64,000 nucleotides of DNA from Paeniglutamicibacter sp. Y32M11 (lineage in GTDB: Bacteria > Actinomycetota > Actinomycetes > Actinomycetales > Micrococcaceae): positions 3,720,001-3,784,000 of the forward strand of contig NZ_CP079107.1 in assembly GCF_019285735.1 (NCBI RefSeq), read 5' to 3'. Below are positions 1-64,000 of this stretch, piece by piece. The position numbers were made by a program, and so were the translations under genes. The stretch's first letter is position 1; each line of letters starts with the position of its first letter. The notes beneath the pieces were generated by a model that did no database searches, was not told the DNA's origin, and saw only the letters and a list, made by a program, of their open reading frames with translations.

Positions 1-1048
1 GAGTGGTGCGCAGCAGGGCACTGTGCAGCCAGGGGTAGCTGGACTTGGACACCATGACGCGGGCTGCGCGCTCGCGGGCGTTCTGGCTGCGGGCCGAAAG
101 CAGCAGCTGAACCGCACGCCTAAACCCTGCATCCACCGAGGCCTTGGCCAGCGCGGAGAAGTACTCGCGGGTCACCTCGGTGAGGTGCACCGGTGCTTGC
201 CAGTCGCCAAGCTCGGCCACGGCACGGGAGAGCGCCACGATGGCCGAGTCGGGGTTGGGCTTCGAAGAGTGGGTGGCGGTCCCGGCAGCGGTCAAATCCA
301 GGTTGAAGTAGACCTTGTCCTGTCGGGTCGCGGTGATGAGCATCGGGGTGGTCTTGTCCTTTTGTGCCAGGAACCAGCCGCCTTCGGTCAACACCATGCC
401 GGCATCCAGCTTGTCCCAGTGGTTGGTGGCCAGCCACTTCGAGCCGAAGGACCCGGCTTCCTCGTCGCAGTCGGTGAGCACGATGATGTCCCTATCGAAG
501 GTGGCGCCCTCGGAGAGGTGCCGCAACAGGGCGCTGATGGTCGCCGAGTTGGCGCCCTTCATATCCAGGGCCCCACGCCCGTAGACCTCACCGTCGCGCA
601 CCTCGCCGGAGAACGGGTCCACGGTCCAGTTCTCGCGTTCCACCGGAACGACGTCTGAATGACCCAGGATCAGCAGTGGCTTCTCGGTTCCAGTTCCGGG
701 GATGCGCGCAATCAGGTGGACGTTGTTTGGCTGCGGGGTGTCGATGATTTCCGCGGCAACGCCCGCGTTCTCCCACACGGCCTTGAGCATCTCGGCATGC
801 GGCCGGGTGTCAGCGCCCTTCCCGAAGTTCTGCGTGTCAAAGCGGAGCATGCGCTGGAGCAGGTCGAGCGCGTCCTTGTCGGCTTCCGGGATCATCGTCG
901 CGGCCGCGGCGGGGTTCGCGCCGGCAGTTCCGGCGACGACGCCGGTGCCGGCGATACCCGCAGCGCCCAGAGCTGCGACACCACCCAGGAATGTGCGACG
1001 GCGCAGCGGCGTCTTTGCGGCTTCGCCCAAGTCACGTGTAATTTCCAT
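1..1048 (-). CDS. Tat-exported M20-family peptidase, C-terminus cut by window edge
   Basis: Reading the minus strand from the ATG at 1048 gives 349 codons with no stop before the window edge, so the C-terminus is missing. The N-terminus carries a twin-arginine signal (PLRRRTFLGG followed by an Ala/Gly-rich hydrophobic stretch), implying export of a folded metalloenzyme. M20 zinc-ligand motifs follow in order: GHSDVVPVE, GRGALDMKG and TDCDEEAGSFGS, then the dimerisation-domain segment around ATHSSKPNPDS. An AGAGGG ribosome site lies 6-7 bases upstream. It is probably a di-zinc exopeptidase or amidohydrolase acting outside the membrane; the substrate cannot be read. It is divergent from the MFS gene at 1591. 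Confidence 0.88.
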   Translation of the reverse strand, partial: MEITRDLGEAAKTPLRRRTFLGGVAALGAAGIAGTGVVAGTAGANPAAAATMIPEADKDALDLLQRMLRFDTQNFGKGADTRPHAEMLKAVWENAGVAAEIIDTPQPNNVHLIARIPGTGTEKPLLILGHSDVVPVERENWTVDPFSGEVRDGEVYGRGALDMKGANSATISALLRHLSEGATFDRDIIVLTDCDEEAGSFGSKWLATNHWDKLDAGMVLTEGGWFLAQKDKTTPMLITATRQDKVYFNLDLTAAGTATHSSKPNPDSAIVALSRAVAELGDWQAPVHLTEVTREYFSALAKASVDAGFRRAVQLLLSARSQNARERAARVMVSKSSYPWLHSALLRTT

Positions 1049-1590
1049 GGTTTTACCCTCTTCTGGTCTTGTGCAGTGCGAGTGCAAGACCCACGTTTGC
1101 CGAGGGGACCGCGCCGGTCAATGGGTGAGCGGCATCACATGCGGCAAGCGGCCATGAGAGCGAGATGAGCGGCGTGTGATGCGCCTTCATGAAGGTTATG
1201 CGACGTTAAAACCACACTGACGTGAGTTTTTCATTGCGCGGCGAGCACATGCGGGGACCATGGATTGCAGGCGGAGGTTTCCAAGCAATATTCTCGCTCC
1301 CGATGGGTCATGACTGGGGATTTCTACTGTTCATACCGTCAGATGGGCAAGAACAAGCAAGCATATTTCGCCGGATTCCCTCTAGGCTTGCCATACGATT
1401 TGAGCGGCAAGTTTAGAGTCAATTCGGTGGTAAACCTTCAGTTCCCTTCTGTCTTACGGTGTTTTCGGGCCCTGCTTCAACAGATAGGACGAGGCTGCGA
1501 ATCCGCTACAACCGCGTGACACACTTCGATCAACCGTTCCTAGATATGTAACCGTGGAATGTCTCTCCACCTTGTAAGAAAGCCGAGCTC
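1049..1590. promoter_or_regulatory. Divergent intergenic region with a 12-bp palindrome
   Basis: These 540 bases separate two divergent genes and must hold both promoters. I see no convincing gene; the short reading frames at 1222-1519 lack a ribosome site and family resemblance. The only clear element is a perfect 12-bp palindrome, CCTTCATGAAGG, at 1184-1195, which could be an operator for either gene. Confidence 0.35.
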
Positions 1591-2940
1591 ATGACACTGG
1601 CTTCGCCACCGGCCAACACTCGGGGCAAAATTCTTCGTATTCACCGGGCCTGGCTCGTGGCCGCGGTGACGGTGCTTGCCCTCGTGGCGGCGGCTGCCTT
1701 CCGTTCCACCACCGGCGCGTTTTTTGAACCGCTGGAAACCGAATTCGGCTGGACCCGCTCGCAGCTTTCCACTGCGGTGACCATCAACTTAGTGGTCTAC
1801 GGCCTGGTAGCACCCTTTGCCGCGACCCTACTGGAGCGCTTCTCCGCTCGTTTTGTTGCGGCAACGGCGCTGGTCCTCGTCTCGGCGGGAGCCGGCCTGG
1901 CCATCTTCATTACCCAGATCTGGCAGCTATGGCTGCTCTGGGGCGGCCTGGTGGGTATTGGAACCGGCACCATTGCCCTAGTCTTTGGTGCCGTGGTGGC
2001 GAACCGCTGGTTCGTACATCGACGTGGTCTGGTGATGGGAATCTTCTCCGCGGCCAATGCCTGCGGACAATTGATCTTCCTTCCCACCATTGTCCAGCTC
2101 AGTGGTCACCATGGCTGGCGTATTGCCTCGCTTTTGGTGGCAGGATTTGCGCTGCTAATCGTGCCTCTGTTGTTCTGGCCCTTTGCCAATAGTCCCGCCG
2201 AGGCCAAGACCACCGCTTATGGGGCGACCGACACGACGGTTGAGCAGCTACCCGCGGCAAAACAGCGGCCAACTGGCGGCGCCATGGCCGAGACCCTCGG
2301 GGTGCTTCGCCATGCCATGAGGTTCCGAGCCTTCTGGATCTTGGCGTTCACGTTCTGGATCTGCGGTTGGTCAACCAACGGCTTGATCCAAACGCATTTC
2401 ATTCCCGCTGCCCATGACCACGGGATGCCTGCGACCACTGCTTCGGGGCTGTTGGCCCTTATCGGTGTCTTTGACATCATCGGCACCATTGCCTCCGGCT
2501 GGCTGACCGACCGGATCCGACCGTGGTTGCTGCTGGTCTTCTACTACGGTCTGCGCGGGATCTCGCTGCTGACCGTCCACTCGTTGCTCGGCCCCACAGT
2601 GGAACCGGTGTTGTGGATTTTCGTTCTTTTCTATGGTCTGGATTGGGTGGCAACCGTCCCGCCCACGGTGGTGCTATGCCGAGAATACTTCGGTCCGGTG
2701 CGAGCCTCGGTGGTCTTTGGCTGGGTCTTCGCATTCCACATGGTCGGAGCCGGAGTTGGCGCACTGACTGCGGGAATCGGCCGCGATATCTCCGGTAGCT
2801 ACCTGATCGCGTGGATTACCGCGGCAATGCTCTGCTTCCTCGCCGCTGGCAGCCTGTTCTTCATGCCCGGATCGCGCAAGGCGGTTGAGGCAGCACCGGA
2901 GATCATCCCCGATGAGCTGGGTTCTTCGCGCGTGGAGTGA
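1591..2940 (+). CDS. MFS transporter, monocarboxylate/oxalate-formate-like
   Basis: This 449-residue protein has twelve predicted membrane segments with a hydrophilic central loop at about residues 205-230. The first helix is followed by FRSTTGAFFEPLETEFGWTR, a pattern typical of the MFS group containing monocarboxylate and oxalate/formate carriers. The loop between helices 4 and 5 has the positively charged VANRWFVHRRGLVMG motif of the same group. The start is supported by AAGAAAG 9 bases upstream. It stands alone on the plus strand, divergent from the M20 gene and convergent with the luciferase-like gene. It probably moves a small organic acid; the substrate is unknown. Confidence 0.85.
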   Translation: MTLASPPANTRGKILRIHRAWLVAAVTVLALVAAAAFRSTTGAFFEPLETEFGWTRSQLSTAVTINLVVYGLVAPFAATLLERFSARFVAATALVLVSAGAGLAIFITQIWQLWLLWGGLVGIGTGTIALVFGAVVANRWFVHRRGLVMGIFSAANACGQLIFLPTIVQLSGHHGWRIASLLVAGFALLIVPLLFWPFANSPAEAKTTAYGATDTTVEQLPAAKQRPTGGAMAETLGVLRHAMRFRAFWILAFTFWICGWSTNGLIQTHFIPAAHDHGMPATTASGLLALIGVFDIIGTIASGWLTDRIRPWLLLVFYYGLRGISLLTVHSLLGPTVEPVLWIFVLFYGLDWVATVPPTVVLCREYFGPVRASVVFGWVFAFHMVGAGVGALTAGIGRDISGSYLIAWITAAMLCFLAAGSLFFMPGSRKAVEAAPEIIPDELGSSRVE

Positions 2941-2951
2941 CGGCGCGGAAC

Positions 2952-2977
2952 GTGGCTGGACTCCACGAGCCAGCCAC
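2952..2977. terminator. Stem-loop between convergent genes
   Basis: GTGGCTGG at 2952-2959 pairs perfectly with CCAGCCAC at 2970-2977 across a 10-base loop. It lies in the 50-base gap between two convergent genes, a position typical of a bidirectional terminator, but there is no strong T-tract. Confidence 0.5.
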
Positions 2978-2990
2978 ATTCTAAGTGCCG

Positions 2991-4025
2991 CTAGTTCTGC
3001 AGCGCCGCGCGGACCGCGGGCAGCACCTCGGTGGCCAGCAACTCGATCGAGCGCAGTGTTTGTGCCTGCGACAAACCGCCCAAGCCCACCTGGGCAAGGA
3101 AGCGGGTGTGGCCGAGAATTTCGTGCTCCCAGAGGATCTTCTCCACGATTTCCACCGGGCTACCTGCGAACAAGGCACCGCGCGGTGAGGCCCACGCGTC
3201 GAAGGCGGGCCGGTCCAGCCGGCCGGCACGCGGCATGTTCTGCCCGATATAGGAGCTGTAATGCGGGAAGAACGTGTTCTTTGCTCCCTGCGAGGTTTCC
3301 TCGACGTAGAAGTGCGATGTCACCCCGATTTGTGCGGGTTCCCAGCCAGCCGCCGCAGCAGAGCGACGATAGAGTTCGGCCAGCGGTGCGAAGCGCGGCG
3401 GGTCCCCGAGGATGGCCAGGTAGAGCGGCATTCCTAATTTGCCGGCGCGCACTGCGGAAGCGGGCGTTCCGCCGACGGCGGCCCAGATTGGCAATGATTC
3501 CTGGACCGGGCGTGGGAAGACTCCTGCGTCATTCAGTGGCGCGCGGGTGGTGCCGCTGAACGTGACGGGGTTTTCATCGCGGATCTTCAGCAGCAGCTCC
3601 AGCCGGTCATCGAAGTACTCGTCGTAACGCTGCAAATCCTGCCCGAAAAGTGGGAAGGATTCTAGGTAGGCACCGCGTCCGGCGGTGATCTCGGCCCGGC
3701 CCCCACTGATCAGATCCAGCGTCGCGAAGTCCTCGAAGACGCGGACCGGGTCGGCACTCGAGAGCACTGTGACCGTGCTGGTCAGCCGGATGTTCGTCGT
3801 CTGTGCGGCAGCGGCTGCAAGAACGACCGGAGGGGAGGACACAGCGAAATCCTCGCGGTGGTGCTCCCCCACGCCAAAAACGTCCAGACCGGCTTCGTCG
3901 GCAACCCGTGCCCATTCGAGGATGTCGCGCATACGCGTTGCGGGGTCCATCGGTTGACCCTCGGCGTTGCGGGTCAGCTCGCCGAAGGTAAAGATGCCGA
4001 TCTCGAACGGATTGGCGGCACTCAT
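2991..4025 (-). CDS. Luciferase-like (LLM class) flavin-dependent oxidoreductase
   Basis: This 344-residue protein belongs to the bacterial luciferase-like monooxygenase family, which uses reduced FMN or F420. Recognisable elements are the N-terminal barrel strand GIFTFGELT, VFGVGEHHREDFAVSSP, the TSTVTVLSSADPVRVFEDFATLD segment and GRAEITAGRGAYLESFPLFG, all diagnostic of this subgroup. A reading frame extends upstream to 4415, but the ATG at 4025 begins exactly at the conserved N-terminus and overlaps the stop codon of the upstream esterase (ATGA), showing translational coupling. Substrate unknown; it may oxidise a product of the esterase. Confidence 0.88.
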   Translation of the reverse strand: MSAANPFEIGIFTFGELTRNAEGQPMDPATRMRDILEWARVADEAGLDVFGVGEHHREDFAVSSPPVVLAAAAAQTTNIRLTSTVTVLSSADPVRVFEDFATLDLISGGRAEITAGRGAYLESFPLFGQDLQRYDEYFDDRLELLLKIRDENPVTFSGTTRAPLNDAGVFPRPVQESLPIWAAVGGTPASAVRAGKLGMPLYLAILGDPPRFAPLAELYRRSAAAAGWEPAQIGVTSHFYVEETSQGAKNTFFPHYSSYIGQNMPRAGRLDRPAFDAWASPRGALFAGSPVEIVEKILWEHEILGHTRFLAQVGLGGLSQAQTLRSIELLATEVLPAVRAALQN

Positions 4026-4672
4026 GCGCCGACCGACACCTCGGCGCCAAGCTGAGCGGTGATGAAATCGCGCACGTCGTCGAGTTCTGCGGCGTTGATG
4101 CCGTGGGCCAGTCCCGGGTAGATCTTCTCGATGAGCGTGGAGTGGGGCGGCAAAAATTCGGCGGTGCGGGTGATCGCGACCGGAGCAATGACCCGGTCTA
4201 CCGCACCACGGCCCCAGAATACCGCGGGAAGTTTTTCGCGCAGGGATTCGTCGCCCGGCTGACTTGCGCCGAGAACAAATCCGCCCAGGATCACCAGGGC
4301 GATAACCCGCTCGGGGCGGGTGCGCAGCAGCTGGCTGGCCATGAGCCCGCCCTGAGAGAAGCCAACGGGAATGATGCGCGTGGCCGGATCGACATTTTCC
4401 TCGATCCAAGCCCAAATGGCCGCCGTGGCTTCCTCGACCGGGGCCGCATCCGGAGCACCAGGTGTGGTGATCTCAAACCACGCGGCCCCGCCGTTGCCAA
4501 GTTCCAGTGGTGCGCGCAGCGATGCCCAGGGAAGGTCAAGACCGAGTGCCGGAGCCAGGCCACTGAGGTCTTGCTCGTTCGAACCGAACCCGTGGAGGAA
4601 AAGCACGACTGCGTCGGGAACGCCGTTGGTTATCCAGCCGGTCGAGCGTACGTCGCGCAGTGTGGTGGTCAT
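4022..4672 (-). CDS. Alpha/beta-hydrolase, carboxylesterase/phospholipase type
   Basis: This 216-residue protein is a compact alpha/beta hydrolase. It shows the oxyanion segment LFLHGFGSNEQD, the nucleophile elbow GFSQGG and a C-terminal catalytic histidine in LAHGIN, the layout of the small carboxylesterase/acyl-protein-thioesterase family. I chose the ATG at 4672; an in-frame GTG at 4726 would add 18 residues of no family resemblance, although the AAGGA upstream of 4672 is rather far. The stop overlaps the start of the flavin oxidoreductase (ATGA), so the two are co-translated. Substrate unknown. Confidence 0.8.
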   Translation of the reverse strand: MTTTLRDVRSTGWITNGVPDAVVLFLHGFGSNEQDLSGLAPALGLDLPWASLRAPLELGNGGAAWFEITTPGAPDAAPVEEATAAIWAWIEENVDPATRIIPVGFSQGGLMASQLLRTRPERVIALVILGGFVLGASQPGDESLREKLPAVFWGRGAVDRVIAPVAITRTAEFLPPHSTLIEKIYPGLAHGINAAELDDVRDFITAQLGAEVSVGA

Positions 4673-5190
4673 TCGAGGATCATTTCCTTCGGCATTGGAG
4701 AGGTTGTGAACGCTTGCGGTTCTCACTCAACGATACACGATTTAGTTTAATCTTCAAGCATTAAAGTTGAGTTGATGCGGATTCAACGCGACCACGGTGC
4801 TGGTGTCCAATTTTCACACCCAACGAGAAGGCAACCAGCTCGCCATGAGGATTCCCGCGACGTAGGACCTCGTTTGAATCAACAGCGGTGAGACGCTGAA
4901 AATCGGGGACAGCATGACATGTCGGCATAAATTGCGTGAACTTGGCGGCACCCCAAGCCTAATTTTTCGAGTCGCTTGAACATCCGCTATATAACCCTCG
5001 CGGGGCAGAAGACCCGGTCAGACGAGATCGAGCTCGCAGCTACGGCATTCGGACATCACCGAGCCGCTCCCAGAGCACGCTGATTAGCCACCCGCCCTGG
5101 CATAGAGGGACTTGCCAGAACCCAACTAGCGAGCCTGCCCCGAAGAGACAAGACTCGCTAGTTGGGCCAATGCGACCATGTATTAACCAG
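4673..5190. other. Gene-free stretch
   Basis: About 520 bases with no supportable coding sequence on either strand. It contains a lower-GC patch near 4735-4780 that may be the promoter of the esterase operon, and an inverted repeat at 5121-5166 described separately. Confidence 0.6.
5121..5166 (-). terminator. 13-bp perfect inverted repeat at the end of the etf operon
   Basis: CCCAACTAGCGAG at 5121-5133 is exactly complementary to CTCGCTAGTTGGG at 5154-5166, with a 20-base loop. It lies 25 bases past the stop of the cytochrome b gene, where an operon terminator is expected. No T-tract follows, so it may be a pause or RNA-stability hairpin, or a Rho-independent terminator of imperfect form. 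Confidence 0.55.
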
Positions 5191-6132
5191 CTATTTGGAA
5201 ATCTTCCCCATCAAACCGGCGATCGGGCGCAGGAAGATCGGTTTGGCCAGGAAATAAGACCCGACCATAACCGCTACAGATAGGGCAAAGATCCCGAAGC
5301 CCAGCCATCCTGCGTCTTCGCGGGAAGCAAACATGTGGTTAAGGTTTTTCAGGGCGCCTGTGCACAGCACCAGGGCCACGTGCATGATGACAAATGCGGT
5401 GAAGAAGATCATGACGGGGAAATGGATCTTCCGTGCCGCTTCCATCGGATAGATCTTGTCCAGGGCCGCATTGCCCTTGGGCCATGCCGGACTCATCCGC
5501 ACACCGGTGATGGCTGCCAACGGAGCCGCGATGAAGACGATGGTGAAGTAGGCAAGGACCTGCAGTGCGTTGTAGTTAACCCACCCGTTTTCCACCGGCC
5601 AGTTCAGCGAGGCATATTGCAGCGCGGCGCTGAGCGCGTTCGGGAAGACATCCCAACTGGTGGGGACGATGCGCATCCAACCGCCACTGACAAAGAGCAT
5701 CACGATGAAAATCAGGCCGTTGAGCAACCACAACATATCCATGCTCAGATGGAACCATAACTCCAAACTGATTTTGCTGGGTTTGCTCCGCGTCTTGAAG
5801 ATTCCCGTGTTTTTTCTGGTCCAATAGGCTTTGGGACGAGCCGTGGTACGAACCTGCCAACCCGAACGGATGATCAGAACGATGAAAAATGCGTTCAGGA
5901 AATGTTGCCACCCCAGCCAAGCAGGTATCCCTACCGGAGCGTTGTGCGGCAGTTCGCTGTGCCCCGGATACTGCGCCAAGAATTCCTGTACCGGCCCCAA
6001 CCCCCTGGCCCACATTGCCACCAGGATCACCACCGCCAGCACCACAACGGCAATAAAAATTCGAGCTGCCGTCCCTACCCACTTGGATTTAGACTTTGGC
6101 GGCGGTTCCTGAGTCGTGGTCAACAATGACAT
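5191..6132 (-). CDS. Membrane b-type cytochrome (cytochrome b561/Ni-hydrogenase cytochrome-like)
   Basis: This 313-residue protein has about six hydrophobic segments: roughly 25-41, 74-90, 128-149, 189-210, 238-258 and 275-296. Histidines placed to ligate haem lie within or beside helices: His77 (WQHFLN), His128 (WFHLSM), His237 (KIHFPV) and His251 (IMHVAL). This is the layout of diheme b-type cytochromes that pass electrons to the quinone pool. It is the last gene of an operon with EtfB and EtfA, 11 bases downstream of EtfA. I infer that it links the flavoprotein to the membrane; the usual partner would be ETF-quinone oxidoreductase, or EtfD in mycobacteria. The haem count and partner are inference. 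Confidence 0.8.
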   Translation of the reverse strand: MSLLTTTQEPPPKSKSKWVGTAARIFIAVVVLAVVILVAMWARGLGPVQEFLAQYPGHSELPHNAPVGIPAWLGWQHFLNAFFIVLIIRSGWQVRTTARPKAYWTRKNTGIFKTRSKPSKISLELWFHLSMDMLWLLNGLIFIVMLFVSGGWMRIVPTSWDVFPNALSAALQYASLNWPVENGWVNYNALQVLAYFTIVFIAAPLAAITGVRMSPAWPKGNAALDKIYPMEAARKIHFPVMIFFTAFVIMHVALVLCTGALKNLNHMFASREDAGWLGFGIFALSVAVMVGSYFLAKPIFLRPIAGLMGKISK

Positions 6133-6143
6133 TTCGGGGTTCC

Positions 6144-7130
6144 CTAGGCGCCGACGCCAACGCTATTGCGTTCTGCAATGGCGTTTTTGAGCTGCGGAAG
6201 GATCGTGAAGAGGTCTCCCACGATACCGAAGTCGGCTACACCGAAGATCGGGGCGTCTTCATCCTGGTTGATGGCAACTATGCGCTTCGCGGTCTGCATG
6301 CCAGCACGGTGCTGAATGGCACCGGAGATACCCACCGCGATGTATAGATCGGGAGATACACTCACGCCGGTTTGTCCCACTTGGTGGCTTTGCGGCACGT
6401 ATCCCGCGTCAACCGCCGCACGAGAAGCACCCAGCCCGGCGCCCAGGATGTCTGCCAGCTCTTCAACAAGGGCAAAGTTCTCCTTGGAGCCAAGCCCCCG
6501 CCCGCCAGAGACAACAATCTTTGCCGAGCGTAGCTCGGGGCGAGCCGAGTTGCTGGCGGCAGGATGAGTTGTCTCAATAAGAGCCTCGCCTGAGGTGTTC
6601 ACCTCCACGACCCGGACCTCCACGGTCGGTGCAGTGACCAATTCCGGGGCTTCGGAACCACTGGATGCGACCGTAACCAAAGCAATCCCAGCACCGACGG
6701 TGGATTTGGTGTTGTAGTTTCCCCCAAAGACCGAATGCGTGGCAATAATTTTTTCATCGGCATTTTCCAGATCCAACGCCTCGAGAATAAGCGGATTGCC
6801 CGTACGTGCCGCAAGACGGCCCAGGATCTCGCGGGCATCGGCACTGTTGGAGCCGAGCACTGCTGTGGGCCCGTAGCTACCCATGGCCTCAGACAACACC
6901 GCCACGGAACCTGCCGCAACTCGATCCTCAGCAGCGGCGGTTTCTCCGATAAAGATCTGACCGGCGCCCAACCCACTGAGCGCTGCGATGAGCTCCGTAT
7001 GATCTCCCGGTGCGGCGGCCACGACGGCGACAGGACGCCCCAACCCCAAAGCCAATTTCACTAGATGGCCAGTATTGGAACGTGGTTTTCCGTTTGCTGC
7101 CAGTTCTATATTTACAAGAATATCGGTCAT
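6144..7130 (-). CDS. etfA: Electron transfer flavoprotein alpha subunit
   Basis: This 328-residue protein is the FAD-binding subunit of the ETF heterodimer, which takes electrons from acyl-CoA dehydrogenases. The C-terminal FAD domain is unmistakable: [54 protein letters not shown] and [21 protein letters not shown] preferred the ATG at 7130 over the one at 7139, because AAAGGA sits 9 bases before 7130 but directly abuts 7139. It follows EtfB by 14 bases and precedes the cytochrome b gene. With several acyl-CoA dehydrogenases nearby, it is probably dedicated to the acyl-CoA pathway encoded here. Confidence 0.95.
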
Positions 7131-7144
7131 GGTGTGCATTCCTT

Positions 7145-7915
7145 TCAGATCAGGTTTTCAGCGCTGAGGTAGTCGGCGAGCTGTGCTGCTGCGTTTCCTT
7201 CGTCAACGATTTTGGTGCCTGCTGAACGGGCGGGACGCTGGGCGGCGCTTAGCACCGAATTGCCAGCGGAGTGGTTAAGCCCGTCAAGTCCAAGAGCAGC
7301 GGCGGAGTGAACAGCTATCGGCTTTCGTTTGGCCGTCATGATTCCCTTGAACTTGGGGAAGCGTGCTTCGCCCGTTCGTTCGGTGATGGCGAGCACCGCG
7401 GGAAGCGCGGCGGATAAGGTCTGGGTACCTTCCGCGTTTTGGCGTTCGCCGACAACATTTCCCCCGTTGAGCTCAACGGAGTTCAGGGGGCCAAGGAATG
7501 GAAGACCCAGGAATTCGGCGACCATGGCCGGTACCACGCCGCCTCGACCGTCGGTTGATTCATTTCCGGCGATAACAACATCGAAAGCTGCATGTCTCAG
7601 CGCTTGGGCCAGGGCACGAGCCGTAGTGAGTGCGTCGGAACCGACCAATTCTTCATCTTGGATGTGGATAGCCGAATCGGCACCCAAGGATAGGGCCTTG
7701 CGCAACGCTTCGGTAGAAGTTGCCGGACCCATGGTCACGGCGACAATCTCCACATTCTTGTCGGCGTCTTTCTTTTTAAGCGCTACTTCGAGGGCTCGTT
7801 CGGTAATTTCGTCCGCCACACGATCGCTGGCGGCGCGGTCGACCGCTCCATTGGATGCCAGGTGACGATCTTCTTCGGTGTCTGGCACCTGCTTAATAAG
7901 CACTGCAATTTTCAT
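7145..7915 (-). CDS. etfB: Electron transfer flavoprotein beta subunit
   Basis: This 256-residue protein matches EtfB. It begins [14 protein letters not shown] and contains the AMP-binding region [21 protein letters not shown], then [32 protein letters not shown] lies 6 bases before the ATG. EtfB lies between the R-hydratase and EtfA, with gaps of 27 and 14 bases. Together EtfA and EtfB form the soluble carrier between acyl-CoA dehydrogenases and the respiratory chain. Confidence 0.95.
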
Positions 7916-7942
7916 GGGTAATCCTTTCGTGCTGCTAGCGAT

Positions 7943-8836
7943 TTAGACGGTTGCCGCTTCGAGGGTGACTACAGGGTTCTTTCCTGCAGCGGCTCGGTGC
8001 GTATAGGTTCCGCGGTCAAGGACTACGTGGTCGCCCACTCGGGTCTGGAAAATGGCGCCCTCCGCGGTGAGCCAGATGCTGGTAGTCAGCTCGTCTCCCG
8101 GTACGACAGGGGAAGCAAAGCGGACACCGAGCGATCCAAAGGCATCCGGTTCCGAGCCAGGAACAGTCTCCATGACAGCCCTACCAACAAACCCCATGGT
8201 GCACAGACCGTGCAGGATCGGCCGATCGAAACCAACCATTCGGGCCAATTCCGGATCCGAATGCAGCGGGTTTCGATCGCCGTTCAGGCGGTACAGCAGG
8301 GCTTGATCCGGAGAAGTGGATTGGCTAATAATTACGTCTGCCGCGCTGTCAGGAAGTTTCCATGAATCGGAAGGACCCGATTCGCCACCAAATCCACCTT
8401 CACCGCGGATGATCATTGACGTAACACTGACGGCCACCAACGCGCGCGTTTGAGCATCCAGCAGTTCGGTACTCATCTCAATAATCGCGTTTTTACCCTT
8501 GTCATACACTGCACTCATACTGCTGATGGGAATGACTGTTCCTGAGGTCTGCAGCGACTGGTGCAGCGTGACCGATTGCCCCCCGTGGAGGATCTGCGAC
8601 AATTTGAAATCGCCCAGCTTATCCATCGATCCGCTGCTTCCTCCTAGAACCACGGCAAATGTCGGTAGCACCTGCTGCTGGACTCCGCGTGAGTTTTCTG
8701 TGGTGAACGAGAGATTACGGGCTGGATCGGGCACACCAGCCCCCACGCTCAACGCGTAGAGCAATGAGTCCTTCGAATCCCAAGAAAATGGGCTTCCTTC
8801 GGTTTTCTTCCCGACATTCTGTACGTGAATAGTCAT
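7943..8836 (-). CDS. R-specific 2-enoyl-CoA hydratase, Hsd4B/MaoC type
   Basis: This 297-residue protein is a double-hotdog enoyl-CoA hydratase of the HSD17B4/MaoC type. The signature YRLNGDRNPLHSD at residues 182-194 supplies the catalytic Asp187 and His192, followed by GFDRPILHGLCTMGF. The SWDSKDSLLYALSVGAG and RGEGGFGG segments resemble mycobacterial Hsd4B (Rv3538), the hydratase beside the cholesterol side-chain genes. I chose the ATG at 8836, with AAGGGA 6 bases upstream; the frame extends to 8887 without support. It leads the operon with etfBA and cytochrome b. Probable role: hydration of an unsaturated acyl-CoA made by one of the neighbouring dehydrogenases. Confidence 0.88.
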   Translation of the reverse strand: MTIHVQNVGKKTEGSPFSWDSKDSLLYALSVGAGVPDPARNLSFTTENSRGVQQQVLPTFAVVLGGSSGSMDKLGDFKLSQILHGGQSVTLHQSLQTSGTVIPISSMSAVYDKGKNAIIEMSTELLDAQTRALVAVSVTSMIIRGEGGFGGESGPSDSWKLPDSAADVIISQSTSPDQALLYRLNGDRNPLHSDPELARMVGFDRPILHGLCTMGFVGRAVMETVPGSEPDAFGSLGVRFASPVVPGDELTTSIWLTAEGAIFQTRVGDHVVLDRGTYTHRAAAGKNPVVTLEAATV

Positions 8837-8922
8837 GTTTTGTCCCTTCTCGCGGGCGCCGCCCGATGCATCTTCCTCACGCACCAATACGTGGCGCAGG
8901 TCACTTGTTGAATCAATACTAT

Positions 8923-8937
8923 AACCAGATTCTAGTT
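8923..8937. promoter_or_regulatory. Candidate operator upstream of the hydratase-etf operon
   Basis: AACCAGA-T-TCTAGTT is an inverted repeat with one mismatch and a one-base spacer, 87 bases before the start at 8836. It matches the perfect repeat at 20104-20120 in 13 of the 15 aligned positions (one mismatch is the spacer) and has the same arm and spacer geometry, suggesting a common regulator. Confidence 0.5.
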
Positions 8938-9126
8938 CTTGTCCATGGATTAGGGCTCAAACGTCAAAATCCTCACCCTCACTCTCCATTGACGAGGTTG
9001 TGCGCTGCAGCAGAGGAGGCGAAAACGGCAGGGAGGGCAGGGTGCGATCGTGGAAATCGAGCACACCATACCCTCCCCGAGATGCGCAGAAACGTCCTGC
9101 TTCAGTCGGACCCCAGCGTTCTTGAG

Positions 9127-10617
9127 CTACACCGCTGCATCGATTCTTGTTCCGCGTCGCGTGGCCTTGTCCTCAGGCGTCTCTGGAACCCATGGCACCG
9201 GATTACGCTTTAGCATCAGCGCGACGATGACTGAGAGTGCCGCGAAGACCATGACAAAGCCGAAGGCCATGTTAATGCCGCCCTGCGACACCACTGTCGT
9301 TACTGGGTCCTGGTGACTGGCCAAGATATAGGCACCAATGGCGGTGGCCGTGGACTGACCAACGTTGCGCACCATCGTGTTGGTGCCGGCAGTCTCCGAG
9401 GTATGGCTCTGCGGCACGGCCTCAATCAGCACGTTCGGAAGCGCCCCGTAGGTCAGGGAGATACCGATACCGTTCAAGCTCATAGCTGCAACAAACATCA
9501 CCACATTCCCGTAAGTGAGCATGATGATCGGCAGTACCAATGTCATCAACACCAGGCCGGAAATAAACACCGATCGCGCACCAAAACGGTGAGCCAATCT
9601 GCCGCCCAAGGGAGCAAAGAAGTACCCCAACAGTGCGGTGACGCAGCTCAGGATGCCGGCGGACGTGGCGGTGAATCCCAGTCCGAATCCCACGACTGTC
9701 GGGTATTGCAGCACCATCTGCGAAGGAACTGCCATCCCACCAATCGGGCCGATAGCGGCCAAAATCGTTGCTGTCATGACCAAAGCAATCTGCCGGTTCT
9801 TGAACATGCGCAAGTTGACGATCGGGGACTCGACACGCAGCTCCCACCATGCCCAGATGACGGCAACACCCAGGCCAAGACCCATAAGACCGATGAATTG
9901 AATGGAAGCGAAACCGCTCTTGGAGCTGCTTGAAAGTCCCAGAAGGATAGCGCTGACGGCGATGGGTAGTAACAGCGAGCCAAGATAGTCTGGCTTTTCC
10001 TTGGTGACGGTGACATTGTCACGGGGAATGAAAATGGCGACGGCGATCGCTGCCACGATGGCAAGAACTGCAGCGAAGGCAAAGATGCCGTGCCACGAGT
10101 AAACATCGATCATGAACCCAGCGATGAAAGCTCCACCGGCTCCAGCGATCAGTGCCGAGGCACCGATCATGGAAACACCGACCGGAATCCGCTCTTCATC
10201 CAAATGTTCACGAGCCAGACCGAAGGCCAGACCCATCACAGCACCGGCGACGCCCTGAATGGCTCGGCCCAGAATGATCATCCCGAGTGTTCCCCCGATC
10301 AGAGAAACCAGCGAACCGGCCCCGGCAATCACCAGGACGATGATGAGTACCTTTCGCCGTCCGTACATGTCGCCGAAGCGTCCGCCCATGACTCCTGCGG
10401 AGGCGGAGACCAGCAGGTAGGCGGTCACCACCCAGGCAACGGTATTTGCATCAACCTGAAAGTCCTTGATCAGGGTTGGCAGGGTTACGTACATCATGGA
10501 GAGTTCAAAGGCCGAGACAATCTCGGCCAAGATGAGAACGGAGACGATCGTGGCAAACCCCGGGCGCCGAAGCGTTCCTTTTTTTGGAACCTTGCGGCCT
10601 GCGAGTGTGGACATCAT
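9127..10617 (-). CDS. MFS transporter of the DHA2 (14-helix) type
   Basis: This 496-residue protein shows the DHA2 drug-proton antiporter layout. It has LAEIVSAFELSMMYVTLPTL in helix 1, the motif-A loop GGRFGDMYGRRKVL, GRAIQGVAGAVMGLAFGLAR (motif C-like) and about fourteen hydrophobic segments. The ATG at 10617, 7 bases after AAAGG, is preferred over a frame extension to 10791. It lies downstream of the aldehyde dehydrogenase, with a 213-base gap, and is a paralogue of the MFS gene at 25339-26841; both share the IVNLRMFKNRQ/INVRMFGQRK stretch. It may import the substrate or export a pathway end product. Confidence 0.88.
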   Translation of the reverse strand: MMSTLAGRKVPKKGTLRRPGFATIVSVLILAEIVSAFELSMMYVTLPTLIKDFQVDANTVAWVVTAYLLVSASAGVMGGRFGDMYGRRKVLIIVLVIAGAGSLVSLIGGTLGMIILGRAIQGVAGAVMGLAFGLAREHLDEERIPVGVSMIGASALIAGAGGAFIAGFMIDVYSWHGIFAFAAVLAIVAAIAVAIFIPRDNVTVTKEKPDYLGSLLLPIAVSAILLGLSSSSKSGFASIQFIGLMGLGLGVAVIWAWWELRVESPIVNLRMFKNRQIALVMTATILAAIGPIGGMAVPSQMVLQYPTVVGFGLGFTATSAGILSCVTALLGYFFAPLGGRLAHRFGARSVFISGLVLMTLVLPIIMLTYGNVVMFVAAMSLNGIGISLTYGALPNVLIEAVPQSHTSETAGTNTMVRNVGQSTATAIGAYILASHQDPVTTVVSQGGINMAFGFVMVFAALSVIVALMLKRNPVPWVPETPEDKATRRGTRIDAAV

Positions 10618-10830
10618 TGTCGTGCCTTTCGTGTGCGGCGGAAAAGAATGTAACGCCGCAGGACGATGATGTCGGGCGGCTGTGGGGCAAACTATCCTTT
10701 GAGCGGATCGGCAGCACTGCTGCGATTGAGCCCGCTCGTCACTCCCCGGGGCGCGCGGGAACCGCACGCACCCCACGGAGTTTTGACACAACCCTCAGAC
10801 TCAAGGGGAAAAGCTAATGGGCTTGGTTTT

Positions 10831-12300
10831 TCACTGCCCATTTCCGTAGGCAACGGATTTAGTCCAGAAGAACTCCTCTAGTCCTTCGAGTCCACCCTCG
10901 TTTCCGTTGCCCGAAAGTCCGATGCCACCAAAGGGGCGTTCGGCCACGGCATTTGGTGCCCCGTTGACAACAACCTCACCGGTTTCTAGCGCCTCAACAA
11001 GCCGGATGGAACGGCGGGAATCGGAGGTCCAGATGTATCCGGAGAGCCCGTAGTCGGTGTTGTTAGCCAACGCAATGGCTTCTGTCTCATCGGTGAAACG
11101 CATGATCGCCAAGACCGGGCCAAAGACTTCCTTCTGAGCCAGTTCGCTGGCCGGGTCGACGTCGGCCAGCACGGTGGGCGGATAGTAGAAGCCCTCCGCC
11201 AGCTCACCACCGAGACGGGCGCCGCCGGTGACTAAACGTGCTCCTTGTTCTTGGGCACGTGCCACCATCGATTCGATACGGTCCACCGCCGCCTGATTGA
11301 TGACCGGACCACAAATGGTGTCGGGCTCCAGTGGGTTCCCGACTTTGAACGATGAGGCAATCGCTCCGATCTTTGCAACAAATTCGTCATAGATCGAATC
11401 CTCGACCAGGAGCCGGGTCGGAAGTGCACAGGCCTGGCCACTCATGATTCCGAAGGACATGAATGTCGAGTGCATCGCGGCGGCATCCAGGTCGGCATCG
11501 GCGAATACCAAGTTGGCCGATTTGCCGCCCAATTCGAGCAGCACCGGCTTAAAGGTCTTGGCGCAAGCGGCAGTGATCTTTCGTGCGGTATCCGGGCCAC
11601 CGGTGAAGCTCACTTTCTTCACCAACGGATGCTCCACCAGTGCTGCGCCAGCATCGGGGCCACCAGGGATTACGTTGAAGACCCCATCGGGGATTCCCGC
11701 CTCACGGACCAGATCGGCAAAAAGCATGGAAGAGAACGGGGTGAGCTCGCTGGGCTTCACCACCATCGAGTTGCCCGCTGCCAGTGCGGCAGGTACCTTC
11801 ATCGCCAGGGACATCAACGGAGCGTTCCAGGTGATGATGGCACCAATCACCCCGTAGGGCTGGCGCAGCGTATGGCCGAAATTACCGCCGGCTCCCACCA
11901 CCGAGGTGATGCGGCCCAACGGAAGTTTGTCCGCCCAGCCGCCGTAGTAGCGGATCCACTGCGCCGCGGCAGTGACGGTTGCCTGGCCGGTGGCGCTGGC
12001 CAGCCCGTTGTCTGCTGCGCCCAGGGCCACGAACTCCCCCGAGTGCTCCTCGACCAGGTCGGCCAATTTCAGCAACGCCTTGGACCGTTCGGTCGCGGGG
12101 GTCGAACGCCACACAGCGAAGGCCGCGTGCGCTATCTTCACCGCCTCATCAACTTCATCGGGACCGGCCAGCGGAATTAACGCATCAACCTGGCCGGTGG
12201 CCGGATTCACGTGTTCGTGAACACCGGCCCCTCTTGCGCGGGACTCGGCTCCGATGCGCAGAGTGACCGGCGGAAGCCCTTGTTCGGTGATGACGGACAT
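10831..12300 (-). CDS. NAD(P)-dependent aldehyde dehydrogenase
   Basis: This 489-residue protein is a standard ALDH-superfamily enzyme oxidising an aldehyde to an acid. It shows the cofactor-fold segment VVKPSELTPFSSMLFADL, FTGGPDTARKI, the general-base glutamate in LLELGGKSANLVF, the nucleophile cysteine in GQACALPTRL and the C-terminal FGGIGLSGNG. The frame runs to 12402, but the ATG at 12300 has GGAGAA upstream and is separated by one base from the stop of the DUF35 gene. Lying directly behind an aldolase-like pair, it is well placed to oxidise an aldehyde released by retro-aldol cleavage, as Sad does in bile-acid degradation by Pseudomonas Chol1. That role is inference. Confidence 0.93.
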   Translation of the reverse strand: MSVITEQGLPPVTLRIGAESRARGAGVHEHVNPATGQVDALIPLAGPDEVDEAVKIAHAAFAVWRSTPATERSKALLKLADLVEEHSGEFVALGAADNGLASATGQATVTAAAQWIRYYGGWADKLPLGRITSVVGAGGNFGHTLRQPYGVIGAIITWNAPLMSLAMKVPAALAAGNSMVVKPSELTPFSSMLFADLVREAGIPDGVFNVIPGGPDAGAALVEHPLVKKVSFTGGPDTARKITAACAKTFKPVLLELGGKSANLVFADADLDAAAMHSTFMSFGIMSGQACALPTRLLVEDSIYDEFVAKIGAIASSFKVGNPLEPDTICGPVINQAAVDRIESMVARAQEQGARLVTGGARLGGELAEGFYYPPTVLADVDPASELAQKEVFGPVLAIMRFTDETEAIALANNTDYGLSGYIWTSDSRRSIRLVEALETGEVVVNGAPNAVAERPFGGIGLSGNGNEGGLEGLEEFFWTKSVAYGNGQ

Positions 12301-12301
12301 T

Positions 12302-12733
12302 TCAGTTCTCCGGTTCGTAGCGCAGCATGGTGATCCCGGCTTCGGGATATTCGCAGAAGACAGGCTTGAGACGCATGCCCACCTGCACGTCGTCGAGTTC
12401 AATGTTGACCAGCTCGGTGGAAAACTTCGGGCCTTCCTCCCACTGGACCACGGCGAGGATCAGGGTGCCCTCGTTGGCGAAGTGCGGCGATGGCGGCCGG
12501 GTGGCGATGGTGTAGGTATACAGCGTTCCGGCGCCCGAAATTTCACGCCATTCCAAATCATCGGCCAGAGTACCCGGGGCCAGTGGCCGCGGGTAGAAGA
12601 TGTATTCACCCAGCGACGGCGAATACTGGATCCGGATCTTGTGTTCCGCCAGCGCATCCCAGAACGGTTTGGTCAGCGGCGTGGGAACCGGCATCGGTCG
12701 ACTCAGGACCGGTGGGGTGTATGAGGTGCTCAT
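12302..12733 (-). CDS. DUF35/OB-fold protein lacking the zinc-ribbon cysteines
   Basis: This 143-residue protein has the DUF35 layout: an N-terminal helix (PLTKPFWDALAEHKIRIQYS), a ribbon region, then an OB-fold (GAGTLYTYTIATRPPSPHF, TLILAVVQWEEGPKFSTELV). DUF35 proteins partner thiolase-like aldolases such as Ltp2. The usual C-x2-C...C-x2-C zinc ribbon is replaced by QYSPSLGEYIFYPRP with no cysteine, unlike the intact partner at 22648-23106. The ATG at 12733 has AGGAGA 8 bases upstream. It follows the thiolase-like gene by 12 bases and precedes the aldehyde dehydrogenase by 1 base, so a complex with the thiolase-like protein is very likely. Confidence 0.85.
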   Translation of the reverse strand: MSTSYTPPVLSRPMPVPTPLTKPFWDALAEHKIRIQYSPSLGEYIFYPRPLAPGTLADDLEWREISGAGTLYTYTIATRPPSPHFANEGTLILAVVQWEEGPKFSTELVNIELDDVQVGMRLKPVFCEYPEAGITMLRYEPEN

Positions 12734-12745
12734 GGTCAAGTTCTC

Positions 12746-13951
12746 CTATTCGCCTTCGAGAATCAGTGCTGTTTGTTCGCTCATGATGCCGCCGTTACCC
12801 GTAACGAAGGCCCTGTTGCAGTCGTTGACTTGGGCTTCACCGGCACGGCCCATGATCTGCCGGGCACCGTCAATGACGTGGTGCATGCCTCCGGCGACTC
12901 CGGCCTGCCCGAAGGAAAGCTGTCCGCCGGCGGTGTTCATCGGGAAATCCCCGCGGTAGGTCAGGTCGTGTTCATTCACGAACTGCATGCCCTTGCCTTT
13001 TTCGGCAAAGCCAGCATCCTCGAGGCTCATCAATACGGTGATGGAGTAGCAGTCGTAGATCGAAACCATATCGACGTCTTTGCGCTCGATCCCGGCCATG
13101 GTGAAGGCCTGATCCGCGGCGTGGACCATCGGCGAGTACATGAGGTCCTTCGCGTAGGTCGGAGTCTTGTAGGGAACTCGTTCGCCGAACCCCTTGATCC
13201 AGACCGGACGATTCTTGGACTTCTCCGCCATCTTTTTGTTGCCGATGACCACCGCTGCACCGCCCTGGCAAGGCATGACGATTTCAAGCATGTGCAAGGG
13301 ATCGGCGATCATCGGCGAGGCTAGGACATCTTCGATGGTGATCGGCTGACCATGGAAGATGGCATCCGGTGTGGCACACGCGTTGGTGCGTTGGTCAACG
13401 GCGATTTTGGCCATGGCCCGCTCGTCGTAGCCGAACTCGTAGCCGTAGCGCTTGGCGACCTGACCGTAGGGGCCGTTTTGACCGAGATTACCGTACGGGA
13501 TCTCGAATTCGGCCTGCGGTGATCCATAGGCGTTGGATGAGGCGCCAAAGTACATCTTGTCGTTCATCTCAAAGGGGCGGCGTTCGTGGGTTGGAACATC
13601 GTGGGTGCCGGGGAACGTCACCAGCACCGCGTCGCACAGACCCAGTTCAACCGCCGCTGCAGCACGCCAGATAGCCGCCGCGGATCCAGCGCCACCGAGG
13701 TCAACGATTTCGGCGAAGTTCGCATCAATGCCCAGGTATTCGGTGATGGTGGAGGGGACGAACATGTCCGCCTCGCCTATCAGCGGGGTAACAATGCCGT
13801 TCACATCGGTGGCATTCAGGCCGGCATCGTCGAGAGCGGCCTTGGAGAGGCGAGCCCACTGTTCGAGATTAAACGTCTTCTCGCGGGCGAGCTTGCGCTG
13901 CGGTGGCAATTCGAAATAGCCAAGGATTGCGGCTTCTCCTCGAAGTCCCAT
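12746..13951 (-). CDS. Thiolase-like (SCP2/lipid-transfer type) protein, candidate acyl-CoA aldolase
   Basis: This 401-residue protein has the thiolase fold of the SCP2/lipid-transfer family: AALDDAGLNATDVNGIV, VDLGGAGSAAAIWRAAAAVELGL, YDCYSITVLMSLEDAGF and GGQLSFGQAGVAGGMHHVIDG. The nucleophilic cysteine is absent (DLGGAGS), the thiolase GHP histidine motif is GQAG, and the C-terminal CxG is GNGG, so classical thiolysis is unlikely. Relatives lacking these residues, such as Ltp2 and Sal1, are retro-aldolases working with a DUF35 partner, and a DUF35 gene follows immediately. AAGGAG precedes the ATG. It probably cleaves a 3-hydroxyacyl-CoA to an aldehyde and acetyl-CoA; the reaction is inferred. 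Confidence 0.82.
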   Translation of the reverse strand: MGLRGEAAILGYFELPPQRKLAREKTFNLEQWARLSKAALDDAGLNATDVNGIVTPLIGEADMFVPSTITEYLGIDANFAEIVDLGGAGSAAAIWRAAAAVELGLCDAVLVTFPGTHDVPTHERRPFEMNDKMYFGASSNAYGSPQAEFEIPYGNLGQNGPYGQVAKRYGYEFGYDERAMAKIAVDQRTNACATPDAIFHGQPITIEDVLASPMIADPLHMLEIVMPCQGGAAVVIGNKKMAEKSKNRPVWIKGFGERVPYKTPTYAKDLMYSPMVHAADQAFTMAGIERKDVDMVSIYDCYSITVLMSLEDAGFAEKGKGMQFVNEHDLTYRGDFPMNTAGGQLSFGQAGVAGGMHHVIDGARQIMGRAGEAQVNDCNRAFVTGNGGIMSEQTALILEGE

Positions 13952-14049
13952 GGTGTTCTCCTTCTGAGTTGTCGTGTTTCATGCCCCATGGACCCGTTTT
14001 TGGGCGCGAAAAACCGTGGGGGCGTTAGTTTTCTTGCTTTGTGGACGTA

Positions 14050-14871
14050 CTAGTTGTGTGCGAGATCAACAGGTGGCGACAGGGAAGCTATCCGCAGACC
14101 GAGTTCTTCTTGCCATTGCCCCGCTTCCAGGAGTTGAACAAGGCCCTCCGGATAGTGCTTTGAAAGACTCTTGTGCCCGGGAGGGAGCATTCCAATTCCT
14201 TGAATTCCGGATGGCCCAGAGACCTCCGAGACCTCGCTGAGCACCAGTTCGGCGCCCTCGTTCCAGCGGAAGCCCTTTGTGTTCTTTGTCCCCGGCATCT
14301 CGAAGGTCGTGGCACCCAGGACACTGAGCAAAACGTCGCTTGCCTTGGCTAGGTCAGTGACCTGACCATAAATGATCGCGAAGTTCGAGGGTTCGGATAC
14401 CGCTTGTGGCCACGGGCAGGCCTGCCCGAATTGGCCGTTCTGTTCTGAGAGCTCCTCGACGCTGTGCGGTGCATGAACGATTTGGGCCAGGAACCCCAGC
14501 CCGGTGTCCCGGGGGTGGAGGAATGCTTCCTGCCATTGTGGATGCTTCAAGTTCACCAGGATGGGCTCGATGCCGGCCTCGCGAGCCACCTCGATTGCAC
14601 CATGAATGTCATGAACCTTAAAGGTGATGTGGTGGGGTGCCGCGTTGCCGGCATTTTCGTCGAGAAAGCGGCGAACGAAAGAATGCTCAGCGATTCCCGG
14701 CTCAAGAAGCTCAACTCGCATGTCATCGGCGAGTGAGAGCTGGCAGGGGCTGAAGACGTCCATGATGAAACCGCTGGCCCAGCGCGCGCCGAATTCACGG
14801 TGCAGGACTTCTCCTGCTGCACTCCACGAATCAACGGCGATGGCCAGGTGATCGAGCTCGTGGGCGCTCAT
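14050..14871 (-). CDS. VOC/glyoxalase-fold protein, methylmalonyl-CoA-epimerase-like
   Basis: This 273-residue protein begins with a VOC module: HELDHLAIAVDSW, MRVELLEPG, PHHITFKVHDIHGAIEVAREAG and the RDTGLGFLAQIVH strand supply His, Glu, His and a fourth ligand position like methylmalonyl-CoA epimerase. The second half (NFAIIYGQVTDLAKASDVLLSVLG) looks like a degenerate VOC module. The ribosome site is weak (AGGTG). It lies between the TetR and the thiolase-like gene, 22 bases after the former. Epimerisation of methylmalonyl-CoA from propionyl-CoA would fit the pathway, but an isomerase or lyase acting on a pathway intermediate is equally possible. Confidence 0.75.
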   Translation of the reverse strand: MSAHELDHLAIAVDSWSAAGEVLHREFGARWASGFIMDVFSPCQLSLADDMRVELLEPGIAEHSFVRRFLDENAGNAAPHHITFKVHDIHGAIEVAREAGIEPILVNLKHPQWQEAFLHPRDTGLGFLAQIVHAPHSVEELSEQNGQFGQACPWPQAVSEPSNFAIIYGQVTDLAKASDVLLSVLGATTFEMPGTKNTKGFRWNEGAELVLSEVSEVSGPSGIQGIGMLPPGHKSLSKHYPEGLVQLLEAGQWQEELGLRIASLSPPVDLAHN

Positions 14872-14893
14872 CGGAGCACCTGCGCACGTGTTG

Positions 14894-15508
14894 CTAAGAG
14901 TTGGACTGCTCCAGCTGCGCTAGGCGCAGTCCAACCATGCTCACAAACCTGTCTCCGATGCGGACGGCTTCCTCCATGGTCTTGTCCCCGGCCGCCAGTC
15001 TGGCGACCAAATCCATCAGGACACACCAGACCATCGCTGTAATGTCGCCCGCCTCCTCCGCGTCCAGCAGGGAAAGATCCGCTCGAATTGGAGCTTCCAA
15101 CACCACACCGAGGCGCTGCATGATGACCGTGATGTTCGGATCGGAGGTCGAACGCAGTACGAAGATCACCTTGTAGAAGTTCGGCTGCCGTTCGAACGCG
15201 GCCAGTGCCATGCGTAGCCGTCGAGCAACTCTCTCGGTGGTTCCGATCCCTTGGGCCCATTTCTGGTCGGCCTCGGCGAGGGGAACTGCCCAGTCGTACA
15301 CCACGTTGGCATAGACCTGTTCCTTCGAAGCGAAGTACCGATACAGCGTTCCGAGTGCCACATTCGCCTCGGCCGCGACGTCGCGAATCTGAATTGATTC
15401 GTAGTCGTTTTTCCGCAAAAGCGACTTGGCTGCATCCAAGATTCGTTGCCGCCGCACCAGTTGATAGGCGGGAAGCTCGAGTAATTCGCCAGAGAGTTGT
15501 CCGGCCAT
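14894..15508 (-). CDS. TetR-family repressor, KstR-like N-terminus
   Basis: This 204-residue protein has a TetR helix-turn-helix at about residues 18-65: RRQRILDAAKSLLRKNDYES, IRDVAAEANVALGTLYRYF and ASKEQVY. The VALGTLYRYFxSK form resembles KstR-type repressors of steroid genes, which respond to CoA thioesters. The remaining 140 residues form the variable ligand domain. It sits inside the acyl-CoA operon between the synthetase and the VOC gene, suggesting local control. The repeat shared at 8923 and 20104 is its most likely operator, which is inference. Confidence 0.88.
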   Translation of the reverse strand: MAGQLSGELLELPAYQLVRRQRILDAAKSLLRKNDYESIQIRDVAAEANVALGTLYRYFASKEQVYANVVYDWAVPLAEADQKWAQGIGTTERVARRLRMALAAFERQPNFYKVIFVLRSTSDPNITVIMQRLGVVLEAPIRADLSLLDAEEAGDITAMVWCVLMDLVARLAAGDKTMEEAVRIGDRFVSMVGLRLAQLEQSNS

Positions 15509-15521
15509 CGTTCGCCTCCTG

Positions 15522-15534
15522 CTTGATCGTCAAG
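15522..15534. promoter_or_regulatory. Short inverted repeat before the tetR gene
   Basis: CTTGA-TCG-TCAAG forms a perfect 5-bp-arm repeat 14 bases upstream of the TetR start. It could be an autoregulatory site, but so short a repeat may occur by chance. Confidence 0.25.
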
Positions 15535-15592
15535 TGATTCTCCAACGCTACCACTGGCGAATTCGGCGTTTGGTCATTGAATTGCCTCATGA

Positions 15593-17743
15593 TCAGGCCT
15601 TCCAGCGGATCAAAGCATCAAGTGCTTCGATCTGATTGCCGGCAACCCTCAGCGGGTTAATCTCCAGCTCTTCGAGCTGATCCCCCAGGCCAACGGCTAT
15701 CTGAGAGATTCTGAAAATGACCGAGGCCAGTTCATCCAGGTCCGTGGCCTCGGAACCACGGAAGCCGGTGAGTAGGTCAATGCCCTTGAGAGATTCGAGC
15801 ATGCGGCGAATTTCTGCGGGACCCACCGGGAGCAGTCGCAGCGCCGAGTCCTTGAGAATTTCGACCATGACTCCGCCAAAGCCCACTGCCAGCACCAGTC
15901 CCCACTGCGGATCGCGAACGATTCCCACCAGTAGCTCATTTCCCGCCGGACGCATCGGGGAAACTGCAATTCCCTGAACGTTTGCAAGCGGTGCCAGGCT
16001 GGCCACCGAAGTACGGATGAAATCGTACGCCTCGGCAACGGCCACGGCGTCGCGAAGCATCAGCCGCACCCCACCAACTTCGGTCTTGTGCGCAATGTCT
16101 TCCGAGGCCACTTTAAGCACCACCGGATATCCCATGTCCTCCGCCGCTGCCACGGCAGTGGCGGCCGAGGTCGCAATGACGGCAGGAACATACGGTGCAC
16201 CGTGTTCACGCAGAAAATTCCCGGTTTCAATCTCGGTCCAGCTCTCGGCGCCCTCGGGCTTGGAGAGGTGTGGTGCCGCTGGGACTTTGGCGTCAGCGGC
16301 TAGCTCCGCGGTTCGCCTGCCCCACCAGGCACTTCGTGCCACAGCGGGAATGCCCCTATCAAAGGAATCGGAGGCGTGGGGGAAGCCATGATCGATGGCA
16401 AACTGGCGGCCGAATTCCGTTACCTCCGTGGGCAAGAAGCTCATGGCGATCACGGGCTTGGACGAAGCGGTGAGCTGGCGAAGTAGCTCGTCTTGTGTAG
16501 GTTTGCCCATGTCAGCCATCACCTGGTTGGCCGGCCAAGAGCCGTTGACCACCACGAAGTCGTAGTTGGGGTCATCGATAAAGCACTGGTTGGCCTTGGT
16601 CAGGATCGTGGGGTCCACAGAAATGTAACCGGTGGTGTCCATCGGGTTATTCACGGTGGAGAAGGAAGGCAGACCAGCATCGTGCAGTCCGCGGATGGTG
16701 CTTTCCGAGGGTGACGGCAGTTGAAGACCCACTTGTTCGGCTTTGTCGGCCACCAGGGCGCACATGGCACCGGATCCGGTCACCACGCCCATGCGATTAC
16801 CCGGCAACGCGCCATACGATTCAATGATTCCTGCGGTTGCCACCAGGTCCTCAATGTTCTCCACCCGGATAACACCGAACTGCTTGCAGGCGGCATCGAT
16901 GACGTTATCGTCCCCGACTAGGGAACCGGTATGGGCTGCAGCCACGCGGGCCGAGGCCTCGCCGCGTCCAGCCTTGAAGATGACTACAGGTTTGCCGACG
17001 GCACGAGCTCGTTCCACGACGGCGAGGAATTGTGCGGGATTCGAGATCTGCTCAAGATAGGCGGCAATGACCTTGGTATTTTCGTCGTCCACCAGCAGCC
17101 CCATCACATCGATCGCCGAAATCATGGCCTCGTTGCCCACCGTCACGGCGGTGGAAAAGCCCACACCACGTGATGCCATGTAAGGAAGCAGGTAGATGGC
17201 CAGTGCACCGGACTGGCTGGCAATGCCGACGCCGCCGGTGATGAGCGGCATGCGGGTCATGTGGCTGAAGGCAGCGACCTTCGCATGGGCATTGATAAAT
17301 CCCAGGTTGTTGGGTCCGAGAATCAGCTGATCCGCGGCACGAGCGCGTTCCACCAGTTTCGCCTGCAACGCTTCACCCTCAATTCCGGCTTCTCCCAACC
17401 CCGCGGCCAACAAAATGAGATTGCGAATGCCCTTGGCACGAGTTTCTTCCAGAATCGTCTCAAGCGAATTGGTGCCGGTGAGCACAATGGCCAAGTCGGG
17501 AACTTCCGGCAGATCCTCGATGGAGGCAAACGACGCTTGACCGTGGCAGTCTTCCCCGCGGCGATTCACTAAATAGAGGTTTCCGGTGAAACCTCCGTCC
17601 AGCAGGTTGCTGTGCGTAAAGTGCGACCAGGTCGACTTGGAATTTGCGCCAATGATCGCTACCGAACGCGGCTCAAGTAATTCACGTAGTCGTGCCGTAT
17701 CAAGAGTCGGAGTAGAAGCAGTTTCGCTTGTCAACGTTGTCAT
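15593..17743 (-). CDS. ADP-forming (ATP-grasp) acyl-CoA synthetase
   Basis: This 716-residue protein fuses the modules of the NDP-forming acyl-CoA synthetases. A CoA-binding Rossmann domain comes first (LLEPRSVAIIGANSKSTWSH). A succinyl-CoA-synthetase-like middle follows (SQSGALAIYLLPYMASRGVG; AAHTGSLVGDDNVIDAACKQ, the phospho-histidine region). The end is an ATP-grasp domain (MGYPVVLKVASEDIAHKTEVGGVRL and LEELEINPL). These enzymes make acyl-CoA from acid, ATP and CoA, releasing ADP. The ATG at 17743 follows AAAGGA by 11 bases; the frame extends to 17842 without support. It lies 79 bases after the fused acyl-CoA dehydrogenase and probably activates its substrate. Confidence 0.9.
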   Translation of the reverse strand: MTTLTSETASTPTLDTARLRELLEPRSVAIIGANSKSTWSHFTHSNLLDGGFTGNLYLVNRRGEDCHGQASFASIEDLPEVPDLAIVLTGTNSLETILEETRAKGIRNLILLAAGLGEAGIEGEALQAKLVERARAADQLILGPNNLGFINAHAKVAAFSHMTRMPLITGGVGIASQSGALAIYLLPYMASRGVGFSTAVTVGNEAMISAIDVMGLLVDDENTKVIAAYLEQISNPAQFLAVVERARAVGKPVVIFKAGRGEASARVAAAHTGSLVGDDNVIDAACKQFGVIRVENIEDLVATAGIIESYGALPGNRMGVVTGSGAMCALVADKAEQVGLQLPSPSESTIRGLHDAGLPSFSTVNNPMDTTGYISVDPTILTKANQCFIDDPNYDFVVVNGSWPANQVMADMGKPTQDELLRQLTASSKPVIAMSFLPTEVTEFGRQFAIDHGFPHASDSFDRGIPAVARSAWWGRRTAELAADAKVPAAPHLSKPEGAESWTEIETGNFLREHGAPYVPAVIATSAATAVAAAEDMGYPVVLKVASEDIAHKTEVGGVRLMLRDAVAVAEAYDFIRTSVASLAPLANVQGIAVSPMRPAGNELLVGIVRDPQWGLVLAVGFGGVMVEILKDSALRLLPVGPAEIRRMLESLKGIDLLTGFRGSEATDLDELASVIFRISQIAVGLGDQLEELEINPLRVAGNQIEALDALIRWKA

Positions 17744-17822
17744 ACGAAATGTGGTCCTTTCGGTGAAACATGCGGGTGGAAGAATTCTCTGCTGTTCTGG
17801 GGGGATGGTGCCGCGGTTTGAA

Positions 17823-20030
17823 CTATCCGCGCGGCAGTCCAAGAATGCGTTCGGCTATGACGTTGAGCTGAATTTCAACTGTTCCGCCACCGATGAGGAC
17901 TTGTGGAACCGAGAGCTGGCCGATCACCGCGTCTGCCGTGGCATTGGCCAAGAGCGCCGAGACGCCGGCCAAGCGTAAGACGTGAGTAGCAGCCTCCCGG
18001 GTGAGTCGAGCATGAGCGACCTTGGCAAGCGAGGAACCGAAGCCGGGTTGCATGCCGTTGACTTGGCGCAATGTTTCCCGCAGGTTCAAAGCACCGATTG
18101 CCGAGCTCATGGCGGCAATCCTACCCAGTGAGCCAAGCGCCGCCTGTTGTGTCCCAGCATGCTCGTCTGCACTAATCATGGCCCGCAGCGACTCTTCGGT
18201 GCCCACCGAAACGCCGGACGAGATCTGGGTCCGTTCATTCTGGAGTGTGGTGGCAGTGATGCGCCACCCCTGACCCGGCTCACCGAGCAGGAAATCGTCG
18301 GGGACGAAGACCGCGTCGAGGAAGACCTCATTGAATTCGGCGTCACCCGTGGGTTGCTTCAGCGGCCGAACGTCGATTCCCGGGGTTTTCATGTCGATCA
18401 GGAAGTAACTCAAGCCCTTGTGTTTGGGTACTTGGGTGTCGGTGCGGGCCAAGCAAATGCCCCAATGCGCCTCGTGGGCACCGGAGGTCCAGACTTTTTG
18501 GCCGGTCAGTTCCCAACCACCGGCGACCTTGGTGGCGCGGGTGGAAAGACCCGCTAGGTCCGAGCCGGCTCCGGGTTCGGAGAAAAGCTGGCACCAGATC
18601 AGTTCGCCGCGCAGCGTCGGCATCGCGAATTTTTCTTTGATGGCTTCGGTGCCGTAGGACAGGATTGTGGGCATCGCCCATTCGCCAATAACGGAGGAGG
18701 GCTGGGTCAGATTCCTGCGTGCGTATTCTTGCGAAATGACAACTTGTTCCGCGGGCGAAGCCGAAAGTCCGTAGGGTGCCTGCCAATGGGGAGCGGCAAG
18801 GCCGTTCTCCGCGAGGAATGTTCGCTGTGCTCCGTGCGAGTACCACCGCCCATTTTCGTGCTCATTTTCTAGGGTGGCCGCTTCGTCAAGTAGGGCCCCG
18901 ATGCGCACCCGGAATGCGGGATCCTCATCGGCAAGCTCAATGTCGATGCGACGGTCACTGGCTACGGCAACTGCGCCGAGAGCTTGTATGCGCTCATCAA
19001 GCGGGGCGAGTTGTGCGCCCAGAGTCATGGCACGTCGCCAGTAGAGGTGGGCGTCGTGTTCCCACGTGAATCCGATACCACCAAAAATGCTTACTGCCTC
19101 GGTGATGGCTTCCACGCTTGGTACAACGGCTGCTTCAATGGCCGATCCGGCGGCCAGCGCTTGCTGGACGTCGTCCTGTTCCAGCGATACGACGGCTGAC
19201 CAGGCAGCGGCGGTTGCCAGCTCGGAAGCGATGAGCAGATTTGCGCATTTGTGCTTAATGGATTGGAAGGAGCCGATGGGAGCACCAAACTGCTCACGCA
19301 TCTTCGCGTATTCAGTGGTGGCCTCCACCGCCCAGCGCATGATGCCTGCTGCTTCGGCGGCGAGCAATCCGGCCTGCAACGTTTGGACATAGCTCGGGCT
19401 CAGGTCCGTAAGAATCGATTCTGGTTCGACGGTGAAGCCCTTCAGAGCCAAGGTCCCCGCATCTCGGGTGATATCGGTGGAGGCTTCGGCGATACGCTCG
19501 ATGCCTTCCTCCGTTGCCTGAACCAAGGCGAATCGGGTTACCGATGCGACGGTAAATCCAATGACAAGGTACTCGGCCGATAGTAACGAAGTCACCGCGG
19601 CGGTACCACTGAGCTTCCAGCCTTCGGCCGTTTCCACAGCGGAGAGCGATGGCGTCGGCATCACCAGGGTGCCGGTCGCTCCTTCAGCGAAGAGATCCAA
19701 ACCTCGGACCGAGGCCTTGCAGTCAACTGCGGCGGCCACCGCCGAGCTGGCCAGGACCGTTGAAACGAAGGGGCCGGGGACGAGGCTTCGAGCGAATTGC
19801 TCGACGACGATGGCGGTGTCAGCCACGGTGCCACCCTGTCCCCCTCGCTCCTCGCTAATGTGCAGTGAGTGGAGTCCGTTGTCCACCAATTCTGCCCAGA
19901 ACTCCGGCCGGCCGCCGAGCGCGATGGCCTCGAAGTTTTCACGGGTAACGGAAATTGCTGCATACCGAGCCGCGAATTCGCTGACTGCGGCAGCAAGCTC
20001 CGAGTGTTCTTCGGTAAGGGAAAGCGGCAT
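17823..20030 (-). CDS. Fused two-domain acyl-CoA dehydrogenase, FadE34/ChsE3-like
   Basis: At 735 residues this is about twice the usual acyl-CoA dehydrogenase length. Residues 1 to about 360 form one module (MREQFGAPIGSFQSIKHKCA, FGGIGFTWEHDAHLYWRRA). The rest is a second module with the FAD/substrate signatures CQLFSEPGAGSDLAGLSTRA, WTSGAHEAHWGICLARTD and the C-terminal GGGTVEIQLNVIAERILGLP. Such fusions mimic the alpha2beta2 steroid acyl-CoA dehydrogenases; mycobacterial FadE34 (ChsE3), acting on the C24 side chain, is the model. GGAG lies 9 bases before the ATG. It leads the operon and has a palindrome 74 bases upstream. Substrate assignment is inferred. Confidence 0.9.
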   Translation of the reverse strand: MPLSLTEEHSELAAAVSEFAARYAAISVTRENFEAIALGGRPEFWAELVDNGLHSLHISEERGGQGGTVADTAIVVEQFARSLVPGPFVSTVLASSAVAAAVDCKASVRGLDLFAEGATGTLVMPTPSLSAVETAEGWKLSGTAAVTSLLSAEYLVIGFTVASVTRFALVQATEEGIERIAEASTDITRDAGTLALKGFTVEPESILTDLSPSYVQTLQAGLLAAEAAGIMRWAVEATTEYAKMREQFGAPIGSFQSIKHKCANLLIASELATAAAWSAVVSLEQDDVQQALAAGSAIEAAVVPSVEAITEAVSIFGGIGFTWEHDAHLYWRRAMTLGAQLAPLDERIQALGAVAVASDRRIDIELADEDPAFRVRIGALLDEAATLENEHENGRWYSHGAQRTFLAENGLAAPHWQAPYGLSASPAEQVVISQEYARRNLTQPSSVIGEWAMPTILSYGTEAIKEKFAMPTLRGELIWCQLFSEPGAGSDLAGLSTRATKVAGGWELTGQKVWTSGAHEAHWGICLARTDTQVPKHKGLSYFLIDMKTPGIDVRPLKQPTGDAEFNEVFLDAVFVPDDFLLGEPGQGWRITATTLQNERTQISSGVSVGTEESLRAMISADEHAGTQQAALGSLGRIAAMSSAIGALNLRETLRQVNGMQPGFGSSLAKVAHARLTREAATHVLRLAGVSALLANATADAVIGQLSVPQVLIGGGTVEIQLNVIAERILGLPRG

Positions 20031-20377
20031 TGACTTACTCCAACGTCACGGACGAGATCTACCCCTAAGTGGGATATTCGTCGAGGTCTAATATCGGGAA
20101 CTGAAACTAGACTCTAGTTTAATTTTGTGACTTGGGCAACACTTTTTGCCTTCTAAATAATCCACTGCAAGTGGAGCTTCCAAAACGTCGAAATCACGCA
20201 GCATCTTTAACCACAAAAGGGTGAGCCGAACCGGAGAAAACGAAGCCTCAACACCGTTTTCCTGCCAGCTCGACTCGCCCTTCCGGTGGCCATGCACCGC
20301 ACCGCGTCACCCTCATCGCGCTCGGACTTCTTGGTCCACGGCGCGGCAGCGGCCCGACACCATGGCCCGCATCCCGG
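20031..20377. other. Intergenic region between two acyl-CoA operons
   Basis: About 350 bases without a supportable gene. It contains the promoter region of the fused acyl-CoA dehydrogenase, the perfect 17-bp palindrome at 20104-20120, and the 3' end of the operon that finishes at 20378. I found no convincing T-tailed terminator. Confidence 0.55.
20104..20120. promoter_or_regulatory. Perfect 17-bp operator-like palindrome upstream of the fused dehydrogenase
   Basis: AAACTAGA-C-TCTAGTTT is a perfect 8-bp inverted repeat with a one-base spacer, 74 bases upstream of the start at 20030, within an AT-rich promoter-like stretch. A close relative lies at 8923-8937 and a weaker one at 29248-29262, each in front of an acyl-CoA catabolic operon. 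Its size and geometry suit a TetR dimer. Confidence 0.6.
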
Positions 20378-21043
20378 TTAGTCGGCCAATTCCTCAACCG
20401 CTACGCCATAACAGGATTCGGGATTCACCCGCGGCGGCAGCCACAACCCATGGGCCCTCGCCACTACTGCTCCGGCGGCACGTATTTCTCCACGAACCCA
20501 AATCTTGCGACCATCAACCCGCTCCACCGTCGCCACAATCTCCAGCTCCTCAAAGAGGGGCACCGCGTGGTCGTAATCAACCGTCAGCGATCGAGTAAAA
20601 ATCCACGATCCAACGGTTCCAGCCGCATATCCCATGAGGTGATCCAGTAACGTTGCCACCATCCCACCATGAACGCGTCCGGGCGGTCCCTGATACGCCA
20701 AGCCGAGCGCTGTTGTGGTGCGCGCAGTATTGTCATCTCCCATGCTCAACTGCACCGGAGGCGCCATGGGATTCAACGCCCCGGAGACCATGGATCGGTC
20801 CGCGGCTCCATACTGCCGTGATTTACTCATGGCTTCAACCGGCTGAACGTGCCCGGCAAGCAGCTCCAACAACTCCTCTAGGCGTTGCGCCAGTACGGAT
20901 GCGACGGGTGAATCTTCTTTGAGCCTGACCATCGCATCCACCAACAGGCGGGCACGATCGGCGGCCAACAGCAGGGCTTGACGGTGGTCCGCGAAATCCG
21001 TGTGGCTCGTACCAGAGGGGGGCCACGCCGCAGGCTTAGTCAT
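20378..21043 (-). CDS. PaaI-type hotdog thioesterase
   Basis: This 221-residue protein has a C-terminal hotdog domain of the PaaI/4HBT kind: GPPGRVHGGMVATLLDHLMGYAA, TRSLTVDYDHAVPLFEELEI and GRKIWVRGEIRAAG. The first 90 residues are a helical extension. Such enzymes hydrolyse acyl-CoA thioesters, often to rescue CoA from stalled intermediates. The start overlaps the Ltp2-like stop by 8 bases (ATGACTAA), so it is co-translated as the last gene of the igr-like operon. Confidence 0.82.
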   Translation of the reverse strand: MTKPAAWPPSGTSHTDFADHRQALLLAADRARLLVDAMVRLKEDSPVASVLAQRLEELLELLAGHVQPVEAMSKSRQYGAADRSMVSGALNPMAPPVQLSMGDDNTARTTTALGLAYQGPPGRVHGGMVATLLDHLMGYAAGTVGSWIFTRSLTVDYDHAVPLFEELEIVATVERVDGRKIWVRGEIRAAGAVVARAHGLWLPPRVNPESCYGVAVEELAD

Positions 21044-22211
21044 TTCCGAGGATCAGCGCGCTGGTCGGAACGCCGGTGCCGGCGCTGACCAATACGTTGC
21101 GCGCGTTGGGCACCTGGTTGACGGCGGTACCGCGGATCTGCCGAACACCCTCGGCGATGCCGTTCATGCCGTGGATGTAGGCCTCCCCCAGCTGGCCGCC
21201 GTTGGGGTTGATGGGCAAACGCCCACCCATCTCGATGGCTCCGTTCTTGATGAAGTCCTTCGCCTCGAAGCGGCCACAGAAACCAAATTCCTCCAACTGG
21301 GCCAGCACAAACGGCGTGAAGTGATCGTAGAGCACCGCTGTATCAATATCTTCAGGGGTCAAACCGGTGTCATTCCATAGCTTGGCGGCAACATTGCCCA
21401 TTTCCGGCAGCGTCCGGTCCCCGTCCTTGCGGTAGTAGCTAACCATGGAGTGCTGGTCATAAGCAGCGCCCTGGGCTGCTGCCTTGATGCTTACCGCCTG
21501 GCCCGGCAGATCCCGTGCGCGTTCCGGGGTGGTGATGACAAAGGCTTGGCCACCGTCGGATTCCTGGCAGCAATCCAAAAGGTGCAGCGGGTCAGCGATC
21601 CAACGTGAGGCCTGATGTTCTTCCAAGGTGATCGGCTTGCCGTAGAACCAAGCCTTCGGGTTGGTGGCAGCATGCTTGCGGTCGGCCACCGCCACGCGGC
21701 CAAAGTCCTCCGAAGTTGCGCCGGAGAGGTGCATGTAGCGCTGGGCGAACATCCCGACCCAGGAGGCGGGGGTCATCAGACCCGAGGGCAGCGTCCAAGC
21801 GTAGGAGGCGGCCCGGGCATCCGGTGCCATGCCCGCGGTGCTCATCGCCTGCCCAAAGCGGGCGCCGGAGCGTTCGTTGAAGGCGCGGTAGCAGACCACC
21901 GTCTTGGCCACACCGGTGGCCACTGCCATGGCCGCGTGCAGGATGGTTCCGGCGGCGGCGCCTCCACCGTAATCGACGTGGCTGAAGAAGTTCAGCTCCT
22001 TGCAGCCCAGGCCACGGGCGACCTCGATGGCTGGGTTGGTGTCCATCGAGTAGGTCACCATGCCGTCCACGTCGTGCGGGTTCACCCCGGCATCGCGGCA
22101 GGCGGCCAGTGATGCCTCCTGGGCCAGCTGAAGTTCGGAACGTCCGGAGTTCTTGGAAAACTCGGTGGCTCCGATGCCGACGATGACTGCCTTATTCAGC
22201 AGGTTGCTCAT
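21036..22211 (-). CDS. Ltp2-type thiolase-fold retro-aldolase
   Basis: This 391-residue protein closely matches mycobacterial Ltp2, the aldolase removing the last three carbons of the cholesterol side chain as propionyl-CoA. Shared segments include FFSHVDYGGGAAAGTI (no nucleophilic cysteine), YRAFNERSGARFGQAMST, LYDHFTPFVLAQLEEFGFC and GGQLGEAYIHGMNG. Tyr295 and Tyr345 fall where Ltp2 has functional tyrosines. It overlaps the ChsH1-like gene (ATGA) and the thioesterase. Its obligate partner is expected to be the DUF35 protein at 22648-23106. Products by analogy are a ketone and propionyl-CoA. Confidence 0.9.
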   Translation of the reverse strand: MSNLLNKAVIVGIGATEFSKNSGRSELQLAQEASLAACRDAGVNPHDVDGMVTYSMDTNPAIEVARGLGCKELNFFSHVDYGGGAAAGTILHAAMAVATGVAKTVVCYRAFNERSGARFGQAMSTAGMAPDARAASYAWTLPSGLMTPASWVGMFAQRYMHLSGATSEDFGRVAVADRKHAATNPKAWFYGKPITLEEHQASRWIADPLHLLDCCQESDGGQAFVITTPERARDLPGQAVSIKAAAQGAAYDQHSMVSYYRKDGDRTLPEMGNVAAKLWNDTGLTPEDIDTAVLYDHFTPFVLAQLEEFGFCGRFEAKDFIKNGAIEMGGRLPINPNGGQLGEAYIHGMNGIAEGVRQIRGTAVNQVPNARNVLVSAGTGVPTSALILGND

Positions 22212-22651
22212 GCTGTTTCCTCTCGGGAGGGAATCGAAAGATCGATGGTGCCGGTGACGTGCGGGCCCAGGGAGTTGGTGCCGATGACCTTGAGAGTGAT
22301 CTTCTGGCCGTCCACCGCTTCAACAGAACCGGTGAAGACCATTTCGTCTCCCGGGAAGTTCGTGGCACCTAGGCGAATGTTGATCCGGCTCATCCGGGCG
22401 GTGGGTCCGGCCCATTCGCCCACATAGCGGTTGACCAGCGCGTTGGTGGTCAGAATGTTCATAAAAACATCCTTGGTTCCAGCGGCAATCGCGACATCCT
22501 TGTCGTGGTGCACCTTTTGGAAGTCACGGGTGGCAATCGCACCGGTGACGATCAGGGTCGCGGTGATCGGAATCTTTAGTTCCGGCAGGGTGTCCCCCAC
22601 GGAGACCGAATGCGGGCGGGCCAGGGCTAGGGTCGATTCGACGGTGCTCAT
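22208..22651 (-). CDS. MaoC-like hydratase subunit, ChsH1-like
   Basis: This 147-residue single hotdog protein resembles ChsH1, one half of the heteromeric enoyl-CoA hydratase ChsH1-ChsH2. The segment GAIATRDFQKVHHDKDVAIAAGTKDVFMNILTTNALVNRYVGEWAG carries the Asp and His positions of the MaoC active site (TRDFQKVHHD). Start and stop both overlap neighbours (ATGA at 22648 and at 22208), in the same order as chsH2-chsH1-ltp2 in the mycobacterial igr operon. It probably pairs with the MaoC protein at 23106-23624. Confidence 0.87.
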   Translation of the reverse strand: MSTVESTLALARPHSVSVGDTLPELKIPITATLIVTGAIATRDFQKVHHDKDVAIAAGTKDVFMNILTTNALVNRYVGEWAGPTARMSRINIRLGATNFPGDEMVFTGSVEAVDGQKITLKVIGTNSLGPHVTGTIDLSIPSREETA

Positions 22652-23106
22652 GCTTGTCCTCCTACCGGGTGCGCCACGGGCAACACCAAGTCCTCATCCA
22701 TACGTTTAATAGTGATGTCCACGTCCATGCCGATTTTTACGTCCGCACGTTCTACGTCCTCGAGGTTCATGATGACCCGCGGCCCCTCGTCGAGCTCGAT
22801 GACCGCGACGATGTAGCCCGGCTCGAACGGGGGAACGATCGGGTGATACAGCACCACGTAGCTGTGGAGGATGCCGTGCAAGGACATAACCTTCGGCGCC
22901 CAATGCGTCGAATGACACTCGGGGCACATCGGTACCGGCGGGTGGCGCAGTTCGTTACAGTCGCCGCATTGCTGGATGCTCAACTCTCCGCGTTCGGCTA
23001 GGGACTCAAAGTAAAAGGCGTTATCCAGGTTGATAGCCGGGCGCGGGCGCAGGGCCTGGACTTGGGGCTGGGTCTGATTCTGGGCGTCGGATAGTGTCTG
23101 AGTCAT
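22648..23106 (-). CDS. DUF35 protein with intact zinc ribbon, equals the C-terminal half of ChsH2
   Basis: This 152-residue protein has an N-terminal helix, a zinc ribbon (QQCGDCNELRHPPVPMCPEC) and an OB-fold (GILHSYVVLYHPIVPPF, YIVAVIELDEGPRVIMNLED). In mycobacteria this domain is fused to the C-terminus of ChsH2 and binds Ltp2; here it is a separate gene. The ATG at 23106 overlaps the preceding stop by one base (TGATG) and has GAGGAG upstream; an extension to 23136 is less likely. It is expected to bridge the hydratase and the aldolase. Confidence 0.88.
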   Translation of the reverse strand: MTQTLSDAQNQTQPQVQALRPRPAINLDNAFYFESLAERGELSIQQCGDCNELRHPPVPMCPECHSTHWAPKVMSLHGILHSYVVLYHPIVPPFEPGYIVAVIELDEGPRVIMNLEDVERADVKIGMDVDITIKRMDEDLVLPVAHPVGGQA

Positions 23107-23624
23107 CAGGAGCTCCTCTTTGCGGGGTTGTACCAAAGCGTGCGGAAGCGCATGGTTCCGACGGCTTCGCCCTGCTGATCGGTAAAGGTGGTCAGGGTGG
23201 TGATGAAATAGCCTTCGCCGAGGCCCGTTTGCTTGGGACCCACGAAGGTTTCAACCTTTTCTGTGGAGGTCAGCACATCTCCGGGAGAGACGTAGCGGTC
23301 ATATTCTTGGTCGCAATTCACCGCAACGACGTTTGGGTAGCCGCAGTCGGCGAGAATCGCATAGGCGCGGTCCACATCGCTTTCGATTTCCTGATCCGCG
23401 GGATTGATCATGTTCCACACCGCCAACGCCGAGGGCGGGGCCACCACGTCGGGGTGGCCAGCAGCGCGGGCAACCTCGGGGTCGAGATAAATCGGATTGG
23501 ACTCCCCCATCACCTCGCACAGGTGATGAATCATCGGCCGATTGACCTCATCACGGGCCACCGACACCCTTTCGCGTCCGGCGGAGATAATCTCGCCGAT
23601 CTTCACGTTCGGATCGTTGCTCAT
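23106..23624 (-). CDS. MaoC-like protein, equals the N-terminal half of ChsH2
   Basis: This 172-residue hotdog protein (VARDEVNRPMIHHLCEVMGESNPIYLD; ARAAGHPDVVAPPSALAVWNM; YVSPGDVLTSTEKVETFVGPKQT) corresponds to the MaoC domain of ChsH2, the non-catalytic or accessory half of the ChsH1-ChsH2 hydratase. The start overlaps the stop of the FadD-like gene (ATGA) and the stop overlaps the DUF35 start. A two-gene ChsH2 differs from the single fused mycobacterial gene. Confidence 0.87.
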   Translation of the reverse strand: MSNDPNVKIGEIISAGRERVSVARDEVNRPMIHHLCEVMGESNPIYLDPEVARAAGHPDVVAPPSALAVWNMINPADQEIESDVDRAYAILADCGYPNVVAVNCDQEYDRYVSPGDVLTSTEKVETFVGPKQTGLGEGYFITTLTTFTDQQGEAVGTMRFRTLWYNPAKRSS

Positions 23625-25336
23625 ACTGTCTCCTTGATATGGGTGTGTGCTGGTCGTAGGGGTAAAAGGTGAGCTCGGCCGTTGACTTCGAACTGCGCTT
23701 CTAGGGCCTGCGTTGCTCGTTCATCCAGCCGCGCGAAGACGATTTCCCGTCCCGGGCGGTGATAAACGATTTCGTTCACCAGCCAGGCGTCTTTACGCAG
23801 GATGGGCTTGTTGATCTTTTGCGTTGCCGTCACCGGTACGTCGCGCACAATGCTGATGAAGCGCGGAGCCCACTTGGTCCCCAAATCTGGCTGCACTTCG
23901 AGGAAAGCAGCGAAGGCCACTGGATCGAAGTCATCGGGGTTTTGCACCTGCAGTGTGGCCATGACCTGGTCACCGGTGCGGGCGTCGGGGACCGGGTAGA
24001 CGGCGGCGAGGGTGACACCCTCGAAACGGGCCAGGACACGTTCCACCGGGGCTGCCGAGAAGTTCTCGCTGTCCACGCGCAAGCGGTCGGAGGTGCGTCC
24101 GGCGAAGTAGAAGAAGCCCGCCTCGTCGCGATAGCCCAAGTCTCCGGTCAGGAATGCGTTGCCACGGATGCGCTCGGTGCCGGCCTCGGGGTTCTTGTAG
24201 TACCCCTCGAAGAGGGACGCACCCGTGAGGTTGACCAGCTCGCCGATCGCTTCCTCGGCGTTGAGGATGCGTCCGGAATCATTGAGAATGGCCGGTGGGC
24301 ATTGCTCCATCGTTGCCGGATTGATGACCGCGGCATCCATGCCGGCCGGTGGCAGGCCCAGGGAACCCGCGGGGGTTTCAGGGGTCCGGCTCAGGGTCAG
24401 TCCGCCCTCGCTGGAACCGTAATTTTCGGTGGGCCAGACGCCGAAGCGGCGGTGGAACTCGGTCATGTCCAATTCCGAGGCTTCGGTACCGAAGCAGGCG
24501 GCCAAATTGGTATGGGCTTCGGCGGATTTCTCCGGCTGGGCCAGAATGTAGGACAGCGAGCGGCCCACATAGTTGAAGTAGGTGACCTTGTACCTCATCA
24601 AATCCGGGACAAAGCCCGAAGCCGAGAATTTGCGGGCCAGCGCAAAGGTGCCGCCGGTGAACAGCGGATTCGCCCAGCAGGCGAAGATGCCGTTGCCGTG
24701 GAATAGCGGCATCGAGTTGTAACTGACGTCGTTGCTGCCCAGTCCCATGTGGCGGTACTCAGCGGTGCGACACAGCCGACCGGTCGTGCAGATGACGGCC
24801 TTTGGGTCTCCGGTGGAACCGGAGGTGAAGAGCAGGAGCAGGTTAGTGGATGGGTCGCCAGCCGCGGCAAGATCCGGGCGCCCTGTCTTGCGGTAGCTTT
24901 CAACGTGCGCTGCGAAGGATGGGGTACCAATGCGCAACGTCTGGCTTTCGGGGATCCCGGAGTCCACCCCGTTAAAGCAGGTCTCGAGCTCGCTGCTGGT
25001 GATCAGCATTTCGCAATCTGTGTAGTGGATGTCGCGGGCCAGTTCTTCTCCGCGGCGGGTCAGGTTGATGCCCACCACGGTGGCTCCGGCATAGGCGGCA
25101 CCACCGATAGCGAAGATGTATTCCGGGTCATTTTCCAGCATGACGCCCACGTGGAAGGCCTTGCCTTCCTGGTGCAGCGCGAGCATCATATGCGCCCGGA
25201 TCTTGCATTCGGCCACGACCTCGGACCAGGTCCAGATGCGGCCCTCAAAGAGTAATCCGGGACGATCATCGTCGGCTCGTAGGTCCAGTAGATCTCTGGT
25301 AGTTTGAGGTTTTGTCTCTTCAATGACGGTATTCAT
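23621..25336 (-). CDS. AMP-forming acyl-CoA ligase, FadD17-like
   Basis: This 571-residue ANL-superfamily enzyme shows the P-loop LLLFTSGSTGDPKAVICTTG, the substrate-site YNSMPLFHGNGIFACWANPL, ENYGSSEGGLTLSRTP, the hinge GDLGYRDEAGFFYFAGRTSDRLR and the catalytic lysine region TQKINKPILR. Its overall sequence resembles mycobacterial FadD17, which activates steroids with carboxylic side chains. It lies 2 bases after the MFS gene and overlaps the MaoC gene (ATGA). In the pathway I infer, it activates the acid produced by the aldehyde dehydrogenase, or an imported short-chain acid. Confidence 0.9.
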   Translation of the reverse strand: MNTVIEETKPQTTRDLLDLRADDDRPGLLFEGRIWTWSEVVAECKIRAHMMLALHQEGKAFHVGVMLENDPEYIFAIGGAAYAGATVVGINLTRRGEELARDIHYTDCEMLITSSELETCFNGVDSGIPESQTLRIGTPSFAAHVESYRKTGRPDLAAAGDPSTNLLLLFTSGSTGDPKAVICTTGRLCRTAEYRHMGLGSNDVSYNSMPLFHGNGIFACWANPLFTGGTFALARKFSASGFVPDLMRYKVTYFNYVGRSLSYILAQPEKSAEAHTNLAACFGTEASELDMTEFHRRFGVWPTENYGSSEGGLTLSRTPETPAGSLGLPPAGMDAAVINPATMEQCPPAILNDSGRILNAEEAIGELVNLTGASLFEGYYKNPEAGTERIRGNAFLTGDLGYRDEAGFFYFAGRTSDRLRVDSENFSAAPVERVLARFEGVTLAAVYPVPDARTGDQVMATLQVQNPDDFDPVAFAAFLEVQPDLGTKWAPRFISIVRDVPVTATQKINKPILRKDAWLVNEIVYHRPGREIVFARLDERATQALEAQFEVNGRAHLLPLRPAHTHIKETV

Positions 25337-25338
25337 GC

Positions 25339-26841
25339 TTAATCCTTAAGGGTGAGGTGGTCTACCTGGGCGTCGGATTCCCGTGGATTGGCGATCTTTG
25401 TCGGTGGAATGAACAAGACAACGACAATGGTCAGAAGGCACGTGGTGATGAGCACGCCCGCGACGAGGAAGAATCCTGCCAACGAGACGAACGTGTTCTC
25501 GCCTGCTACAACAGGCGAGAACGCGAGCAGCAGGCCCACCACGGAGGCGGCTACTGCTTGGAAGGCCGTGCGTGTGACCGCGTTGACGGCCGTCGCGGTG
25601 CTGGTTTGTTCCGGAAGGACACATTCCACGATGACCGTAGGCATCCCGGAGTAGAGGAACCCGGTGCCAAAGACCGTGATGACTAGGCCGGTGAGCACCA
25701 CCGGAAGCTGGCCCGGCGCCACACAGATAACGACGAGGCCAACAATCATCAAGAGCGAGCCAATCATCAGACCGATTCGCGCCCCGAAACGAGCGGAGAT
25801 CTTGCCGATCAACGGTGAGATGGCGAATGCCGCTGCAGCTGTGATGAATCCGAGCAGGCCGGTCTGTGTGGCACTGAGCCCCAGCCCCACCGGCAAGTCC
25901 ATGACACCGCCATCGGCCGCGGGGATGCTCCTCGGGGAGCGGTAAATCGTCACGGTCAGGATGCTCATGGTCCCAATGGGTCCCACGGCGATCAGCGCGG
26001 TAGCTAGCATGCCTAAGGCAAATTTGCGCTGGCCAAACATCCGCACATTGATCATGGGTTCCTCGATGCGCAGCTCCCACCTGACCCACAGCGCCAGCAC
26101 GACCAATCCGCCAATCACGAAGGTAAGCACCGATAGATCGCTCCAGCCCCTGCTCTTGCTCAGGGTCAGCCCATAGAGGGTCGAGGCGATGGCGGCGCCA
26201 AAGAGCAGACCACCGAAGTAGTCGATCTTTCCTGCCGAGGCCAGGGTTTCCCGTGGCTCGCGCGGGATACCGAAGTGCACGAAGGCCGCGGCGAGGGTGG
26301 CGGCAATAGCAGCGGTCCAGAAGATGTAGTGCCAGGACGCGTAGTCAAGGAACAACCCTCCCGCGAGCATGCCCGCCGCTCCGGCGATGAGCGCCGAGGT
26401 GCTGACCACCGCGATGCCCAGGCTGACCTTCGCCGCGGGGAAGCTGGACCGAACCATGCCGATGGCTAGCGGCAGCACCGCGCCGGAGACCCCCTGCAAG
26501 GCCCGGCCGGCCACCAGCACGCCGAAGGTCGGGGCCAATGCGCTGATGACCGAGCCGACGGCAGAGATCAGCAGGATGGCAACCATGATCTTGCGCCGCC
26601 CAAACTGATCACCGAGGCGTCCCACGAATCCGGTGGCCAGTGCGGCCACCAGTGAGTAGGCGGTAATGACCCAGACCAACTGCGAGAGATCGGCGGTGAA
26701 GAAGTCCCCCGGCGTGTAGAGCAACTGCACGGCCATGGAGGTCTCGAAGGCGGCGATGACTTCCGCAAACACCAGGATCGCGAGTATTGAGCCGACACTG
26801 CGAGTGACCGTCGTGGGCTCAACGCGTGAACCCACACTCAT
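25339..26841 (-). CDS. MFS transporter of the DHA2 type, inside the igr-like operon
   Basis: This 500-residue, roughly 14-helix carrier has FAEVIAAFETSMAVQLLYTP, the motif-A loop GRLGDQFGRRKIM and GRALQGVSGAVLPLAIGMVR. It resembles the carrier at 9127-10617. Its start overlaps the stop of the FadE28-like gene (ATGA) and its stop is 2 bases before the FadD17-like gene, so it is firmly part of the operon. Mycobacterial igr operons lack a carrier. It is likely an importer of the substrate or an exporter of the resulting ketone. Confidence 0.88.
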   Translation of the reverse strand: MSVGSRVEPTTVTRSVGSILAILVFAEVIAAFETSMAVQLLYTPGDFFTADLSQLVWVITAYSLVAALATGFVGRLGDQFGRRKIMVAILLISAVGSVISALAPTFGVLVAGRALQGVSGAVLPLAIGMVRSSFPAAKVSLGIAVVSTSALIAGAAGMLAGGLFLDYASWHYIFWTAAIAATLAAAFVHFGIPREPRETLASAGKIDYFGGLLFGAAIASTLYGLTLSKSRGWSDLSVLTFVIGGLVVLALWVRWELRIEEPMINVRMFGQRKFALGMLATALIAVGPIGTMSILTVTIYRSPRSIPAADGGVMDLPVGLGLSATQTGLLGFITAAAAFAISPLIGKISARFGARIGLMIGSLLMIVGLVVICVAPGQLPVVLTGLVITVFGTGFLYSGMPTVIVECVLPEQTSTATAVNAVTRTAFQAVAASVVGLLLAFSPVVAGENTFVSLAGFFLVAGVLITTCLLTIVVVLFIPPTKIANPRESDAQVDHLTLKD

Positions 26842-27974
26842 GATTGATCCAGCGGAAGAATCACGTTAGCCAGTTCCTCTGCCACCTGCCCAGCGGAGCC
26901 CCACAGCACATCGAGTTCGCGAACCCAGATGAAGAAGCGGTGAATGTGGTTGTCCACATCCGCACCCATTCCCCCATGAAGGTGTTGGGTTGCGTGGACC
27001 GCACGGAAACCGCCCTCGCGCGCGCACCAAGAGGCGGTGAACGCTGCAAGTTCGCCCTCGCCGTCGTTATCCAGTTGCCACGCTGCGTCCATGGTGGTTA
27101 ACCACGTGACCACCGAATCAATGTGGGCGTCGGCCGCGCGCATCGCCACCCCTTGGTTGGTGGAAAGCGGCCGACCAAACTGCTCGCGCTCCGAGGTATA
27201 TGCTGCGGTGCGGCGAACCGCTTCCTCGCAGGCACCCGCGGTGAGGGCGGCGGTGGCGGTGAGCAGACGCGGACGGATCCACCCGGCAACCTCCCCGGCC
27301 GGGCGCTGTGCACCGATCAGGTCTTCGCTGGATACACGCACGTTGTTAAGGGAAAGTGCTGCGTGCTGCAGGTTGGAGATTCCCGTGAATTCATCCACCT
27401 CTACTCCGACGCGCTCAGCTTCGATGAGCGCCACCATTTCGGTGCCGTCGACATGGAACTGAACGAGCAGGTGTGTCGAGCTGGGAACAACATAACCAAA
27501 TTCAAGGTGTCCGTTCAGCACCCACCCATCGCTGGCGACCGCCCCGTTAATACGCTGGCGAACCTCGGGCAGCAAGACACCTACCAGTGCGCTTCCCGCA
27601 TTGATGTTTTCAAGGACGTCAGGGCGGTCACCGAACTCGGCCAGTGCGAGCGCGGCAACGGCGGTAGTCACGAAGGGGATGCGGCCGAGGTAGCGGCCCT
27701 GTTCGCGAGCGATCAGGGCCAAACCCACCATGCCCAGTCCGGGCTCATCCTCAGCCATGGGAAGTAGTGCCTCGAGCAAGCCGGCTTCAACGAGCTGTTC
27801 CCATAGGGTGGCGTCGAAGGCTTCACCCGTCTTCACCGAGGCCAGATGCCGATCATCGTCGCTCAGGTGAGAGAAGATCTGACCCGCGAGGTCAACGACC
27901 GACTGCTCGTCCTCTCCCAAGGTGAATTCCATGTTGGGGGCCTGCAACGTGCTCTGAATGTTTGCGGGGCTCAT
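26838..27974 (-). CDS. Acyl-CoA dehydrogenase subunit, FadE28/ChsE1-like
   Basis: This 378-residue acyl-CoA dehydrogenase-fold protein resembles FadE28 (ChsE1), one subunit of the alpha2beta2 enzyme acting on the three-carbon steroid side chain. Recognisable parts are TSEREQFGRPLSTNQGVAMR and HATQHLHGGMGADVDNHIHRF; the N-terminal half is poorly conserved, as is usual. Start and stop overlap the neighbours (ATGA at 27971-27974 and at 26838-26841). It is expected to form a heterotetramer with the product of 27971-29152. Confidence 0.88.
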   Translation of the reverse strand: MSPANIQSTLQAPNMEFTLGEDEQSVVDLAGQIFSHLSDDDRHLASVKTGEAFDATLWEQLVEAGLLEALLPMAEDEPGLGMVGLALIAREQGRYLGRIPFVTTAVAALALAEFGDRPDVLENINAGSALVGVLLPEVRQRINGAVASDGWVLNGHLEFGYVVPSSTHLLVQFHVDGTEMVALIEAERVGVEVDEFTGISNLQHAALSLNNVRVSSEDLIGAQRPAGEVAGWIRPRLLTATAALTAGACEEAVRRTAAYTSEREQFGRPLSTNQGVAMRAADAHIDSVVTWLTTMDAAWQLDNDGEGELAAFTASWCAREGGFRAVHATQHLHGGMGADVDNHIHRFFIWVRELDVLWGSAGQVAEELANVILPLDQS

Positions 27975-29152
27975 CGTGCCTTCCTTGCCATGCCGAGGGT
28001 GGTCCAGGCGACAATCTCGCGCTGGATTTCAGCGACGCCGCCGCCGAAGGTATTAATCTGTCCACTCAGGTTCATCAGGGCCAGACGCCCGGTATCAAAG
28101 CGCCACGGTGCGTTGGTGATGCGCGAGGCTCCGGTACCCACAATCTCCAGTAGAGAACGGTAGACGTCGATAACGGTCTCGGTGGCGAAGATCTTGGCCG
28201 CTGACGCCGATCCCGGATCGAGTTCCCCTCGGGTGGTGGTTTCCACCAGCTTCCAGTTCATTAGGCGCATGGCGCGCAGCCGGGCGGTGGAGGTGGCCAG
28301 CAGGTGGCGAACCCAGGGTTCGGCACTCAGTGGTTTGCCCTCGGCGGTTTGCTGCTCAACGACCCATGCGTGCACGTCGTCGAGCAAGCCCTCGCAAATG
28401 CCGCTGTAGGCGGCCAGCCCGACTCGTTCGTGGTTCAGCTGGGTGGTAATCATCCGCCAGCCTTCGTTCTCCTTGCCAACAACGTTGGTGACAGGAACGC
28501 GGACGTCGTCGTAGTAGGTGGCCGTGGTGCTTAGCCCACCCACTGTGTGGATCGGGGTAACGGAGAATCCGGTCGCCGTGGTGGGAACCAGAATCAATGA
28601 GATGCCCTTGTGCTTGGGAGCATCCGGGTCAGTTCTGGCGGCCAACCAGATCCAGTCGGCACCGTCGGCGCCGGAAGTGAAGACTTTGCTGCCCCTGATC
28701 ACGTACTCGTCGCCCTCGCGAACAGCCCGGGTGGCGAGTGAGGCCAGGTCCGTGCCGGCCTCGGCTTCCGTGTAGCCGATAGAGAAAATGCATTCGCCGG
28801 CCAGAATCTTGGGAAGGAAGTAATCCTTCTGTGCTTGGGTGCCCTGACTCATGAGCGTTGGGCCAACGGTGGTCAAGGTGATCATCGGAATGGGAGCTTC
28901 TGCCCGATAGGCCTCGTCGTAGAACACAAACTGTGCGTCCGGGCCCAAACCCTGTCCGCCGTATTCGATGGGCCAGCCGATACCAAGCCATCCATCGCTG
29001 CCCATCTGGGCTTGGATTGCTGCGTGTACCGGGCCACCTGCCTCGCCCTCTCCACGCAGCCCTGCTCGAACTTCGTCCGTCAAGAGATTTGCGAAGTAGG
29101 TACGGAGCTCCGCGCGGAGATTTGTGATCTCCGAGGAAGAACGTAGATGCAT
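27971..29152 (-). CDS. Acyl-CoA dehydrogenase subunit, FadE29/ChsE2-like
   Basis: This 393-residue protein is close to FadE29 (ChsE2). Matching segments are GWLGIGWPIEYGGQGLGPDA, FSIGYTEAEAGTDLASLATR, VFTSGADGADWIWLAARTDP, HKGISLILVPT, GKENEGWRMITTQLNHERVG and NTFGGGVAEIQREIVA. The ATG at 29152 follows AAAGG by 7 bases; the frame extends to 29239 without support. It is the first gene of a nine-gene, tightly coupled operon. It probably introduces a double bond next to a branched carbon in the acyl-CoA chain. Confidence 0.92.
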   Translation of the reverse strand: MHLRSSSEITNLRAELRTYFANLLTDEVRAGLRGEGEAGGPVHAAIQAQMGSDGWLGIGWPIEYGGQGLGPDAQFVFYDEAYRAEAPIPMITLTTVGPTLMSQGTQAQKDYFLPKILAGECIFSIGYTEAEAGTDLASLATRAVREGDEYVIRGSKVFTSGADGADWIWLAARTDPDAPKHKGISLILVPTTATGFSVTPIHTVGGLSTTATYYDDVRVPVTNVVGKENEGWRMITTQLNHERVGLAAYSGICEGLLDDVHAWVVEQQTAEGKPLSAEPWVRHLLATSTARLRAMRLMNWKLVETTTRGELDPGSASAAKIFATETVIDVYRSLLEIVGTGASRITNAPWRFDTGRLALMNLSGQINTFGGGVAEIQREIVAWTTLGMARKAR

Positions 29153-29864
29153 TGCGTTGCCTTTCGTCGTTGAACAGGCGTTAGCCGTCGGCGACGGCAA
29201 TGTGTGATCGAGATTACTTACCGGCCGGCAAGCAGTCAAGATATTGAAACACGGTTCTATTTAAGCTAGAGGGCGGGAGTGCCGCACACTCCCACCGGTA
29301 CCGCTTGGGGATGAAGGGGAATTATCCTTGTGCTATATATCGACCGAATAAGAGAATAGATATGGATATATAATGCAAAATGAATAACGCAAAGAAAAAG
29401 GCCTACAATACGCCGAAAAGCCCTGCGAGATACTCATGCCGCCAGAAGGATGGACGCTTGACGGGATGGAGAAGGCTAAGATGCCGGTCACGAGCAAAAC
29501 TCCACTACTCTTGCCCGGCGAACGCTCACCTAAAATGGAAAAAGCAGTCATTAGAAGATTGTTAATCAAATTACACTTGGTTAAAGATCTGGGCAGCGAA
29601 ATCGATAAATAGTCAACCGGGCAATGCTTTCATTCATGGACCATCGAAACAGAACGACAGCACCTCTAAGGTACCTTCAGGGCAAACTCGTTCAAATGGA
29701 ACATCAACGGTGCCGACCTCATGGCTGCGATCCAACAGCTCACTGCGGATCGATCAAAAAACGTCATTGCACGAAGGCGAAGCGTCAGGGAAATTCCCGA
29801 TCAAGTCGGTGACCAGTCTCTCTTGGCGAGGCATGAAGCCGCCCCGCGTCGCGAGGTACCCGGT
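29153..29864. other. Intergenic region with an AT-rich core
   Basis: About 710 bases without a supportable gene. The first 110 bases should carry the promoter of the igr-like operon. The stretch 29320-29640 is clearly richer in A and T than its surroundings (for example around 29332-29400) and contains only short reading frames with no ribosome site, so it may be remnant or transferred DNA. Confidence 0.5.
29248..29262. promoter_or_regulatory. Weak operator-like match before the igr-like operon
   Basis: AACACGG-T-TCTATTT, 96 bases upstream of the start at 29152, keeps the right half of the AACTAGA-N-TCTAGTT element seen at 20104 and 8923 but has a degenerate left half. Position and spacing are similar to the other two sites. 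Confidence 0.3.
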
Positions 29865-30440
29865 TTAGGACTCCAAAGTGTCTCGGATGAAGCCGTAGAC
29901 AATCTCACGGCGACGCTCCGGAGCCATCCCCTTGACCACCGAGCGGCCTTTCTCAAACACTATCTCGCGATGCATCATATCCATAAGGAGCATTGCCCGG
30001 ACCTGGTCTTCTTCACTCATGCCGGGAAGCATCGCGAGCTCGGTCGTTCGCTCTGCATGGCGTCGGATGCGCTCGAGGATTTTCTCTGGCATCCATGCTT
30101 GACTGCCACCGATCGCAAGGACCGCGACCGCTCGGGTATTAGAAAGCAAGAGCTGAGAATACGCGAGCATAAATTCCCACCGTTGTTCGGTGTTGGGAAA
30201 GCGTTCCGGGGTCTCCTTTAGGAGCCCATCGATCTGATCGAGCAGTGGGTCGAGGATGCCGGTGAGGATGTCAGCCTTGCTCTTGAAATGGTAATAGAGC
30301 GCCGCCTTCGTGAATTCCAGCTTTGAAGCGATCAGGCTCAGAGGGGTGCCCGTGTAGCCGTTCTCAACGAAGAGCTTTGCGGCAATATCGAGGATTCTCT
30401 CCTGCGTCGCTCGGTTTCCAGTTGTCTGCTTCGTCTTCAC
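29865..30440 (-). CDS. TetR-family transcriptional regulator
   Basis: This 191-residue protein has the TetR helix-turn-helix: ATQERILDIAAKLFVENGYTG, LSLIASKLEFTKAALYYHFKSK. The start is a GTG at 30440 with AGGA 9 bases upstream. It is the nearest regulator to the front of the igr-like operon, in the same orientation but 700 bases upstream, so it might control that operon or something outside the pathway. The ligand domain is not recognisable. Confidence 0.85.
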   Translation of the reverse strand: MKTKQTTGNRATQERILDIAAKLFVENGYTGTPLSLIASKLEFTKAALYYHFKSKADILTGILDPLLDQIDGLLKETPERFPNTEQRWEFMLAYSQLLLSNTRAVAVLAIGGSQAWMPEKILERIRRHAERTTELAMLPGMSEEDQVRAMLLMDMMHREIVFEKGRSVVKGMAPERRREIVYGFIRDTLES

Positions 30441-30593
30441 GTTGCTGTTTCCTATGACTTAGTTCTTGATCCCGATCCTAACGGTTGGAATTGATAAGAG
30501 ACGAAAAGAATTGGATCATGGAGATCGAGTTGGCGCACCGAGTTGTCCCGAAGCCCGATGGCTCTTTCGGTTTCTCACATCCAGACGACCGTT

Positions 30594-33500
30594 TCATCTG
30601 GCCACAGCATTCGCCGAGGTAAACACGCTGACCGGCATTTCGCGCTGAAACTTCCACGTGATGGCAATGGGTTTTGATCCTTCGTGCTTCACGTAGTCAA
30701 CCGTACCCAAACAGGTGAACGGCATGACGAGGCCGTCAATGTCTTTCGCTGCGTCGCGGGTAAAGAGCAAGATGTGTGAATCGTGATCCTTCCTGTTCAG
30801 GTAGCGCTGGCCCGTTGGGCTGGTTGTACTGGTTGCGTTTTGTGATTCCCAATGGAATAGGCGGGAACTTATCGCATAGTCCTTGTACAGAGTGTTCGGT
30901 TTGTGGACCGCCTCATCCTTGTCCAGCGTCACGAACAGTGCATCGGTGCTCGCTTGCGGGCACCAGGCCACCCCTTCGCGGTGGTTGACGCCCTTGCCCT
31001 GCTCTAAGGAACCGTAGTCGAGGGCCGCGAGAATCTCCGATCGCCAGTAGGTGGCGTGCGAGTACAGCGGGAGCTGTTGCAGGCCGAGCGGCAAACCCTT
31101 CGGCGCATGCGAACCGCGAGCCACACCTCGGGCAAACGCTGCTCGTAATTCCTCGACAAGGTATCCGTGCGCGCGAATCCGGTCCAGCCCTTCGTCGTAG
31201 GAGAGGTACCCATTACCGTCGTCCCAGAATGTGTAGAACAGCATGCGCGCAAATATCTGCTCACGTTGATCCAACTCCGTGTATCGAGGGGCAGCCTGGT
31301 CCAAGAGGGCGGAATACGCATCGGCGCGCTCGGCGTCGTCAACGTGGAGGAACCGTGTGACTCGTTTAAGTAGTTTAAGTTCCTCATCTTGTTCATCAGC
31401 AGTGATGGCGACAATGCCCACTTCCCCGGGCGAGCGCGTGGAGATTAGGCCAGCACGACGGATGAGGTCCGTCCAGGAATCACCTGTTTTGCGGTAGATG
31501 TCTTTAACATCCCGGCCCGATTCTTCAAGATAGTCATCCAGTCCGAGCAACCCATAGGACTTGATCTCACGAACTAACGCCGGCTTATTCAACTTGAGCT
31601 GCGAGCGGATGTTCTCCAGCACAATGGTTCGCGCCACCCGGTCGAGCATGAGCTGACAACCCGATGGCAGCCCAGGTGCACCATCATCGATGATGCGTTC
31701 CAGCTTCTTGCGCGGCACATCCAACAGGGCACGGTACTTGACGTCGAAGCGGAACTCCCGGCGTTGCTGGCCGATAAAGTCCAACACCGTGAGCACTGCC
31801 TTGTCATCGGCCCGGCGCAGGCCGCGGCCTAGTTGCTGCAGGAAGATGGTTGAACTCTGCGTGGGACGGAGCAGGAGGATGGTGTCGATTTCCGGGACGT
31901 CGAGCCCCTCGTTGAAGAGGTCGACGGCGAAAATGCAGTTCAGTTCGCGGGCTCGGAGTTTGGCCAGCGCGCCCTCGCGTTCCTCGGTAGTTGAATTTCC
32001 CGACACCGCCACCGAAGGAATTCCGGCTTCGTTAAAGACCTTGGCCATGTAGTGCGCGTGCTGGACCGAGACGCAGAAACCCAGCGCACGCATCAAGGAG
32101 GTGCTGAGCACCTTGTCTCGAAGTTCGTTGATGATCTTCAGTGCGCGGATGTCGTTCCCGGTGTAAACGTTGCTGAGCTGTTCAAGGTCATAGGAACCTC
32201 GCTTCCATTCGATGGCGGTCAGGTCGACATCGTCTGCCACCCCGAAGTAGTGGAAGGGAACCAGCAGGTCGGCGTCCAGTGCATCCCACAGGCGTAGTTC
32301 AGAGGCGATCTTTCCGTCAAAGTAGGTGTCGGCAACGTTGATGCCGTCACCGCGTTCGGGTGTTGCCGTAAGACCCAGGAGTTCGATGGGCCTCAGGTGC
32401 TCAATAAGCCTGCGGTAGGAGTTTGCCTCTGCATGGTGGAACTCGTCGATCACCACAATTTCAAAGGCACGGGGTTTGATCTTGGCGAGTCCGAAGGCGG
32501 CCAGCGACTGGACGCTGGCGAACACATGTTTCCAGGCCTCCGGTTTTTGTCCGTCCACGAACAGTTCGCCGAAGGAACCTTTACCGAGGACCTTGCGGTA
32601 TGTTTTGAGTGATTGCTCGAGGATTTCCTTGCGGTGCGCCACGAACAAGAGCGTAAGCTCCCGACCAGCGGCTTCGCAGAGGCGTTTGTAGTCCAGCGCA
32701 GCGAGCACGGTCTTACCCGTGCCCGTCGCGGCAACCACCAGGTTTCGATGTTCATTGCGGTTGGTACGGGCAGCCTCGAGTTCTTCCAGCATTTCCTTCT
32801 GGTGCAGCAGCGGAAGTACTTCCAGCCCTGTGGAACCGAGCATTCGTTCCGCCGTTGTTCCACCTGCCCGCTTCAACGCTGCGTCCAGGCGTTCGGCGTC
32901 AGTATCGGGATCGTAAGGAACGAAGGCGTCATCCTCCCAATAGCTGTCAAAGGTCAACGCAAACTTTTGCAACACCGCAGGAGTTGCTACGCCTGAGAGC
33001 CGCACATTCCATTCAAGTCCGTCAAGCAACGCCGGTCGGCTGAGATTGGAGCTTCCAACATATGCGGTGTCAAACCCGGAATTCCGGTGGAACATCCACG
33101 CCTTCGCATGAAGTCTCGTCGCATTGGTCTCGTAGTTAATACGAACTTCTGCGCCAAATCGACGAACCAGCTCATCGATGGCGTGGCGTTGCGTTGCGCC
33201 CATGTAGGTCGTGGTGATGACCCGTATCGGGATGCCGTAATCCTTAAGCGCTTCCAGCGATTCCGAAAGGAGCCGCAAGCCTTCCCACTTGATGAACGCA
33301 CACAAGAGATCAACGCGGTCGGCTGAGGAGAGTTCGGCTCGTAGTTCAGCTGCCAGTTGCGGGTCTTCACGACTGTTCGTGAGCAGAGCAGCAGAGCTTA
33401 GTGACGTCTGCGGTCGTTTGAGCGACCGAGTCCGGAGCTCATCGTTGCGTTGTATCTCCATGAGTTTTTGGGGACCGGGGAGGACATCTTCTGTGTGCCC

Positions 33501-33746
33501 AACAAGTTCAAGAATTTGATTGGTCAGAGTGACCATCTGTACCGGTTCGAGCGACTCGAGACGAGCCTCAATTGCGCGCCCTAGAAAACGTGCAAGTTCA
33601 CCTGGTGCTTCCTCGGCCTCCACAGACTCCACCAACCGCGTGAAACCGTGCAACGATGCCAATCGACCAGCCAAGTGATCGGTAATTAGACTCTCGAAAA
33701 TTCCTTCACCCAAGTCGAACGGGCTATTCTGCCCAGGTTTGTCCAT
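30594..33746 (-). CDS. PLD-nuclease / DEAD-like helicase / DUF3427 protein
   Basis: This 1050-residue protein joins three parts. Residues about 120-275 form a phospholipase-D-like nuclease domain with His213 and Lys215 (RLHAKAWMFH) and GSSNLSRPALLDG. Residues about 310-650 are a superfamily-2 helicase: Walker A ATGTGKTVLAA at 340-350, DEFHH at 434-438, GLTATPERGDG, and the arginine-finger motif QQLGRGLRR. The C-terminal 350 residues look like DUF3427. The single HKD-like half suggests the nuclease works as a dimer. Such proteins probably restrict or repair DNA and have been linked to phage defence, but no methylase or other partner lies beside it. The ribosome site is poor. Confidence 0.87.
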   Translation of the reverse strand: MDKPGQNSPFDLGEGIFESLITDHLAGRLASLHGFTRLVESVEAEEAPGELARFLGRAIEARLESLEPVQMVTLTNQILELVGHTEDVLPGPQKLMEIQRNDELRTRSLKRPQTSLSSAALLTNSREDPQLAAELRAELSSADRVDLLCAFIKWEGLRLLSESLEALKDYGIPIRVITTTYMGATQRHAIDELVRRFGAEVRINYETNATRLHAKAWMFHRNSGFDTAYVGSSNLSRPALLDGLEWNVRLSGVATPAVLQKFALTFDSYWEDDAFVPYDPDTDAERLDAALKRAGGTTAERMLGSTGLEVLPLLHQKEMLEELEAARTNRNEHRNLVVAATGTGKTVLAALDYKRLCEAAGRELTLLFVAHRKEILEQSLKTYRKVLGKGSFGELFVDGQKPEAWKHVFASVQSLAAFGLAKIKPRAFEIVVIDEFHHAEANSYRRLIEHLRPIELLGLTATPERGDGINVADTYFDGKIASELRLWDALDADLLVPFHYFGVADDVDLTAIEWKRGSYDLEQLSNVYTGNDIRALKIINELRDKVLSTSLMRALGFCVSVQHAHYMAKVFNEAGIPSVAVSGNSTTEEREGALAKLRARELNCIFAVDLFNEGLDVPEIDTILLLRPTQSSTIFLQQLGRGLRRADDKAVLTVLDFIGQQRREFRFDVKYRALLDVPRKKLERIIDDGAPGLPSGCQLMLDRVARTIVLENIRSQLKLNKPALVREIKSYGLLGLDDYLEESGRDVKDIYRKTGDSWTDLIRRAGLISTRSPGEVGIVAITADEQDEELKLLKRVTRFLHVDDAERADAYSALLDQAAPRYTELDQREQIFARMLFYTFWDDGNGYLSYDEGLDRIRAHGYLVEELRAAFARGVARGSHAPKGLPLGLQQLPLYSHATYWRSEILAALDYGSLEQGKGVNHREGVAWCPQASTDALFVTLDKDEAVHKPNTLYKDYAISSRLFHWESQNATSTTSPTGQRYLNRKDHDSHILLFTRDAAKDIDGLVMPFTCLGTVDYVKHEGSKPIAITWKFQREMPVSVFTSANAVAR

Positions 33747-34127
33747 CTTGCCAGGCTACTCGAACTAGGTATCTGTTTGAGGGATCAACACTTGGGGCCA
33801 ACGATCCTTACTCTCGAAGTTTCCGGTTCTAATTCTGGTGATTCATTGCAAGTGGATTGACTGACAAAAATTGCGCCACTGAGAACGTGTCCCCTTATGA
33901 CCATCCCCCACCGCGACACCCGGGCACCAAAAATCAGAGGGTCAAATACGTTGAAAATTCAAGGAACCCTGATTACCAATCCAAAGAATTGAGTCATACC
34001 TATTATCGGGATGACGTCCCACTTTCAATAAATCAACTATAAGTCACATCACACCCCCGAATGCAACCCACGTCACACGATCTTGTATCGCGGCAGGTGA
34101 GTGCGGAAGTCATGCAAGACTTATTGC
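33747..34127. other. Gene-free stretch upstream of the IclR gene
   Basis: About 380 bases, divergent between the helicase and the IclR regulator, with no supportable gene. It must carry both promoters; a palindrome overlaps the IclR start (34111-34130). Confidence 0.5.
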
Positions 34128-34130
34128 ATG
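34111..34130. promoter_or_regulatory. Palindrome overlapping the IclR start codon
   Basis: CATGCAA-GACTTA-TTGCATG has perfect 7-bp arms and a 6-base spacer, and the right arm contains the start codon at 34128. A regulator binding here would block its own expression, which suggests autorepression. Confidence 0.45.
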
Positions 34131-34895
34131 GAAAAACCGACCGGAGCCAAGACCCTCGAGCGTGGCCTTGATCTGCTGGACCACGTGGCAGCCGGCGTCG
34201 ATCGGCTGGACGACATCGCTGCTGCGGCCGGCCTGAGCCGCTCCTCAACTCACCGCATGCTGACCTCTTTGGTAGCCGGGCGCTACCTCTCCCTGGGCCC
34301 GGATAACCGCTATCGACTCGGTCTCAAACTCATGGAACTCGGCGCCCAGACCCAGCGCAGCCTGAACCTGCCCGAGGAAATCCAATCCCGGCTGGCAGAG
34401 ATCGCCGACGTCACCCGCGACACCACACACTTGGGCATTCTGGAGGCCGACGACGTCCTTTACCTGGCCAAGGCCCGCGGCAGCCGGGGCATCGAAATGG
34501 CCTCGCGCCCAGGCGGGCGATTGCGCGCGCAGAACACCGCGATGGGAAAGATGATCCTGTCCTTCCGACCCCGTGCCGAGGCGCTGACGCATTTTGACCC
34601 CACCGCCACCATCACCGATTTCTCGCTCAAGACCGTGGAGGACTTTGACCGCGAGATGAACCTGGTTCGCGAACGCGGCTATTCGCTGGATAACCAGGAA
34701 AACGAACTCGGCATCATCTGCGTGGCCATCCCCATTCCGGATCTGAGCGGCCAGCCCGTCGCCTCGATCTCGGTGTCGGCACCCAGCGTCTACATGACCG
34801 AGGAGCGAATCGCCTACCTCGTGGCGCTGTTGAACTCGCACGCGCCCCAGATCACCAGCTGCCTGCCGCCAGGGTTCAAAGACTCTTGGGAATAG
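34128..34895 (+). CDS. IclR-family transcriptional regulator
   Basis: This 255-residue protein has an N-terminal winged helix (LERGLDLLDHVAAGVDRLDDIAAAAGLSRSSTHRMLTSL) and a C-terminal IclR effector domain (LMELGAQTQRSL, GKMILSFRP, RGYSLDNQENELGIICVAIPI, SISVSAPS). The ATG at 34128 fits the conserved start but has no clear Shine-Dalgarno site. It converges on the AbgT gene, separated by a strong hairpin, and may control the adjacent transporter-amidohydrolase pair. Confidence 0.92.
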   Translation: MEKPTGAKTLERGLDLLDHVAAGVDRLDDIAAAAGLSRSSTHRMLTSLVAGRYLSLGPDNRYRLGLKLMELGAQTQRSLNLPEEIQSRLAEIADVTRDTTHLGILEADDVLYLAKARGSRGIEMASRPGGRLRAQNTAMGKMILSFRPRAEALTHFDPTATITDFSLKTVEDFDREMNLVRERGYSLDNQENELGIICVAIPIPDLSGQPVASISVSAPSVYMTEERIAYLVALLNSHAPQITSCLPPGFKDSWE

Positions 34896-34965
34896 CCGAA
34901 ACACCGTCGAGGGCGTAGTTTTGCTGCCCTTCCCATTCTTCAGTGACCAACTATGAGATGCTCAC

Positions 34966-35027
34966 AAAAATGCACCCCGTGCGGTCAGTAGGAACACGTT
35001 GTGTTCGCACCGACCACACCGGGTGCA
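34966..35027 (-). terminator. Rho-independent terminator of the abgT operon
   Basis: A 16-base stem (34971-34986 with 35012-35027, 14 of 16 paired) encloses a second perfect hairpin, GAACAC-GTT-GTGTTC (34992-35006). On the minus strand five T residues follow the stem (complement of A at 34966-34970). It lies between the convergent IclR and AbgT genes and may also act on the plus strand. Confidence 0.75.
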
Positions 35028-35075
35028 TTACGCAGCAATCGAAATGTTAGGTCGGAACGCTCGACCGGGACGTAA

Positions 35076-36650
35076 TTATGGCTCCAGGAAGATGCCATTG
35101 CCCGGACCAAGCGGCAGATCCAGGAAGAAGAAGACACTCAGGATGCCTACCCACGCCAGCCAGAACGGGACCACAAAGGGCAACATCCGGGCGATAAGCG
35201 TCCCCAAGCCTGCCTGAGGTTCGTACTTTCGCAACATGGTGAGTAGGACGATCATGTAGGGGTTCAGCGGGGTGATGACCTGAGTTGCCGAGTCACCCAC
35301 TCGGAATGCCCCCTGAATGAAGGCTGGTTCGTATCCAAGTAGTACAAACAATGGTACGAATACGGACGCCATCAGCGTCCACATCGCCGAGCCGGAGATA
35401 ATGAAAAGGTTCAATAACGAGGCCAGCACAATAAAGGCGAGGATGGCCGGGTACCCGGTCAGGCCAATGGCTTCTAGGCCGGTTGCACCGGTCACGGCGA
35501 TCCACTGTCCGATTCCCGACCAGTTGAACAGCGCGATGAACTGACCGAGGATAAACGCCAGGACCAAGAATCCAGCCATGTCCCGGATGGACTCACCCAT
35601 GACCTTCGGGACATCACTTCCACGCTGAATGGTGCCGACCAATTTTCCGTAGACCAGGCCCGGAATCATGAACATGGAAAACACGATGAAGACGATCGAG
35701 CTCAGCAGGGGTGACTTGGGCAGGAAGCCGCCGTCCTCGTTACGCCACGGCGAATCCGGCACCAAGACGGCGACCAACATCAGCGCGGCCAGTCCAACAC
35801 CAGCGGCCACCGAGAATTTCAGCGCCCGTGCTTCGCTCGGGGTCAGTTCCGGGTTAAGCGTCTCGGCCGCTTCGACCTCACTCCCTTCCGAATCGGTCGC
35901 CACCGTCGGCACACCCTGACGGGTCAACCGCGGCTCAAGAACTTTGTCGATGATAAATCCGGCCAAGAGCATCAGCACAAAGGAGGAAACGATGTTGAAG
36001 AAGAGGTTGGAGACCGGAGTGACAGCCGCCCCGGCGTTGGGCATGGTGTCGGTGACGGCGGTGGTAATGCCGGCAAAAAGGGCGTCAAGGCTGGTGACCA
36101 GGAAGTTCGTGGAATAACCGGCACCGGCGGCGGCGAAGCCGCCCAACAATCCCGCCACGGGGTGGCGTCCCGCCGCCTTGAAAACGAGTGCCGCCAGCGG
36201 CGGAATGATGACAAATGCCGCGTCCGCCATGATGGACCCGACCACCCCGACAACACCCACGGCGTAGGGCAACGCCCACCGTGGTGCAGAGCCAAAGGCC
36301 TTGCGGATCATCGCCGCAAGCATGCCCGACTTCTCGGCAACGCCCACGGCTAACAAGATGGGAAGCACCGTGGCCAGAGGCGGAAAGCCGAGGTAGTTGG
36401 TTCCAATGTTGGCGGTGAGCCAGCTCAACCCCTCGGGAGTGAAAAGTCCCCGAATCGCCGTGGCATCCGCGCTGCCGGGGAGCTGAACACTGACCTGCAT
36501 CCAGGCCATCACGGTGGAAAGAACAGCCGTAATGGTGAAGAGAATCAGGAAGAGCATAAAAGGATTGGGCAGTTTATTGCCCACCTTCTCCACGCCGGTC
36601 AGGAACCTGTCCATCACCTTCGTAGGGCGTTGCTTGGTCAGAGTGCTCAT
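35076..36650 (-). CDS. AbgT-family transporter
   Basis: This 524-residue membrane protein matches AbgT, the p-aminobenzoyl-glutamate/drug transporter family. It has GVEKVGNKLPNPFMLFLILF at the N-terminus, GIMADAAF-type helices (GSIMADAAFVIIPPLAALVF), AGYSTNFLVTSLDALFAGIT, and the C-terminal hairpin EPAFIQGAFRVGDSATQVITPLNPY. The start overlaps the stop of the M20 amidohydrolase (ATGA). The pairing recalls E. coli abgAB-abgT, where amidohydrolase and transporter handle p-aminobenzoyl-glutamate; the true substrate here is unknown. Confidence 0.92.
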   Translation of the reverse strand: MSTLTKQRPTKVMDRFLTGVEKVGNKLPNPFMLFLILFTITAVLSTVMAWMQVSVQLPGSADATAIRGLFTPEGLSWLTANIGTNYLGFPPLATVLPILLAVGVAEKSGMLAAMIRKAFGSAPRWALPYAVGVVGVVGSIMADAAFVIIPPLAALVFKAAGRHPVAGLLGGFAAAGAGYSTNFLVTSLDALFAGITTAVTDTMPNAGAAVTPVSNLFFNIVSSFVLMLLAGFIIDKVLEPRLTRQGVPTVATDSEGSEVEAAETLNPELTPSEARALKFSVAAGVGLAALMLVAVLVPDSPWRNEDGGFLPKSPLLSSIVFIVFSMFMIPGLVYGKLVGTIQRGSDVPKVMGESIRDMAGFLVLAFILGQFIALFNWSGIGQWIAVTGATGLEAIGLTGYPAILAFIVLASLLNLFIISGSAMWTLMASVFVPLFVLLGYEPAFIQGAFRVGDSATQVITPLNPYMIVLLTMLRKYEPQAGLGTLIARMLPFVVPFWLAWVGILSVFFFLDLPLGPGNGIFLEP

Positions 36651-37909
36651 TGATGGACCTTCACTGCGGTCGCCACAACGCGGCGTTCGTGGGCCAGCTG
36701 CTGAAGCCGGTTCTCCGCTAGCTGAGCATAAAGTGCAGCACCCTCGGCCAAGACCCCGTCGTCGAAGGACGCAAATGGGGAATGGTTGAATTGAACCGAA
36801 TTCGGATCAACGCCGGGAGCCGCTGCACCCAGTCCGACAAATGCGCCCGGAACCAGGTTGAGCACCCGAGAGAAGTCCTCGGAGGCGGCCAACGGCTGCT
36901 TCATCTGGATAATGCGATCGGTGCCGAATAATTCGGCCGCGGTGTCCATGACAACCTGCGCCTCGGCATCGTTGTTGACGGTGGCTGGATATCGGGGCCG
37001 GAATTCGACATCGGCGTCCAGCCCGTGGGCGCGGGCGATCCCGCCGAGCAGCTGCGGGGCAAGACGCTTGAGTCGATCTCGGCTGACCTCCGAGAAGGTA
37101 CGCACGCTGGCCTCGAAGTAGGCCGAATCGGGAATGATGTTTGACGCGGTCCCCGCCCGGAGCAAGCCAACGGTGATGACCACGGGGTCGAAGATATCGA
37201 ACTGCCGAGTGACTGCCACCTGGAGGGCAGAGATCATCTCCGTGACGACGGCGATGGGGTCCTGAGCCTTGTACGGAGCGGAGCCGTGGCCACCGGTTCC
37301 CTGAACGGTAACGATCAACGTGTCCGAGGCAGACATCATGATGCCGGGACGAGTGAGGAAGTTTCCGTGGTCGGTCTGGCCGGAGAAGACGTGCATGCCG
37401 AAGGCGGCATCAACGCGTCGACCGGCAAGATCCAGGATCCCCTCATCAATCATGATGCCGGCACCGTTGCAGCCTTCCTCACCGGGCTGGAACATGAACA
37501 CCACGTCGCCCGGCAGTTGACTCTGCCGCTCGGCGAGCAGCCGGGCGGCACCGGCGAGCATGGCGGTGTGGAGATCGTGTCCGCAGGCATGCATGGCACC
37601 GTCAATGCGCGATGAATACTGCACATTGGTGCGTTCCTGGACCGGCAAGCCGTCCATGTCTCCGCGCAACAACACCACGGGTCGATCGGAGGTGTTGGTT
37701 CCGGCAGCATCCGCCGTTCCGCGCAACACGCCGCCGATCGAGCTCAGCTGTCGACCGAGGGTGATCTCCAGCGGCAAGTCCTCGAGTTCGGTCAGTACCC
37801 GCTCTTGGGTTCGTGGCAAATCAAGCCCGATCTCGGGTTCCTGATGTAGTGCATGGCGGAGCCGAATCAACTCGGGTTCCAGCTGGCGCGCATTGTGCAG
37901 ATGTGACAT
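36647..37909 (-). CDS. M20D amidohydrolase (AbgA/hippurate hydrolase type)
   Basis: This 420-residue enzyme shows the M20D features: LRHALHQEPEIGLDLPRTQ, LLRGDMDGLPVQE, MHACGHDLHTAMLAGAARLL, FQPGEEGCNGAGIMIDEG, FGMHVFSG and a C-terminal AASEDFSRVL. It hydrolyses N-acyl amino acids or similar amides with a bound metal pair. AAAGGA precedes the ATG. It is translationally coupled to the AbgT transporter and divergent from the Lrp-type regulator, suggesting uptake and cleavage of an amide-linked amino acid under that regulator's control. Confidence 0.93.
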   Translation of the reverse strand: MSHLHNARQLEPELIRLRHALHQEPEIGLDLPRTQERVLTELEDLPLEITLGRQLSSIGGVLRGTADAAGTNTSDRPVVLLRGDMDGLPVQERTNVQYSSRIDGAMHACGHDLHTAMLAGAARLLAERQSQLPGDVVFMFQPGEEGCNGAGIMIDEGILDLAGRRVDAAFGMHVFSGQTDHGNFLTRPGIMMSASDTLIVTVQGTGGHGSAPYKAQDPIAVVTEMISALQVAVTRQFDIFDPVVITVGLLRAGTASNIIPDSAYFEASVRTFSEVSRDRLKRLAPQLLGGIARAHGLDADVEFRPRYPATVNNDAEAQVVMDTAAELFGTDRIIQMKQPLAASEDFSRVLNLVPGAFVGLGAAAPGVDPNSVQFNHSPFASFDDGVLAEGAALYAQLAENRLQQLAHERRVVATAVKVHQ

Positions 37910-37927
37910 GGGTTTCCTTTGCGTGCT

Positions 37928-37937
37928 GTAGATCTAC
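37928..37937. promoter_or_regulatory. 10-bp palindrome in the divergent promoter region
   Basis: GTAGATCTAC is a perfect palindrome 19 bases upstream of the M20 start, in the gap shared with the Lrp-type gene. It is a possible regulator site but short enough to be accidental. Confidence 0.25.
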
Positions 37938-38034
37938 TTTCGGATGAGCGTATATGTTGGATGCTTGTGGGTCTCCGAGTCGCTGGAATCCTGCGCAACT
38001 ACCGCGAAATATCGAAGAATGGTGCAGGTCGTAC

Positions 38035-39026
38035 ATGACATCGGACGTATCGGAAGAGGATCTGATGCTGATCCACGCGCTGCAAATTGCACCGCGGGTC
38101 AGCTGGAGCGATGCTGCACGGTGCTTGATTCGCATCCGACGACGTTGGCCGCGCGTTGGCAACGGCTTCGGGCCGCGGGGCTGGCCTGGGTCACGGCCAA
38201 TGCCATCAGCACGTCCATGGAGTCGACGTTTTCCCTCTTCGACGTCGAATGCACGGTGACCGAACGTCACTCGGTCATCGATGAGCTGTGCGCCATACCC
38301 GAGGTGGTTTCGATCCTGGATTCCGCCAGCAACCGCGATCTGCTGTTGAAGGTGCAAACCGCCAACCTCGCCGAGCTGGGGCGCAAGATCGTGCCGATGT
38401 TGACTCGAATTCCGGGAATCACCAAGTACGAGGCCTCCATCTGCACTCGGGTACATTCCGAGGGTCACATTTGGCGCCTTGACGCATTGAATAGAAGCCA
38501 ACAGGCCCAACTGGAGTCGCTGGCCGCCCCGATTACGGGGCCGCCGTACGTGCTCACCGCCTCCGATGAGGGCATGGTGAAGTGTCTGATTCGCGATGGA
38601 CGGGCCAGTTCCACTCAGATCGCGCGCGAAATCGGAATGCACCCCACAACGGTAAGTCGGCGGTTGAACCGCATTCTGGCCAGTGGCGTGTTGTCGTTCC
38701 GCTGCGAGTTGTCGCAGTTGGATTCCGCGTTTCCGGTGAGTTGCCAATGGTTCGCTGTGGTCCCGCCGGGACAACACCAACAGGCAGCGGAGATATTGCG
38801 GTCCTTTCGAAATCTGCGTCTTTGCGCTTCCACCACCGGGACGACAAATTTCACGTTTGTCCTCTGGCTTCGCTCCGTGGCGGAGGTTATGGACGTCGAG
38901 CTGGCGATCTCCGAGCGCATTCCGGAAATTCGGTTTGCCGAGAGCGCCGTGGCGTTGGCGTACCCGAAGCGCGTGGGTTGGCTGTTGGATGAGAACGGCA
39001 GAGCCACCCGCGGCGTGGTGACCTGA
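38035..39026 (+). pseudogene. Lrp/AsnC-family regulator with an apparent -1 frameshift near 38120
   Basis: Two Lrp/AsnC modules lie in tandem, each with a helix-turn-helix (LAARWQRLRAAGLAWVTA; ASSTQIAREIGMHPTTVSRRLNRI) and a RAM-like domain. The first 28 codons of the natural protein (MTSDVSEEDLMLIHALQIAP...SWSDAARC) lie in one frame from 38035. The continuation VLDSHPTTLAARWQ lies in another. One missing G in CACG(G)GTGCTTG at 38119-38122 would join them perfectly. Either the gene is inactivated, a shortened form starts elsewhere in the long frame from 37944, or this is a sequencing error. It is divergent from the M20-AbgT operon, its likely target. Confidence 0.75.
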
Positions 39027-40060
39027 TTTCTGTGGGCTTCCCAAAGGGCGCTCATACAACTTTGCAGGAAGGTCATTGCTCATCTGCGAGGTAGCCTTCA
39101 CTTTTCATGCAGGGCATGCGGCCATGCTGGTGGATGTGCGGTGCGACTATTGCGCTGAAGACGTGCAGAGGATCATCCGGTGCACCTAAGTGTGTTGGTG
39201 CGGGCGGGATGTTCCCGGTTAGGAATTCGGCCTAGCGACGTGGTCTCGGGGATTGAGGCACCTCCCGAATCTTTGCTGATGTGCGTTCGGGAATAACAGT
39301 CTCAGTACCCGGAGCCGCCCTAACAACCGGTAGGCCGGCGCAACTCTCTCGATTTTCGATGAGCGTTGCCCTGCGAACTATGAGATCAACACTCTGCAAA
39401 AATAGAGAATGGCGCAAAATTCAACGCAATGTTTGTGAGGTTTATTTAACGTTTCGTCACGCATAGTTGAAATCAACCTACGGCATCATAGTGACCCAAG
39501 CCGCCTCGCCATCGAACCACGAGGCGCATCATTACTACCAGTAAATCGTCAACCACATATTCGCGTCCAATACTTTCTGTGTCGCTACAATTAGCAAGCC
39601 GCTAAGAATGAGAAATGACGCGCACTACTTCGAACGAGGGCGCAGTGCCTACCATCGCACCGCTCCTATGGCGGTAACCCGGCTTCCCAAGACGAGCAAT
39701 TTATTTGAACATCAGCGCCATTTGACTTGGCAAAGCGCAGTTCACCAAGAAATTCCACGGGCATCAAAATCCCCGACGAGTTGCCGCTCGGTCCGGGGAA
39801 AAGCTGTGTGCCAAACAAAAAAGCCTACCGCGCGATCAGCTGAAGACCACGCGCTGCGTACAACTACGCGAACCACCCTCGAACCGTCAACCTAAATTCA
39901 CGAGTCGCTCTTCGGATGTCGATGAATTTACATTCCAGAAATAATCATCAGAACTTTCCGTGCTGATTATTCTGCACGAAACAAATCGGAAAGACGCGCG
40001 GCATCCGGCCTCGATAGGTTGTTCTTACTCGCACAGAATTTCTTGGGAAGGGAGCAACAC
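39027..40060. other. One-kilobase gene-free stretch before amtB
   Basis: No reading frame here has a ribosome site or family resemblance; the 95-codon frame at 39608-39895 looks random. The last 130 bases are AT-rich and hold an imperfect inverted repeat at 39936-39974, likely part of the amtB control region. A decayed gene or small RNA cannot be excluded. Confidence 0.5.
39936..39974. promoter_or_regulatory. Imperfect inverted repeat upstream of amtB
   Basis: CAGAAATAATCATCAG (39936-39951) and CTGATTATTCTG (39963-39974) are near-complementary, allowing for three unpaired bases. The element ends about 86 bases before the amtB start and is followed by GCACGAAAC. It could be a nitrogen-regulator site, though it does not exactly match the GlnR or AmtR consensus that I know. 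Confidence 0.35.
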
Positions 40061-41299
40061 ATGGAACCCGCAGATATCGCATGGATACTGACAGCCATCG
40101 CTTTAGTTCTACTCATGTTCCCCGGCCTCGCCATGCTCTACGGCGGAATGCTTAACGGACGGAACGTCCTGAACATGGTCTTGATGGTCATGAGCTCGCT
40201 GGCAGTCACAGCAGTTGTATACGTGATCATCGGACACGGTCTGGTGTTGGGTGACTCAGTAGGAGGCGCAGGGATCATCGGCAACCCCTTCGAGTACTCG
40301 TTCTTCACTTCCTTCATGGAAGATGACGGAAGTGGCGGACCGCTCTGGGGCGCCTTCTATATTCTTTTCGCAGGAATCAGCGTCGCGCTGGTTGCTTCCG
40401 GCGCTGCCGGTCGCATGAAGTTTGGTTCTTGGCTTGTCTTTGTGGCCCTGTGGGTAGTACTCGTCTATGGGCCGCTCGGCCACTGGGTGTTCGCCTTCTC
40501 GAATGAAGAAACAGGAGTTGTTGGCGGTTGGATGCGCAACCAGCTCAAGCTGCACGACTTCGCCGGCGGCACCGCAATTCACCTCAATGCGGGTGCCGCA
40601 GGCTTGGCGCTGGCCATGGTCCTTGGCCGCCGCAATGCTCCCGCCGGGCGTCCACACAACCTCCCACTGATGCTCGTGGGTGTCGCTCTGATCGCCACCG
40701 GTTGGATCGGGTTTAACGGCGGCACCGCCGGTGGCGCCAACTTCCTGGCCCAGTACGTCGTCCTGACCTCGATCCTGTCATTGGCTGGTGGCATCCTCGG
40801 CTTCATCGCGATTGAACGGATCCGTGATGGCCACGCCACCATGCTTGGAGCCGGAACCGGCGCCATCGCGGGTTTGGTAGGCATCACGCCAGTGGCCGAC
40901 GCCGTTGGACCGGTCGGCGCACTCTTTGTCGGCTTCCTCGCCTCGGCAGCAGCCGCCTGGGCCATCACGTGGAAGCGCCGCCACAAGATCGATGATGCAC
41001 TGGACGTCTTTGCCATCCACGGCATTGCCGGCATCACCGGTTCACTCTTCGCGGTCTTCCTGGCCAACGCTGCGGCACCTGCCGGATTCAGCGGCATCCT
41101 GCGCGGCGGCGAGATGGATCTGCTGTGGCGTGAAGGCCTGGCTCTGATTGTCACCATGGTTTACAGCTTCGCCATGACCTACGCGATTGCGTGGACCATG
41201 AACAAGATTGTTCCCATCCGTGTCAGCGTTGAGGAGGAGGAACTTGGTCTTGATCGAGCCCTCCATGTCGAAACGGCCTATGAAGGCCGCACCTTCTAG
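40061..41299 (+). CDS. amtB: Ammonium transporter
   Basis: This 412-residue, eleven-helix protein is an Amt/MEP/Rh channel. It shows DIAWILTAIALVLLMFPGLAMLYGG, FAGGTAIHLNAGAAGLALA with the first conserved pore histidine, NLPLMLVGVALIATGWIGFNGG, and DDALDVFAIHGIAGITGSLF with the second pore histidine. GGGAAGGGAG lies 7 bases before the ATG; the extension to 40019 is not supported. It leads a plus-strand operon with a PII protein 44 bases downstream, the usual arrangement in which PII plugs the channel. Confidence 0.96.
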   Translation: MEPADIAWILTAIALVLLMFPGLAMLYGGMLNGRNVLNMVLMVMSSLAVTAVVYVIIGHGLVLGDSVGGAGIIGNPFEYSFFTSFMEDDGSGGPLWGAFYILFAGISVALVASGAAGRMKFGSWLVFVALWVVLVYGPLGHWVFAFSNEETGVVGGWMRNQLKLHDFAGGTAIHLNAGAAGLALAMVLGRRNAPAGRPHNLPLMLVGVALIATGWIGFNGGTAGGANFLAQYVVLTSILSLAGGILGFIAIERIRDGHATMLGAGTGAIAGLVGITPVADAVGPVGALFVGFLASAAAAWAITWKRRHKIDDALDVFAIHGIAGITGSLFAVFLANAAAPAGFSGILRGGEMDLLWREGLALIVTMVYSFAMTYAIAWTMNKIVPIRVSVEEEELGLDRALHVETAYEGRTF

Positions 41300-41343
41300 A
41301 ATCCCACCCACAGCATCGAACACCGAGTGAGAGACATCAAATC

Positions 41344-41691
41344 ATGAAACTCATTACCGCAATCATCAAGCCCATCCGGGTGGAAACCGTATCCAAGGAA
41401 TTGGAGAAGGCCGGCTTTACCGGACTGAGCGTTAGCGAGATGCAGGGCCGCGGCGCCCAGGCCGGACGCATGGAGTACTACCGCGGCCAAGCCTTCGCCG
41501 TGGAGTTCCGCACCAAGATGTGCATCGAGCTTCTGGTCGCCGAGAAAGACGTCGACAAGGCCATCGACGTGATTGTTGCCAATGCCCGTACTGGGGATGC
41601 CGGAGCGATCGGCGACGGCAAGGTCTGGGTCACGCCGGTTGATCGCGTGGTGCGCGTACGCACCGGCGAAGAAGGCGAAGCCGCAATCTAG
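41344..41691 (+). CDS. PII signal protein (GlnK-like) with Phe at the Tyr51 position
   Basis: This 115-residue protein has the PII fold: MKLITAIIKPIRVETVSKEL, the T-loop region, and GDGKVWVTPVDRVVRVRTGE at the ATP site. Gln39, which contacts nucleotide and 2-oxoglutarate, is kept. The T-loop reads GRGAQAGRMEYYRGQAFAV: the YRG tyrosine (Tyr46) is present, but residue 51, the tyrosine uridylylated or adenylylated in classical PII, is Phe. It lies between amtB and an ornithine-cyclodeaminase-family gene. It probably binds effectors and controls AmtB without covalent modification at residue 51. Confidence 0.92.
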   Translation: MKLITAIIKPIRVETVSKELEKAGFTGLSVSEMQGRGAQAGRMEYYRGQAFAVEFRTKMCIELLVAEKDVDKAIDVIVANARTGDAGAIGDGKVWVTPVDRVVRVRTGEEGEAAI

Positions 41692-41831
41692 GTTTCATCC
41701 CCACATTCCTGTTGCGGCGGCGCGCCGGATATCCCAACCGATTGGCCGCCGCAGCAGTTCCACTACTTTCCATCTTTACCTTGCCCAGCGACGGGCCAGA
41801 TTTGCTACGTGTCTTGAGAAAGGACCCCATC

Positions 41832-42962
41832 ATGACCAACATCGACTTCCGCTACTTGAGCGAAGCAGACATGATCGAAGCTGGCGTCACCGACATCGCC
41901 CGCTGCGTTGATGTCATGGAAGAAACCCTCGTGCTGATGCGCAAGGGCGATTACATGATGGCCGGAGAGAACGGCAATTCCCACGGTGCCATGATCACCT
42001 TCCCGCAGGTCCCGCAGCACGCAGGCATGCCAGAGGATGGTCCGGACCGTCGTTTCATGGCCATGCCCGCCTACCTCGGTGGACGCTTCAACACCACCGG
42101 CGTGAAGTGGTACGGCTCCAATGCCGAAAACCGCAAGAAGGGGTTGCCTCGCTCCATTCACCTCTTCACCCTGAATGACACCGATTCCGGTGCCCCGCTG
42201 GCGATCATGAGTGCCAACCTGCTCTCCGCCTACCGCACCGGTGCCGTCCCGGGTGTTGGCGTGAAGCACCTGGCCAGGGAAGACTCCGAAGTTGTTGCAG
42301 TGGTTGGCCCCGGTGTCATTGCCAAGTCCGTCATCGATGCAACGCTGACGCTGCGCCCAGGCATCCACACTGTAACGATCAAGGGACGCAGCACCTCCGG
42401 TGCCGAGACCTTCGCCGCGTATGTCAAGGACAAATACCCGCAGATCACCACCGTTGAGATTGCCGACTCCATTGAGGCCGCAATCGCCAACGCAGACATT
42501 GTCATCGCGACCACCACAACCGACATTGCCGGCTCCGATGCCTTCCCATACTTCCCCAAGCACGCAATCAAGCCCGGAGCTTTGTTGTTGCTGCCGGCAG
42601 CGGCACGCTTCGATGATGACTTCATCATCAACGACGCCCGCCTGATCCTTGACGCCCGTGGTCTCTACAATGCATGGGCCGAAGAGTACCAAGCCGAGGC
42701 CTACCAGCTGTTGGGTATTCCCGGCACCCACTTCCACGACTTGATGCGCGCGGGCAAGCTTGATGAATCCAAGCTCGAGGAAATCGCCGATGTTGCCACC
42801 GGCGCCATTCCGGCCCGGCGCAATGACGAGGAGATCATCCTCTACTCGGTCGGCGGCATGCCGACCGAAGACGTCGCCTGGGCCACCGAGCTTTACCGCA
42901 CCGCCGAGGAGAAGAACATCGGCCAGGTGCTGAACCTCTGGGCAGCACCGGTCATGGCGTAG
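41832..42962 (+). CDS. Ornithine-cyclodeaminase/mu-crystallin-family protein
   Basis: This 376-residue protein shows the family layout: an N-terminal substrate domain with GGRFNTTGVKWYGSNAENR, SANLLSAYRTGAVPGVGVKHL, a Rossmann fold VVAVVGPGVIAKSVIDATL, and ADIVIATTTTDIAG. The family includes ornithine cyclodeaminase, alanine dehydrogenase and ketimine reductases. Close actinobacterial relatives are, as I recall, labelled 'tyramine oxidase subunit B', a name I cannot verify from sequence. AAAGGA lies 8 bases before the ATG at 41832. Its place behind amtB and PII suggests ammonia release or imine reduction in nitrogen scavenging. Confidence 0.87.
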   Translation: MTNIDFRYLSEADMIEAGVTDIARCVDVMEETLVLMRKGDYMMAGENGNSHGAMITFPQVPQHAGMPEDGPDRRFMAMPAYLGGRFNTTGVKWYGSNAENRKKGLPRSIHLFTLNDTDSGAPLAIMSANLLSAYRTGAVPGVGVKHLAREDSEVVAVVGPGVIAKSVIDATLTLRPGIHTVTIKGRSTSGAETFAAYVKDKYPQITTVEIADSIEAAIANADIVIATTTTDIAGSDAFPYFPKHAIKPGALLLLPAAARFDDDFIINDARLILDARGLYNAWAEEYQAEAYQLLGIPGTHFHDLMRAGKLDESKLEEIADVATGAIPARRNDEEIILYSVGGMPTEDVAWATELYRTAEEKNIGQVLNLWAAPVMA

Positions 42963-42975
42963 TCCCCCACATATT

Positions 42976-43025
42976 CGAAGGGTTCGTGCATCCCGTGGTG
43001 TGGTGCACGAACCCTTCGTGCTTTT
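42976..43025 (+). terminator. Strong Rho-independent terminator of the amtB operon
   Basis: CGAAGGGTTCGTGCA (42976-42990) pairs perfectly over 15 bases with 43004-43018 across a 13-base loop, followed by TGCTTTT. It starts 14 bases after the stop of the cyclodeaminase gene. Confidence 0.88.
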
Positions 43026-43135
43026 CAGTCGACTCGACCATTAGTTGGCATGCGGCCGCCGAAAGGACATCCCCCGTGATCCATCGGCGAAGCACCCCCG
43101 AGTATTCCGGGATCAACTTTGTTGTTGGTGGCCAA

Positions 43136-43164
43136 TTGCCTTATACGAGACCTTCGAACATATA
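43136..43164 (+). promoter_or_regulatory. Candidate sigma-70-type promoter for the lipoprotein gene
   Basis: TTGCCT (43136-43141) and CATATA (43159-43164) are separated by 17 bases, about 70 bases before the lipoprotein start. The surrounding stretch is AT-rich compared with its neighbours. Confidence 0.35.
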
Positions 43165-43235
43165 CCCCGTCATATTTATATTGGTCGAACAACCACAAAT
43201 AACTTTGTGTCGTAAGCGTGTGCCAAGATTCGATT

Positions 43236-43682
43236 ATGAAAAGAATCCTCACGCCACTCGTTCTCGCTTTTGCACTCACCCTGACTGCTTGCGGTGGAAC
43301 AACTGCCACGCCGACCGTTGCTACGGATGACAAACCCGCCGAGGAGACACAAACGATTCCCAATCTGGCTGGCAAATGGAAGCAGAGTAACTCCGCCAGC
43401 GAAGATTCCTACCAGCACGCCACGATCACCGACGACACGATCACTGTGGAGTGGGTTTCCGATGGTGGCGATACGACCTCTACGTATTGGATCGGAACAT
43501 TTAAAGCTCCGACGGACGCGACAGCGCCCTATGTGTGGTCATCCAAGCGGGATGTGAAAGCCACCGAATCAGCACTTCTAGCATCTAATGATGACACCAA
43601 AGAATTTACCTATGATGGCGAAACCATCAGCTACAAAGTTACCGCGCTTGGAACCACGACCAAGGTTGAGCTCAAGAAATAG
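43236..43682 (+). CDS. Small secreted lipoprotein
   Basis: This 148-residue protein has a signal peptide (MKRILTPLVLAFALTLTAC) ending in the lipobox LTAC, so the cysteine should be lipidated and the protein anchored outside the membrane. The mature part is a small beta-rich domain (LAGKWKQSN, DTITVEWVSDGG, TYDGETISYKVTALGTTTKVELKK). I do not recognise the family. The ribosome site is weak. It stands alone between two strong hairpins. Confidence 0.82.
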   Translation: MKRILTPLVLAFALTLTACGGTTATPTVATDDKPAEETQTIPNLAGKWKQSNSASEDSYQHATITDDTITVEWVSDGGDTTSTYWIGTFKAPTDATAPYVWSSKRDVKATESALLASNDDTKEFTYDGETISYKVTALGTTTKVELKK

Positions 43683-43703
43683 GTTCACCCCCATTAACTT
43701 GAG

Positions 43704-43737
43704 AAGCCCCCATCGAGCTTGAGCTCGATGGGGGCTT
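43704..43737. terminator. 15-bp perfect hairpin after the lipoprotein gene
   Basis: AAGCCCCCATCGAGC pairs perfectly with 43723-43737 around a TTGA loop. It lies between the lipoprotein gene and the oppositely oriented M20 gene, so it may terminate both. The following T-tract is poor. Confidence 0.78.
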
Positions 43738-43900
43738 GACTCTTGCCACAGCAACTGTGCATCGGATTTTCCTCCGAAAATTTCCGGACTCCCATGGGCG
43801 TCACCCCCCTGCACCGGTAGGAACTACGCGGGTCAAAAAGAAGCAAGAGTCAGTCGCTCAGTCGACTGTCCCTTCCGTAAATTCCACCGTCAACCCGAGG

Positions 43901-45136
43901 CTAATTCAGCATCCCCGCCAGGGCATCGGCGAGCGCAGCCGCCCCGACTTCGGCGTCAGCGTCCTCAACGTATTCTTCGGGGGAATGGGAGATGCCGCTC
44001 GGGTTGCGCACGAAGATCATGGCGCTGGGTACGTGGGCTGCGAGCACTCCGGCGTCGTGGCCGGCTCCGGTGTCCAGTACCGGAGCGTGCATCAGCGATC
44101 CTTGGAGGCGTGCAGTCAGCGATGCATCAAAGGTGACGGTGGGGCTCAGTGATTCCTGGTTCAGGCTCAGTTCGCAACCTTCGGATGCTGCAAGATCTAG
44201 GGCGGTGTCGTGGATGCGTTGAATCAGTGCTGCGGTGATCGCATCATCCGGGTGGCGGACATCAAGCCAGAAGTTCACGGCAGAGGCAATCACGTTGGTG
44301 CCGCCCGGTACGGGTTCGATTCGTCCGACCGTTGCGCGAGCGTGAGGCTGATCGCGGGCGATGTTTCGAATGGTTACCACCATTTGGGCTGCTGCCACCA
44401 TCGGGTCCCGGCGCCCCGCCATGAGCGTCGTTCCAGCATGGTTGCCTTGTCCGGTGATGCTTAGGCGCCAGCGACCGTGGCCCAGAATCGAACCGCCAAT
44501 GGCCACCGGGTGATCCAGCTCCCCCAGCCCGAGTCCTTGTTCCACGTGCAACTCAACAAAAGCGCCGATGTGAGCCAGACGTGTGGGGTCAGGTCCCATG
44601 AGCCGAGTGTCGAGTCCGTTGGCCCGCGCCACATCGGCAAAGGTGGTGCCATCTTGATCCCGCAGGTTCAGTGCCTTCTCCAGCGTGATGGCACCGGTCA
44701 TCAATCGTGTCCCGAGACAGGCCACACCAAAGCGCGATCCTTCTTCTTCCGGGAAAACCACAATCGCGAGTGCCTTGGTGCGTTCTTGCACCCGGGACTT
44801 GAGCAGGTCCAGCGCCACCAGTGCGCTGGCAACACCGAGCGGTCCGTCGAAGGGACCACCTCCGGGAACCGAATCCAGGTGGCTACCGGTGACCACGGCA
44901 TCGGTGCGGTCCCCCGTTGGAAGATCCCACCAAGCCCACAGGGCCCCATTGCCATCTTGCTCCACACTCAGACCGCGGCTCTGTGCCTGTTCGATAAACC
45001 AGTCGCGTAGCTCGATCTCCGCGTGGGAGTACACGGGGCGGGTGTATCCCCCGCGAAGTGCGTCCCGTCCCGTTTCCGATATCTGGCCCATGAGTCCGGT
45101 GACGGTACTCAGCGTGGTGGTGTTGGACTGCTGCAT
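43901..45136 (-). CDS. M20 amidohydrolase of the N-carbamoylase/allantoate type
   Basis: This 411-residue protein belongs to the Zn-dependent hydantoinase/carbamoylase family, which includes N-carbamoyl-L-amino-acid hydrolase, allantoate amidohydrolase and ureidoglycolate hydrolase. It has VTGSHLDSVPGGGPFDGPLG, VFPEEEGSRFG (zinc site), ELHVEQG, GQGNHAGTTLMAGRRDP, and C-terminal GAGHDAGVLA and SPEEY. GGGAGA lies 5 bases before the ATG at 45136. It follows the flavin oxidase by 51 bases. It likely releases ammonia from a carbamoyl or ureido compound; which one is unclear. Confidence 0.92.
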   Translation of the reverse strand: MQQSNTTTLSTVTGLMGQISETGRDALRGGYTRPVYSHAEIELRDWFIEQAQSRGLSVEQDGNGALWAWWDLPTGDRTDAVVTGSHLDSVPGGGPFDGPLGVASALVALDLLKSRVQERTKALAIVVFPEEEGSRFGVACLGTRLMTGAITLEKALNLRDQDGTTFADVARANGLDTRLMGPDPTRLAHIGAFVELHVEQGLGLGELDHPVAIGGSILGHGRWRLSITGQGNHAGTTLMAGRRDPMVAAAQMVVTIRNIARDQPHARATVGRIEPVPGGTNVIASAVNFWLDVRHPDDAITAALIQRIHDTALDLAASEGCELSLNQESLSPTVTFDASLTARLQGSLMHAPVLDTGAGHDAGVLAAHVPSAMIFVRNPSGISHSPEEYVEDADAEVGAAALADALAGMLN

Positions 45137-45187
45137 GAATTCTCCCGGGATGATGATGTTGAGCAAGGCTGCGGTGGCAGTGTTTGG

Positions 45188-46357
45188 TTAGACCAGCAGG
45201 CTTGCGGCCCGTGATCCCGGGCGGAAGATCTGCGGCACACCCGCAGCTCCGGTGGCCAGATCTGCTGCCAAGTCACCGAGCAGCGGGGCAAACTTGGCAC
45301 CGTGCCCCGAGCAAGGGGACATGATGGTGATGCCGTTGGTTTCATCAAGGATGAAATCTTCGGTGGGTGTGCTGGTGAAGATGCAGGTGGTTTCCGCATA
45401 GGGCACTGGAATCAGACCCGGGAGGAAGGTCTTCACGTAATTGATCACGCGCTCGCGGTTAGCTGCGCTGACCACACCATCCTGTTCCGAGGCGTCCTTC
45501 ATAATGCGTCCACCCTTGTATTCGGCAACCTTCTGACCACGGAAGTCTGCGTCACGGCCTCCCGGCAGTCCGTAGGACTGGAACTCGGCTGCCTTATGGA
45601 TGTAGGTGGGCCACACGGCCATGGACTCCGGGTCAGAATCTGCATAGGGGAAGTGGAAGGCTTGCTCTTGGAAGACCTCAAAGGAGGGAATTCCCGAGAT
45701 AAACCCGCTGGGCAGCGACAGGTTACCCAACAGCTGCGGCAGCCAGCCACCGGCGGCAACGACGACCTTGGCGCAATCTTGGGTTCGGCCGTCTTCGGCG
45801 TGGATCCGGTACCCGGTGGCGGTGGATTCGATACTTTTCACCGGCCAGTTGTTTTCCACGCGTGCTCCATGTTTTTTGGCCTGAGCAACCATCGCCAAGA
45901 CCGACGCCTCGGCGTCGATGACACCGGCCCCCGGCTGCCACAAAACCTCGGTATCAAAGGCTATGCCAGCAAATCGTTCGCGTGCCTCGGCAGCCCCCAA
46001 CAGCTCATGTTCGATACCGACCTGCTCTAAAATGTTGGCCAGATTGCGAGGATCGCGGGTCGGTCCGTAGTCAACGGCCCCCACGGGGTTGATCAGCTGG
46101 GTGCCTACGATCGCTTCCAGTTCGTCCCAGCCAGATTTCGCCTGTTTCACCAGATCCGCGTAGAACGGCTCGGGGTAGGCGTAGCGGAAAATGCGCGCCG
46201 AGCCGTGGGAGCTGCTCGTGGCATTGGCCGGGGTGGTTCGCTCCAGCAGTGTGACCTCATATCCGCGCTGAGCCAACTTCCATGCTGCGGCGGAACCGGC
46301 GAGGCCCGCCCCGATGACGACGTATTCCGATGTGTCACGTGGTGTCTGCTGGCTCAT
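45188..46357 (-). CDS. Sarcosine-oxidase-like FAD-dependent amine oxidase
   Basis: This 389-residue flavoprotein resembles monomeric sarcosine oxidase and N-methyltryptophan oxidase. It has the FAD-binding YVVIGAGLAGSAAAWKLAQRG, SHGSARIFRYAYPEPFYADLV and IMSPCSGHGAKFAPLLGDLA, where the cysteine aligns with the covalent FAD attachment site of monomeric sarcosine oxidase. It oxidises secondary or N-methyl amines to imines with peroxide release. AGGAG lies just upstream of the ATG at 46357. It is co-directional with the carbamoylase and divergent from the LysR gene. Confidence 0.92.
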   Translation of the reverse strand: MSQQTPRDTSEYVVIGAGLAGSAAAWKLAQRGYEVTLLERTTPANATSSSHGSARIFRYAYPEPFYADLVKQAKSGWDELEAIVGTQLINPVGAVDYGPTRDPRNLANILEQVGIEHELLGAAEARERFAGIAFDTEVLWQPGAGVIDAEASVLAMVAQAKKHGARVENNWPVKSIESTATGYRIHAEDGRTQDCAKVVVAAGGWLPQLLGNLSLPSGFISGIPSFEVFQEQAFHFPYADSDPESMAVWPTYIHKAAEFQSYGLPGGRDADFRGQKVAEYKGGRIMKDASEQDGVVSAANRERVINYVKTFLPGLIPVPYAETTCIFTSTPTEDFILDETNGITIMSPCSGHGAKFAPLLGDLAADLATGAAGVPQIFRPGSRAASLLV

Positions 46358-46437
46358 GAAAACTCCTAGGATCACTGTGCGGCTAGCTCGTTTGCCGCTC
46401 CTAGGTTCAAGTAATCCACAAAATTCCTATCTGCGTC

Positions 46438-46460
46438 CAATATCATTCGCATGCATATTG
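46438..46460. promoter_or_regulatory. LysR box (CAATAT-N11-ATATTG) between the oxidase and lysR
   Basis: CAATAT and ATATTG form a perfect 6-bp inverted repeat separated by exactly 11 bases, the T-N11-A geometry recognised by LysR-type regulators. It lies in the divergent gap, 81 bases from the oxidase start and 26 bases from the lysR start. Confidence 0.7.
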
Positions 46461-46485
46461 TTCGTGATCGTGAAAGAATGTGTAC

Positions 46486-47352
46486 ATGGAACTTCGACAA
46501 TTGCAGTACTTCCTTGTGGTGGCGGACGAGCTTCACTTTGGCCGGGCCGCCGAATTGCTCTCGATGTCTCAACCCCCACTGACGGTGGCGGTAAAAAAGT
46601 TGGAAAAAGAACTTAACGTGCTTCTTTTTGACCGCTCGACACGCAGCGTGAAGCTGACTGCGGCCGGGCGGATGTTCCGCGACGGACTCACCCCCGTCCT
46701 CGCCGATTTGGGTCGCGTGGTTTCCGAAGTCTCCGAAGTTAACACCGGTATCCGCGGCAAACTGACCATCGGCTTTGTCAGCTCGGCCAGCTATACGGTC
46801 ATACCCGAAGCGGTGCGTCTTTTCCGCGAACGTCGCCCGCTGGTGGAGCTGGCGCTGAATCCCGTCACCACCGATGAACAAGTCGACCTGCTGGTTGAAG
46901 GTCGACTGGACATCGGTATCCTGCGCGACCCGATGCGCCTACCCGGTATGAATCTGGAACAGATCCATACCGAACCCCTGGTCCTCGTGCTACCCGAGGC
47001 CCATCCTTTGGCGGCGCTGACCACGGTATCTGTTGACGACTTCGCAAGGGAAAACTTCATTCTCTTCCCCTATAAGCACATGAGCGGGTTCTTCTCCGTG
47101 GTGCACTCACTCTTCGACGGCCACGGACAGCCGAAGATTGTGGAGCAGGCCATCCACCAAGAGACCATTCTGGGTCTGGTCGCAGCGGGGCTGGGCATGT
47201 CGATTTTGCCTGCCTCGGTCGCCCGCTTCCAAATGCCCGGTGTCGCCTTCAGGCCCATCACCTCCAACCCGCAGAGCATCTTGTACATGGCGCGAGGTTC
47301 GGCGAACCCGGCGGCAGAGGCCTTCATGGATTGCCTGCGCGAGGTGCAATAA
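46486..47352 (+). CDS. LysR-family transcriptional regulator
   Basis: This 288-residue protein has the LysR winged helix MELRQLQYFLVVADELHFGRAAELLSMSQPPLTVAVKKLEKEL at the N-terminus and a two-lobed effector domain beginning GIRGKLTIGFVSSASYTVIP. The ATG at 46486 is preferred over the GTG at 46480. It probably controls the divergent sarcosine-oxidase/carbamoylase operon through the T-N11-A box in the shared gap. Confidence 0.93.
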   Translation: MELRQLQYFLVVADELHFGRAAELLSMSQPPLTVAVKKLEKELNVLLFDRSTRSVKLTAAGRMFRDGLTPVLADLGRVVSEVSEVNTGIRGKLTIGFVSSASYTVIPEAVRLFRERRPLVELALNPVTTDEQVDLLVEGRLDIGILRDPMRLPGMNLEQIHTEPLVLVLPEAHPLAALTTVSVDDFARENFILFPYKHMSGFFSVVHSLFDGHGQPKIVEQAIHQETILGLVAAGLGMSILPASVARFQMPGVAFRPITSNPQSILYMARGSANPAAEAFMDCLREVQ

Positions 47353-47510
47353 AAGCTGAATTTCGCCCTCGAGGTTGGCAAGAACGAATCCCGGCAATCT
47401 CAGGGCCGATGGACGACGTGAAACTCACCAGATACAAGAGCCCAGGGTGATCGAGCAAGCTCCAACTTCGACAGCGACCTCACCGAAGATTTGGTGTTTT
47501 ACCCTGCCAA

Positions 47511-48224
47511 TTACACGGAACGTGAGGCTCCACCGTCGACTCGAATGTTTTGGCCGGTCATGTAACTGGCTTCATCACCCGCAAGGAATCGAACGACCCT
47601 GGCCACTTCCTCAACGCCAGCTGCCCGACGTAGCGGGATCTTCTGAGTCCATTCGGGAGGAACCGTGCTCGGATCATCCTTGGTATACCCCGGAAGGACG
47701 TTGTTCATTCGAATGCCCTCCGGTCCGTACTCGTCCGTATAGAGCTTGGTGAACGACGCCAGCGCAGCACGGAAGGTCGCAGAAATCGGGTATCTCAGAT
47801 TTGGTTCAAATGGCGAGCTCGTCGAGATGTTAACAATGGTTCCTCCGTTTGCTGCTTGGAAGTGCGGCGTAATGATGCGGCACATACGCACAACATTCAT
47901 CAGGTAGAGATCCAGGCCTTCCGCCCAATCACTATCGCTCAGCGCCAAGACGGGACCGGATGCTGCGTGCCCGGAGCTATTGATGACGGTATTGATGTGG
48001 CCGTACTCAGCAAGCGCCAGATCCACGATGGCCTGCAAGTCCGAAGTCGACCGGTTCGTCCCTTCAAGCCCTACCCCACCAAGCTGCTCGGCGAGGGCTT
48101 TTGCACTTCCGGAAGGCGACAGTGCTGCAACTTTGTATCCACTTGTTGCTAATTCACTAAGAACTGCAGCCCCGATGCCAGAACCACCGCCAATAACTAC
48201 TGCGACTTTTTGATCACTAGTCAC
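47511..48224 (-). CDS. Atypical SDR-family protein without the usual YxxxK motif
   Basis: This 237-residue short-chain dehydrogenase has the cofactor glycine motif GGGSGIGAAV, the NSSGH segment (normally NNAG) and C-terminal MTGQNIRVDGG. Where the catalytic Tyr-x-x-x-Lys should stand, thirteen residues after NIST, the sequence is ISATFRAAL: the tyrosine position is Ser and the lysine position is Arg. This matches an atypical SDR branch, so the mechanism or even activity is uncertain. The start overlaps the TetR stop (ATGA). It may interconvert an alcohol and a ketone upstream of the Baeyer-Villiger enzyme. Confidence 0.83.
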   Translation of the reverse strand: MTSDQKVAVVIGGGSGIGAAVLSELATSGYKVAALSPSGSAKALAEQLGGVGLEGTNRSTSDLQAIVDLALAEYGHINTVINSSGHAASGPVLALSDSDWAEGLDLYLMNVVRMCRIITPHFQAANGGTIVNISTSSPFEPNLRYPISATFRAALASFTKLYTDEYGPEGIRMNNVLPGYTKDDPSTVPPEWTQKIPLRRAAGVEEVARVVRFLAGDEASYMTGQNIRVDGGASRSV

Positions 48225-48862
48225 TTCGCTGCCCCATTGGAAATTTTTTCGACTTGCCTGTCGATAAGAGCGGCCACGGCCGAAGCTGAAAGATCCGCGA
48301 ACTCCAAGAAATCGATGTCGTCGCCCGCTGATGCCGCGATATAGAAGCCGTCGGTCAACGCGCGACCAAGAACCACCATTTTTCGACCGAACTGCGGATC
48401 GTCAGCCAACACAATGTCTGGGATCTGGGGCTCAACTCGCGCGACCATCAGTTCGAACATCTGCTTTCGCACTTCGAGGTACCTCTCGCGGGCTGCATTG
48501 CCCGTCAGGCGTTTCTCGAGCGCGAAGAGCAGGGCAAGAATCCAGAACGCTTCGGTCCTGTTCTCCGGGTCAACAGATCCGCCTGCCGATCCGGCAATAC
48601 TCCGGCGGAGCAGGTCGCGGTTTGTCGGACCGGTATGGTCGATTTTCCATTTTTCAAAGCAAAAATCGATCAATTCGGAGAAAAGCTGTTCCTTGTTGCT
48701 GAAATGCCAATAGACGGATCCGATGGGCAATCCAGACAAACGCGCGACCTCAGCCATTGTGGTGCCTTCGTATCCCGCCGTCACCGCTAGTGTCAGCGCT
48801 GCATCGAGGATGGCTCGTTCGTTCCCGGGAGTGCTCTGATGCGCATTAGTTCTCCTAGCCAC
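48221..48862 (-). CDS. TetR-family repressor of the aromatic cluster
   Basis: This 213-residue protein has a TetR helix-turn-helix (NERAILDAALTLAVTAGYEGTTMAEVARLSGLPIGSVYWHFSNKEQLF). The start is a GTG at 48862, with AAGGAG 6 bases before it. It is translationally coupled to the SDR and lies 106 bases after the monooxygenase stop. The palindrome at 60165-60182 in front of the catabolic array is its likely operator, which is inference. Confidence 0.88.
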   Translation of the reverse strand: MARRTNAHQSTPGNERAILDAALTLAVTAGYEGTTMAEVARLSGLPIGSVYWHFSNKEQLFSELIDFCFEKWKIDHTGPTNRDLLRRSIAGSAGGSVDPENRTEAFWILALLFALEKRLTGNAARERYLEVRKQMFELMVARVEPQIPDIVLADDPQFGRKMVVLGRALTDGFYIAASAGDDIDFLEFADLSASAVAALIDRQVEKISNGAAK

Positions 48863-48968
48863 GGCTTACTCCTTCACTTCGCTACCAGCATTAGTACCCC
48901 TTGACGATACTCCACGCTGAGATGGCAGGTTTCGATGATTCAACTCGGTCGTGACCGACCTCGATACA

Positions 48969-50951
48969 TCACATAAGGAAGTCATAGTCACCCGAGCTCA
49001 CACGTTCGGTCACGTCCCAATACTCTGCGTTGGTGAACGGCCAGACCTGCGAAACCCGCCCACTACTGTTCTGGTACCAGGTCCTGACGTACGGTTGCCC
49101 CCAAGCCATCTGCCGGTTTTCTGTATCAACCCAATCAACAAATCGATCGAGTGCGACCTGTTTGACGTCCAAGGCCTTGGCTCTACGTTTTAAGACTTCA
49201 TGGATCGCCTTGAGCGCATATTCGCTGGCCCGTTCCAACATAAAGTGAAGGCTCCCCGCGACCACCCCTCCCACATTCGGTCCATACACCATGAAGAAAT
49301 TCGGGAATCCAGGGACGGTGACCCCGTTATAGGCACGCGCATCTCCATGCCAATAATCATGGAGATCTACTCCCTCGCGGCCAGTGATCTTGATTCCCTC
49401 TAGGTAGTCGGACGGCTTGAAACCGGTAGCGTAGACGACGATGTCGACATCATGTTCGGTCCCGTCCTGAGTCACGATTCCACGCGGAGTGAACTCGCGA
49501 ATCGGCGACACCTCAAGTGTTGTTTGTTTAGCCGTCAGCGCCCGTGCCCAAACACCGTTGTCTCGCAACATGCGCTTGGAGCCCGGAGGATAGTCGGGGA
49601 TTGCATGCTTCAGCAGATTGGGGTGCCCGGCAAACTGCTCGGAGAGACGACGTGTTAACTCCTCCCTGACTTGATGGTTTTTCTTCGAGACACTCAGCGG
49701 GGCCATTTCCCAGTTATCCTCAGCCCGCACGGTGTGAAAGCGCCCGGAAATTCCCAGAACGGTTACCCAGAGCCGGAACCACTGGGCATAGTGTGGCACC
49801 TTGCGGATGAGCCAGTCGAAAGTATCGTTCATCCGCTCGTGATACGTCGGCGCTGGCAGCATCCATGGCGCGCTCCGTTGGAAAACCACCATGCTCTCAA
49901 CGGTGTCAACGATCGCAGGGACGATTTGATAGGCGCTTGCGCCCGTGCCAATAACGGCGATTTTTTTACCCGTCCAGTTCACTGATTCATCCCACTCCTG
50001 CGAGTGCATTGATATGCCTTCGAAGACATCCTGCCCGGGAAAATCAGGAATGTTGGGAATATCCAGCTGACCTGAGGCACTGATGACAGCATTAAAACTT
50101 CGTAGCTGCGTTTCGCCGTTTCGGACCAGAATACTGGTTTCCCAGGTGCCACGATTTTCGTCCCAATTGGCTCTCACGAGTCGGGATCCAAACTCAATTC
50201 GTTCGCGGATGCCCGCTTTGCTGGCAACCGTTTCCAAGTACTCACGGACTTCGTGACCTTCGGCGAACTGATGCGGCCAGTCGGCACGCTGCGCGAATGA
50301 ATAGGAGTATCCGAAGGTTGGGGTGTCCAGACGCACCCCCGGATAGCGGTTTTTCTGCCACGTACCGCCCAAGCATTCACTGGCCTCGATGATCGTGAAC
50401 GGAACACCTGCTTGTGAAAACCGATGAGCGGCAGCAATGCCGGCAACACCGGATCCGACAATGAGCACGGAGAATTCGTGACCGTCCGGGGCCACATCCT
50501 CGTACCGCCATTGTGGCGCACCACCTTTGTCCCCGGCCAAATCGAGCTCGTGCTTCAGCATGTTGGTCCACTCATCGTGGCCATCACTCAGAAAGTCAAG
50601 GATGGACCCCACGAGCGCATCAGGCAGGATGCCAACACGATTGATTCCTTCATCTCGCAGCCTGCGTAGACCAGCGAGTGCGACGGCTCTGCCCTGTTCT
50701 TGAGCCGATGCACTCATGCCACCATGTGGGTGACCAACCGTATCCACAGGCGTCAGCGGAGGACGCAGATTCGGAGTAAGGGTGCTGTCGTCCACCGTCG
50801 CCGCGGCAAGTGCCGCCAGTAGTGCGGGTAGATCCGCCTTCTCTACGAACGATGCTAGCTCAGCATCGGTTTCGGTGATCGGCTCATAATCCTCTTGCCA
50901 AAACAGGTCATCCATCAAGATGTTCTTCGTTTCGAACCGAACCTCGCTCAT
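48969..50951 (-). CDS. Type I Baeyer-Villiger monooxygenase, HAPMO-like
   Basis: This 660-residue flavoprotein has two Rossmann motifs, GSGVAGIAAAHRF (from residue 166) and GTGASAYQIVP (from 335). Between them is the Baeyer-Villiger fingerprint F-x-G-x3-H-x3-W (FEGISMHSQEW, 310-320). The extra N-terminal domain of about 150 residues is typical of the 4-hydroxyacetophenone monooxygenase group. Such enzymes insert one oxygen beside a ketone using NADPH and FAD, giving an ester or lactone. It overlaps the stop of the ABC ATPase (ATGA). It probably converts an aromatic ketone before ring cleavage; substrate unproven. Confidence 0.9.
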   Translation of the reverse strand: MSEVRFETKNILMDDLFWQEDYEPITETDAELASFVEKADLPALLAALAAATVDDSTLTPNLRPPLTPVDTVGHPHGGMSASAQEQGRAVALAGLRRLRDEGINRVGILPDALVGSILDFLSDGHDEWTNMLKHELDLAGDKGGAPQWRYEDVAPDGHEFSVLIVGSGVAGIAAAHRFSQAGVPFTIIEASECLGGTWQKNRYPGVRLDTPTFGYSYSFAQRADWPHQFAEGHEVREYLETVASKAGIRERIEFGSRLVRANWDENRGTWETSILVRNGETQLRSFNAVISASGQLDIPNIPDFPGQDVFEGISMHSQEWDESVNWTGKKIAVIGTGASAYQIVPAIVDTVESMVVFQRSAPWMLPAPTYHERMNDTFDWLIRKVPHYAQWFRLWVTVLGISGRFHTVRAEDNWEMAPLSVSKKNHQVREELTRRLSEQFAGHPNLLKHAIPDYPPGSKRMLRDNGVWARALTAKQTTLEVSPIREFTPRGIVTQDGTEHDVDIVVYATGFKPSDYLEGIKITGREGVDLHDYWHGDARAYNGVTVPGFPNFFMVYGPNVGGVVAGSLHFMLERASEYALKAIHEVLKRRAKALDVKQVALDRFVDWVDTENRQMAWGQPYVRTWYQNSSGRVSQVWPFTNAEYWDVTERVSSGDYDFLM

Positions 50952-51787
50952 ACGATTGCCTCGGTGCTTCGAGCAGGCTCGGATATGCCCTGATTATTGG
51001 TTTTAGCGAACTGAACCCGTTCGTAGACTTCTGCCCGCAATTCGGCGAAGCGTGCCGCTGAGCGAGTGGTTAGTTGATCACGGTCGGCCGCCAAATCGAT
51101 GTTGATGTCGTTTTGGATCACCGTCGGAGAGCTGGAGAGTACAAGTACTCGTTCTGCAAGGTAGACGGATTCGTCAATATCGTGGGTGACAAACAAAATG
51201 GTCATATTGTGCTCCTTCCAGATTCGGCGCACCAAATCCTCGAGTTCAGCACGCGTTTGGGCATCAACTGCGGCAAAAGGCTCATCCATGAGAAGAACAC
51301 TGGGCTGTGCGGCAACCGCCCGTGCAATAGCAACACGCTGCTGCATACCGCCGGAAAGCTGCCACGGATATTTGGCCCCCGCATCGCTCAGACCCACCGA
51401 TTCCAAGGCATCTCGAACGCGGGCGGCACGCTCAGACTTGGGCACGCCACTGGTCTTCAACGGCAGATCGACATTGGCTTCCACCGTCATCCACGGGAAT
51501 AGGCTGCGTCCATATTCTTGGAAGACAACAGCCATACCCTTGGCAGGTCCATTTACTGGCTGGCCATCCAGGACAACCTGGCCCGACGTCGCGCGCATGA
51601 GACCTGCGATGCACTTGAGTAGCGTCGTTTTTCCGCTTCCCGAAGGACCTACCAGACAAACGAATTCGCCGTCAAAGAGATCGAACGTCAGTGACCTAAC
51701 GGCTTCAAATTCGAAACCAGCTCCCGACTGATAAACCTTCTGGACTTGGCTAACTTCAAGGCGGACGGCTTTTTCTAAATCAGTCAT
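50948..51787 (-). CDS. ABC importer ATPase, nitrate/sulfonate/taurine type
   Basis: This 279-residue ATPase has Walker A GPSGSGKTTLLKC, the Q-loop VFQEYGRSLFPWMTV, signature LSGGMQQRVAIARA, Walker B LLMDEP and the switch histidine in VTHDIDESVYLA. It is of the SsuB/TauB class. Its start overlaps the permease stop by 8 bases and its stop overlaps the monooxygenase start (ATGA). With the two permeases and the binding protein it forms a complete importer, probably for the aromatic substrate of the cluster. Confidence 0.93.
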   Translation of the reverse strand: MTDLEKAVRLEVSQVQKVYQSGAGFEFEAVRSLTFDLFDGEFVCLVGPSGSGKTTLLKCIAGLMRATSGQVVLDGQPVNGPAKGMAVVFQEYGRSLFPWMTVEANVDLPLKTSGVPKSERAARVRDALESVGLSDAGAKYPWQLSGGMQQRVAIARAVAAQPSVLLMDEPFAAVDAQTRAELEDLVRRIWKEHNMTILFVTHDIDESVYLAERVLVLSSSPTVIQNDINIDLAADRDQLTTRSAARFAELRAEVYERVQFAKTNNQGISEPARSTEAIV

Positions 51788-52550
51788 TTTCGTTCTCCTT
51801 TAATCCTTCGTACCACGCGAGAATTCGCTTTTGAAACCACTGGAAAATCACTGACAAAACAACACCGATGAGGCCCAGCAGCAAGATGCCACTCCACATT
51901 TCGGGTATGGCCACACGGTTCTGGAAATTAATGGTCCAGTGGCCGATGCCATCGGTCGAGGCGAACATTTCGGACACGACCATCAGGATCAGGGCCACCG
52001 CCAGACTTTGCCGGATCCCCGCCATGATTTGTGGCGAAGCTGCCGGGAGTACGAGATAGCGCATCCGGTCTAACTTCTTTAGCCCCATCATCTTGGAGGT
52101 GTTCAGCAATACCTCATCAATACTGGTCACGCCGGCGACGGTATTCAGTAGAATCGGCCAAACACAGCTGAGGACGATCAGTGTGATTTTCATGGCGTCA
52201 TTAATGCCAATGAGCAACAACAGCACGGGGATAAGAATGGTCGACGGGACTGCTCTGATGAATTCGAAGAGCGGCTCCAGCAACCAGCGAAGCCACTGCA
52301 CCGAGCCAATAACCACACCAATCACAACGCCAAACACGATGGATAGTCCCAGCCCGGCCAAGAGTCGTCCAAGGCTGGGCAAAACATCTGAAACGAAGCG
52401 TTCCTGGAACCAGATTTTTACGAACCGGTTAACCAACGGGGCAGGTTCCGGAATGAAAAAGTTGGTGGTGAGCGAGGTGTAAATGATCCATGCGCTCACC
52501 AGAATTATTGGGAGACCCAGAAAATACCCGGTCTTCTTGAGTATTGTCAT
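51780..52550 (-). CDS. ABC importer permease (SsuC/TauC-like)
   Basis: This 256-residue, six-helix permease carries the inner-membrane importer signature: LAGLGLSIVFGVVIGVVIGS, EFIRAVPSTILIPVLLLLIG, and the EAA loop LLNTSKMMGLKKLDRMRYLVLPAASPQIMAGIRQSLAVAL. It overlaps both neighbours (ATGA with the second permease, 8 bases with the ATPase), so it is co-translated in the importer. Confidence 0.92.
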   Translation of the reverse strand: MTILKKTGYFLGLPIILVSAWIIYTSLTTNFFIPEPAPLVNRFVKIWFQERFVSDVLPSLGRLLAGLGLSIVFGVVIGVVIGSVQWLRWLLEPLFEFIRAVPSTILIPVLLLLIGINDAMKITLIVLSCVWPILLNTVAGVTSIDEVLLNTSKMMGLKKLDRMRYLVLPAASPQIMAGIRQSLAVALILMVVSEMFASTDGIGHWTINFQNRVAIPEMWSGILLLGLIGVVLSVIFQWFQKRILAWYEGLKENEND

Positions 52551-53398
52551 GCTGTTTTACCTCCGCGTACAGATTCGTGCCAGAACAAGGTCTTGCGCTC
52601 AATGAATCGCATGATCATGTTGATGGCGATCCCGAGCAATCCGCTGGTAATGATCAAGGCATAGATCGCCGGTGCGGACCCATTGATCTGCGCGAAGGCC
52701 ACCTCTTGTCCAAGGCCAGGAGTTCCCACGATCAACTCCACACTGATGGCCAGAATTAGCGCAACAGTAGCCGCCAATCTAAGTCCCGTCATCAGGAACG
52801 GAAGCAGCGTGGGGAAGATGACGTACCTAACGCGTTGAACGAAATTCATGCGCAACGTACGTGCAGTATCGAGCGCGACCTTATCCAGATCGGAAATTCC
52901 GTAGAACACCTGAATCAGAACAACCCAGAAACATGCATAGATGATGATCATCAATTCCGTCCCAATACGAGGGCCGAAAATCAATGCAGCAATGGGTATC
53001 AGGGCGACGGCGGGAATCGGTCGCAAGAACTCGATGGTCGAATGTGTGGCCCGGATAAGGATGCGGCTGGAACCAATTGCGACGCCCACGAGGACACCTG
53101 CGACGGTAGAGATCACCACGCCCAATAGCCATGCCCGAAGAGTATGACCCACTGCCACCCAGAATTGGGTGTAGGCAAAGTTAGATACGAAACGCTCGAA
53201 AACCACGGTGGGCGGTGGCATATGTTTCGGATCAACGATTCCAAATACGGAGACCACCTGCCACAAACCAAGGAATCCGAGGATGCCGAGAATGCCCAGA
53301 AGCACCGGTCCAAATTTTAGCCAAGTGCCGCGTCTTTTTGCTGACACCGACGCTGATCTCCTTGCGGATATTACAGCGGGTATTGCTGGGTTGGCCAT
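52547..53398 (-). CDS. Second ABC importer permease (SsuC/TauC-like)
   Basis: This 283-residue permease resembles the one downstream: GVVISTVAGVLVGVAIGS, EFLRPIPAVALIPIAALIFG and the EAA loop LDTARTLRMNFVQRVRYVIFPTLLPFLMTGLRLA. The ATG at 53398 has GAAAGGGG 10 bases upstream and avoids a non-membrane extension to 53458. Two different permeases suggest a heterodimeric channel, less common than the SsuC homodimer. Confidence 0.9.
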   Translation of the reverse strand: MANPAIPAVISARRSASVSAKRRGTWLKFGPVLLGILGILGFLGLWQVVSVFGIVDPKHMPPPTVVFERFVSNFAYTQFWVAVGHTLRAWLLGVVISTVAGVLVGVAIGSSRILIRATHSTIEFLRPIPAVALIPIAALIFGPRIGTELMIIIYACFWVVLIQVFYGISDLDKVALDTARTLRMNFVQRVRYVIFPTLLPFLMTGLRLAATVALILAISVELIVGTPGLGQEVAFAQINGSAPAIYALIITSGLLGIAINMIMRFIERKTLFWHESVRGGKTA

Positions 53399-53482
53399 TC
53401 GGACCAGTCCCCTTTCAATTCTCACAGTCGGATTGAAACAACGGTCTGCTGCCATCAAGGCAACGGCAGCAGACCTGGAAAG

Positions 53483-54487
53483 CTACTTGGACCAGACGGT
53501 GTCTTCAATGGTGGGACGGGTCTCCACGATGCCGTATTTGGCCAAGAGATCTGCGAACTGATTGAGTGCATCCACGTCCAGATCTGCATTCCATTCGATG
53601 AAGTTGGTTTTCGCTGCGGCCTCCGGTGACGTTCCAAGAGCTGCAGGCAACAACGCCCGCACTTCGTCCTGATGACCCTCGGCATAGTCAAGAGTCTTAT
53701 CAAGGGCCGAGACAAAACCCTCTACCAATTCGGGGTCTTTTTCGGTCAAGGCACCACTGGAAGCTATAACCAGCTCAGCGCCTCCCAACTTGGTATCGTG
53801 GATGAAATCGCTGACAACGGCTCCGCCATCGCCGATAATCTGTTGCATGAAGGGTGGGCCGGCCATCCCTGCGTCGATGTCCCCGCTCTCGAGCTGTGCG
53901 CTGACCTCGTTGAAGCCAAGTTGAACGAACTTCACCTTGGCAGGATCACCTCCATCAAGGGCGACGGCTTCCTTGATACCGATTTCACCAATGCTGCCGA
54001 GTGCGTTAATGGATACGGTCCTACCCTCCAGATCCTTGGCGCTCTTGATCTGAGAATCGGGGCCCACCAGGACAGCCACGGAATCCTCAACCATTTTGGG
54101 CCGGTTGCGTGCGTATCCGGCGACGATCTTCACGTCCAAGCCTTGGGTTGTCGCGACCAAGGGTGTGGTCGGGCTCGCCAGCATGAACTCGAGACTTCCG
54201 GAGCTCAACGACGGCAACTGTGCTGCACTGCTCTGACCCAGCAGCATCTCAAGGTCGATACCTTCATCTTTGAAGTACCCCTTATCAATGCCAAGCTGGA
54301 TGGCTCCCACCGCAGATGATGGAAACAGGCCAATGGTGACATCCTTCAGGTTGGCGTCGGTCGAACCGCCACCGCTTGAGGCCGTTTCGCTTTTTCCTCC
54401 GGAAATGGATCCCGAAGCGCAACCGGTTAGTGCGACGGCGGCGACGAGTGCTACTACAGACAGTGTGCGAGTTGTCTTCGTGTTCAT
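53483..54487 (-). CDS. ABC importer substrate-binding lipoprotein (NMT1/SsuA-like)
   Basis: This 334-residue protein has a lipoprotein signal peptide ending in LTGC and a low-complexity linker. The periplasmic-binding fold of the NMT1/SsuA type begins at VTIGLFPSSAVGAIQLGIDKGYF and continues with LEGRTVSINALGSIGEIGI and DIDAGMAGPPFMQQI. The cysteine should be lipidated, tethering it outside the membrane. It follows the MhpA-like gene by 117 bases and leads the importer genes. It presumably captures the aromatic acid or ketone consumed by the cluster. Confidence 0.92.
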   Translation of the reverse strand: MNTKTTRTLSVVALVAAVALTGCASGSISGGKSETASSGGGSTDANLKDVTIGLFPSSAVGAIQLGIDKGYFKDEGIDLEMLLGQSSAAQLPSLSSGSLEFMLASPTTPLVATTQGLDVKIVAGYARNRPKMVEDSVAVLVGPDSQIKSAKDLEGRTVSINALGSIGEIGIKEAVALDGGDPAKVKFVQLGFNEVSAQLESGDIDAGMAGPPFMQQIIGDGGAVVSDFIHDTKLGGAELVIASSGALTEKDPELVEGFVSALDKTLDYAEGHQDEVRALLPAALGTSPEAAAKTNFIEWNADLDVDALNQFADLLAKYGIVETRPTIEDTVWSK

Positions 54488-54604
54488 GATTTTCTCTCTT
54501 CATTGAGCAAACGATTGAATGATGGATACTGCGGTGGCGAATGTTTAGCCGCCTTGTGGAGCGAGACCGATGGTGTTGTTCGGTTTGCGCGGAGACCTAC
54601 TTAC

Positions 54605-56293
54605 TTAGGCGACGCGTCCGACCTCGGGCACGGGCACGGACACCAGCGTTTTAGCTAGTTCTGCTGGGGTCTTGACGTAGGCGCTTTCCAGAACCCGCTG
54701 CAGTGTTCCGTTCAGGTCCTGGGCGAGGCATTCGGCGGCAATGACGTGGTCTGGGCGGACAATGACGGCTGAAATCGGGCGGTCGTGGAACCAGGTTTTC
54801 AGCAGACCATTACTGTCTCCGATGACACGGACGCCCGGCGACGCGTGTTCTTCGGCCCAGCTCAACTGGGTTGATGGAACGACGTGAACCAGCGTGGCGT
54901 GGAGCGCGTCGAGCTGGATGCGCACTTCTGCCGATACGAAATACGCAGGATCGTTGTTCCATACGTAGATCCTCCATCCCACGGCCGTGGCATCGTCCAA
55001 GAGCACATCATCGCGCTCGAGAGTTTTCACCCGTGGCTGAGGGAAAAGGGTGCCAGTGCTTGGGTGTGCACCATCCTCTACCGGGACGGACTTCGAGACC
55101 TGCCACGGAACATGCAGCACCACTCCCCGAGTGTATTTTGGCATTGGTTTGAAGCCCTGACCCGAAACGTAGGACTTGAGTTTCGGGAGGTGCTCAATCA
55201 CTGCGGCGGTGGCGTCTCGCACCGCGGAGGTGATCTTACTTCGGTTGGTAACCACCTTGGCCATACCCACGGAAAGCTCCACCATCGCCTTAACGTGATC
55301 TTGCCGTTCCTCGGCATAGGTATCCAAGAGCTGCTCACCCGCCACACCGCGAACCACCGCCGGCAATTTCCATCCCAAGTTCATGGCATCTCGAATGCAC
55401 GAGTTCCAGCCCTGCCCGGCCACGACCGGCATCACGTGCGCGGCGTCCCCAGCCAGCAATACCCGGCCCTCACGAAAGCGCTCTGCAACCCTGGCATGGT
55501 GTTCGTAGATACGACGGCGGATCACGTCCAAGGACGAAGGGTCGGTGACATGATCCTTCAAGAGTTGGTGCAGGAACTCATCACTATGAACGAGGTCATC
55601 GTCCTCACCCTCGAGGAGCATGAACTCCCAGCGACGGATTCCGTGAGGCAGGCTCAAGGTCGCGTATCCGCGAGCAGGGTCTCCCCCAAAGACCGCGTGT
55701 GGGGTACCCAACGGATCATTGGCAACGTCGATGACCAGACCACGTTGTTCTCGAGTGGTACCGGTGAATGGAATGCCGAGCTTTTGCCGGGTAAATGAGC
55801 GTCCCCCTTCGCAACCAACCACATACGCTGCGTGGATGGTTCGCTCTTCGTCCCCGGTCTTGATCGTGACGGTGACCCCGTTCTTGTCCTGTGTCAGGTC
55901 TGTGGCCTCGGAACCAAAGCGGACATCAACGCAGTCAAAGCGGCGAGTCCCCTCCAGCAGAACCTCATCTACCAGCGGCTGCACAAAGCCGTTGCGCCGT
56001 GGCCAACCGAATTCTCGGGTGACCGGGTTGATCCCGGCAATGATTTTGCCGGTGCCGTTGACGATCCGTACCTGCTGATCCGGGACGGTATGGACAAGCA
56101 CTTCGTCAACCAACCCGATGGTTTGCATGGCACGCAAGGATTCATCATCGATGCCCACGGCCCGGGGGTAATCAATCAGCTTGGCTCTGGCCTCCACCAA
56201 GATCGTACGGATGCCGTTCATCCCCAGGAGGTTGGCCAACGTCAAACCCGTTGGACCTGCCCCGATGATGAGTATTTCAGTTTGCTCGCTCAT
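54605..56293 (-). CDS. mhpA: FAD aromatic hydroxylase, MhpA-like
   Basis: This 562-residue class A flavin monooxygenase resembles MhpA, 3-(3-hydroxyphenyl)propionate hydroxylase (E. coli 554 residues). It has the FAD fold EILIIGAGPTGLTLANLLG, YVVGCEGGRSFTRQKLGIPF and the second FAD motif GRVLLAGDAAHVMPVVAGQGWNS. A frame extends to 56503, but the ATG at 56293 begins the conserved fold and overlaps the aldolase stop (ATGA). It probably adds a hydroxyl ortho to a phenol, giving the catechol cleaved by the MhpB-like dioxygenase. Confidence 0.9.
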   Translation of the reverse strand: MSEQTEILIIGAGPTGLTLANLLGMNGIRTILVEARAKLIDYPRAVGIDDESLRAMQTIGLVDEVLVHTVPDQQVRIVNGTGKIIAGINPVTREFGWPRRNGFVQPLVDEVLLEGTRRFDCVDVRFGSEATDLTQDKNGVTVTIKTGDEERTIHAAYVVGCEGGRSFTRQKLGIPFTGTTREQRGLVIDVANDPLGTPHAVFGGDPARGYATLSLPHGIRRWEFMLLEGEDDDLVHSDEFLHQLLKDHVTDPSSLDVIRRRIYEHHARVAERFREGRVLLAGDAAHVMPVVAGQGWNSCIRDAMNLGWKLPAVVRGVAGEQLLDTYAEERQDHVKAMVELSVGMAKVVTNRSKITSAVRDATAAVIEHLPKLKSYVSGQGFKPMPKYTRGVVLHVPWQVSKSVPVEDGAHPSTGTLFPQPRVKTLERDDVLLDDATAVGWRIYVWNNDPAYFVSAEVRIQLDALHATLVHVVPSTQLSWAEEHASPGVRVIGDSNGLLKTWFHDRPISAVIVRPDHVIAAECLAQDLNGTLQRVLESAYVKTPAELAKTLVSVPVPEVGRVA

Positions 56294-57036
56294 AGCGACT
56301 CCTTTAATGCCGCAATTGATGCGCGTGCTTGTTTTCCGATGAACAGCAAATCGATCCCCAGCCCCACGTAGCCCAGGTTGAGGCCGCGGATTTGTTCGGC
56401 CGCGAATGCTGGATCGCTGCAATACAGCCCCAGCTTGACCTGGTGTGCGCGGGCCAGCTGGGATAGGTGAGCCAGAGCATCCGCCACGGGTCCGCTGGAC
56501 CAATCAGGACGTCCCGCAAGCCCATAAGACACCGCCAAGTCACTCGGTCCCACATAGATGGAATCCACCCCCTGGACTCCCATGATCGCTTCTGCTGCTT
56601 CAACCCCGGCGACAGATTCAATCTGGGCCACGGCAACAACCGATTCGTTGCCGGCCGCACAATAATCGACACCCTCATAGAGGTTCGGACGACTGGGCCC
56701 CAGGCTTCGTGCACCCATCGGCGGATACTTCGTTGCGCGCACCAAAGCTCGTGCCTGCTCGACCGTCTCCACGGTTGGTGCGACGATACCGCGCGCCCCG
56801 CTGTCCAGGAGTCGACCGATGGCACCGGAATCGATGCTTGCCACGCGGGCATAAACATGGGAGTTGCCCCGCGGAGTGGATCGCAGCATGTTGCAGGCTT
56901 GATCCAGACCGATTTCGCCATGCTGGAGATCAATGACCACCCCGTCGTAACCTGCATTCAGGCCACTCTCAACCGCCGCCATGGATGGCAGAGCGATGTG
57001 CAATAGTGTCGGAGTTGCCTCCACATGAAGAGTCAT
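56290..57036 (-). CDS. HpaI/HpcH-type class II aldolase
   Basis: This 248-residue barrel protein matches the HpcH/HpaI aldolase family: VIDLQHGEIGLDQACNMLRS with the catalytic His, GIVAPTVETVEQARALVRAT, the metal-ligand Glu in VAQIESVAGVEAAE and the ligand Asp in SIYVGPSDLAVSYG. It overlaps its neighbours on both sides (ATGA). In this pathway it should split 4-hydroxy-2-oxo acid into pyruvate and an aldehyde, replacing the HMG-like MhpE aldolase of E. coli. No acylating acetaldehyde dehydrogenase (MhpF) accompanies it. Confidence 0.9.
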   Translation of the reverse strand: MTLHVEATPTLLHIALPSMAAVESGLNAGYDGVVIDLQHGEIGLDQACNMLRSTPRGNSHVYARVASIDSGAIGRLLDSGARGIVAPTVETVEQARALVRATKYPPMGARSLGPSRPNLYEGVDYCAAGNESVVAVAQIESVAGVEAAEAIMGVQGVDSIYVGPSDLAVSYGLAGRPDWSSGPVADALAHLSQLARAHQVKLGLYCSDPAFAAEQIRGLNLGYVGLGIDLLFIGKQARASIAALKESL

Positions 57037-57485
57037 TGGTTGCCGCCAGCTTCAATGCGTTTGGCATGGTTGGCAGCGTTTTCTGCCCCGAACACCGGAA
57101 CGATTTCGCGACGCTTGATCAACCATGTTCCATCGACGTTGACGTACTGTTCGCGGAATTCACCCACGCTTGCCGGCCGCAAGGGATCCGACTGGCTGTC
57201 CCTGAACGTCATGTAGTAGGTGGTGCCGCACAACATTCCCTGATCAAAAGCGAGGCGCGTCCCGCCGGAGAAATGACGGACCGTACCTGCATTAATCTTG
57301 ATCCGCTTCTCACCCCAGGCCTTGATGGCTGCCCGGCCCTCCATGACACCCATGGGGCCGACGGAAATGCAGTCATCCGTGTAGAGGAGATGCAATTGAT
57401 CCGCATGGCCGTGATCAAGCAACCAATGGTATTCCGCGACCAGTTGTTCGATTTCCGTACGGATCTCGTGAGTCACCTTAGACAT
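57033..57485 (-). CDS. SnoaL/NTF2-like protein
   Basis: This 150-residue protein has the cone-shaped SnoaL/NTF2 fold: a helical start (EIRTEIEQLVAEYHWLLDHGHADQLHLLYTDDC) and then strands ending VNVDGTWLIKRREIVPVFG. The ATG at 57485, 9 bases after AAGG, overlaps the end of the hydratase gene by 8 bases; in-frame upstream starts exist at 57494 and 57560. Family members include isomerases, small hydroxylase subunits and hydratases. Its role in a meta-cleavage operon is unknown; it could accelerate a keto-enol or double-bond shift. Confidence 0.8.
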   Translation of the reverse strand: MSKVTHEIRTEIEQLVAEYHWLLDHGHADQLHLLYTDDCISVGPMGVMEGRAAIKAWGEKRIKINAGTVRHFSGGTRLAFDQGMLCGTTYYMTFRDSQSDPLRPASVGEFREQYVNVDGTWLIKRREIVPVFGAENAANHAKRIEAGGNQ

Positions 57486-58278
57486 CGCATTCATCCTTCG
57501 ATTGAAGAGTCGCCGACACCGAGCCGAACCCATGGGAAAACTTTGCGGTGTAGGGAACATCCGGATCCCAGTCCACGATCATGCCGATGGATCCAGAGAG
57601 CAGAATCTCGCCCGCGAGAAGTGGTTTGCCGACGCGAAGCGACGTTTCTGCGAGCCATTGGATCGCGTTGATCGGTCCCTTCAGGACATTGCTGCCGATG
57701 CCTCGCGTCACTTCTTCATCGCCGCGGTAAAGGACCATCACCACATCCCTGAGGTCGACTTCCCCATAGGGCAGTTGAACCGTGCCTGTCACGATGCCCT
57801 CGCACGCCGCGTTATCCGCGACGGTGTCCAGAATGCTCATGGCATAGTTGTGGTAACGACAATCCACAAGTTCCAGAGCGGGAACGACGTAGTCGATCGC
57901 CGCCACGATGGACTCCATCTCCGAGCTGAGCAGATCGTGCTTCAGCACAAATGCGAGCTCGGCTTCGATCTTTGGCTTGATGAAAGCGGACCGAGGGCGA
58001 CTGACGCCGTTCGTGAAGATCATGTCATCCAGAACGATCCCGTAGTCGGGCTGATCCACTCCGGCTTTCTTTTGCACCATGGGGTTGGTCAGGCCAACCT
58101 TGCGCCCAACGCGCCTGAGCCCAAAGGCTTCTTCGCGACGCTTGGTATTCACTTCGGAAATTGCGTAGGCAGCGTCGAGGTCCCCCTCCGGCAACTGGTG
58201 CCGAATGTGGTCTATTGGTGTGAGGTCTTGACGTGCCGCGTAGAGTTCGTCGGCGATCTTTTGAATGATCTGAGACAC
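57478..58278 (-). CDS. mhpD: 2-keto-4-pentenoate hydratase
   Basis: This 266-residue protein matches MhpD (269 residues in E. coli). It has GRKVGLTNPMVQKKAGVDQPDYG, SAFIKPKIEAELAFVLKHDL with metal-binding glutamates, VVPALELVDCRYHNY and LLAGEILLSGSIGM. I chose the GTG at 58278, which has GGAAAGG upstream and matches the family start; the frame extends to 58452 inside the hydrolase gene. It should add water to 2-hydroxypenta-2,4-dienoate, giving 4-hydroxy-2-oxovalerate. It follows the hydrolase by 5 bases. Confidence 0.92.
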   Translation of the reverse strand: MSQIIQKIADELYAARQDLTPIDHIRHQLPEGDLDAAYAISEVNTKRREEAFGLRRVGRKVGLTNPMVQKKAGVDQPDYGIVLDDMIFTNGVSRPRSAFIKPKIEAELAFVLKHDLLSSEMESIVAAIDYVVPALELVDCRYHNYAMSILDTVADNAACEGIVTGTVQLPYGEVDLRDVVMVLYRGDEEVTRGIGSNVLKGPINAIQWLAETSLRVGKPLLAGEILLSGSIGMIVDWDPDVPYTAKFSHGFGSVSATLQSKDECDV

Positions 58279-58283
58279 CGTGT

Positions 58284-59150
58284 TCAGCCTTTCCGTGCTA
58301 GAAAATCGACAGCTCGATCGTTGAACGACTGCGGGTCTTCCCATTGCGGCCAATGTGCTGCATTCGGGATGGTCAGCAGTTCTCCGTCGTGAAGCATTGA
58401 GGCGAGCCGTTCTCCGGTTTCGACACCGCCGGATGGTTCGTGATCGGTCCAAACCAGCAACGTCGGCACCGTGACCGCTGCGTAGTCAGCCTCGGTGACC
58501 CTGTTGCGAAAACGAATTTCTGGATTCTGCAGCGCCAAAATATGTTCCACCGAGCGTGCGAAGCCCGGGCGGCTATAAACGGCCTGGCGCATGCGCACCA
58601 GTTCGTCGGTAATGAGATCTGCTGCATGGATCACTACCTGCAAGCGGGCCTTGACGTTTTCAAACGTGGGGTTATCAACGGCATCACGAGTGACAGACCG
58701 GCCCTTGCTCATGGCTGGCTGACCCACGATGCGTCCGCCTGGAGCGCTGAGAATAAGGGTCTTGACCCGTGAGGCATGCGATTGAGCGAATTTCAAGGCA
58801 ATCCAACCACCCAGCGACTCGCCACAAAGGTGCACACGTTCCAGTTTCAGGGCATCCAGGAGCCCGAGCAGATGTTCTTCGTAGTCGGGAATTTCAAGAT
58901 CAGATTCCGCCAACGTTGAGAAACCATGTCCCGGATAGTCATAGGCAACGACTCGGTGTGTTTGAGCCAATGCACGGATATTGTGCGTGAAAGCTTCGAT
59001 GTGTCCACTGGTGCCGGCTAAGAGCACGATGGTGTCCTCCCCGGTACCCACCGATAGCACTCGTGTACGCCATTGGCCGACGTTGACATAACTTATGCTG
59101 TGCGGCAGGTCGCCAATTTCCTGCCACAACGTCGGGAGCGACGGTTTCAT
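58284..59150 (-). CDS. mhpC: Meta-cleavage product C-C hydrolase, MhpC-like
   Basis: This 288-residue alpha/beta hydrolase has the oxyanion strand IVLLAGTSGHIEAF, the nucleophile elbow GESLGG (Ser112; E. coli MhpC uses Ser110), VWTDHEPSGG with the acid residue, and the catalytic histidine in NAAHWPQWEDP. It should split the ring-fission dienedioate into succinate and 2-hydroxypenta-2,4-dienoate. Its start overlaps the dioxygenase stop (ATGA). Confidence 0.9.
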   Translation of the reverse strand: MKPSLPTLWQEIGDLPHSISYVNVGQWRTRVLSVGTGEDTIVLLAGTSGHIEAFTHNIRALAQTHRVVAYDYPGHGFSTLAESDLEIPDYEEHLLGLLDALKLERVHLCGESLGGWIALKFAQSHASRVKTLILSAPGGRIVGQPAMSKGRSVTRDAVDNPTFENVKARLQVVIHAADLITDELVRMRQAVYSRPGFARSVEHILALQNPEIRFRNRVTEADYAAVTVPTLLVWTDHEPSGGVETGERLASMLHDGELLTIPNAAHWPQWEDPQSFNDRAVDFLARKG

Positions 59151-60091
59151 GCTGCACCATCGGTCATGGCGGCCACTACGCCGAAGCCAGCGCCCCAGGT
59201 GTCAACCGGCCAGTACTTGTCCACCACGAAGTCGTAACTGCCTGCCGTCGCTAAAGCGCTGAAGGCGGCAATCCACGTCCGAATTTCGTGGGCACCACTG
59301 CCACCCTCGGAACCGATCCATTCATTGGTCCAAGCGTCAACAACACTCATATCACCACGCCGGAAGACGTCGAGCACTTCCATGTCCCAGGCTGCATTCA
59401 ACGGCTGCGTTGTAGCCTTCCCTTCGGCGAACTTCCGAATGTTCGCAATCATGGTTGACTCGCGCACTTGGCGTTGTTCCGGGGTCGTTTCTAAATGCAC
59501 AAGTCGCTCTTTTACCTCGTCCGGCGAGGTGTCCCACACCGGGATCGGCGGGTTGTGCGATAGTCCGCCCGAGGCGAAAATCAAGACTTTCTTGTCCAAT
59601 TTTTGTGCCGCACGACCCACCGCTTCGCCCAGCAGACGCACACGGTTCATGGGCGATAAGGGTAGGCCCACGGAATTGACGAAGATCGGGACAAAGGGAT
59701 TCGTGAATCCGTGCCCGTAGACGAACTCGAGTGGCTGCAACACGCCGTGGTCAACAAGCAGACGTTCCGAGCGAGCAATATCGATGCCGTCCTCAAGGAT
59801 CAGCCGATGAAGTTCACGGGCAGTTTCGCCGTCCACGGGCAGCGGTCCCGATGCGGTGCCCCAGTCGCCAATACCGTTAGCCTGCGCACCGACACAGAAG
59901 GGCGGCATCATCTCGTACATCACGCCGTTGAAGTGATCTGGCCCCAAGGCAATGGTGATGTCCGGGTTATAGTCCGCGACAAAAGATCGCACATCACCGA
60001 TTGCTTCGTTAATTTCGGCGAAGGTACTCCCTCCTGGATCTACGTTCCCAAACGATGGCGCGTGGGACATGGCAGCTACTGCAAGTGTCAT
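59147..60091 (-). CDS. mhpB: LigB-type extradiol dioxygenase, MhpB-like
   Basis: The 314-residue product has exactly the length of E. coli MhpB (2,3-dihydroxyphenylpropionate 1,2-dioxygenase). The catalytic histidines fall at the same positions: His115 (VDHGVLQPLEF) and His179 (GGLSHNPP). MSHAPSFGNVDPGG and IALGPDHFNGVMYEMMPPFC complete the LigB core. It uses Fe(II) and O2 to cleave the catechol beside the hydroxyls. The ATG at 60091 has GGGGAAAG upstream; the extension to 60124 is not conserved. It is the first gene of a very long, tightly coupled array. Confidence 0.93.
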   Translation of the reverse strand: MTLAVAAMSHAPSFGNVDPGGSTFAEINEAIGDVRSFVADYNPDITIALGPDHFNGVMYEMMPPFCVGAQANGIGDWGTASGPLPVDGETARELHRLILEDGIDIARSERLLVDHGVLQPLEFVYGHGFTNPFVPIFVNSVGLPLSPMNRVRLLGEAVGRAAQKLDKKVLIFASGGLSHNPPIPVWDTSPDEVKERLVHLETTPEQRQVRESTMIANIRKFAEGKATTQPLNAAWDMEVLDVFRRGDMSVVDAWTNEWIGSEGGSGAHEIRTWIAAFSALATAGSYDFVVDKYWPVDTWGAGFGVVAAMTDGAA

Positions 60092-60839
60092 TTTTCTTTC
60101 CCCTCGGCCCGTTAGGCCTCGCAATTTTGAGCTTATGAGCAGCTCTTCAAATAGACTGCATCTTCTAGAACCATGATTCTAGTGTCTTGGTTCACATTAA
60201 GCTAGCACTCTTTTCGAACGTGAAGTTTGGACCGGACAGGAAGTGTCGCGATTCGGACAAACCGACGAAACTCGAAGGGAATTGACGGAGGGAAGGCGCC
60301 CGACACTCCCGGATGGACACCGCGCGCACATTTTCTGCCCCAGGCTTCGTTCCCGTGCCGTCGAAACCCCGCTGGACTTGGCGCCCACACCACCGAGCGT
60401 CCGTTGGTGGCTACACTGCCCTGTTCATGCGCTCAAGCCATTCATCAACCGGTTTTGATGCGGCGACGGCTCCCCCTAAGGAGTAGGTCCGGGCCAAGTG
60501 CCCGGGCACCAGCATCCACGGCCAACTAAACTCTGTGCACCGCGCAACCATGCGCTCTGCACGGCCGCCAGCTCGGGGCGATCGGTCTCACAGGGCGCAT
60601 TGCAACAACCCCCAAATCCCCAGCTTTGACCGCTCTTTCACGCGGTCCATCCCGGTTCGACGAATCTGGGCGATAGAGCCGCAATTCACGGCCCGGCGTT
60701 GACCGGCACCTCGGTTTTCTACCCTTCGTGGATCCGGTGCTGATTGCGACACAGAACACGCCATTCACTGCACGCCCAAGGCCCCCACAACCGACTGAGC
60801 CCCGGATTCATGAGGCCCCCTGCACTAAAGTTGAATGTT
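60092..60839. other. Intergenic region upstream of the mhp-like array
   Basis: About 750 bases between divergent genes. The first 100 bases carry the promoter and the palindrome at 60165-60182. The rest holds no supportable gene; a perfect palindrome GTGCCCGGGCAC at 60498-60509 is the only other element I noticed. Confidence 0.5.
60165..60182. promoter_or_regulatory. Operator-like inverted repeat before the mhp-like array
   Basis: CTAGAA-CCATGA-TTCTAG has perfect 6-bp arms and a 6-base spacer, centred about 80 bases upstream of the dioxygenase start. It is a plausible site for the TetR protein encoded at 48221-48862. Confidence 0.5.
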
Positions 60840-62759
60840 ATGGATTCTCCACCGTCACGTCCTAAACAAGCCACTGCAAGCATCGACGGGGCACCCGTAG
60901 CCGGGCCCCGGGAACACGGATCAACCCCCGGTCGGCCCGGTGGCCGCGTGCGAAACGCCCTGCGCCATGCCGCCAGGGAACCAGCGTTCGGCATCCACCC
61001 CGGTCTGGTTCCGGGCATCAGTGTCGAAGACACCGGAGCGAAGTTCCCCACCCGGCGCAGCGTGTTTGTCTTCGCACTGGCCCTCACGCTGGCGGTCCTC
61101 GGCTGGGCCATCCTCGCCCCGGCCAACCTCAACGAGGTCGGCACCATCATGCAAAGCTGGGTGGTCACACACTTCGGATGGCTGTTCAACGCCACCGTGG
61201 TTGCCATCGTGGTGTTCATGCTGGTGGTAGGTTTTGGCCCCACCGGCAAGATCCGCCTCGGCGCCGATGACAGCACCCCGGAGTACTCCACGCTTTCGTG
61301 GATCTCCATGCTGTTCGCCGCGGGCCTGGGCATCGGGCTGGTCTTCTACGGGCCGCTCGAACCGCTCACCCATTTCCTGTCCCCGCCTCCGTCCACTGAT
61401 GCCGAGGCGGGCACCACCGCTGCGGTCCTGCCGGCCATGACCGACGCCTTCTTGCACCAGGCCACCTTCGCCTGGTGCATCTACGCCTTGGTCGGTGGCG
61501 CGCTGGCCTACGCCTCGTACCGGCGTGGGCGGCTGCCGCTGATCTCCTCTTTGTTCGAGCCGGTCTTCCCCGACGGCAACAACCGAATCTTGGGCAAGAT
61601 CATCGATATCTTTGCCGTCCTGGTCACGTTGTTCGGCACCGCGACCTCGCTGGGCATCGGGGCCCTGCAGATCCGTACCGGAACTTCGATCATCACTGGC
61701 CAGGAGCTGGGCAACGGATTTGTCGTGGTGGTCATCAGCGTGCTGACCATCGTCTTCACCATCTCCGCGGTGGCAGGCATCAAGACCGGTATCCGGTTGC
61801 TGTCCAATGCCAATATGGCTCTGGTCATCGCGCTGGCCGTCTTCGCGCTGCTGGCCGGCCCGACGTTCTTCCTGCTCGACCTGCTGCCGGCCTCGCTCAT
61901 CGCCTTTGTCGGCAATCTGCCGGACATGCTCACCGTCTTTGCCAGCCAGGGCTCGGCCCAACAGGATTACCTGACCAGCTGGACCACCCTGTACTGGGCC
62001 TGGTGGATCTCGTGGTCCCCGTTTGTTGGCATGTTCATCGCCAAGATTTCCAAGGGCCGCACCCTGCGCGAATTTGTCACGGTCGTGGTCTTTGTCCCCT
62101 CGGCGATCTCCATCGGATGGTTCACGGTCTTCGGCGGCAACGCGATCTGGATGAACATGAACGGCAAAGACATGGCCGTGGAGGGTGCCGGCGAGAACGT
62201 TATGTTCGACTTGCTGGGCAACCTTCCTTTCGGCAACGTCACGTCGATCATTTGCCTCTTGGCCATCGTCGTCTTCTTTGTCACCGCCGCCGACTCGGCC
62301 AGCAATGTCATGGGCTCGATGTCGCAGTCGGGCCGACCCGTGCCCTCGAAGGCGGTGACCATCACCTGGGCAGCGGCGCTCGGATTGATTGCCATGTTCC
62401 TGTTGCTGGCCGGCGGCCGAAACGCCCTCTCGGGCTTGCAGTCGATCATGGTGACCTGCGCCTTGCCGTTCGCCATCATCCTGATCGGCGTCATGGTCTC
62501 CTGGGCCAGGGACCTGCGCAACGATCCGCTGATGATTCGTCGCAGGTACGCGCAGGAGGCCATCAGGCGCGGCGTACGCATGGGCATCGATGAACACGGT
62601 GACGACTTCGTGTTCGGCACCGCCCAGGTTGCGGAACAGGATGGCGCGGGCGCGGACTTCGAGAGCGACGATCCCGCCCTCACCGACTGGTACACGGACA
62701 ACGCCACACCTCAGACCGAGGAAGTTCTGCCGGATCCGCCAGCACCAGAAAAGGCCTAG
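60840..62759 (+). CDS. BCCT-family transporter (betaine/choline/carnitine)
   Basis: This 639-residue protein has twelve hydrophobic segments between about residues 75 and 560, with hydrophilic tails. It carries the BCCT signature WTTLYWAWWISWSPFVGMFIAKISKGRT and STLSWISMLFAAGLGIGLVFYGPLEPL. The family imports glycine betaine, choline, carnitine or ectoine with Na+ or H+, mostly in osmoprotection. The C-terminal tail is acidic (DFESDDPALTDW), and such tails sense osmolarity in BetP. The ATG at 60840 lacks a strong ribosome site. Confidence 0.93.
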   Translation: MDSPPSRPKQATASIDGAPVAGPREHGSTPGRPGGRVRNALRHAAREPAFGIHPGLVPGISVEDTGAKFPTRRSVFVFALALTLAVLGWAILAPANLNEVGTIMQSWVVTHFGWLFNATVVAIVVFMLVVGFGPTGKIRLGADDSTPEYSTLSWISMLFAAGLGIGLVFYGPLEPLTHFLSPPPSTDAEAGTTAAVLPAMTDAFLHQATFAWCIYALVGGALAYASYRRGRLPLISSLFEPVFPDGNNRILGKIIDIFAVLVTLFGTATSLGIGALQIRTGTSIITGQELGNGFVVVVISVLTIVFTISAVAGIKTGIRLLSNANMALVIALAVFALLAGPTFFLLDLLPASLIAFVGNLPDMLTVFASQGSAQQDYLTSWTTLYWAWWISWSPFVGMFIAKISKGRTLREFVTVVVFVPSAISIGWFTVFGGNAIWMNMNGKDMAVEGAGENVMFDLLGNLPFGNVTSIICLLAIVVFFVTAADSASNVMGSMSQSGRPVPSKAVTITWAAALGLIAMFLLLAGGRNALSGLQSIMVTCALPFAIILIGVMVSWARDLRNDPLMIRRRYAQEAIRRGVRMGIDEHGDDFVFGTAQVAEQDGAGADFESDDPALTDWYTDNATPQTEEVLPDPPAPEKA

Positions 62760-62764
62760 CCACG

Positions 62765-62802
62765 GGAACGGGCCGGCAGCGGAGACGCTGCTGGCCCGTT
62801 CC
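62765..62802 (+). terminator. Strong hairpin after the BCCT gene
   Basis: The 17-base arms 62765-62781 and 62786-62802 match at 16 positions around a GAGA tetraloop, starting 5 bases after the stop codon. The following T-tract is weak, but position and stability argue for a terminator. Confidence 0.75.
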
Positions 62803-62892
62803 GGTTCCGCGGATTGCTTCTGAGGCAGCAGAGGCCTTCAGGGAGCGCCCAGGCGATGTGCACCAGGATTGTTCGCTTGGGTGCCCTGTGTT

Positions 62893-63582
62893 TCAGCCCC
62901 GCAGCGACGCTCCTCCACAGACGGTGAGCACCTGGCCGGTAATCGACTTCCCCTTTTCACCAACGAGGAAACCAACCAGCGCCGCAACATCCTTCGGGTC
63001 CACCAACGCGCCCAACGGCGGTACTTGCGGTGGTACACCGGCCCGACGCGGATCGACCATCATCGGTGTATCGGTGGGGCCGGGAGCCACCACGTTGCAG
63101 GTGATTGAACGCTCCGCCAGCTCAATGGCCCAGCTACGTGATAGCCCACTGAGCGCCGACTTGGTCGCCGAATACTGGCTCTTCCCAGCCACCCCGGACA
63201 TGGTGCGACTGCCGATGAGCACCACGCGGGCGCCCTTCTCCATCTTGGGTGCCAGAACATTCAGCAGCACCGCCGGTGCCTGAACATGCACGGCCAACAT
63301 CCCGGCTAGGTTCCGTGCCTCCAGCTCGCCGAGTGCACCGGTCTGCATAAAGCCTGCCGCGTGGACGAATACCCGTGGAACATCTAATTCCCGGGCCAAT
63401 TCTTCCAAGGTCTCCAAGTCACCGAGATCCGCTTGAACCCACTGGAAAGACGTGGAATGCGCCTCGGGAACCTCCGGTTGACGCCGGCTCAGTCCGGTGA
63501 CGCGATAACCGGCGGCGAGCAATTCCAGAGCGATCGCTGCCCCAATGCCGGAGCTGACACCCGTAACAAGTGCGCTTTTCAT
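62893..63582 (-). CDS. Classical SDR-family oxidoreductase
   Basis: This 229-residue short-chain dehydrogenase has all canonical elements: the cofactor motif TGVSSGIGAAIALELL, HAAGF (normally NAAG), IGSR with the catalytic serine and YSATK with the catalytic Tyr and Lys, then NVVAPGPTDTPM and ITGQVLTVCGG. It begins directly after the stop of the sialidase-like gene (0-base gap), so the two are co-transcribed. It may act on a sugar or sugar acid; substrate unknown. Confidence 0.9.
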   Translation of the reverse strand: MKSALVTGVSSGIGAAIALELLAAGYRVTGLSRRQPEVPEAHSTSFQWVQADLGDLETLEELARELDVPRVFVHAAGFMQTGALGELEARNLAGMLAVHVQAPAVLLNVLAPKMEKGARVVLIGSRTMSGVAGKSQYSATKSALSGLSRSWAIELAERSITCNVVAPGPTDTPMMVDPRRAGVPPQVPPLGALVDPKDVAALVGFLVGEKGKSITGQVLTVCGGASLRG

Positions 63583-64000
63583 TTACTCGGCGTCCCCTTT
63601 GTAGACCCAGGACGGGTCCACCCGGACGTACTTGATGGCCTGGCGGAAGTAGGTGTAGGCCAGGTGCAGCGCCCCATCCTCACCCTGGTGAATCGACGGG
63701 TAGGAGAACTCGCGATTTAGTCCTTCACGTGAATTGTTGGACAGGCAGTAGCCGTCGCCGACTTCCAGATTGCGCCGCACCGGCCAGCTGTGACCCTCAT
63801 CCTCGGAAATGGCCACGGTGAGTGGCGCCCGCGGGGTACCCCAGAACGCTTTGCGTTCGTTGGGGTCCCGACCGATCAGGGGCTCAAAGGCCACTGGTCC
63901 GTCCACCGCCTCGTCCAGACCTTCATCATCAATCTCGTCATAGAGCGAGAGCCTGCGTTCGGTTTCTGCGGTCGCGCGGGAGTGGTTGTAAATCAGGGCT
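63583..64000 (-). CDS. Sialidase/BNR-repeat-like protein, N-terminus beyond window
   Basis: The minus-strand frame runs open to the window edge, giving the last 138 residues of a larger protein. The segments RAPLTVAISEDEGHSW (an Asp-box-like turn), FSYPSIHQGEDGALHLAYTY and RQAIKYVRVDPSW are typical of the final beta-propeller blade of the BNR_2 neuraminidase-like family. The arginine in NREFSYPS is placed like a sialidase triad arginine. It stops directly before the SDR start. Many members act on plant or microbial polysaccharides rather than sialic acid. Confidence 0.75.
   Translation of the reverse strand, partial: ALIYNHSRATAETERRLSLYDEIDDEGLDEAVDGPVAFEPLIGRDPNERKAFWGTPRAPLTVAISEDEGHSWPVRRNLEVGDGYCLSNNSREGLNREFSYPSIHQGEDGALHLAYTYFRQAIKYVRVDPSWVYKGDAE

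Follow-up and report, generated by a model that had tools for sequence, protein, structure and literature searches.

The igr operon of Mycobacterium tuberculosis (cyp125-fadE28-fadE29-chsH2-chsH1-ltp2) encodes the dehydrogenase, hydratase and aldolase core that is also found at the locus studied here. The chemistry of Ltp2 and ChsH has been described, and the two halves of ChsH2 keep activity when they are expressed separately (PMC12502768). In the RHA1 cas cluster, as given in Table 1 of PMC8399759, the gene of a C22-acid ligase (casI) stands by those of two acyl-CoA dehydrogenases (ACADs), two MaoC subunits and an Ltp2-type aldolase (casL-P), and an MFS protein, CamM, serves the cholate pathway. 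CasI activates C3 side chains, and aldolysis in proteobacteria yields a C22 acid that needs re-activation (PMC8399759). A ligase adjoins the same core in Actinomadura and Nonomuraea loci. The Shy-Sal-Sad route of Comamonas and Pseudomonas shares a YDCY Sal-type aldolase, an aldehyde dehydrogenase and a C22 ligase with the present locus. The HBC operon of Mycolicibacterium neoaurum (atf1-chsH4-chsE6-kstR3), which channels sterol intermediates towards C22 products, has a Sal-type aldolase alongside a KstR-type regulator and a free-standing DUF35 protein (PMC10398937), and its description includes no aldehyde dehydrogenase, hydratase or MFS. The nearest solved relatives of both ACADs and of the Ltp2/DUF35 pair are from Thermomonospora curvata (Tcur3481/3483 and Ltp2-ChsH2(DUF35)), and no embedded MFS is mentioned for it in the publications consulted.

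We analysed a stretch of 64,000 nucleotides of Paeniglutamicibacter sp. Y32M11 (the window). Compared with igr, its nine-gene operon lacked the P450, had the ACAD order reversed and ChsH2 split, and contained an MFS, a ligase and a thioesterase in addition. RHA1 cuts the C5 chain via the thiolase CasB, without Sal and Sad; here the C5 cassette was of the aldolytic type, ChsH2 was split, and the MFS lay between an ACAD and the ligase. Where the Shy-Sal-Sad route has a MaoC-DUF35 fusion, the candidate aldolase partner here was a separate DUF35 protein without zinc site, and an actinobacterial double-MaoC hydratase, a fused ACAD and an ADP-forming synthetase were present. A ligase beside the C3 core is not new, since CasI has this place in the Rhodococcus cholate cluster. 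The preliminary description had stated that the known operon holds no carrier or ligase; the absence of a ligase is correct for mycobacterial igr and does not extend to the cas cluster or the Actinomadura and Nonomuraea loci. The chemistry is already known, and what is new is its packaging with an activating enzyme and a membrane pump of its own as one of two separable cassettes. Our main reading, to which we give a probability of about 0.72, is that the operon would be a C3 cassette for C22 steroid acids, supplied by the C5 cassette, with MFS exporters and under repressor control.

Results

Gene content of the operon

The nine ORFs were co-directional on the minus strand, from 29152 to 20378 (Table 1). 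The transcription order was ACAD29-type, ACAD28-type, MFS, AMP-ligase, MaoC (ChsH2 N-domain type), DUF35, MaoC (ChsH1 type), Ltp2-type and 4HBT thioesterase. Overlaps at 7/8 junctions bore out the earlier account of nine genes in this order, almost all overlapping. Both genes had 4 bp (ATGA) in common at five junctions, and the overlap was 8 bp between Ltp2 and thioesterase and, with the ATG at 23106 taken as the start of DUF35, 1 bp between MaoC and DUF35. A gap of 2 bp separated the MFS and the ligase. The base composition gave no horizontal-transfer signal.

Table 1. Genes and proposed control sites of the two cassettes in the window
Feature	Position	Strand	Evidence
Promoter/operator: TTGACT, 17 bp, TAATCT	29211..29239	-	encloses palindrome CTGCTTGCCGGCCGGTAAGTAA (29214-29235)
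Acyl-CoA dehydrogenase, ChsE2/FadE29 type	27971..29152	-	best solved relative Tcur3483 (6wy8_B), 424 bits
Acyl-CoA dehydrogenase partner, ChsE1/FadE28 type	26838..27974	-	best solved relative Tcur3481 (6wy8_A), 165 bits
MFS transporter, DHA2/EmrB type, embedded in operon	25339..26841	-	TIGR00711 (EmrB subfamily) best match, 144 bits (cut-off 230)
Acyl-CoA ligase, CasI (steroid-22-oyl-CoA synthetase)-like	23621..25336	-	NF052587 (CasI) best NCBIfam match, 602 bits (cut-off 900); FadD17 413 bits
Non-catalytic MaoC subunit, ChsH2 N-terminal half, separate gene	23106..23624	-	126 bits to ChsH2 of 4w78/4wnb
DUF35 protein, ChsH2 C-terminal half, separate gene	22648..23106	-	6ok1_B ChsH2(DUF35) 109 bits
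Catalytic MaoC hydratase subunit, ChsH1 type	22208..22651	-	134 bits to ChsH1 (4wnb_B)
Steroid side-chain aldolase Ltp2	21036..22211	-	NF005892 661 bits (cut-off 469); 6ok1_A 574 bits
Hotdog (4HBT) thioesterase, last C3-cassette gene	20378..21043	-	PF03061 38 bits; 2ov9_A 100 bits
Palindrome AAACTAGAGTCTAGTTT, putative C5-cassette operator	20104..20120	-	
Fused two-domain acyl-CoA dehydrogenase (CasC/FadE34-like by architecture)	17823..20030	-	two ACAD domain sets in 735 aa
ADP-forming acyl-CoA synthetase	15593..17842	-	ATP-grasp_5, Succ_CoA_lig, CoA_binding_2
TetR regulator, KstR-like in DNA-binding part	14894..15508	-	TetR_N; KstR 63 bits
VOC/glyoxalase-fold protein	14050..14871	-	PF13669; methylmalonyl-CoA epimerase model 50 bits (cut-off 115)
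Sal-type (C5 side-chain) aldolase	12746..13951	-	CtSal (9myr_A): 448 bits, 205/403 identities (51%)
Second DUF35 protein, candidate Sal-type aldolase partner	12302..12733	-	PF01796 59 bits
Aldehyde dehydrogenase, candidate Sad (C22 aldehyde to C22 acid)	10831..12402	-	PF00171 515 bits
Second DHA2 MFS transporter	9127..10791	-	35% identical to operon-embedded MFS
Double-MaoC (MFE-2 type) enoyl-CoA hydratase, CasD/ChsH3-like by architecture	7943..8887	-	PF22622 + PF01575
Electron transfer flavoprotein (beta 7145-7915, alpha 6144-7139)	6144..7915	-	
Cytochrome b561-type membrane protein, closes C5 cassette	5191..6132	-	PF01292; position conserved

ChsE1/ChsE2, ChsH1, ChsH2 (as two genes) and Ltp2 were encoded together, and the CasL-P type homologues, assigned via homology to solved ChsE/ChsH/Ltp2 proteins, formed one block. 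Ltp2 kept both YDHF at 295 and the second catalytic Tyr (in GEAY). The ChsH1-type subunit showed the conserved Asp/His dyad region TRDFQ-VHHD. In the non-catalytic MaoC subunit, Tyr replaced the MaoC His, as it does in ChsH2, and the DUF35 protein carried a Cys4 zinc ribbon (C-x2-C-x10-C-x2-C). The genes previously described as MaoC and DUF35 were both present and are better read as the two halves of ChsH2, which was fused in 69/78 loci compared. A hydratase identity for Tcur3481-3483 was dropped, as the PDB record names acyl-CoA dehydrogenases. The ligase, formerly called FadD17-like, was closer to CasI than to FadD17, with both scores under the cut-off.

CYP125 was found neither in the operon nor in the genome, whose sole P450 had its best NCBIfam matches among cyclodipeptide- and glycosyltransferase-associated models. 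This and the ligase within the operon upheld the suggestion that the substrate is carboxylated and already oxidised.

The embedded MFS had EmrB, EfpA and QacA-type exporters as solved relatives. If the operon alone led from uptake to cleavage, as the preliminary description has it, the MFS might be a proton symporter that brings in a C22 (or similar) steroid acid from outside. The operon occurred without a C5 aldolase in two genomes (G004 and the incomplete G005), where only pre-shortened acids would be usable, and CamM of RHA1 re-takes cholate metabolites (PMC8399759). However, CamM has been described as non-essential and not conserved (PMC4810484), and a paralogous MFS was present in the C5 cassette, where the C22 acid would be the product and not the substrate. 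Because the best model match and the solved relatives placed the MFS nearest to DHA2 exporters, uptake by this protein was not supported, and we regard import as unlikely. From its family, we infer the direction to be export.

The C5 cassette downstream

A second conserved cassette, missed in the preliminary description, lay directly downstream of the operon. The view of the operon as self-sufficient was incomplete, as it took account neither of this cassette nor of a cluster for ring degradation at a distance of about 0.25 Mb. Given the C5 cassette, a C24 bile acid would be the likelier starting substrate here. The fused ACAD was the first gene in the copies read, and the electron transfer flavoprotein genes follow either cassette in relatives.

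The Sal-type aldolase kept YDCY and both catalytic-site Gln (Gln347/Gln352 equivalents). In the aldolase tree, read with row G122 disregarded (out-of-frame sequence), Sal stood apart from the Ltp2 set, which had a support of 100/100, and the branches between window Sal and CtSal were weakly resolved. The genome contained only two DUF35 domains, one adjoining each aldolase. The second DUF35 protein gave no zf-ChsH2 match and was without the zinc-binding cysteines. The true start of the aldehyde dehydrogenase is probably downstream of the ORF start. ORF 14868-15590 was in the wrong frame and was replaced by the TetR gene, for which KstR was the only NCBIfam match. It covered the N-terminal part and stayed below the equivalog cut-off of 280 bits.

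Promoter and proposed operators

The start of the first gene was placed at 29152 and not at the TTG at 29239 given by the ORF-caller, because this TTG falls within the promoter/operator. The promoter/operator footprint was conserved across Micrococcaceae loci (7/9 C3-cassette loci), and its palindrome was the sole site in the genome with up to 2 mismatches. The -10 element was weak and absent from the promoter-scan listing, and this weakness counts against the main reading. A conserved CTTGCCGGCCGGYAAG palindrome was dropped as a regulon mark, with one good site in the genome. The C5 palindrome had no good copies in the ring cluster. A TetR match (49-51%) was seen in cas-like loci of Nonomuraea and Actinomadura, and orthology is not claimed since the match spans the DNA-binding segment only. 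Besides the KstR-like TetR, another TetR gene lies at 29865-30440. The palindromic putative operator of the C3 cassette and the KstR-like TetR in the C5 cassette suggested repressor control.

Distribution and host genome

The identical nine genes were found in identical order in 8 other genomes of four genera, with Ltp2 90-97% identical, and the order is therefore not due to chance. The comparison of Micrococcaceae synteny gave an invariant order in 9 genomes, with the thioesterase after Ltp2 in 9/9 carriers. The preliminary description had named insertions of the MFS and ligase unique to one strain as evidence against it. Since both were inside the operon in 9/9 carriers, it was not overturned on this point, and the MFS insertion is real and conserved across the four genera.

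The Ltp2- and Sal-type aldolases occurred together in 11/395 Micrococcaceae genomes, against 0.6 expected, and the two cassettes were linked in either order among relatives. Elsewhere in the host genome there were genes of KshA (KshA_C 288 bits, cut-off 23), HsaA (best match 386 bits, equivalog cut-off 450), HsaD, and KstD-like and FadD3-like proteins. The presence of KshA and HsaA, used as the test, classed the host as a 9,10-seco steroid degrader. KshA and HsaA were found in 8/13 Ltp2 carriers and 2/20 non-carriers tested. None of the 8 Sal-only genomes had them, nor did four genomes with both aldolases, which suggests that these carriers are side-chain-only degraders. One carrier, Glutamicibacter protophormiae JCM 1973, had both aldolases together with KshA and HsaA. 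All twelve genomes without KshA and HsaA were at least 90% complete. Such carriers are odd for full growth on a steroid and count against the main reading.

These data bear on two other explanations. The locus could be an ordinary actinobacterial cholate cluster with drifted gene order, and the ring enzymes of the carriers without KshA and HsaA could be too divergent to recognise. In gene content, the C3 part matches casI plus casL-P, and ligase-adjacent cores are common in Actinomycetes. However, C5 cleavage at the locus is assigned to a Sal-type aldolase and not a CasB-type thiolase, and KshA and HsaA were missing jointly in the same genomes, with HsaA 78-98% conserved in others. We consider drift improbable. 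The substrate could also be a different ring compound (a plant steroid acid, degraded saponin or terpenoid) whose carboxylic side chain bears an alpha-methyl group, so that the homology would reflect side-chain chemistry and not the rings. This would fit the twelve carriers, the Sal homologues in other contexts and the candidate Sal-partner DUF35, which has no counterpart of the zinc site shaping ring specificity in CtShy. In contrast, the Ltp2, ChsH and ChsE subunits were all nearest to steroid enzymes, and the frequency of KshA and HsaA in Ltp2 carriers also argues against it. Such a substrate is in our view quite improbable. Sal-type genes 59-70% identical to that of the window were present on Rhodococcus plasmids in contexts that were not clearly bile-acid clusters, and this counts against the main reading as well.

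Discussion

The nine-gene operon very probably serves to cleave off the three terminal carbons of the side chain in bile-acid-like steroids. From close homology to solved enzymes, we infer the following steps. The CasI-like ligase would make the C22-oyl-CoA, and the two-gene ACAD pair would introduce a C17-20 double bond. Hydration at C17 by the ChsH1/split-ChsH2 hydratase would follow, and Ltp2, paired with the separate DUF35 protein, would release propionyl-CoA and a 17-ketosteroid. The thioesterase probably recovers the CoA of steroid-CoA that has stalled.

The C22 substrate probably comes from the adjacent C5 cassette in the host genome. The ADP-forming synthetase perhaps catalyses the initial CoA activation. 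Dehydrogenation and hydration would follow, and the Sal-type aldolase would cleave the product aldolytically to acetyl-CoA and a C22 aldehyde, whose oxidation would give the C22 acid in free form. A ligase is a necessary part of the C3 cassette because the aldolytic route stops at an unactivated acid. We can only guess which enzyme activates C24 acids, since the ligase scored under the CasI cut-off and no CasG ligase passed its cut-off in the genome, and this counts against the main reading. Both cassettes combined would give an aldolytic route from C24 via C22 to C19. The DHA2-type MFS of each is most likely a proton antiporter for the export of steroid acids or ketosteroids, which would limit their toxicity. 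An aldolytic C5 route in an actinomycete would explain the C22 ligase built into the C3 operon.

We tentatively consider a broader possibility. Side-chain removal from steroid acids in Micrococcaceae might be organised in a pair of autonomous, interchangeable cassettes (aldolysis from C24 to C22, and C22 to C19) that each contain a dehydrogenase, hydratase, aldolase-DUF35, CoA synthetase and DHA2 exporter. The strains without KshA and HsaA might then feed solely on the carbon of the side chain and hand C22 acids or C19 ketosteroids over to neighbouring organisms. Surveys of genomes for steroid degradation relied on KshA and HsaC (PMC5790920), so cassette-only strains would go uncounted, and a division of labour, if true, would be invisible to surveys with these markers. 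Cassettes without ring-opening enzymes predict strains that degrade steroids in part and give off steroid acids or androstane-type ketones, for instance where soil has been manured. Side-chain-only strains could be useful for C22 and C19 steroid synthons.

Nine-gene operon and its core enzymes

The preliminary description had listed nine genes, namely FadE29-like, FadE28-like, MFS, FadD17-like, MaoC, DUF35, ChsH1-like, Ltp2-like and thioesterase. The ORF list and the domain matches bore out their position and order, and all nine lay on the minus strand. The host genome was a single contig of 4,173,408 bp, with the window at 3,720,001-3,784,000. According to the ORF-list coordinates, five junctions of the operon were ATGA four-base overlaps. 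MaoC and DUF35 overlapped by one base, provided that DUF35 started at the ATG at 23106, Ltp2 and thioesterase overlapped by eight bases, and MFS and ligase were separated by a 2-bp gap.

Core subunits were compared with PDB sequences by phmmer, and each matched a steroid side-chain enzyme. The large and small ACAD matched Tcur3483 (424 bits) and Tcur3481 (165 bits), the two MaoC proteins ChsH1 (134 bits) and ChsH2 (126 bits), the DUF35 protein ChsH2(DUF35) (109 bits), and the thiolase-like protein Ltp2 (574 bits). Ltp2 kept the catalytic YDHF and the second tyrosine (GEAY), both known from TcLtp2 (PMC12329534). The Asp/His region was intact in the ChsH1-type subunit, and tyrosine replaced histidine in the ChsH2-type subunit. 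Of the 78 compared loci, 69 had a fused ChsH2; the split form was seen in the window, Brevibacterium and one Nocardioides MAG. Separately expressed halves of Comamonas ChsH2 keep both activities (PMC12502768), so splitting should do no harm. The operon is a variant of the C3 side-chain system known as igr/cas, and its enzymology could be assigned with fair confidence.

Features of the window (positions within the window)
Feature	Position	Strand
DUF35 gene of the C5 cassette	12302-12733	-
Sal-type aldolase gene (assigned by similarity)	12746-13951	-
ADP-forming acyl-CoA synthetase gene	15593-17842	-
Nine-gene operon (C3 cassette)	20378-29152	-
TetR gene preceding the operon	29865-30440	
Helicase gene (1050 aa)	30594-33746	-
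3-(3-Hydroxyphenyl)propionate-type cluster	54605-60124	-

Predicted aldolytic step and embedded ligase

Downstream of the operon, twelve genes on the same strand formed a second block, the C5 cassette, which was absent from the unit described earlier. It encoded, in order, a fused ACAD, ADP-forming acyl-CoA synthetase, TetR, VOC protein, thiolase-like protein, DUF35, aldehyde dehydrogenase, MFS, double-MaoC hydratase, ETF beta, ETF alpha and cytochrome b561. The thiolase-like protein was identical to CtSal (9MYR) at 205 of 403 aligned positions and had the YDCY motif and both active-site glutamines. It was assigned on these features as a Sal-type aldolase. YDCY homologues have been noted in cholesterol-degrading Actinobacteria (PMC12329534), and an Atf1/ChsH4 pair in M. 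neoaurum (PMC10398937). The genome held exactly two DUF35 domains, each adjoining one aldolase.

Cholate degradation in the actinobacterium RHA1 is thiolytic and proceeds without Sal or Sad (PMC8399759), in contrast to the window with its Sal-type aldolase. The gene combination predicts that C24 would be shortened to C22 by aldolysis, giving a free acid. This would be a simple reason for the ligase inside the C3 operon. The ligase was nearest to the steroid-22-oyl-CoA synthetase CasI (602 bits; cut-off 900). In RHA1, casI lies near casL-P (PMC8399759 Table 1). In Actinomadura, Nonomuraea and Streptosporangium loci, a ligase 34-46% identical stood immediately ahead of the ACAD pair. The implied novelty of such a ligase was not upheld, since RHA1 and these loci have one; a ligase beside the C3 core is not unusual.

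Several further observations were made. The DUF35 protein beside the Sal-type aldolase was without any zinc-ribbon cysteines; described steroid DUF35 partners carry Cys4 or Cys3His1 sites. The ADP-forming synthetase stood where an AMP-forming CasG/StdA1 ligase was expected. A plasmid of Rhodococcus sp. DMU1 (L136) carried an 'acetate--CoA ligase family' gene close to the gene for a Sal-type aldolase. A Rhodococcus qingshengii plasmid (L135, NZ_CP147922.1) carried a 70% identical Sal-type aldolase in a mobilizable-plasmid cluster with an ABC transporter, CoA transferases, split MaoC genes, a Rieske protein and alkane monooxygenase. In this context the aldolase possibly has another substrate.

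Embedded MFS and inheritance of the cassettes

The MFS gene lay between ACAD and ligase in 9/9 carriers from four genera, including Glutamicibacter protophormiae JCM 1973 (L052), and is a Micrococcaceae feature in this place. Brevibacterium had no such insertion, nor did the C3 genes of a fifth genus of Micrococcaceae, which formed a different set. The protein was of the DHA2/EmrB type, whose solved relatives are exporters. We infer the transport direction from family membership. The insertion described earlier is real and conserved, but the protein is probably not an uptake carrier.

The C3 cassette was rare and patchy among Micrococcaceae. In 395 sampled genomes, Ltp2 was found in 13 (nine of the window's type), the Sal-type aldolase in 19 and both in 11, compared to 0.6 expected (hypergeometric 7e-15, relatedness ignored). 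C3 came before C5 in the window and G231, and after it in G392 and two Glutamicibacter-genus genomes (G036, G063); the cassettes were unlinked in G012 and G329. G004 and G005, the latter an incomplete genome, had only the C3-cassette aldolase, and eight genomes had only the Sal-type aldolase. The two cassettes are inherited separately. In G059, G122, G154, G168, G232, G241, G250 and G336, the Sal-type aldolase was 80-92% identical, and Ltp2, KshA and HsaA were missing. The C5 cassette was complete in G059 and G241 and rearranged in G122, where the VOC gene was missing.

A palindrome, best form TTACTTGCCGGCCGGYAAGTAA, lay between TTGACT and TAATCT about 60 bp 5' of the first gene's ATG and was kept in 7/9 carriers. 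A genome-wide search for further TTACTTGCCGGCCGGYAAGTAA sites (up to 2 mismatches) found none. The C5 cassette encoded a KstR-like TetR. Its first gene was preceded by another palindrome, AAACTAGAGTCTAGTTT, of which a relative stood before the hydratase gene.

Ring degradation and substrate

KshA (288 bits), HsaA, HsaD, KstD-like and FadD3-like genes were found at ~4.03-4.05 Mb of the same genome, in which no CYP125-like P450 was found. Ring enzymes were scored in 41 genomes, with minimum values of 200 bits for KshA and 78% identity for HsaA. KshA and HsaA occurred together in 8/13 Ltp2 carriers, 0/8 Sal-only carriers and 2/20 others. Both were missing from four two-cassette genomes, G012, G231, G329 and G392, with G392 and G329 being single contigs. 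Such carriers may either harvest side-chain carbon only or have differing ring enzymes or substrates. These genomes are the most interesting point raised by the operon.

The ring cluster (genome positions 4000001-4060000, L020-L022) also contained two Old Yellow Enzyme proteins with BaiCD similarity of 200-216 bits. Both may serve in 5-beta steroid dehydrogenation, a role that would favour a bile-acid substrate.

Other genes in the window

The 3-(3-hydroxyphenyl)propionate-type catabolic cluster encoded a hydroxylase, a hydratase and an extradiol dioxygenase, and adjoined nitrate/taurine-type ABC transporter genes. The helicase, encoded upstream of the TetR gene, showed RadD/type I restriction R-subunit similarity and is possibly a defence or repair protein.
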